IMG/VR virus record: IMGVR_UViG_3300030090_005285
Location: 6,523 to 35,856 of that record
DNA: 29,334 nucleotides
Strand: one strand, 5' to 3'
DNA from: a virus
This document shows positions 1 through 29,334 of the stretch, one piece after another. Below the pieces are notes generated by a model. The model did not search any database. It had not been told where the DNA came from and was given only the letters and a program-made list of their open reading frames with translations. How positions within the stretch are numbered: position 1 is the stretch's first letter; every line of letters starts with the position of its first letter. The translations under genes and the position numbers were made by a program.

Positions 1-372
1 ATGGCATTAAATTTAGGTTTCTCTGGTTTCAGAAGAGGTTCTTACGACTTCTACAAGTCTGACTTTAGATACTTAAATGATTTAGCTACTAGAGGTGGTA
101 TTAATGCTGCTGCAGGTTCTAATGCTATTAGAGGTGTATTTATTCCTGCTGGTACTTCTTCAGTTTATGATCAAACTGTTGGAGCAAGTATGAAAAGACC
201 TTTCTTACACGTTAGATATAGAGCTTCGCAAACTGATGACCGAAGAATGAAAACTTGGGTTACAGGTTCTGTTGGTGCTGCTACATCTGCTTTAGACGCT
301 ATGCAATTACACTTCTTAACTGAAAGATGTTTAATTACACAAGCTGCTAATAACTTCATGTTGATGAAGTAA
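1..372 (+). CDS. Probable major capsid protein, C-terminal part
   Basis: The 123 codons read as the conserved C-terminal part of a marine-phage major capsid protein. Visible signatures are a KSDFRYLNDLATRGG block near residues 19-33, IPAGTSSVYDQ near 48-58, and MKRPFLHVRYR followed by DDRRMKTWVTGSVGA near 64-93. The recognition rests on remembered family resemblance, not a search. The ATG lies exactly at base 1 and 123 residues is far below the usual 300-450 for a capsid protein. That methionine is therefore probably internal, with the true start outside the window, although a genuine short gene cannot be excluded. A strong hairpin terminator follows ten bases after the stop, as expected for a highly expressed capsid gene. 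Downstream genes are neck and tail proteins, which also fits. A minor or decoration protein is the alternative. Confidence 0.6.
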   Translation: MALNLGFSGFRRGSYDFYKSDFRYLNDLATRGGINAAAGSNAIRGVFIPAGTSSVYDQTVGASMKRPFLHVRYRASQTDDRRMKTWVTGSVGAATSALDAMQLHFLTERCLITQAANNFMLMK

Positions 373-381
373 ATCATTATT

Positions 382-409
382 AAGTCGAGGCTTCGGCCTC
401 GGCTTTTTT
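382..409 (+). terminator. Intrinsic terminator with UUCG tetraloop
   Basis: A ten-pair stem (AAGTCGAGGC with GCCTCGGCTT, including one G-T wobble) closes a TTCG loop and runs into six T residues at 404-409. It is one of the few GC-rich stretches in an AT-rich window and sits directly after the capsid gene stop. It should end or strongly reduce transcripts leaving the capsid gene, setting a lower expression level for the tail genes. Confidence 0.9.
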
Positions 410-433
410 ATTAATTTTATTATATATTATATT

Positions 434-1252
434 ATGGCAAAAAAACAAAAAATAGAAAAGGTAGAGGCGCCTGTTGTTGAAACATCAGTTGTTGAAACAC
501 CAAAGCCTAAAAAAGTTGAACCTAAAAAACCTGAATGGGAAATAAAAGATAGAGTTTATTATTTAACTGGATCTCAAAAACCTTTGTCTAGGATGATAAG
601 ATCTGCTAATATTTATTGGTTTGATAAAGAAAAAGGTTATGAAAGAGAACTTAAATACTGTCAAAATCAAAAAACAGCGTTTGTAGATGAAATGAAAGGT
701 GATCAAAGATTATCACATGTTATTTTTAGAAATGGGGCTTTGTTTGTAGAAAAAGAAAAAACTGTATTACAAAAGTTTTTATCATTATACCATCCTGATA
801 GAGATAAACTATTTTATGAGTTTAAACCTTCTGAAAAAGCTGCTAATGAAATAGAAATTTTAGAACTTGAAGCAGATGCAATAGTTATAGCTAGAGATAT
901 GGATATAGATTTAGCTGAAGCTATTATACGTGTAGAAAAAGGTTCTGAAGTATCTAAGATGAGTTCTAAAGAGCTTAAAAGAGATTTACTAGTATTTGCT
1001 CGTAGTAATCCTGCTTTGTTCTTAGAATTAGCTGCTGATGATAATGTTCAACTTAGAAATTTTGGTATAAAAGCTGTAGAGCTTGGTATTATTAAGTTAT
1101 CTCAAGATCAAAGAAACTTTTTATGGGGATCAAATGATAGAGTTATAATGACTGTACCATTTGATGAGCATCCTTACACTGCTTTAGCTCATTGGTTTAA
1201 AACTGATGAAGGTATGGAAATATATCAAAATATAGAAAAAAGATTAAATTAA
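434..1252 (+). CDS. Conserved phage protein of unknown function
   Basis: This 272-residue protein has a charged, low-complexity N-terminal tail of about 35 residues rich in Lys, Pro, Val and Glu (PKPKKVEPKKPEWE), followed by a globular part opening with VYYLTGSQKPLS. The block YERELKYCQNQKTAFVDEMKGD around residues 70-91 and the phrase LQKFLSLYHP near 113-122 are reminiscent of a protein found beside capsid genes in marine phages. I cannot name a function. The middle (about 135-170) is acidic and helical. No transmembrane segment or catalytic motif is visible. Its place between capsid and neck genes suggests a minor virion or head-completion role, which is an inference from position only. The start at 434 follows an A/T-only leader without a Shine-Dalgarno sequence, like all genes here. 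Confidence 0.8.
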   Translation: MAKKQKIEKVEAPVVETSVVETPKPKKVEPKKPEWEIKDRVYYLTGSQKPLSRMIRSANIYWFDKEKGYERELKYCQNQKTAFVDEMKGDQRLSHVIFRNGALFVEKEKTVLQKFLSLYHPDRDKLFYEFKPSEKAANEIEILELEADAIVIARDMDIDLAEAIIRVEKGSEVSKMSSKELKRDLLVFARSNPALFLELAADDNVQLRNFGIKAVELGIIKLSQDQRNFLWGSNDRVIMTVPFDEHPYTALAHWFKTDEGMEIYQNIEKRLN

Positions 1253-1264
1253 TCAAACTGTAGA

Positions 1265-1288
1265 ACGGTCGCCCTACGGGGCGATCGT
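1265..1288 (+). terminator. UACG-loop hairpin, weak terminator or mRNA-stabilising element
   Basis: ACGGTCGCCC pairs with GGGCGATCGT (ten pairs, one G-T wobble) around a TACG tetraloop, 12 bases after the preceding stop. Unlike the hairpin at 382-409, no T tract follows; the next bases are A-rich. It may therefore be a 3'-end protector, a processing site or a leaky terminator. The stable stem in such AT-rich DNA is very unlikely by chance. Confidence 0.6.
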
Positions 1289-1306
1289 AATACAAAATAA
1301 AATTAT

Positions 1307-1477
1307 ATGGAAAATAAAAAATCAAAAGGTTTAGGCGACACAATAGAAAAAATAACAAAAGCAACAGGGATTAAAAAAGTTGTAGACACGGTTAGTAAAG
1401 CTGTAGGTAAAGATTGTGGCTGCGGTAAAAGAAAAGAAACTTTAAATAGATTATTCCCTTATAATTACGATAAATAA
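1307..1477 (+). CDS. Small conserved phage protein with CGC motif
   Basis: This short gene encodes 56 residues, beginning MENKKSKGLGDTIEKITKAT. The N-terminal half is an amphipathic, Lys-rich helix-forming stretch. The C-terminal half contains KDCGCGKRKETLNRLFPY, a Cys-Gly-Cys followed by basic residues. Small proteins ending in this type of DCGCxxRKxxLNxxFPY motif recur near structural genes of marine phages as far as I remember; no function is known to me. The start fits because it lies 18 bases after the hairpin and the stop is one base before the next gene's ATG, so the gene fills an otherwise empty 225-base interval. Two cysteines alone could bind a metal only in a dimer or with a partner. 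They might also be redox-active. Confidence 0.75.
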   Translation: MENKKSKGLGDTIEKITKATGIKKVVDTVSKAVGKDCGCGKRKETLNRLFPYNYDK

Positions 1478-1478
1478 T

Positions 1479-2219
1479 ATGGCTATAAGTATAAACACAG
1501 TGTATCAAAAAGTTTTAGCACTAGCTAATAAAGAACAAAGAGGTTATATAACGCCTCAAGAATTTAATTTATATGCTAACCAAGCTCAATTAGAAATATT
1601 AAATCAATACTTTTACGATACAAGTCAATTTGGTAGAGTATCTGGTAATGATACTGAGTATGGTGATATGCTAGAGTTTATCCATGAAAAAGTAAACATG
1701 CTTACTACAAATGTTAATCTAGCTCAAGGTAATGGTAATTTTTTTGTAATACCACAAGATGCTTATAAAATAGGTACTATAACGCATTTGTTAAATAACG
1801 TTTCTACAGAAATAGAACCAGTTAATGAAAACGAATACGTTAATATGAGTAGTTCGCCTTTAACTTCTCCAACACTATCTAATCCTGTATACGTAACAGT
1901 TAAAAGAACTATAAGTAACTTGCCTAGAAAAACTATAGATATATATCCTTTTAATGATTTAGTAGCAAATGCTAGTAATATAAGATGTAGCTACGTACAA
2001 AGGCCTCAAACTGTTAATTGGGCTTATGTTGTTGTTAGTGGTAAAGCTCTGTATAATATGAATGCTAGCGTAGACTTTGAACTTCATGATTCAGAGGAGT
2101 CTAATCTTGTATATAGAATATTAACTTTAGCAGGAATAACACTAGGTGACACGGGTGTTAATGTTTACCAAGCTTCTACAACAGAAGAACAAAAGAAAGT
2201 TATACAACAAAAAAAATAA
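1479..2219 (+). CDS. Putative head-tail connector (adaptor) protein
   Basis: The 246-residue product begins MAISINTVYQKVLALANKEQ and continues GYITPQEFNLYANQAQLEI, a mostly helical N-terminal domain of about 60 residues. A predominantly beta-rich part follows. This N-terminal block resembles a conserved structural protein of marine Bacteroidota and related phages that lies between capsid and tail genes. By position it is a candidate adaptor or neck protein, but no experimentally named family can be assigned by eye. Translation is tightly linked to the neighbours: the start lies one base after the preceding stop. The gene ends in two consecutive in-frame TAA codons directly abutting the next ATG. 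Confidence 0.75.
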   Translation: MAISINTVYQKVLALANKEQRGYITPQEFNLYANQAQLEILNQYFYDTSQFGRVSGNDTEYGDMLEFIHEKVNMLTTNVNLAQGNGNFFVIPQDAYKIGTITHLLNNVSTEIEPVNENEYVNMSSSPLTSPTLSNPVYVTVKRTISNLPRKTIDIYPFNDLVANASNIRCSYVQRPQTVNWAYVVVSGKALYNMNASVDFELHDSEESNLVYRILTLAGITLGDTGVNVYQASTTEEQKKVIQQKK

Positions 2220-2222
2220 TAA

Positions 2223-3653
2223 ATGGCATTAATAAATCAAACTCAACAAGAGTATTATGATAATGAAGATTATGGTAATTATCAATTTACTTCATTAAAA
2301 GATATTGTAAATCAATTTATAGTTGCTTATGTTGGTGAAGATAAATTAATATCTAAAGTAAAAAGAATAGACGTAGCTTACCATGCGCAAAGAGCTTTGC
2401 AAGAGTTAAGTTTTGATGTTTTTAAATCTTGTAAATCTCAAGAGTTTGAAGTTCCACCTTTTCTTACTGTTCCATTACCGCAAGATTATATTAATTATAC
2501 TAAAATTAGTTCTGTAGATTCATCAGGTATAAAGCATATTATTTATCCAACTAGTAAAACTTCTTTTTCTCCAAGTTTAGTACAAGATTCTGATGGAGAA
2601 TTTAAATATACTGTTAAAGCTACTGTAGCTACTTCGGAATTAATTATAAAAAACAAAAAGCTTTACGGTTTAGTTGGTACTGATTATCAACCTCAAATAC
2701 TTGGAACAAAAATAAAACATCCAGCTTTTCCTGAAGAAACATACGTTTCTGATTTTAATGTTCAGGGTGAAGATACTCACATAAATATACATAATGGCTC
2801 ACAAAGAATTATAGATATACGACCTTATAGCGATAATTTATCTATCAACGACGAAATAAATATTACTTTTGTAAATCCACAAGGATCATTACATATAGAA
2901 TACACTCCTTCTATTATAGGTAAAATTTCAACTGTTATACCTACCGTTTCAAACAATTATTTAGAACTTACTAGTGCTGATGATGCCGTTGATGTTAAAG
3001 TAGGTATGCTTGTAGAAGCAACAGTTGGTGCTACAAGTCAAATACAAGCACGTGTAACTTCTTCTTTAACAAGAGTAACAGGCATTGTTGGAAACAAGAT
3101 TTATATCGACAAACCAACAATTCCAGGCCCTTTATCTGGTAGTAGTTCATATTTTATTACTTTTACACCTGTATTAAAAAAAGATATAAAATCTGATACT
3201 TGGGAAAACTATAAATCACACAAGCCTTCTGAAAATAATATTAATGATTATCAAGATTATCAAAACGATATATACTGGCCAAACGAAGGTAGAAGATTTG
3301 GTTTAGATCCACAATACGCACAAGTAAATGGATCTTATTATATAGACTGTAATTCAGGAAAAATTTATTTTAGCTCTAACTTATCAGGAAAAACTGTGAT
3401 ATTAGATTATATAAGTGATAGTCTTGGCACAGACGAGGAAATGAAAGTACATAAGTTTGCTGAAGAAGCTATGTACAAGTGTATAGCATATGCAATATTA
3501 TCGGTAAAACCGGGCGTTCCAGAATATGTAATTAGAAGGTATAAAAAAGAAAGATTTGCGGAAACTAGAAAAGCAAAACTTAGACTATCAAATATAAAAT
3601 TAGAAGAAATAACTCAAATATTTAGAGGTAAATCAAAACAAATAAAACATTAA
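2223..3653 (+). CDS. Putative neck / tail-completion structural protein
   Basis: The 476-residue protein starts MALINQTQQEYYDNEDYGNY. Residues about 20-75 contain a conserved block (VAYVGEDKLISKVKRIDVAYHAQRALQELSFDVFK), followed by the phrase LPQDYINYTKIS near 90. A C-terminal block holds YYIDCNSGKIYFSSNL and a helical tail EEMKVHKFAEEAMYKCIAYAILS near 405-430. I recognise this as a recurrent marine-phage structural protein. The LPQDY-type motif and the helical C terminus recall connector proteins related to podovirus tail tubular protein A, which joins portal to nozzle; that link is inference. The start lies directly after a tandem TAA TAA. The next gene begins four bases after this stop, so these genes are very probably cotranslated. 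Confidence 0.75.
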   Translation: MALINQTQQEYYDNEDYGNYQFTSLKDIVNQFIVAYVGEDKLISKVKRIDVAYHAQRALQELSFDVFKSCKSQEFEVPPFLTVPLPQDYINYTKISSVDSSGIKHIIYPTSKTSFSPSLVQDSDGEFKYTVKATVATSELIIKNKKLYGLVGTDYQPQILGTKIKHPAFPEETYVSDFNVQGEDTHINIHNGSQRIIDIRPYSDNLSINDEINITFVNPQGSLHIEYTPSIIGKISTVIPTVSNNYLELTSADDAVDVKVGMLVEATVGATSQIQARVTSSLTRVTGIVGNKIYIDKPTIPGPLSGSSSYFITFTPVLKKDIKSDTWENYKSHKPSENNINDYQDYQNDIYWPNEGRRFGLDPQYAQVNGSYYIDCNSGKIYFSSNLSGKTVILDYISDSLGTDEEMKVHKFAEEAMYKCIAYAILSVKPGVPEYVIRRYKKERFAETRKAKLRLSNIKLEEITQIFRGKSKQIKH

Positions 3654-3657
3654 TTAA

Positions 3658-6600
3658 ATGCCAGAGTTAAAAAATAATTTTACCGGCGGTAAGATGAACA
3701 AAGACCTTGATGAAAGGTTGGTTCCAAACGGTCAATACAGAGATGCTTGGAACGTGCAGGTTTCTACTTCGGACGAATCTGATATAGGTTCTTTACAAAA
3801 TTTATTAGGTAATACTCAAATATTAAGCAACACAATACCTGGTGATGCTGTTTGCGTTGGTAGTATTACAGATGATAAAAATAATACTTTATACTTATTA
3901 TTAGCTTCTGATCAAAAAGATATGATTTTTAGTTACAACAATGTAACTGAAACAGCAACACTTGTTTTTGTTGATATTAATTTAGGTGTTTTACAATATA
4001 ATAAGACAAGATTAATAACTGGTATTAATATTGTAGATGATATGTTGTTTTGGACTGATAATTTTACAGAACCAAAAAGAATAAACATACCAAGATCTAT
4101 AGAAGGAACTGATCAAGGTGGTGTTACAAACACTAGGTTAATAGTTCCAGAAAGAAGTATTGATTTTAACTCTGAGATAAATATTGCAGAAGAAAATATA
4201 ACAGTAATAAAAAAAGGACCTAAAGTACCACCTGTGCTAAGATTAGAAAGTAGTGGTTCTACTTCTATAAAGCTTCACTGTGGACAACCACATCCTTATA
4301 CTTTTCAAGCATTTGGAGCTGGTGATGACGTAACAATAAATGTTAAAAATTTAATAGGTAAATTTTATGGTAACGTACTACATGACTATTATAAGCCAGG
4401 TGATACTTTATATTTAAAAGCTGTAGAAAAAGAACCTTTAGGATCTGATCATGATTTAGAAGATAAGTGGAGCAAAGGTATTAAGTTTGATCATGATATA
4501 GAGCTTCTAATTAAAAAAGATGGCATAGGTGATACTAGTAATACAGATCCTTATAGTACTCCAATTGTTTGTGAAGTAATTGCTAAAAAAGGTAATTTAT
4601 ATAGTGATATATATACTGTTACAAATTTAGCAGATCCAGATTTAATATTTGAAAAAAAGTTTCCACGTTTTGCAACTAGATGGAAATATTCTGACGGTGA
4701 ATACTCACCTTTTTCTCCATTTTCCCAAATAGCTTTCTCGCCAGGTAGTTTTAGTTATCACCCTACAAAAGGTTTTAACTTAGGTATGGTCAATACTTTA
4801 TATGCTGCTCATATAGAACAGTTTATAGTTCAAGATATACCAGACGATGTTGTTTCTGTTGATATATTATATAGAGAAGCAGGTTCGCCTGTTATATATG
4901 TTGTTGATACAATATCAAAAAATGATCCTTTTATACCTGGTCAAGCTTATAATTATTGGAACTCTAGATACGAATACAATACTTTTACTACAACTTCTCA
5001 AGTTCGCGAAGATGGAGGTTTTAAGGGTACATATAAAATAACTAGCGATACTATATCTAAAGCAATACCAGAAAGCCAAACACAAAGACATTGGGATAAC
5101 GTACCAAGAGCAGCGCTTAGTCAAGAAATAGTTGCTAATAGACTAGTGTATGGTAATTATTTGCAAAACTATGATTTGTATTCTGGCTCTGATAGTAGTG
5201 TACCTTATAAAGGTAGCTTTGAAGTAAACATAGAAGATTACGAAAAACAAGACTTTCAATTACCAAGAGGAAATTATTTTGATTCTTTACCTTCAATAAA
5301 ATCTCTTAGAACTTATCAAGTTGGTATTGTATACGAAGATGATTATGGTAGACAAACACCGGTGTTAACAGGTGAAAGCGGTGTAATAAAAACTAGTAAA
5401 GATATTGCTAAAAAACAACATAGATTAACAGTTAGACCTCTTAATGACGCGCCTGATTGGGCTACAAGTTTTAAATACTTTATAAAAGAAACTTCTAGCG
5501 AATATTATAACTTAGCTATGGATAGAGTTTTTGATGGTGAAGATGGTAACGTTTGGCTGTCTTTTCCTTCGTCAGATAGAGCTAAAGTTGATGAAGAAAC
5601 CTATTTAATACTTAAAAAAGATGCTCATGGTGCTTTTGTAAAAGAAAAAGCTAGATACAAAATATTATCTATTAAAAACGAAGCTCCTGATTTTATAAAA
5701 CAACAAGCTTCAGCTCTTGATACAGTAGCTTACGATGATGTATCTGGTAATTTATTTAGTCAAACTGGTTTGTTTAATGTTGGCTCTACTGTTCCTGTAA
5801 AAGATTCTAAAATATTTGAAATAACTGGAGATAGACATAACGAGTTAACAGAATTAATAGCTATATTTAAACAAAAAAGAGCAGAAAAAGATCTTGCTAC
5901 TAGCGATCCTTTAACTATTGGTCAAGAAGAAGTTCAAATTAGTTTAAGAATAATAAATGAAAGTGAAACTCAATATAATGGAAGATCACAGTGGTATAGA
6001 ATAGATAAAATATTTAACAGTAGCGACTCTTTAGGTTTTGAATTTACAATGGAAAAGCCTTTTGAAGAAGATATAGAGTTTTCTTATGTATTAGATGGTG
6101 GTGTTGTTGCTGAAACTTTTGATGAAACAAAAATAGTATTTAGAAAAGAAAAAGAAGAACACAAGTCTTGGTTTGATGGTAGATTTTTTGTTAAAATAGA
6201 AAGAGATGCTATTGTAGATAACAAAGTTATTACTACACCTGAAACTAACTGGATTAAAGTAGCTCAAAACCGTTTGTATTATTTACACTCTGGAGAAGGT
6301 AAGCAGTTAGAAAGAATAAAAACATCTAACTTAGGCATCTCAACTAGATATGCTGGAAAAAATCATAGTGATCCTGAAAATGATTTTAACGGAAATTATG
6401 AGCTTTATGGTAGTGTAGATTCTGTTCCAGGAAGTAGAATAAAAGACTCAAACGGCGACCCTTATGATCCAGTAAACAATGTTGGTAATAAATTAGAAGC
6501 TTTAATACCACAATGTGGTAATGCAGATGCAAAGGTTAGAACAGGTCTTACTGATAGAGAGTTTTATACACCTAGTGATAACGCAAATAGGGTAATGGGT

Positions 6601-9600
6601 ATACTAAAGCATTATATTGGTACTCATGAGTATGATAATGGTAATTACACACCTATATCATCTAATTATCCTGAAGTTCAAGATGGGTTTTGGTATATAG
6701 ATAGAACTTATTATTATTTTAATAATACAACAAGTTCTTTTGCTCCGTTTGGTTTCTACTTCGGTCAGTACGAAGGTCACGTCGGTGGTGGTGTACAAAT
6801 TCCATATAAAGCTGGTAGTAATTACCAGTTTAATAGAAGAAAAGGTATGCGTCTTAATGAAGACCCAACACCAAGAAAAATAAGTATCGCTTTCACGCAA
6901 GTTATAGACGCAGATGGTTATAACGGAGCAATACCTTCGGCAAGTGAATTTAATCTTGATAATTATTCAGAGCAAAAAGATTTTATTGATAGATTAAAAG
7001 TAGGTACTAAAGTTAAATTTTCTGATGATCAAACAGGAGATGACGGTGGTCCTCAAATACGTACTATAACAAAAGTTGAAGGACCGTTTTCTATAGTAGG
7101 TCATGCAAAAGATATAATTGGAAATTCACAAGCTACACCTAATGATCCTTATGCGCTTCGAGTAGGTTGGAATATAACCTTTGATAAGCATTTTGGTAAT
7201 CCAGTTTATAATACTCGTGGTTATAATCCTTTATACACTTTAAAAGATGTTCAAATAGAAAGAGATGATGGTACTGTAGAAACTTGTCCTAGTGAAGAGT
7301 GTACAGGTGGAGCTGCATATCCTTGGGCTACTGAGTCTGATACCGCATCGGCACACTCAACAGAAAAAGATCATGTTTTTGGTCCTGGAGGACCTACTAC
7401 AATGGAAATTTATGAAGATGAATATTCAATAGGTGATAGTGAAAAAATAATAGCTGATAGTCCTGTTATATGGGAAACAGAACCTAAACAAGATACTGAT
7501 ATAGATCTTTATTACGAAGCTAGTGGTTCATATCCCGTAAGTATAATTAACTCAACAGCTCAACCAATAAGAACCGGTGCTATTGTTAGAGTATCAAAAT
7601 CAAATCCTGATTATTATAGCAATGTAGAAGATGCTAGTGGAGATACTTGGCTTGCTAGAAATAACTTAAACACAGAGTTTGAAGAAGACGCTATAGTACA
7701 AAGTATAGATTTTAATTTAGATATTAACCTAGGTAATACTGCTAACGTTGATAACGAAATAAGATTAGAAGAAGGTACTATATTAGACGTAATTTTTAAA
7801 GGCACTAAAATAGAAGTAGTTGTTGTAGAGGATGTAGATGATAACACTTATACTAATACTAATCCTAATTCAATTAGAATAGAAGGCGATTTTCATAGTA
7901 ATTTAGTTTCTTTAAATTGGTTTAACTGCTACGTTTTTGGTGATAATATAGGCGTTGAATCTGACAGAATACGTGATGATTTTAATGCTGTAACAATAGA
8001 TAATGGACCCAAAGTATCTACAACTGTAATTGAAGGTAGATATAAAGAAGAAAGAAGAAAAAATGGTTTAATATTTTCAGGTATATATAACTCAATGTCT
8101 GGTATAAATAACTTAAACCAATTTATATTAGGCGAAGGCAACATTAAAGAATTAAATCCTAGTTATGGTAGTATACAAAAACTACATACTAGAGACACTG
8201 ATTTAATAACTCTTTGTGAAAATAAAGTTTTAAAAGTTTTAGCAAGTAAAGATGCTTTGTTTAATGCTGATGGTAATTTAAATTTAACGTCATCTACAAA
8301 CGTATTAGGACAAGCGATCCCTTTTGTTGGTGAATACGGTATATCTAAAAATCCAGAATCATTTGCTAGTGATTCTTATAGAGCGTATTTTACAGACGCT
8401 AAAAAAGGTGCTGTATTAAGATTATCAAGAGATGGTTTATCTCCAATACACGAGTTTGGTATGCGTAATTGGTTTGCTGATTATTTTATACAAAATGAAA
8501 AAATAATGTTGCAAGAAGGTCTTAGTAAAAATTATGTTATCGGTAGTTATGATACTAAGAAAAAACATTATAATGTTACTTTTTCTGATTTAACAGTTTC
8601 TTTTAGTGAAGACGCTAAAGGTTGGGTAAGTTTTAAATCTATGGCTTCAAGAATTAAACAGTATGATGAATCTATATTACATACTAGCCAAAACTATCCT
8701 ATTGATTTTGCTGGTATTAGTTTAAATAATATGTATTATACTTTTAGAGAAGGTAAATTTTGGTTAAGCCACAATAATCAAACTTATAATAATTTTTATA
8801 ATTATCAACTTGCTTCTTCTGTTAATGTTGTTTTAAACGATACGCCTGAAGTTGTAAAATCTTTTAATACCTTAAATTACGAAGGTAGTAATTCTAGAAT
8901 AGAAGAAATAACAACTGCGGTTGTTAATGGTAATACATATAACGATAATGAATACTATAATCTTGTTGCAAGAGATGGTTGGTTTGTAAATTCCATAGTT
9001 ACCGATAAAGGAAAATCTACAGAACAACACGGTATGGTTAATGAGTTTATAGAAAAAGAAGGTAAATGGTTTAACTATATTAAAGGTGATACAACTAATA
9101 TAAATAATATAGATCCATCAGAAATGAGTTTACAAGGTATTGGTTTGCCAAATGCAATATCAATACCAACTACAGTTTATGGTTGTACAGATCCAAACGC
9201 AATTAACTACAATCAAAACGCTAATGTAGATGATGGTTCGTGTGTTCTTTGTGTTTATGGATGTACTGATCCATCTTCTAATACTTATAGTTTAAACGCT
9301 ACTTGTGACGATGGTTCATGTGAATTTCATGGTTGTACAAACGCAGGTGCTTTTAATTATAATCCAAACGCTACTCATGATCCTAACAACGCGTGTTTAC
9401 CTTATGTTTATGGTTGTCAAGATCCGCTTGCTACAAACCATAATAATAACGCTAATGCTTGGTGTAATAGTAATCCTAATCAATTTAACGCTAGTAACAA
9501 TTGGACCGTAGAAGCTTTTGACGGTGGTACCTTGGCTGGTGATTCTCAGTTTAATTGTTGTCAATATCCTCTACCTGGTTGTGTTGATGAAGCTGCTGGT

Positions 9601-12087
9601 AATTACGATCCAAACGCTGACACAGATGATGGTAGTTGTGACTATAGTATGGTGGGTTGTAGCGATCCAGGTGCTAATAACTATAGCAACGCGTTTACAG
9701 GTTGTGACGTTAATGGTGTTTACACGGCTGGTGATACAAGTTGTTGTACTTATACTGTAATCTATGGTTGTACTGACAGCTCGGCAATTAATAATACTTA
9801 TAATCCAAACGCAACAACACCGTGTGGTTCTTCAAGTGATCCTAGCGGTCAAAGTAATTGTATAAACGGACAAACCGGTGACAATTGTTGTTGTGAATAT
9901 CAAGCGTTGCCAGTTTATGGTTGTTTAGATTCAACAGCTGCTAATTATAATGCAAACGCAGATACAGATGATGGTTCATGTTGTTATGGAGGTTGTAGTC
10001 AAGGTGATAATTATTTAGGTACGCAACCTGATATATACGGCTTTTGTAATAATTCAGCTTGTACAGGACCTCCTTATTATACAGGTTGTACAAATCCTGG
10101 TGTTTGTGATCCAAGTAATGGTATTTATACTGGGTGTGATAAGTGTACAGGTCAAGTTTATTGTGGTGCTGGTAGTAGTGGTGATTGTGGTTATTTACAT
10201 ATAAATTACGATCCTGAATTATGTTATGATTGTGCTCAAGCTAATCCAGGTGTTACGCCTTCACCTTGCTATGATAGTTTAAATGTGCTTGGAGGTGGTG
10301 ATGTTAGTACTTGTATTGAAACTGTGTTTGGCTGTATGGATGATACGGCTGACAACTATAATCCAGCAGCAACTGCTGATGATGGTAATTGCCAATACAC
10401 TACTTATTGTTGTACAGATACAAACCCTGGTTATTGTAATTATGGAGCGCCAGGAGCTGTAACGCCTGGTAATCCAAGCGGTAGTACTAGCAATTGTCAA
10501 AACGGACTTCCTTCTATGTGTGAAAACACTAGTTGTATTGGTTGTATTGATCCTGCTCTTGGTTTTCATGCCGGTGAAATGGAAGACCCAAACAACCCAG
10601 GTACTATGATAAAAGTTTGTAGAGGCACAACTTATTCTAGCGGACCACAAACAGCAAATTTATGGCAATATACAGATCCAGGAACACTAACAACTTATGA
10701 TGTTTGTTCTAAAGATGGTAGCACGCTAGATCCATTAGATGCCAATGGAAATGACAATAGAGATGGTTGGAATGCTACAAATTATGATCCAACAGCTGAT
10801 CTTGTTTCTTATTGGAATATGTCAGCTCATAATACAAACAATTTACCAACAACAGGTCCATATCCTAATTGTAATTATATTGGTGGTGGTTGTACAGATA
10901 ATGGTAACATGCCTAATAATTACGTAGCTAGTCAAGCTGCTGTAAACTCAGGTTATGGTGGAAATGGTAATGGGTATGTAGGTGGTTCTTTAACACCTGG
11001 TCAACCAGCATTTAATTATAATCCACTTGCTAGCTCAGATGATGGTAGTTGTTACCCTGTAATATTTGGTTGTCAAGATCCAAGTGCAGCAAACACAGAT
11101 GCTGCTTGTAATAGCGGTTCCTTGAACTTTGGTTGGGGTGTACCTGGCGCTGTAGGTGATGGTACTCCTTGGACAGATGTTAATACTGGTAATCAAAATT
11201 GTTGTGTTAGTACTATTAGTGGATGTACAGATGATATTGCACATCGATATATACATACAATTCTTAGTGTTACAACAAGCAACGTTTCGAATACTTCGGA
11301 TGGTTTTGGTTATGCTTTAAATTATCATAAAGGCGTCAACAAAGGATATGTAGTAGATATTGCTAACAAACAAGTTGGTGCTGGTGCTTTTAATTATGAT
11401 CCAAATGCAAATACTTTACAACTTGGTGTTTGGCAAGCAGATGTACCTGTTATTGGTTATGATGCTAGTAATATAGTAAACAGTATTGGTGTTTATTCTC
11501 AATTAGATGCTACTTGTGCAGGTGATCCAACTCTTTGTGTTGGTAACGGTAACGAAACCGCTTGTTGTTATCAAGCTGGATGTCTTGATCCAAACGCTTT
11601 TAACTTTGAATATAACGGTTTTGGATTAGATGATACTCCAAATTGGTATAGTAACACGCAAGAGGAAGGAAGAGCAAGATGGTATGGTGCTAATAACCAA
11701 AGAGTTAATTATTTTGTTGAGGGAGAGATAAACCCACAGACTTGTGTTGATTGTAGTAATAGCTATCTTCACACTGGACAACCAAAACAATCAGATAATG
11801 TTTTTCATAGAACTTGTGCTGATTGCGCTGGTAATAAAGCAGAGCTTTTCTTTGTAGATCCCGTCACAGGTCAATCAACAATGGGTACTCCAACACCTGG
11901 CGCTTATCTTTCTGTAGCTAGAGTTTTAGGACAAGTTGGTACTGGTGCTGATTTAAGTTGTTGTTGTTATCACAAAGGATGTGCAGATCCAAATGCAGAT
12001 AATTATTATCTTGATCCTAATGGTGGAGCTTATAATCCTTTAGTTTGTCAAGGTGATAGTACTATGTGTACTTACAATACAAAATAA
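3658..12087 (+). CDS. Giant tail protein: tail-tubular-B/stabilization-like core plus Cys-rich repeat adhesin
   Basis: The 2809-residue product is a probable tail nozzle or hub protein fused to an adhesin. Its N terminus (MPELKNNFTGGKMNKDLDER, then LVPNGQYRDAWNVQVSTSD) and the phrase WTDNFTEPKRINI starting at W132 are hallmarks of a family annotated as stabilization or tail-tubular-protein-B-like in marine and crAss-like phages. A second conserved core lies at about residues 1513-1615, containing LCENKVLKVLASKDALFNAD, QAIPFVGEYGISKNPESF and GMRNWFADYF. From residue 1842 to the end the protein changes to about 17 Cys-rich GCTDP-type repeats. T7 gp12 has about 800 residues, so this protein is greatly enlarged. 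It should sit at the tail tip facing outward, with the repeats contacting the host. No signal peptide or catalytic site is seen. The start is four bases after the preceding stop. Confidence 0.8.
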   Translation: MPELKNNFTGGKMNKDLDERLVPNGQYRDAWNVQVSTSDESDIGSLQNLLGNTQILSNTIPGDAVCVGSITDDKNNTLYLLLASDQKDMIFSYNNVTETATLVFVDINLGVLQYNKTRLITGINIVDDMLFWTDNFTEPKRINIPRSIEGTDQGGVTNTRLIVPERSIDFNSEINIAEENITVIKKGPKVPPVLRLESSGSTSIKLHCGQPHPYTFQAFGAGDDVTINVKNLIGKFYGNVLHDYYKPGDTLYLKAVEKEPLGSDHDLEDKWSKGIKFDHDIELLIKKDGIGDTSNTDPYSTPIVCEVIAKKGNLYSDIYTVTNLADPDLIFEKKFPRFATRWKYSDGEYSPFSPFSQIAFSPGSFSYHPTKGFNLGMVNTLYAAHIEQFIVQDIPDDVVSVDILYREAGSPVIYVVDTISKNDPFIPGQAYNYWNSRYEYNTFTTTSQVREDGGFKGTYKITSDTISKAIPESQTQRHWDNVPRAALSQEIVANRLVYGNYLQNYDLYSGSDSSVPYKGSFEVNIEDYEKQDFQLPRGNYFDSLPSIKSLRTYQVGIVYEDDYGRQTPVLTGESGVIKTSKDIAKKQHRLTVRPLNDAPDWATSFKYFIKETSSEYYNLAMDRVFDGEDGNVWLSFPSSDRAKVDEETYLILKKDAHGAFVKEKARYKILSIKNEAPDFIKQQASALDTVAYDDVSGNLFSQTGLFNVGSTVPVKDSKIFEITGDRHNELTELIAIFKQKRAEKDLATSDPLTIGQEEVQISLRIINESETQYNGRSQWYRIDKIFNSSDSLGFEFTMEKPFEEDIEFSYVLDGGVVAETFDETKIVFRKEKEEHKSWFDGRFFVKIERDAIVDNKVITTPETNWIKVAQNRLYYLHSGEGKQLERIKTSNLGISTRYAGKNHSDPENDFNGNYELYGSVDSVPGSRIKDSNGDPYDPVNNVGNKLEALIPQCGNADAKVRTGLTDREFYTPSDNANRVMGILKHYIGTHEYDNGNYTPISSNYPEVQDGFWYIDRTYYYFNNTTSSFAPFGFYFGQYEGHVGGGVQIPYKAGSNYQFNRRKGMRLNEDPTPRKISIAFTQVIDADGYNGAIPSASEFNLDNYSEQKDFIDRLKVGTKVKFSDDQTGDDGGPQIRTITKVEGPFSIVGHAKDIIGNSQATPNDPYALRVGWNITFDKHFGNPVYNTRGYNPLYTLKDVQIERDDGTVETCPSEECTGGAAYPWATESDTASAHSTEKDHVFGPGGPTTMEIYEDEYSIGDSEKIIADSPVIWETEPKQDTDIDLYYEASGSYPVSIINSTAQPIRTGAIVRVSKSNPDYYSNVEDASGDTWLARNNLNTEFEEDAIVQSIDFNLDINLGNTANVDNEIRLEEGTILDVIFKGTKIEVVVVEDVDDNTYTNTNPNSIRIEGDFHSNLVSLNWFNCYVFGDNIGVESDRIRDDFNAVTIDNGPKVSTTVIEGRYKEERRKNGLIFSGIYNSMSGINNLNQFILGEGNIKELNPSYGSIQKLHTRDTDLITLCENKVLKVLASKDALFNADGNLNLTSSTNVLGQAIPFVGEYGISKNPESFASDSYRAYFTDAKKGAVLRLSRDGLSPIHEFGMRNWFADYFIQNEKIMLQEGLSKNYVIGSYDTKKKHYNVTFSDLTVSFSEDAKGWVSFKSMASRIKQYDESILHTSQNYPIDFAGISLNNMYYTFREGKFWLSHNNQTYNNFYNYQLASSVNVVLNDTPEVVKSFNTLNYEGSNSRIEEITTAVVNGNTYNDNEYYNLVARDGWFVNSIVTDKGKSTEQHGMVNEFIEKEGKWFNYIKGDTTNINNIDPSEMSLQGIGLPNAISIPTTVYGCTDPNAINYNQNANVDDGSCVLCVYGCTDPSSNTYSLNATCDDGSCEFHGCTNAGAFNYNPNATHDPNNACLPYVYGCQDPLATNHNNNANAWCNSNPNQFNASNNWTVEAFDGGTLAGDSQFNCCQYPLPGCVDEAAGNYDPNADTDDGSCDYSMVGCSDPGANNYSNAFTGCDVNGVYTAGDTSCCTYTVIYGCTDSSAINNTYNPNATTPCGSSSDPSGQSNCINGQTGDNCCCEYQALPVYGCLDSTAANYNANADTDDGSCCYGGCSQGDNYLGTQPDIYGFCNNSACTGPPYYTGCTNPGVCDPSNGIYTGCDKCTGQVYCGAGSSGDCGYLHINYDPELCYDCAQANPGVTPSPCYDSLNVLGGGDVSTCIETVFGCMDDTADNYNPAATADDGNCQYTTYCCTDTNPGYCNYGAPGAVTPGNPSGSTSNCQNGLPSMCENTSCIGCIDPALGFHAGEMEDPNNPGTMIKVCRGTTYSSGPQTANLWQYTDPGTLTTYDVCSKDGSTLDPLDANGNDNRDGWNATNYDPTADLVSYWNMSAHNTNNLPTTGPYPNCNYIGGGCTDNGNMPNNYVASQAAVNSGYGGNGNGYVGGSLTPGQPAFNYNPLASSDDGSCYPVIFGCQDPSAANTDAACNSGSLNFGWGVPGAVGDGTPWTDVNTGNQNCCVSTISGCTDDIAHRYIHTILSVTTSNVSNTSDGFGYALNYHKGVNKGYVVDIANKQVGAGAFNYDPNANTLQLGVWQADVPVIGYDASNIVNSIGVYSQLDATCAGDPTLCVGNGNETACCYQAGCLDPNAFNFEYNGFGLDDTPNWYSNTQEEGRARWYGANNQRVNYFVEGEINPQTCVDCSNSYLHTGQPKQSDNVFHRTCADCAGNKAELFFVDPVTGQSTMGTPTPGAYLSVARVLGQVGTGADLSCCCYHKGCADPNADNYYLDPNGGAYNPLVCQGDSTMCTYNTK
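9181..12084 (+). repeat. Array of about 17 Cys-rich GCTDPxAxNYxPxAxxDDGSC repeats
   Basis: These bases encode residues 1842-2809 of the giant tail protein. Each unit opens with GC(T/Q/V/S/L/M/I/A)D or a variant, continues with a xNYxPNA-like segment and usually ends near DDGSC or a CC/CCC cluster. Clear copies begin GCTDPNAINYNQNANVDDGSC-like at 9181 and GCTDPSSNTY at 9259. Unit length varies from about 24 to over 100 residues because many units carry long, different insertions between the conserved opening and the closing cysteines. By eye there are about 70 cysteines, against a handful in the preceding 1841 residues. The Asp/Asn-rich NADTDDG segment resembles calcium-binding loops. This repeat type is common in Bacteroidota extracellular proteins. 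Divergence between units argues against recent DNA-level amplification. Confidence 0.9.
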
Positions 12088-12104
12088 AAATAAAATAAAT
12101 AAAT

Positions 12105-15100
12105 ATGTCATATAATATAGGTGATCCAGGTCCTGCTGGTGGTTTCATATTTGCAACACCGCAAACGCCTGGTAATAATACTAGTTTTTATTTTGAGGCA
12201 GGGCCTCACGATCTTGCTGTTTCGCAAATGCCACCTGGCAGTTATGGTTATGTTTGCTCTACTGGTAATACGTGGCAGCCGTTGCCAGATCCAACAAATA
12301 TTGGTCCTGGTTTACCTCAAATTAGTGGAGCCGCTGAGTTTGGTTGGATGAAAGCTGTTATACCTACGATTGTATCTATACCTTCTGTTCAAACAGCAAC
12401 TGGTCCTGACGTTGGTGATGGTAAAAATAATACTGTAAATTTATTAAATCCTCCGCCAAACGTACAGGCTATTTTTTATCAATCAGCTGCTGAGTTATGT
12501 GACAATTATTCTACTGTAGGCGTTGATCCAGTTAGTGGTGATGGTCCTATAGATTATACAGACTGGTTTTTACCTTCTGATAGAGAAGCTACATTAATGA
12601 TTAATAATATTGGTCCTAATACGCAATATAATCAAGCTGTAAAAATTTTAGGACCAGGTATTATTTCTAATGGTATTACATATCCACACACTAATAAGTA
12701 TTGGACATCAACAGCCGATCATACAGGTGGATCTATTAAAGCTAGGATAGTAGATTCGTTAACGGGTATAACTACAAATGCTACAAGATGTCACGTTTAT
12801 AGCGTTAGACCAGTTAGAATGTTTGCTCTTCAAGAAGTAGATAGAGAATATCGTTGTCCTGGTGCTACAGGTGGTACACAATGTATAAGCGTTCCTACTG
12901 GTACAACACAACCGCCGTTAGTTGCTTTCGCAACATTACAAGACTGTAATACAGCTTTACAAAATGGTGATTGTGGTGGTGGGCCAAATCCTTGTATACC
13001 AGGCGAAATGGACTGTTATAACTATAGAGATGGCGTTGGTGGTGTTAATATGAGATGGACGCCAAGACTAACACCTATATACACGCCTGGTTTAAGTGGT
13101 TCTGGTTCACATACTCTTGATAACTATACTGACAATATTGGTAATAATTACACCATTAAAACTACTTGGGTTGATACAAGTGGCGTTACACAAACGCAAC
13201 CTCTAACAGCTAGACAATGGATTCAAAAATTTTGGAATATGCCGCCTAGTGCAACAAGTATATTAGATAGATGTTCTTTGTGGGATTCTGTTATTGGGTT
13301 GCCATGGTTTAACTTAAACTTTTCACAAATTGATGCTATGGGTAACGACATAGATTTTAATGCTTTTAAACAAGCAGATGGAAGTGGTTATTTAATAAAA
13401 ATATGGGACAAAAAGAAAAGACTATTAGGTTCTTGGTTATATGATAATTGTCAAGTAATGCATCCAACCGTTAAATACCATAGATCTGACGTACCTGGTT
13501 CTCCACTTAGAAACGAAATAGACTTGCAAGGTAATAGTTTTCCAGAGCTAAGTAAATCTACAAAACTTAGAGTCTATTTTACTTGTAACGACGGTAAAAT
13601 GCCTAAAATGATAGATGGTCATCATATTTATGGTAAAAAATATAGAGTAATTCAATATGGATTTAACACAAGATCAAGTGGTTTTGGTTTTGGACCTGAT
13701 GTTAATTACGGAAAACTAAACGACCCTAATTTTAATCTTAATACAACTGCTACTATATCTAATGGTCTTGCAATTTGTACTCCGGGAAGTCCAATAACTT
13801 TAAATGCAACTGGATTATTAAACAGCGCCGCATTGAATATGACTGGAGCTTTTTTTAATAATACAACTCCTAGTGGAGCTTTAGCAATACCAAGTTTTGG
13901 TTATCACAACGATGATTATAGTACTACATACTTCAATAACCCAAATTACCGTACAGCTTCTTATGCATATTTACTAATAAAATGTGATTATTTTGATAAT
14001 TCACCTTACGGTTATGCGCACATGAACGGTCCTAATACAGATGAGTTTAACATGAATATGATTTGTGATGAAACTCACGGTGCTTGGTGTGGTCAAAAAC
14101 TTTACACTATACCAGCGCCTAGCTATAACGGTCATGATGGGGTTTGTGGAAAAATTAAACCTTTGTCTCAAGCTGGTATTAACGCAACTTCTTTACCTTA
14201 TATAACAAGTGGAAATTATAAAGACGTTAGAGTAAACTGTAGAAACCATGGAATAGCAGGTGGAGGTAAAAGTCCTTATCAAATAAACTTACCAAAACCT
14301 ATTACTGGCAATGTATTACATCCAACCGGTTGTATACCAGGTGATCCAACAAATCCTTGTCTTTATCTTTCTGCTAGTACTATTAATTTACATCCTTGGT
14401 TTGCACAATTTAAACCAGGTGACGGTAGTGTGCCTGGTGGTAATTCAACATGGACAAATATTACGTGGTATAATAGTTTAAATGACTTTATTTACGATCA
14501 TCAAGCCTCACCAACAAGAGAGCCAAATATGTTATGTAAACATGATTTTTGGGCTGGTACTAATGCTACTGGTGGTGGTACAGAATCAGAGCCAGGTGGT
14601 AGAGGTGAAAGCGGTGAATATGTAATAACTGAGTTTAATATAAACGAAGAGCATATATCTGAGAATGGCGGCGTTAAACAATTAAGTATTGTTGGTGATC
14701 CTTTTGCTACTTTTTCATTAACTATTACTACAGACGATGCTACAGTTAAGTATTATAATTTTTCATCTAATAAATTTAGCACAACATATAATAAACTTTC
14801 TTTTGAAAAATTAAATAGTAGTGGTATATATCAACAAGCTATAACGTTTCCAACATCAACTAGTAATGTTGTTTATAGCGTAAGATTACAAGCAGAACCT
14901 CATTTTGATACAGAACTACAATTAAGTGGTGTTTTATCTAAAATAAGTCAAACAAAGAAAATATATCAATACGCTAAAAAGAAAATTACTTTTACTAGTT
15001 CTTCTGAAACAAGCGCTTCTGTTCTTACTTTCCCAACAAACGTAGAAGTAGATGTATCTCCTTCTCTTGTTACTATAGACGATGTTTTAACTAGTAGTGT

Positions 15101-16046
15101 TCCTATTGGCGAGGTAGAAAAAACACTTTCTTGGACTTATACAGTTAGTAACGATAAAAGAATTGTTATAAAAAGACAGCCTTTGATAGAAGATTTTGAA
15201 TCTACAATTACAAAAACTGTTGACGGCGTTGTTGATGTTGGTGATGCGACAGGTGGAAGAATAGTTACACTGAACAATGTTGAAAGTTTATCTGTAGGTA
15301 ATACTATCACTGCTGTTAGTTCTGGTAGTATAATTGGATCACCTGCTATTACCGCTATAGATTCTACTAATAAAAAAATTACAATCAGCGTGGGACAAAA
15401 CTTTGCGCCTAGTATAACATTGACATTTACAGGTGTTGGAGCAAGGGCGGCAAGTAATTTTAACAATACTAATTTTGAGTTAAGAAACTTAAAAGCAACT
15501 TTAAATACTTTAACAACAACAACCACTTCTAACGTTTCTGATAGCGCTATTATTCCTGTAAGTAGTATATCTGGTATAAAGCCTAAAGCATTAGAAAAAA
15601 CTCTTAATAATACTTTTGTATCAACTACAAAAATAGCTTTTAATGACAATATTGATGATTTAGCAGTTGGGCAAACTTTAGTTGAAGGAAAAAATTTAGC
15701 TGGTCAATCTATAAATGGAGCACCTACTATTGTAAGATTATTAGAGTCTGATAACGCTGTTATTCTCTCTTCACCTCAAACGTTTAGAAGTGGTACTAAG
15801 TTAACTTTTGCTAATACTTTTGTAGATGCAAAATCTATAGATTCTAGTAATAAACCTTACGTCGAAAGGATAGAAGGTTCTAATATAATATTAAGTAGCA
15901 ATCAAAATATTAGACAAGGTGAAACTCTTACTTTTATTGGTAGTAGTAACTCTGTTACAATAACAGCAAATATAGCTGTAAAATCAATGGGTGAAAACAA
16001 TATTACAGCTAATTTAAAAATAGATAACATATTAAAAATATCATAA
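12105..16046 (+). CDS. Tail fiber-like protein with N-terminal DUF1566/Lcl-like domain
   Basis: The 1313-residue product is a likely receptor-binding fiber. Residues 1-240 match the pattern of DUF1566/Lcl-type domains, which have a C-type-lectin-related fold: GDPGPAGGFIF near 6-16, FYFEAGPHDLA near 28-38, WFLPSDREATL at 154-164, YWTSTADH at 199-206 and SVRPVRMF near 234-241. A Cys-containing middle part follows. A Gly/Glu-rich hinge (GGGTESEPGGRGESG) near residues 823-837 separates the halves. The C-terminal part is Ser/Thr/Ile/Val-rich, beta-type and repetitive, as in phage fibers. The gene begins 17 bases after the giant tail gene. Its stop codon directly abuts the ATG of the next gene, which is in the same frame. 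Cystine-rich ectodomains in both this and the preceding protein suggest that they form one adhesion apparatus. Confidence 0.75.
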   Translation: MSYNIGDPGPAGGFIFATPQTPGNNTSFYFEAGPHDLAVSQMPPGSYGYVCSTGNTWQPLPDPTNIGPGLPQISGAAEFGWMKAVIPTIVSIPSVQTATGPDVGDGKNNTVNLLNPPPNVQAIFYQSAAELCDNYSTVGVDPVSGDGPIDYTDWFLPSDREATLMINNIGPNTQYNQAVKILGPGIISNGITYPHTNKYWTSTADHTGGSIKARIVDSLTGITTNATRCHVYSVRPVRMFALQEVDREYRCPGATGGTQCISVPTGTTQPPLVAFATLQDCNTALQNGDCGGGPNPCIPGEMDCYNYRDGVGGVNMRWTPRLTPIYTPGLSGSGSHTLDNYTDNIGNNYTIKTTWVDTSGVTQTQPLTARQWIQKFWNMPPSATSILDRCSLWDSVIGLPWFNLNFSQIDAMGNDIDFNAFKQADGSGYLIKIWDKKKRLLGSWLYDNCQVMHPTVKYHRSDVPGSPLRNEIDLQGNSFPELSKSTKLRVYFTCNDGKMPKMIDGHHIYGKKYRVIQYGFNTRSSGFGFGPDVNYGKLNDPNFNLNTTATISNGLAICTPGSPITLNATGLLNSAALNMTGAFFNNTTPSGALAIPSFGYHNDDYSTTYFNNPNYRTASYAYLLIKCDYFDNSPYGYAHMNGPNTDEFNMNMICDETHGAWCGQKLYTIPAPSYNGHDGVCGKIKPLSQAGINATSLPYITSGNYKDVRVNCRNHGIAGGGKSPYQINLPKPITGNVLHPTGCIPGDPTNPCLYLSASTINLHPWFAQFKPGDGSVPGGNSTWTNITWYNSLNDFIYDHQASPTREPNMLCKHDFWAGTNATGGGTESEPGGRGESGEYVITEFNINEEHISENGGVKQLSIVGDPFATFSLTITTDDATVKYYNFSSNKFSTTYNKLSFEKLNSSGIYQQAITFPTSTSNVVYSVRLQAEPHFDTELQLSGVLSKISQTKKIYQYAKKKITFTSSSETSASVLTFPTNVEVDVSPSLVTIDDVLTSSVPIGEVEKTLSWTYTVSNDKRIVIKRQPLIEDFESTITKTVDGVVDVGDATGGRIVTLNNVESLSVGNTITAVSSGSIIGSPAITAIDSTNKKITISVGQNFAPSITLTFTGVGARAASNFNNTNFELRNLKATLNTLTTTTTSNVSDSAIIPVSSISGIKPKALEKTLNNTFVSTTKIAFNDNIDDLAVGQTLVEGKNLAGQSINGAPTIVRLLESDNAVILSSPQTFRSGTKLTFANTFVDAKSIDSSNKPYVERIEGSNIILSSNQNIRQGETLTFIGSSNSVTITANIAVKSMGENNITANLKIDNILKIS
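15252..15947 (+). repeat. Two to three beta-rich fiber modules
   Basis: Residues about 1050-1113 and 1173-1239 of the fiber-like protein align by eye. Each has a leading beta strand, then L(S/A)VG(N/Q)T, a G(S/A)P(A/T)I segment, an SxxQxF segment and a closing LTF strand. A shorter third copy ending SSNQNIRQGETLTFIGSS occupies about 1240-1281. Such modules are typical of trimeric phage fiber shafts. The copies are diverged at the DNA level. Confidence 0.55.
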
Positions 16047-16400
16047 ATGATAGAATTAGATTTTATAGGACAATTAAATACTTCGATGCAAGTTGGTGAT
16101 ATAGTTTATTATCTACCTGTAACAACAACCGCTAGCTTTAACATAAGTAATACTAGTTCTGCTGTAGAGTTAGGGCCAATTACAGAAATACTTGTAAGTA
16201 ATTTTAATAATTTTACAATAAGAGTAGACTCTTCAGCTGCACAACCACCTAACAACAGTTTTTTTATGTTTTCTAAAGACAACACGGTAAATTTAGCTAG
16301 TGTATTAGGTTATCATGCAGAAGTACAATTTGTAAATAATTCAAATAAAAAAGCTGAAATGTTTAGCGTAGGCTCGATTACACAGCTAAATAGTAAATAA
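16047..16400 (+). CDS. Small tail-associated protein of unknown function
   Basis: The 117-residue protein starts MIELDFIGQLNTSMQVGDIV. It has a beta-rich composition with VGDIVYYLPVTTTASF, LGPITEILV and a C-terminal segment LGYHAEVQFVNNSNKKAEMF before FSVGSITQ. I recall similar small proteins beside fiber genes of marine phages; no function is established that I know of. The ATG follows the fiber stop codon with no intervening base and in the same frame, so translation probably depends on termination-reinitiation. A beta-barrel or tail-tip accessory or fiber chaperone role is possible but unsupported. No signal peptide or membrane helix is seen. Confidence 0.75.
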   Translation: MIELDFIGQLNTSMQVGDIVYYLPVTTTASFNISNTSSAVELGPITEILVSNFNNFTIRVDSSAAQPPNNSFFMFSKDNTVNLASVLGYHAEVQFVNNSNKKAEMFSVGSITQLNSK

Positions 16401-16435
16401 AATATAAAAAGTGTAACTATAATAAAAAAACTATT

Positions 16436-17059
16436 ATGAATAATAAAAAATCAATAGCGTTAAGAAGATCTCCTTTTAGAGGCCCAAGATCGGCAAGGTA
16501 TAGAGTTAAAATAAGAGAAGCAGAAGATAGGATGAAAGGTCTTATTAGTGATTTTAAAGATTTAGATACTTCTAATTTATTTGCTGATGCAAAAAATCCT
16601 TATGAAAATATACAGACTGATTTTGAAAATGTATATGAAGATATGGTTGGTGTTGATACGACTGCTACTGATCAAGCTACAGAAGCTTTTAACCAACAGC
16701 AAGCTAACGTATTAGAAGAAATGCAAAAAATGGGTATGGTTAACGCACAGCAATTAGCAAATGCTCAACTAAAACAACAACAACAAGTTACTAAAGAATT
16801 ATCAGAACAAACTACACGAGCTCAAATGATGGCTGCACAAGGTGCATCTCAAGTTCAACAAATGGAGTTTCAAGCAGAGCTACAAAAAGCAAAAGGTGAG
16901 TTTACTGCTCAACAAATGAAATTACAAGGCGCTGTTGATGCTAGAAATTTAGAATATCAGAAACAACAAGGTATAATGGCTTTAGAAGGCGGTATGTTAG
17001 AAGGGTTAAGAGCTGCTAAAATAAATAGTAGAAACTGGTTTCAAAGAACGTTTGGATAA
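16436..17059 (+). CDS. Gln-rich coiled-coil protein, probable internal virion protein
   Basis: The 207-residue protein has a very basic N terminus (RRSPFRGPRSARYRVKIREAEDR, about residues 10-32), a short acidic segment around NPYENIQTDFENVYEDM near 54-70, and a long Gln/Ala-rich helical region from about 80 to 185. The heptad-like composition includes QLKQQQQVTKELSEQTTRAQ. It ends with a hydrophobic-aromatic tail NSRNWFQRTFG. The NPYENxxxxxENxYEDM phrase is familiar from small structural proteins of marine phages. Coiled-coil character and position just before two likely ejected proteins suggest an internal core or ejection protein, analogous to small podovirus internal proteins. This is inference. 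The start sits after a 35-base A/T-rich gap. Confidence 0.75.
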   Translation: MNNKKSIALRRSPFRGPRSARYRVKIREAEDRMKGLISDFKDLDTSNLFADAKNPYENIQTDFENVYEDMVGVDTTATDQATEAFNQQQANVLEEMQKMGMVNAQQLANAQLKQQQQVTKELSEQTTRAQMMAAQGASQVQQMEFQAELQKAKGEFTAQQMKLQGAVDARNLEYQKQQGIMALEGGMLEGLRAAKINSRNWFQRTFG

Positions 17060-17070
17060 AATTAAAAAAC

Positions 17071-18717
17071 ATGGCTAAAAAAACAACAACAGGTAGAATA
17101 GTAGATGTAGCTGCTTTAGGTAGAATAGGTAGATCACAAGTAGATAGACCTCCGCCGCCTAATAAAAGTTTAGATAAATTTTTAAGTTTTGCTGGTAATC
17201 TTGCTATAAATTTATTTGCAAAAAACCTTCAAGAAACAAAACAGATAAGAGCAAAAGATAGGATTAATATTGAAAAAACTAAAGCTGATTTACCTTGGGC
17301 TTTACAAAATGTTACTGGCGTAGAAAATTTTTTAGATGAGTCAGGACAAAAATTATTTGATGCTAGAGGAAAGCAAAGTAATATTTTTGGTGGTAGACTT
17401 ACAAAAAAAGGAAAAGAAATAACAAATGAAGCTAATAAAAATATATCTAATGTACAGATTAGCATAGGTAATCTTAAAAAAGACTCTGAACTATATACAA
17501 ACATGTATAACGAGTATAAGAGTGTTATAATTGAAAAATCGTTAAAAACAGATAAGGGTCAACTAGTAGCAACTAATATTGGCAACCATACACCAGTAGA
17601 CCACAATACTTTTGTTCAAGCTTTCGCAAATGACAAATTAAATGATTTTATAAGAATAGGTGAAGATGGTAAATATTATTTACCTAAATTTTTAATAGAC
17701 AATCCTGATAAGGTTATTGATGAAAATGTTGATTTTTTAAAAAATAATAGTGAAAATGCAAAAAAAGATAGCTGGAAAAAAACAACATTAATACCAATAG
17801 AAAAATGGCCTACGCCTAGGTATGATAGTAGTATTGTAGGTAATACTTTTACTAATCAGTTAAGTAGCAGAGGCATACAAAATGCAAATACATTATATAT
17901 AGAAGATCTTCATGGTAAAGCGTATGAAGCTGAAGCATACAACTACGTTGCTGGGGTTGACAAAGATGGCTATCCAAACATGACTAGGAATGACAAGGAG
18001 TCTTGGCTTTATAATGGTCAGGCTACTGTTGGCTACCAAAACAATCCAGCAAGAGTACCTATACATGATTTTATAGATAATCCTCCTTATCCTGTTATGA
18101 TAGATATTGATGATAATGATGCAACACCAGATGTAAAATACACAGGAATTAAACAATTAATTGAACAAAAATTTCCAAATAAAAAAGAAGAAGACCTTAC
18201 GGCTGAAGATTTAGTTGAGCTTGAAAAACAAAAAATTGGTCTTATAGAAGAATTAAAAACAAAAATAGATGTAGACGATGCAAGGTATGTTGATTGGATG
18301 AAAGGAAAATATGCACAGTATGCTAAAAACTCGCATCAAGAAGGTTATAAGTTTGCGACTACTAATCCAGATAGTCCTAACTACATAGACCCAAATAAAG
18401 GTGGCCCTGAATTTACATCTACAGCAAGTGAAAGAGAATCTAAAGGTAACGCAGGTAAAATATCAAATATACTAAAGAAACAAGAAATTTCTTTTGATGA
18501 CATACAGTTTATGTTAAGAGGACAGTCTCCTGATTTAGCGCTTGAATTGTCACAAGATGGAAAATCAGTAACTTTACTTCAAACAAAAATATATCAAGAA
18601 GGAGAAAAAGCAGCGCCGATAGGTACGGCAAATTTATCAAATAAAAAAGCGTTAGAAAAATTATTATGGAGATTTACAGGTACTTTAACGCAGCATAGAA
18701 ACTCAACAATTAAATAA
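17071..18717 (+). CDS. Hypothetical protein, probable internal/ejected virion protein
   Basis: This 548-residue protein is not recognised from a named family. It begins MAKKTTTGRIVDVAALGRIG and has a basic, Pro-containing N terminus. A weakly hydrophobic stretch LSFAGNLAINLFAKNL lies near residues 37-52. The rest is soluble, Lys/Asp/Asn-rich and mixed helical. An acidic segment IDIDDNDATPDV near 345-356 might bind calcium but lacks a full loop motif. No protease, nuclease or muramidase signature is visible. Its position between the coiled-coil protein and the giant polyvalent protein, with only eight bases before the latter, supports membership of the ejected core. Its size would fit an intermediate ejection protein. 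Confidence 0.75.
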   Translation: MAKKTTTGRIVDVAALGRIGRSQVDRPPPPNKSLDKFLSFAGNLAINLFAKNLQETKQIRAKDRINIEKTKADLPWALQNVTGVENFLDESGQKLFDARGKQSNIFGGRLTKKGKEITNEANKNISNVQISIGNLKKDSELYTNMYNEYKSVIIEKSLKTDKGQLVATNIGNHTPVDHNTFVQAFANDKLNDFIRIGEDGKYYLPKFLIDNPDKVIDENVDFLKNNSENAKKDSWKKTTLIPIEKWPTPRYDSSIVGNTFTNQLSSRGIQNANTLYIEDLHGKAYEAEAYNYVAGVDKDGYPNMTRNDKESWLYNGQATVGYQNNPARVPIHDFIDNPPYPVMIDIDDNDATPDVKYTGIKQLIEQKFPNKKEEDLTAEDLVELEKQKIGLIEELKTKIDVDDARYVDWMKGKYAQYAKNSHQEGYKFATTNPDSPNYIDPNKGGPEFTSTASERESKGNAGKISNILKKQEISFDDIQFMLRGQSPDLALELSQDGKSVTLLQTKIYQEGEKAAPIGTANLSNKKALEKLLWRFTGTLTQHRNSTIK

Positions 18718-18725
18718 AACAATAT

Positions 18726-21700
18726 ATGTTTGAATTAAATGGTAAACCAATATCTATAGATTATTTAAAGCAAAAAGCTGAAGAGTTTGGTATGAGTTAC
18801 GAAGACTTTTTAAATGACTCTTTGTCTACTGGTAATCTCGTGCAAAAAGGAGGCGACAAGACTATGGCTGGCGTTGGCGTTTTAAGAAAAGAATTTTTAC
18901 CTGGACAAACACAACAAACAACTTTTGATCCAAGCTCTGTGTTAACAACAGGTTTAGAAGCAGATGATGAAGTTGAAGAAGAAACATTTAGCTTGTCTGA
19001 TTTAAGAAAAAATATTGTTTCACGTCAAGACGGTAATATATCTTCTATTAATGAAGTAAAAATACTTAAAGGTAGGGTAGAAGAAGACAAACAAAAAAGA
19101 TTTTTAGATTTTAGGTTAAAATACAAAACAGATAATCCTGATGAAGTAGTATCAAATTTTTATGGCAAAGATGTTTTTAGCGAACCTGTTGATCCTGGAA
19201 GAACTGGAGGTAAAGTATATTTTTTACCTGACGAAGAAATTGGAGGTGGTAAAAAACTTGAAGGATTTTTGTTAGAAGACTATGATTTTAGAAATACAAA
19301 TACTTTGGAAGGTGCTAGAAATTTTTATTTAAATCAAAAATCAAACGAAATATCTATTGATTTTGAAAAAAAGTATGGTGAAAACGTATATAATACTATA
19401 ACTACTCAAGGTGAAAATTATATATCTTTAGAAGATATGGATATAGTTAATTTAAGAAAAGAAGGTAAAAAAGACGAGGCAGATAAATTAGCAAAAGATA
19501 GAGGTTATGTTCCTTTGTTAGACGAAAACAATAATATAACAAACTGGGTTCCAAAAGCAATTGAAGACGATGCTCAAAACAGAGCTGAATCAACAGACAG
19601 AGATGTTCTTGAAGATCAACTTAAACAATCTTTTTACAAACTACTAGCGGCTAGAGATCTTGCTTATGAAAACTCTGTAGAAGATACACCTTTAACAAGA
19701 CATACTCTTGCAGACGTTTCTTTTGGTAAATCTTTAGTTCATAAAATAAGAGATGCGTTTGGAGATGATAAAAGCTTAGATGATGTAATGGCTAAAATAG
19801 AACAGTCTTATAAAGGCGATTTAATAGCTGGATTAAATAAAATACCTTCTAAAACCGCTACAGCTAAAGCTTTTAACAATGCTTTAGATGAGTTTGTAGT
19901 ACTTAATAGAGCTTTAGCAATTAATGCAGATTTAACTAAAATAGACGAACAAAACTTTGTTAGAGAAATATTTGACGCAACAAATGATAGAGTTGCTGAA
20001 ACCTTGACTAGTTTGCTTGAAGCTAACGGTTATGAATCTGATCCAAACTCTATTAAAAGAGCTGGTAGCGATTGGAATAAAGCTCTTGGTATAAAAGCAG
20101 ACTGGCAATTAAGAGATGTGCTAGAAGGCGGTAGAGATGTAGCCGCTCATTTAGTTCCTTTGGCAGCTTCTGTTTATCTTACTAAAAAACTTCCCGTTAA
20201 TCTTGGCGTAACAAAACTAGGACAAAAAACAGCAAAAGTTAAAAGTTTAAATCAATTTATTAACGGACAAGCTAACGTTATTGGTAGATATGTTAAAAAG
20301 CACGGTCCTCAGTCTAGAGCTTTTAGAAGCGCGGTTGATTTAACAATGGGTGGTATTAAAGAAACATTAATATTAGGTATGGCAGATGTGCCAGCAAACA
20401 GGTTGTTTGGTGCTGATCCTTTTGTATATAATGAAAAAACAGGTGAGTTTACACCTACATTTCCATTTGCTTTAGGTTTTGGTAACGCAGCGGCTGCAAA
20501 AATACTTAAAAGGCTAAATACTACTGATAACTTTTTTACTCCTGCTTTAGCTACTATAGAAAGATCAAAAACAGCTCAATCTATACTACAAATGAATATA
20601 GGTGCCACGGTAGGTACAGCTACAATGTTTTTTGCAGAAGAAGTAACTAAAGGTGTAGATAACTGGAAAAATTTAGGTTATGAATCTGAAGAAGACATGA
20701 AGCAAGATCATGGATTTAAAAACCTTGTAGAGACTTATATTGGCATGTTAATGTTTCAAAGCGTGTCTCCATCTATGAAGCAAAATTCTTTAGCTAAGCT
20801 AGCAAGCGGTATGCGTAGTGATATATTAAAATATACAACTGGTTTAACTCCTAGATCTAGAAAAGCTATGAAGCTATTTGGCATAGAAACAAATGAAAAA
20901 GGAGAGTTTAACTTACAAGAAGTAAAAAATAAAAAATCTCAAAAACAATATGAAATAAGTAGAGATAAAAAATTAGATAAAAAAACAAAAAGAGAAAAAA
21001 TTCAAGAAATAGAAAACGCAGCGGAAGAATTAATATTTCATAATGAATTAAAGTTAGCAAAAGAATTAGCTAAAAAAGAAGGTAAATATAGAGAGTACTT
21101 AAACAAAACTTTTGTTTTAGCCAATAAGTTAAAAACAGGTGATAAACCTACGTCAGAAGATATACAAAGATTTGCAGAATTAAGCCCTGTTGAACTTAAG
21201 TTTTTAAAATTAAAATTTGGTGTAACTGAAAATTCTGATTTTGGTAGGATGCTAGATAACAAGTATGAAGTTTATAAAGATATAATTTCGCGTGTTGATC
21301 AAGCTTATATTACTAAAGATAGGCCTGGTATAATACAAGGTAGAATGTTTGAGGGTATATCTCCAGAAGCTAGAAACAAACAAATACAATTATTATTAGA
21401 GCAAGCTGAGTTTGCCGGCGAAATAACAAGATTAAAAGTAGAAGCTGAAAAAAAACCTCATTTAAAAGAAATAAATGCCGAAAAAATAAAAAATATAAAA
21501 GAAAAACAAAAGATTAACGCACAAGATGTTATTAAAAACGAACAACTTTACGATAAAATTTTAAAAGAAAAATTTGAAACTGAAGTTCAATTTTCAAAGC
21601 TGATGACTAAAGAGTTAGGTGCTGGTTTTAATTTAGTTGGGGAAAATGCGTTTGTAGCAATGGGTGGAACAAAAGGATCTGAAGGTTTTTTTAATAGAAA

Positions 21701-24700
21701 AACAAATCAAGTATATATAAACAGAGATAGAGCTTTAGAAGTTAGACAACTTGGAACGCCGCTACACGAGGTTACACACGCTATATTAAGAAACTCATTA
21801 AAAGAGTCTTATATAGATGATCAAGGTGTAGAAAGAACAAGAGTTTCTAAAGAGGGTATGACAAAGATAAATCAGTTTTTAAATCAACTTACATCGAAAG
21901 AAAGAGCTGCTGTTGAAAAAAGAATGGATCAAGAATACAAGTATGAAAGAAACTCTAAAGGTGATTTTATTTTAAAAAATGGTAAAAAAATATTAAGACC
22001 TGAAAATCAGTATGCTGAAGAATACTTAACTGCGTTTGGCGATGTACTTAAGAATAAAGAAGTTATAGAAACACCTGATTTAGCTAGTAGAATAAGTAAT
22101 TTTTTCACACCTATAATGCGACAAGCTGGGTTTAAAAATATGCAAGTAACTGCTGAAAACGGTAGGGGTTTATATAATATGATTAAGGCTATTCAAAAAA
22201 GCAGTGAAACTGGTATTATAGATAAAGATGTTTTAAATATAGCTAAAACTAGCAAAGTAATTACTGGTAAAGCTTTAGCAGAGTCTAGAACTATAACAGA
22301 AGGAATGAAAGAAGCTTCTACTGATATAGATAGAATATATAAAGAAAAAGGTTTAGAAGGTTATAATGAAATAATAGATAGAATAAAAGGTAAAAAAGCA
22401 GACGGTACTAAAGGTAAAGATTTTATAAAACAATATACAGAGATATATAGAGATCATGCTGGTTATGAAAGCAAAAAAGACATATTGTATGATGCTATGG
22501 CTAGCGATCCAACTTATGGTGTATTGGGTAGTATCATGTCGTATAATCCAGCTAAAAATCCTTCTATAGCATCTCATATACTTGGTAGACTTAAACAAGG
22601 TAAGCACATAGATGTTGCTAATATAGTTTTAGGTAAAGATGCTCAAAGACAATTTACTAAAAACTTAGACGCTGCAGAGATTAAAGAAGTTGAAGCAAAA
22701 CAATTAACAGCTGAAGAGTTAACAGACATATCTCTAGCTAAAGAAAAAATACAACAAGCACCTAATTTTAGAAAATCTTTAGTAAAAGGTGAAGAAAAAG
22801 GTATTAACCAAGAGTTAATAGATAAAGTTGAAGCAACTGTAGTTAAAACATTTGGAACTAAAATACCTAAGCCAGAAGCAAAAGGATTTAGAAAATCTAT
22901 AGAAAATAGTTATAAAACAGAACTTAAAAAACCTATAGCTGATTTAATGGGTAAAGGTCCTGAGTACGAAGTATTTTTAAGAGAAAACTTCGATGCTATA
23001 ATGAAGCATGTTGATAAATCTTTCTTTGTACAAATGGAAAGATTAACACCTAGGAAAGATAGAATATTTACAGAAGTTGAGATTGAAAGAATGAATCCAA
23101 CGCAAACCGACAAGGCTATTGCTGACGGTAGAGTACCTAAAAATACTTCTAGAACAGCTGGTAATACTTTGTATAGATTTAAAAAACCTGCTCCAGCTCA
23201 ATTTTTAAAGTTTTATACTGGAGCTGGTTTAGGATCAACTAAAGGTACTCGTAAAGATAGATTAGCTGAAGTTATAGGTATAGAACTAGCAAAAGATTTT
23301 ACGTCAGAAATTTTATCTAGACCAGAAGTTGCGGCTAAAATAAAAGAAATTTCATTATTAGAACTAGAAAAATCAATAGAAGGTACTGGTAAAACATCTC
23401 CAAAAATAGCAGAAGCTAAAAAAATTATATTTGACAACTACACGGAAAGAGTTGCTGCTCAAATAGGTAGAGATCCTAATTTAGCTTTTAGCTATACAAA
23501 AGAACAATTTAAACAAGAAGTTAAAGAACTAAACGATTTTTTCAATAAAACTGAATTATCTTTTGGAGAAATATATGATGTTAAAACTCAAAAGCCTTTA
23601 GTAAAAAGATCAGACGGTAAAGAGTTTAACGAGCTAGCATATAATCATGTTTTAGAAGGTTATAAGAATAATTTATTAGATATTAATGTTACAAGGTATC
23701 AAAACAAAATATTAGAGGCAACTGGTAAAAAAATTAAAAAAGGAACAGCTTACGAATATTATACAGAAAACAACATAAATAAACAAATAAAAGGAAACAA
23801 AAATGTAAAAGTTACTAGTGAAGTCAGTGAAAAAACTATACAACTACCACCTCAAGGAATTTTTAAAGGAGGAAAAGTTCCAATGCCAGACTTCATGTTA
23901 GAAATGTATAACAATACATTGTCTTGGGAGTTAAAATATAAAGATGCTAGAACACCTAAAAACAGCGCTGGATTTATTGATTACACACAAGCTTATAAAG
24001 ATATTATAGCTGGAAAAGAATTTAAATTAACAGACAGAAAAAGTCCTAGAAAAAACGCTACAGAAGAAGCTATTTTTGTTGAGTCTGTTAAAGAAGCTAT
24101 ATTAAATGGCGTGCCTAAGGTTGAAAAAGTACTTAGAGATCGTGGTGTTTTAAAAGAAGGTGAAAACTTTACTTCAACAACAAAAGTGCCTAAAGAAGTA
24201 TATGCTTTACTACGTGGAAATGAAAACGCTAAAATGTCTAGTTCAAAACAAACTGTTAACGGTGACTGGGTTGCTGCAGATTATAATAAAAAAGGTGTGT
24301 TTAATTTTCAAATGGCTACTAAAGGTGCTTTCTTTTTAGGGTCAGATCCATTAGGTATAGTTAAAGAATTAGGTGGTACTAAATTAGAAGGTAATTTTCC
24401 GTTAATGACTAGAGTTTATGGTACTAGTTATAAAAACAAAGCAGGTGAAACTATGGGTTATACTTACAAACTTGTAGGAGAAGCTATAATAAGTCCAAAA
24501 AATATTACTTCTGAATCTAATTTTAATCTTGATTCACCAAACTCTGTTAAGCAAATGATTAATACTAAGTCAGCAAAACGTCTTAAATCTATAGCTGAGT
24601 CTGAAGCTTCTGCTTTTAAACAAAATTTTTTAAAATTTCAAGCTCAAAAACAAAAAGGTAGAGAATTTGTAAAGTCAATACTAGAATCAAAAACAAACAC

Positions 24701-27335
24701 AGAGCTTATAGAAAAAATAAAAATAGTTGACAAAGCTTTAGAAAACGCGCAAAATCCTAATAAAAAATCAAGAGGTATGAGTACTTTTGATTTTGACGAA
24801 ACTTTAATAGATAAAGGTAAAAACTTTATTGTAGCAACAAAAGGAAAAGATGTTGTTAGAATTAGCTCTGGTAAATGGCCTGTTGATGGGCCAAAGTATG
24901 CAGAGCAAGGTTATAAGTTTGATTTTAAAGATTTTGTAAACGTAAGAGGTGGTATTGAAGGCCCATTACTACAAAAAATGCGTAATCAAATCAAAAAGTT
25001 TGGTCCTGAAAACGTTTTTGTTTTAACAGCAAGACCAGCAGAAAGTGCACCAGCAATACAAGCTTGGTTAAAATCAAAAAACATAAATATAAAACTAGAA
25101 AATATTACCGGACTAGGTAATAGCACAGGTGAAGCAAAAGCTATGTGGATGCTTGAAAAGTTTTCAGAAGGGTATAATGACATGTATTTTGTAGATGACG
25201 CTATTTCTAATGTTAAGGCTGTTAAAGAAGTTTTAAATCAATTAGATATTAAATCAAAAGTTCAACAAGTTTATAGTAAAACAAACATAAATAAAGAAAT
25301 TAATGATATAATGCAATATTCTTTAGGCATTAAATCTAGTAAAAAGTTTTCTAAAGCTGAAGGTAAAGTTAGAGGTAAAGACGCTAAGCGAAGAAGATTT
25401 TTTTTACCAGATAGCGCTGCTGATTTTGAGCTTTTAATAGAACCTTTGTATGGTAAAGGTAAAAAAGGTATTGAAAATAAAAAGTGGTTTGAAAGAAATG
25501 TTATAGATCAGTTTGAAAAAGGTATTGACAGTTATAATACAGCTAGACAGACTGCAAAAAACGATTACATGTCTCTTCGTAAGCAAAATAAAGATATAGT
25601 TAAACAACTACCTAAAGAAGTGGAAGGTACTAGTTTTACACATGACATGGCTATGAGAATTTATTTGTGGAATAAAGCTGGATATACAATACCTGATTTA
25701 GCAAAAACAACAGAAGCTAAACTTGTTGAGTATATAAAAAATAATCCTGCATTAAGATCTTATGCTGAGCAGTTTGGTAAAATTACAAAACAAGAAAAAG
25801 GATTAAAAGAACCTAGCAATGATTGGTGGGCAGAAACTATGGCGGGAGAAGTTACAAACGTAGATAGAGGCGTTAGCAGAAAACAATATTTAAATAATTT
25901 TATAAATATAAAAAACGAGGTTTTTTCTGAAAAAAATTTAAATAAAATGGAGTCTAAGTTAGGTAGTAATTGGAGAGAAAGCATGGAAGATATACTTGAT
26001 CGTATGGAAACTGGTAGAACTAGATCTTTAACATTAGATAGAGGTAGTTCTATGATGATGAATTATTTAAACGGTGGTGTTGGTACTATTATGAACTTTA
26101 ACACTCGATCTGCTTTATTACAAACAATAAGTACGATTAACTTTCTTAACATGCGAGAAAATAATCCTGTTGCTGCGGCTATGGCTATGGCTAACACTAA
26201 ACAATTTGTAAAAGACTTTATGTTTATAATGAACTCTGACATGTTGAAACAAAGAAGAGATGGTTTAGCTATAAATGTTACTGAAGCTGAACTAGCCTCT
26301 GCGGCCGCAACATCTAAAAATCCTATTAATTCTATGATAGCAAAAATATTAAAAGTTGGTTATACACCTACTAAACTTGCCGATAGTTTTGCAATATCAT
26401 TTGGAGGAGCAACTTACTATCGTAATAGAATTAAAATGTATGAAAAACAAGGTTTAACAACTAGAGAGGCTGAAAAAAAGGCATTTATAGATTTTCAAAA
26501 ATTATCAGAAAGAACACAGCAGTCGTCTAGACCAGACTTATTATCTAAACAACAAACATCTTTGGTTGGTAGAATTATATTACCATTTGCAAATACACCT
26601 ATGCAGATGAATAGAAGAGGCATGAAAGATATACTTGATATATATAAAGGTAGATATGAAGGCGTTGGAGAGTTGTCAGAAAAAATGGGTAGAGTAACTT
26701 ATTATATGGGTGCTCAGGTAGCAATATTTGCAGGGCTTCAATCAGCTTTGTTTGCAATGATGTTAAACGACGAAGATGTTTCTGAAGACAAAATAATTAA
26801 AACTAAAGAATACGCTTTAAATACAACTAGTGATTCATTTTTAAGAGGTATGGGTATAAAAGGTGCTATTGTTTCTGGTTTTAAAAACGCAACTATAAAG
26901 TACATGGAGCAAAGTAAAAAGAAACAATTTACAGCAGACTACAGTGAGGTTGGTGAAGCCTTGTTAAACATATCACCGCCAATAGGTTCTAAGTTTGGTA
27001 GATTAGATGCGGCTGGAGAAAGATTAAAGTGGGCTAAAATCAAAAAACAACAACCAGGCCTTGAGTTTGGTAATCCTTATTTAGAAGCAGGTTTATTAAC
27101 TATAGAGTCTATTACTAACGCACCTGTTTATTCGCCATATCAAAACGCTCTTAATATTCAGCATGCTTTAAGTAATGATTATGAAAACTGGCAAAGAGCA
27201 CATATGCTACTTGGTTTTTCACCTTACAACGTTGGTATTGAAAAAGATAAAAAAGAAGAAAAGAAGGTTACACCTAGAGTTTTAAAAAGACAAGTTTTAG
27301 AAAGAGAAGTGTTAAAACGCTCGATAATCAAGTGA
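18726..27335 (+). CDS. Giant polyvalent internal virion protein with protease, nuclease and HAD signatures
   Basis: The 2869-residue product is probably packaged and ejected with the DNA. Along the chain I see: an acidic N-terminal part beginning MFELNGKPISIDYLKQKAEE; hydrophobic helices near 472-485, 619-640 and 667-682; a Lys/Glu coiled-coil near 735-830; a zinc metalloprotease motif HEVTH at 1014-1018 with candidate third ligand E1098 or E1099 in NQYAEEYLTAF; a PD-(D/E)XK pattern (E1677, P1721-D1722, E1735-L-K1737); an HAD-type phosphatase with DFDET at 2022-2026, LTARP at 2100-2104 and VDD at 2156-2158; and a C-terminal region with TRSALLQTISTINFLN, ILPFANTPMQMNRRG and SPPIGSKFGR, plus a hydrophobic helix near 2658-2681. 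The C-terminal phrases recur in large polyvalent proteins of marine phages. Enzyme activities are predicted from motifs only. No muramidase or RNA polymerase motif is visible. The stop is the only TGA used in the window. Confidence 0.8.
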   Translation: MFELNGKPISIDYLKQKAEEFGMSYEDFLNDSLSTGNLVQKGGDKTMAGVGVLRKEFLPGQTQQTTFDPSSVLTTGLEADDEVEEETFSLSDLRKNIVSRQDGNISSINEVKILKGRVEEDKQKRFLDFRLKYKTDNPDEVVSNFYGKDVFSEPVDPGRTGGKVYFLPDEEIGGGKKLEGFLLEDYDFRNTNTLEGARNFYLNQKSNEISIDFEKKYGENVYNTITTQGENYISLEDMDIVNLRKEGKKDEADKLAKDRGYVPLLDENNNITNWVPKAIEDDAQNRAESTDRDVLEDQLKQSFYKLLAARDLAYENSVEDTPLTRHTLADVSFGKSLVHKIRDAFGDDKSLDDVMAKIEQSYKGDLIAGLNKIPSKTATAKAFNNALDEFVVLNRALAINADLTKIDEQNFVREIFDATNDRVAETLTSLLEANGYESDPNSIKRAGSDWNKALGIKADWQLRDVLEGGRDVAAHLVPLAASVYLTKKLPVNLGVTKLGQKTAKVKSLNQFINGQANVIGRYVKKHGPQSRAFRSAVDLTMGGIKETLILGMADVPANRLFGADPFVYNEKTGEFTPTFPFALGFGNAAAAKILKRLNTTDNFFTPALATIERSKTAQSILQMNIGATVGTATMFFAEEVTKGVDNWKNLGYESEEDMKQDHGFKNLVETYIGMLMFQSVSPSMKQNSLAKLASGMRSDILKYTTGLTPRSRKAMKLFGIETNEKGEFNLQEVKNKKSQKQYEISRDKKLDKKTKREKIQEIENAAEELIFHNELKLAKELAKKEGKYREYLNKTFVLANKLKTGDKPTSEDIQRFAELSPVELKFLKLKFGVTENSDFGRMLDNKYEVYKDIISRVDQAYITKDRPGIIQGRMFEGISPEARNKQIQLLLEQAEFAGEITRLKVEAEKKPHLKEINAEKIKNIKEKQKINAQDVIKNEQLYDKILKEKFETEVQFSKLMTKELGAGFNLVGENAFVAMGGTKGSEGFFNRKTNQVYINRDRALEVRQLGTPLHEVTHAILRNSLKESYIDDQGVERTRVSKEGMTKINQFLNQLTSKERAAVEKRMDQEYKYERNSKGDFILKNGKKILRPENQYAEEYLTAFGDVLKNKEVIETPDLASRISNFFTPIMRQAGFKNMQVTAENGRGLYNMIKAIQKSSETGIIDKDVLNIAKTSKVITGKALAESRTITEGMKEASTDIDRIYKEKGLEGYNEIIDRIKGKKADGTKGKDFIKQYTEIYRDHAGYESKKDILYDAMASDPTYGVLGSIMSYNPAKNPSIASHILGRLKQGKHIDVANIVLGKDAQRQFTKNLDAAEIKEVEAKQLTAEELTDISLAKEKIQQAPNFRKSLVKGEEKGINQELIDKVEATVVKTFGTKIPKPEAKGFRKSIENSYKTELKKPIADLMGKGPEYEVFLRENFDAIMKHVDKSFFVQMERLTPRKDRIFTEVEIERMNPTQTDKAIADGRVPKNTSRTAGNTLYRFKKPAPAQFLKFYTGAGLGSTKGTRKDRLAEVIGIELAKDFTSEILSRPEVAAKIKEISLLELEKSIEGTGKTSPKIAEAKKIIFDNYTERVAAQIGRDPNLAFSYTKEQFKQEVKELNDFFNKTELSFGEIYDVKTQKPLVKRSDGKEFNELAYNHVLEGYKNNLLDINVTRYQNKILEATGKKIKKGTAYEYYTENNINKQIKGNKNVKVTSEVSEKTIQLPPQGIFKGGKVPMPDFMLEMYNNTLSWELKYKDARTPKNSAGFIDYTQAYKDIIAGKEFKLTDRKSPRKNATEEAIFVESVKEAILNGVPKVEKVLRDRGVLKEGENFTSTTKVPKEVYALLRGNENAKMSSSKQTVNGDWVAADYNKKGVFNFQMATKGAFFLGSDPLGIVKELGGTKLEGNFPLMTRVYGTSYKNKAGETMGYTYKLVGEAIISPKNITSESNFNLDSPNSVKQMINTKSAKRLKSIAESEASAFKQNFLKFQAQKQKGREFVKSILESKTNTELIEKIKIVDKALENAQNPNKKSRGMSTFDFDETLIDKGKNFIVATKGKDVVRISSGKWPVDGPKYAEQGYKFDFKDFVNVRGGIEGPLLQKMRNQIKKFGPENVFVLTARPAESAPAIQAWLKSKNINIKLENITGLGNSTGEAKAMWMLEKFSEGYNDMYFVDDAISNVKAVKEVLNQLDIKSKVQQVYSKTNINKEINDIMQYSLGIKSSKKFSKAEGKVRGKDAKRRRFFLPDSAADFELLIEPLYGKGKKGIENKKWFERNVIDQFEKGIDSYNTARQTAKNDYMSLRKQNKDIVKQLPKEVEGTSFTHDMAMRIYLWNKAGYTIPDLAKTTEAKLVEYIKNNPALRSYAEQFGKITKQEKGLKEPSNDWWAETMAGEVTNVDRGVSRKQYLNNFINIKNEVFSEKNLNKMESKLGSNWRESMEDILDRMETGRTRSLTLDRGSSMMMNYLNGGVGTIMNFNTRSALLQTISTINFLNMRENNPVAAAMAMANTKQFVKDFMFIMNSDMLKQRRDGLAINVTEAELASAAATSKNPINSMIAKILKVGYTPTKLADSFAISFGGATYYRNRIKMYEKQGLTTREAEKKAFIDFQKLSERTQQSSRPDLLSKQQTSLVGRIILPFANTPMQMNRRGMKDILDIYKGRYEGVGELSEKMGRVTYYMGAQVAIFAGLQSALFAMMLNDEDVSEDKIIKTKEYALNTTSDSFLRGMGIKGAIVSGFKNATIKYMEQSKKKQFTADYSEVGEALLNISPPIGSKFGRLDAAGERLKWAKIKKQQPGLEFGNPYLEAGLLTIESITNAPVYSPYQNALNIQHALSNDYENWQRAHMLLGFSPYNVGIEKDKKEEKKVTPRVLKRQVLEREVLKRSIIK

Positions 27336-27354
27336 TTATATACAAAAAAGCATC

Positions 27355-28446
27355 ATGATAAAAAAAATTACAATATTGTTAATGATTGTTTTAACAGCTT
27401 GTTCAGCGCCAAAAAGTTGTTGTGCACAAGAGTTAGACGTTAAAAAACTATTAAAGTTTTCTACATTTTATGCTGCTATTAATGGTGGTACATCATTGTC
27501 TGATGTAAAAGTATTTTCAGTTGATAATAAACTATCAACTACAACTATATCTACACCTTATGATTATAATTTTACAGTTGGACTTCGTAAAATAGCTAGA
27601 TTTGGTTATGAAAACAAGGCTAACACATTTTATGATGGTACTGAAACTAACTATAGTGATGCTGCTACAGTTGGTAAAGTTAGAGGTTTAGAATATTTAT
27701 TTGAAGTAGATTATAAAAGACAAGAAGGTGTTGACTACATGGATCAACATCATTTTATACGTTGGAGCTCTGACGATGGCTGCGACGAAGATGTTTGTAT
27801 AAACTTTTTTGCTTTAAAGTTTGAGTATTTACAAGATGGTTTTGCAGATGTAGAATATTTTGAAGCATCAGAAAGATATAGATATAGAAAGCATAAAAAC
27901 TTATCATTTAATATTGGTGCAGCTCATAGATTAGCAGAGCCATACGGTTACGATCCTTTAGCTGAATTAATGTTATCAAACGGTAATTTACACTATACTT
28001 ATTTAGCAATACAAGAAGGTTACACTATAGACGTCGCTAATGATCAATACTTTGATCCTAATGGCACTTTAGTTGCTACGAGTCCTGAAGTATGGGAAGC
28101 AGTTGTAATACCAGGAGTGATCTCTGATTACGTAGCAAAAAAACGTAATGAATTAGACAGAATTATACAGCACTCTATAGTTGTTGGTTTTGATTATTAT
28201 AAATATACAAAGAAAAATTGGTTACATGTATGGGGTAACTTAATGCCTTGGCATTACAATGACGGTAGTGAGTTTAGCTATCATAACTATATAGAAGACG
28301 ATCAGTGGTACGATTATTCGGGCGGGCTGATATACGGAATAAAACAAAATAAAAATTTAGGGTACTTTATTGAAGGTAAATACAATAAATACTGGAACAG
28401 AGAGTGGTATGACTTTAAACTTGGAGTTAACTACGTAATATTTTAA
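27355..28446 (+). CDS. Secreted, probable outer-membrane beta-barrel protein
   Basis: The 363-residue protein starts with a clear export signal: MIKK, a hydrophobic core ITILLMIVLT, then ACSAPKSCCAQE. LTAC at 13-16 fits a lipobox, while CCAQ|E near residue 24 could be a signal peptidase I site. The mature part is rich in aromatic residues and alternating strands (YNFTVGLRKIARFGYENKA, LSFNIGAAHRLAEPYGYDPL, HSIVVGFDYYKYTKK). It ends LGVNYVIF with a C-terminal Phe, the classic beta-signal of outer-membrane barrels. I recall homologues in marine phages next to structural genes. Likely roles are modification of the host outer membrane, receptor masking or a lysis function; none is shown by sequence. 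If it were a virion protein it would not need an export signal. The gene starts 19 bases after the giant gene. Confidence 0.75.
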   Translation: MIKKITILLMIVLTACSAPKSCCAQELDVKKLLKFSTFYAAINGGTSLSDVKVFSVDNKLSTTTISTPYDYNFTVGLRKIARFGYENKANTFYDGTETNYSDAATVGKVRGLEYLFEVDYKRQEGVDYMDQHHFIRWSSDDGCDEDVCINFFALKFEYLQDGFADVEYFEASERYRYRKHKNLSFNIGAAHRLAEPYGYDPLAELMLSNGNLHYTYLAIQEGYTIDVANDQYFDPNGTLVATSPEVWEAVVIPGVISDYVAKKRNELDRIIQHSIVVGFDYYKYTKKNWLHVWGNLMPWHYNDGSEFSYHNYIEDDQWYDYSGGLIYGIKQNKNLGYFIEGKYNKYWNREWYDFKLGVNYVIF

Positions 28447-28449
28447 CAT

Positions 28450-28782
28450 ATGGCATTTAAAATGAAAAAGTTTTCTGGTTTTGGAAACTCACCAGTAAAA
28501 CAAAGAAAAAAATATACTAAAAAAGATTATGACTTTTTAAAAGAGCAGCGTGAAGAAAGAGTTAAATCAACAGATTATTTAACTAAATTACCAACTGGAC
28601 CTAGAGCAAAGGTAAAACCAGAAACATCTGGTAAAAGAGGTGGTAGAGATCCTATTACTGAAAATGTACCTTTATCTCCTGGGTTTGAAGATCCAATAAA
28701 AATACAAAGAGTACAAAGAGAAGGAATAATACCTAGTTCTCAAAATTTTAATAAAAAAATTAAAAAATTAAAAAGAAAATAA
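28450..28782 (+). CDS. Small basic protein with MAFKMK-type N-terminal tag
   Basis: The 110-residue protein begins MAFKMKKFSGFGNSPVKQ, nearly identical to the start of the next gene. The remainder is hydrophilic and Lys/Arg-rich, with RGGRDPITENVPLSPGF in the middle and a tail rich in Lys (KKIKKLKRK). It is probably largely disordered. Such composition fits nucleic-acid binding or a peptide packaged into the head, but no domain is recognised. The start is three bases after the preceding stop and the next gene begins two bases after its own stop, so the genes are cotranscribed. Confidence 0.75.
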   Translation: MAFKMKKFSGFGNSPVKQRKKYTKKDYDFLKEQREERVKSTDYLTKLPTGPRAKVKPETSGKRGGRDPITENVPLSPGFEDPIKIQRVQREGIIPSSQNFNKKIKKLKRK

Positions 28783-28784
28783 TT

Positions 28785-29243
28785 ATGGCATTTAAAATGA
28801 AAGGTTTTAGCGGATTTGGTAATTCGCCTGTAAAACAAGTTAAACCACTTGTTAATCCAAAATTTAAAAAGTTTCAAGAAGAGAAAAAACAAACTCGTAC
28901 AGTAAAAACAATTAAAAGAGATAAACCAAAAACAAATTTAGGTACGATTAAAGAAATAAAAAATACAACAAAACGAACTGTAGATAAAGGAAAAAAACAA
29001 TTTACAAAAAAAGTTAGAACTAATAAATCTATACCAAATATTAAAATACCAAAAAGTATAAAAAGACCACCACAACCAAAAAAACACAAGTTAAAAGGAC
29101 TTACTGGTTTTGAGTATGATGCAGGAAAATATTTCCCAAGAACAAAGAGATTTATTGGTGATGCGTATAGAGGTTACAAAAAAGCGATAGATGCAAATAA
29201 AAAGTTCTATAAAGGTGTATACGATTACTTTACTAAAAGATAA
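28785..29243 (+). CDS. Small basic protein sharing the MAFKMK-type N-terminal tag
   Basis: The 152-residue protein begins MAFKMKGFSGFGNSPVKQ and then diverges from its neighbour. It is strongly basic throughout (KNTTKRTVDKGKKQFTKKVR; IPKSIKRPPQPKKHKLKG) and ends in a more aromatic segment with IGDAYRGYKKAIDANKKFYKGVYDYFTKR. A phrase KGLTGFEYDAGKYFP near residues 103-117 echoes the tag's KGFSGFG. Function is unknown; nucleic-acid binding or a role inside the capsid is possible. The shared tag with an unrelated remainder points to a targeting or processing signal rather than simple whole-gene duplication. Confidence 0.75.
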   Translation: MAFKMKGFSGFGNSPVKQVKPLVNPKFKKFQEEKKQTRTVKTIKRDKPKTNLGTIKEIKNTTKRTVDKGKKQFTKKVRTNKSIPNIKIPKSIKRPPQPKKHKLKGLTGFEYDAGKYFPRTKRFIGDAYRGYKKAIDANKKFYKGVYDYFTKR

Positions 29244-29246
29244 ACA

Positions 29247-29334
29247 ATGGCTAAAGAGTTAAATGAAGAAACAAGCTTTAATATAAGCATAAAAACTTTA
29301 GCAGGTATAGCTGCTTTAATATTTACTTTAGTTG
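29247..29334 (+). CDS. Partial small membrane protein (5' end only)
   Basis: An open frame starts with ATG three bases after the preceding stop and runs off the window end. Its 29 visible codons read MAKELNEETSFNISIKTLAG followed by IAALIFTLV, a short charged N terminus leading into a hydrophobic helix. This looks like the start of a small membrane protein, possibly holin-like or an envelope-associated phage protein. The start resembles a protein recurrent in marine phages, but its function is not known to me. The rest of the gene is needed to classify it. Confidence 0.65.
   Translation, partial: MAKELNEETSFNISIKTLAGIAALIFTLV

Follow-up and report, generated by a model that had tools for sequence, protein, structure and literature searches.

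The Locus and Its Genomic Context

The stretch of DNA analysed here (the window) is 29,334 nucleotides long and forms part of a 35.9 kb record of an uncultured virus (IMG/VR record IMGVR_UViG_3300030090_005285; G000:C1:6523-35856). Its central feature is a 2809-aa open reading frame (ORF), followed by two further ORFs of 1313 and 117 aa (Table 1). Terminase (TerL), portal, and capsid (head) genes, which match PHROGs of the type seen in relatives, are located 5' of the large ORF, in the order known from the cultured Cellulophaga phage phi38:1, and the gene order is shared with phi38:1 and the elemo Flavobacterium phages. The hosts of the nearest cultured relatives are Flavobacterium, Cellulophaga, Maribacter, and Tenacibaculum, and a marine member of the Flavobacteriia is therefore the likely host of this phage. 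These relatives (Pervagoviridae, Elemovirus) are classed in the Caudoviricetes without the order Crassvirales; the virus is a marine crAss-like phage, probably of the Flavobacteriales, and is related to the gut crAss viruses. Downstream of the region discussed below, at 18726-27335, the window encodes a 2869-aa ORF that contains no cysteine at all and has no PHROG match, and that corresponds by position to gp101 of phi38:1, a large virion/cargo protein.

Table 1. Positions of the features discussed in the text; entries without a locus label refer to the window.
Feature	Position	Strand	Basis or remark
Muzzle ORF, 2809 aa	3658..12087	+	open throughout
Muzzle core, residues 1-1836	3658..9165	+	crAss-like tail-tip nozzle, beta-propeller type; PHROG_14478, tblastn, profile, fold of L086 segment
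Fast-evolving core stretch, residues 801-1000	6058..6657	+	dN/dS 0.61 (against L011), 0.53 (against L012); whole core 0.24
crAss_MUZ_C domain, residues 1709-1810	8782..9087	+	Pfam PF25729, E=1.3e-6, 29.2 bits, cut-off 27
GCTDP array, residues 1839-2809	9172..12084	+	about 16 Cys-rich units, 74 Cys; in frame with core
Second cargo ORF, 1313 aa	12105..16046	+	variable N-part with Lcl_C-like domain; conserved C-part common to cargo ORFs of relatives
Lcl_C-like domain, residues 125-238 of the 1313-aa ORF	12477..12818	+	PF07603, E=4e-4 to 1e-3, below gathering score
Muzzle C-terminal domain, separate 117-aa ORF	16047..16400	+	profile of 61 split ORFs
Secreted GCTDP ORFs of phages	L271:4289-6163	-
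	L188:7735-9837; L192:5305-7380; L173:6850-10272; L193:6988-10101; L196:7657-9792
Copies of the ~350-aa ORF	L188:5498-6541; L192:2224-3324; L182:9887-10963; L193:10101-11222; L173:10277-11341; L247:11962-12996

The Muzzle Core

The 2809-aa ORF encodes the muzzle, the tail-tip nozzle protein of crAss-like phages, with a core that extends to about residue 1836. This assignment follows from its match to PHROG_14478 (E=1.6e-135), from the Pfam crAss_MUZ_C domain, from a profile of residues 1621-1841 and their relatives that matches gp44 of Bacteroides phage phicrAss001 (HMM E=1.2e-12; 95% with hhalign), and from a structural comparison. For the latter, we used an AlphaFold2 model of the homologous segment of locus L086, which is weak (mean pLDDT 58, good over about 110 residues only). 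The top PDB matches of this model are nevertheless the crAss001 muzzle entries 7qok and 7qol (7qok_A, E=2.6e-5), and it aligns with residues 1038-1339 of the crAss001 muzzle with a VIA Z of 11.9. A tblastn search with the core matches elemo, Callevirus, and Maribacter phages, and gp97 of phi38:1 (Callevirus) and its elemo counterparts, from phages of marine Flavobacteriia, share about 31% identity with it. The core ends in a conserved motif (KEGKWFNYIKG...SLQGIG) that also ends the core across relatives. An earlier interpretation made from the letters of the window alone (the sequence-only reading) had recognized a tail nozzle protein correctly and had placed the end of the conserved core near residue 1615, which is too early: the crAss_MUZ_C domain lies beyond that point, and the alignments with relatives extend to residues 1829-1841. 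Within the core, residues 801-1000 evolve fast and are probably exposed loops of the crass domain.

A Cysteine-Rich Array in Frame with the Core

The core is continued by an array of about 970 residues that is rich in cysteine: of the 82 cysteines in the ORF, 74 lie from residue 1843 onwards and 8 before it. The array contains 15 unit starts of the form GC[x][D/N][x], whereas 2000 shuffled versions of its residues have 0.23 on average and never more than 3. The complete motif in its strict form occurs five times in the array and in none of the 2000 shuffles. A relaxed count gives 16 units, approximately five of them canonical (GCTDPxAxNYxPxAxxDDGSC) and the others degenerate or long-looped. 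The tandem 21-residue core that marks the Bacteroidota-type repeat, GC[T/M]DPxAxNYxPxAxxDDGSC, is present. None of the curated Pfam or NCBIfam models matched the array, and we found no relevant paper on the GCTDP or DDGSC motif in the open-access literature.

The same in-frame fusion is present on contigs from two other metagenomes, L010 and L012 (3300018420) and L011 (3300030012), at 86-90% identity. In the two to three closest relatives, all from other metagenomes, 74 of the 74 array cysteines are invariant, compared with 680 of all 979 sites (~69%; p=5e-13), and because of this the fusion can be neither an assembly join nor the product of chance. An assembly join or frameshift near base 9170, which the sequence-only reading had named as a possible flaw, is further ruled out by these contigs and by clean codon use. 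Its main claim, that Cys-rich GCTDP repeats are fused to a tail nozzle protein, is thus borne out. The invariance of the cysteines is a strong sign of a disulfide or metal-binding constraint on the array.

The first three units of the array are predicted at pLDDT 84-90. When the canonical unit is compared with solved structures, its sequence matches chiefly the truncated EGF-like module of the animal protein MPEG-1 (E=3e-4), which has been described (PMC6989145), and the predicted fold of the unit also has its best PDB match in MPEG-1, over 24 residues with 62% identity and an rmsd of 0.5; the fold search returned just three matches, none with a significant E-value. MPEG-1 is a pore-forming protein with a single copy of the module, and a likeness over 24 residues is not proof of common ancestry. 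It should be mentioned that residues 331-354 of PDB entry 6u2j, the EGF-like hinge module of this protein (perforin-2), are strikingly similar to the GCTDP unit of bacteria and phages.

A Muzzle Gene Split before Its Last Domain

The sequence-only reading needs a second correction: the nozzle to which the repeats are appended is not complete, since the last muzzle domain is encoded downstream as a separate ORF. The 117-aa product of this ORF is homologous to the final ~110 residues of intact muzzle proteins, which accounts for the matches of PHROG_18548 to the muzzle ORF as well as to this one. A profile of this C-terminal domain (C-domain), built solely from 61 separate ORFs and searched against 2322 ORFs, matches the extreme C-termini of five fused muzzle ORFs: L080 (E=1.4e-27), L086 (3.6e-22), the C-part of the muzzle of Maribacter phage Panino (1.3e-15), elemoF (2.2e-11), and phi38:1 (2.8e-6). 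It also matches other small ORFs and a 267-aa ORF in L009, near the muzzle of phage ctfjg026.

In cultured phages of Cellulophaga and Flavobacterium, the C-domain forms one chain with the core; in the window and some 60 marine relatives, it has a gene of its own. Where the two are fused (five cases), at most 42 residues lie between the end of the core and the C-domain, whereas 60 split loci have 638-7154 nt between them (median 2.5 kb; a few rows are duplicate contigs), and the window has 6.9 kb. The crAss001 muzzle gp44 is likewise one chain of 1371 aa, and gp97 of phi38:1 and the elemo muzzles are intact proteins of 1324-1493 aa; none of them carries GCTDP units. A single polypeptide that includes the C-terminal domain is the state of the cultured relatives, although no strict requirement of the family, and we file the window muzzle as a variant because this domain has its own ORF there. 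On a tree of 74 cores (a quick LG+G4 tree with SH-aLRT support only, midpoint-rooted), two fused muzzles are nested among the split ones, as would be expected if they had shed the cargo and the two parts had fused again. Elsewhere, the core itself is broken into two or three ORFs (L087:9001-18108, L220:1840-11931, L007:8998-12911), and thus the muzzle gene seems to be generally tolerant of breaks.

The muzzle itself is a known protein; for the split, the cargo site, and the GCTDP arrays, we found no report in the open-access literature. The only length variation that the crAss001 structure paper mentions is due to insertions in the crass and IG2 domains (PMC10172136). The split and the variable cargo site had also been missed by the sequence-only reading.

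Contents and Evolution of the Cargo Site

The cargo between the two muzzle halves varies from about 0.6 to 7.2 kb and consists of GCTDP arrays, which are extensions of the core ORF, of long Cys-poor tails, of separate ORFs, or of mixtures of these. In the GCTDP-bearing loci, the arrays lie 3' of the end of the core and have from 1 to 16 units, and the distribution of arrays on the tree of 74 cores requires no fewer than six gains or losses. Because relatives bear different pieces at the split point, the break in the muzzle gene looks like the site of an exchangeable cell-binding head.

The second cargo protein in the window, of 1313 aa, is probably a fibre or adhesin. Its first ~840 residues have an amino-acid identity of 0.70 to L011 and its last ~470 residues one of 0.95; this conserved C-part is found in about 20 relatives, in cargo ORFs that may precede or follow the gene for the C-domain. 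The Lcl_C-like domain in its N-part matches, with a blastp E-value of 1.5e-4, the domain that directly follows the array in the muzzle of L215, and the order of GCTDP array and Lcl-like domain is common to this muzzle and the host protein L170.

Relative to L011, the array has an amino-acid identity of 0.77, compared with 0.91 for the core and 0.97 for both the C-domain and the next gene. The dN/dS of the array is 0.36 versus 0.24 for the core, and thus its selection is relaxed yet purifying; positive selection is not demonstrable. Fast evolution is not confined to the cargo in every comparison, because L012 also diverges in the C-domain (0.71) and in the next gene (0.69). In the fast regions dS is raised too, which suggests that mosaic recombination has probably contributed.

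GCTDP Units in Bacteria and Other Phages

Scanning 84,980 species genomes for the GCTDP pattern yielded at least 543 confirmed stretches of 599 candidates among the matches listed. Nearly all of the best 80 come from Flavobacteriales or further members of the Bacteroidota, the exceptions being two from Chloroflexi and one from Marinimicrobia, and two small Flavobacteriales genomes have 39 and 126 matches. The secreted GCTDP proteins of marine Flavobacteriales (L117, L125, L170) share with the muzzle array the unit of 21-26 aa and the residue profile. Many of these host proteins have a signal peptide-like start and several have T9SS-like tails, whereas the window muzzle has neither: in a crude test, a signal peptide-like N-terminus was found in just one of 97 muzzle rows, and Pfam found no Por_Secre_tail or CHU_C domain in the window protein, which thus does not have the features of a T9SS-secreted surface protein. 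Pfam matches of host arrays to NleE and anthrax PA-type families failed a single-stretch test and were dismissed as artefacts of the repeats.

Among cultured phages, tblastn with the whole array found nothing at 1e-5, and tblastn with canonical units matched cyanophages. These are T4-like Synechococcus phages (S-CAM3, S-CAM4, ACG-2014j) whose tail-fibre gene cluster encodes proteins annotated as virion structural that contain one or two units, and the carrier protein is unrelated to the muzzle; the units of S-CAM3 and S-CAM4 lie at L274:5572-7119 and L276:2596-4080. The view that the modules are known mainly from secreted Bacteroidota proteins holds insofar as they are very common in Flavobacteriales and not restricted to phages, but the occurrence in cultured cyanophages shows that the module extends beyond Bacteroidota and the phages that infect them.

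The sequence-only reading had also proposed that the phage captured the module from its host. Since near-identical units of 21 residues carry too little signal for a tree of single units, we compared residue profiles instead. The Jensen-Shannon-type distance (JSD) of the muzzle units, 1.01, falls just inside the upper limit of the values for host subsamples (0.69-1.03), and that of the units in phage-encoded secreted proteins is 1.54. The window array scores 274 bits against a host protein, 236 against phage secreted proteins, and 199 against other phage muzzles, although regular arrays converge and the host-host background is high, which limits the weight of the 274-bit match. A host-type origin of the array is thus likely. 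Recent capture finds no such support: GC3 is 0.150 versus 0.138, so that the GC3 of the array is that of the phage, and the higher GC of the array stems from codon positions 1 and 2 only. Nor do we claim a lineage-specific capture from any one host; the L215 array is 63% identical to host L125 over 345 aa, but host arrays have a median identity of 50% to one another, and often more.

Possible Functions of the Array

Host recognition by crAss-like phages is poorly known, with the muzzle presumed to make contact with the cell surface and set off ejection. In crAss001, the muzzle is a tail-tip hexamer with a gated channel, and contact of its distal part with the cell is believed to open the gate (PMC10172136). 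We consider it reasonably probable that the window encodes a split muzzle with an exchangeable, disulfide-braced arm that has a putative role in receptor binding. The split just before the last domain would tolerate the insertion of cell-binding cargo that can be exchanged. In the window, this cargo would comprise the ~970-residue array continuous with the core and the second, adhesin-like protein of 1313 aa, and the 117-aa protein would re-associate with the core. Disulfides would pin each GCTDP unit into a small module resembling the truncated EGF-like repeat of MPEG-1, and would make the array a stiff, protease-resistant arm, present in six copies if the muzzle is hexameric as in crAss001. 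Cargo near the muzzle C-terminus would place large arms around the tip, and the variable loops between the cysteines may contact structures of the host surface before the muzzle gate opens. The sequence-only reading had likewise suggested an adhesin, which is plausible, and had considered disulfides in a virion protein mechanistically odd. This worry falls, because cryo-EM has shown that the tail barrel, the fibre hubs, and the portal vertex of crAss001 contain disulfides (PMC10172136); those of the array may form after lysis or by oxidative maturation, as for the tail disulfides of crAss001.

Receptor binding by the array appears to be the most likely function, and its chief rival is a structural one. 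The array could be a spacer or armour, that is, a rigid disulfide-rich stalk that displays other binders (e.g., the 1313-aa protein) or shields the tip in seawater. The cysteines are all invariant while the loops vary, the similar module of MPEG-1 is a hinge between domains, the units of the cyanophage proteins lie between other domains, and the L215 array sits before an Lcl-like domain, all of which would suit a spacer. On the contrary, the variation in unit number from 1 to 16, the degenerate units, the long unique loops, and the fast evolution fit a contact surface better, and we regard a purely structural role as unlikely. Distinctly more improbable is mimicry, in which a captured host surface module binds the partners of host GCTDP proteins or like units, or shields the tip from surface defences. 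The abundance of GCTDP units in hosts, the host-like profile of the muzzle units, and the secreted GCTDP protein encoded by relatives with GCTDP muzzles are consistent with it, but Synechococcus cyanophages carry units too, so that host-specific mimicry is not required, and GC3 gives no sign of recent capture.

A different objection concerns the 117-aa protein, which might be a free-standing chaperone or an unrelated small virion protein that shares the domain, the muzzle working without it. The C-domain profile has no detectable match in crAss001 gp44, on which the weak L086 model also leaves the C-domain unplaced. However, this domain is fused to the core in the five phages described above, two of them nested among the split ones, and we consider a free-standing role highly improbable.

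If the exchangeable receptor-binding arm is correct, the point at which the muzzle gene is naturally interrupted, and at which phages differ in their surface-type modules, would mark where crAss-like phages swap binding parts. The group concerned is a large set of uncultured marine phages, with at least 593 muzzle relatives in IMG/VR. The GCTDP module, very common yet unnamed, would gain a testable function, and the 117-aa protein with the core would make a small two-piece protein for structural work.

Phage-Encoded Secreted GCTDP Proteins

Most GCTDP matches in viral contigs belong to another gene, which encodes a protein of ~600-1300 aa with a signal peptide-like start and GCTDP units (Table 1), and in some cases a T9SS type A or B sorting domain (PF18962, CHU_C). 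From these domains, the phages seem to encode substrates of the host type IX secretion system. The closest large relative of the window (L271) has one of these genes on its contig, near a gene that by eye is likely to encode a peptidase/endolysin. The secreted GCTDP gene is present on five of seven contigs with a GCTDP muzzle versus one of nine without (Fisher p=0.035, for incomplete muzzle contigs of at least 39 kb and uncorrected for relatedness), a co-occurrence that is a lead, not a result. It is conceivable, if rather unlikely, that one lineage uses the host-like GCTDP module twice, in two-piece muzzle cargo and in a secreted protein with a host-type C-terminus, and that the two interact like to like; if so, progeny virions might be tethered to infected cells, or superinfection might be blocked. 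On various viral contigs, the secreted GCTDP gene has a conserved ORF of ~350 aa beside it or close by. One copy (P0003), which has no match in PHROG or Pfam, has a signal peptide- or lipoprotein-like start and by eye resembles an outer-membrane protein.
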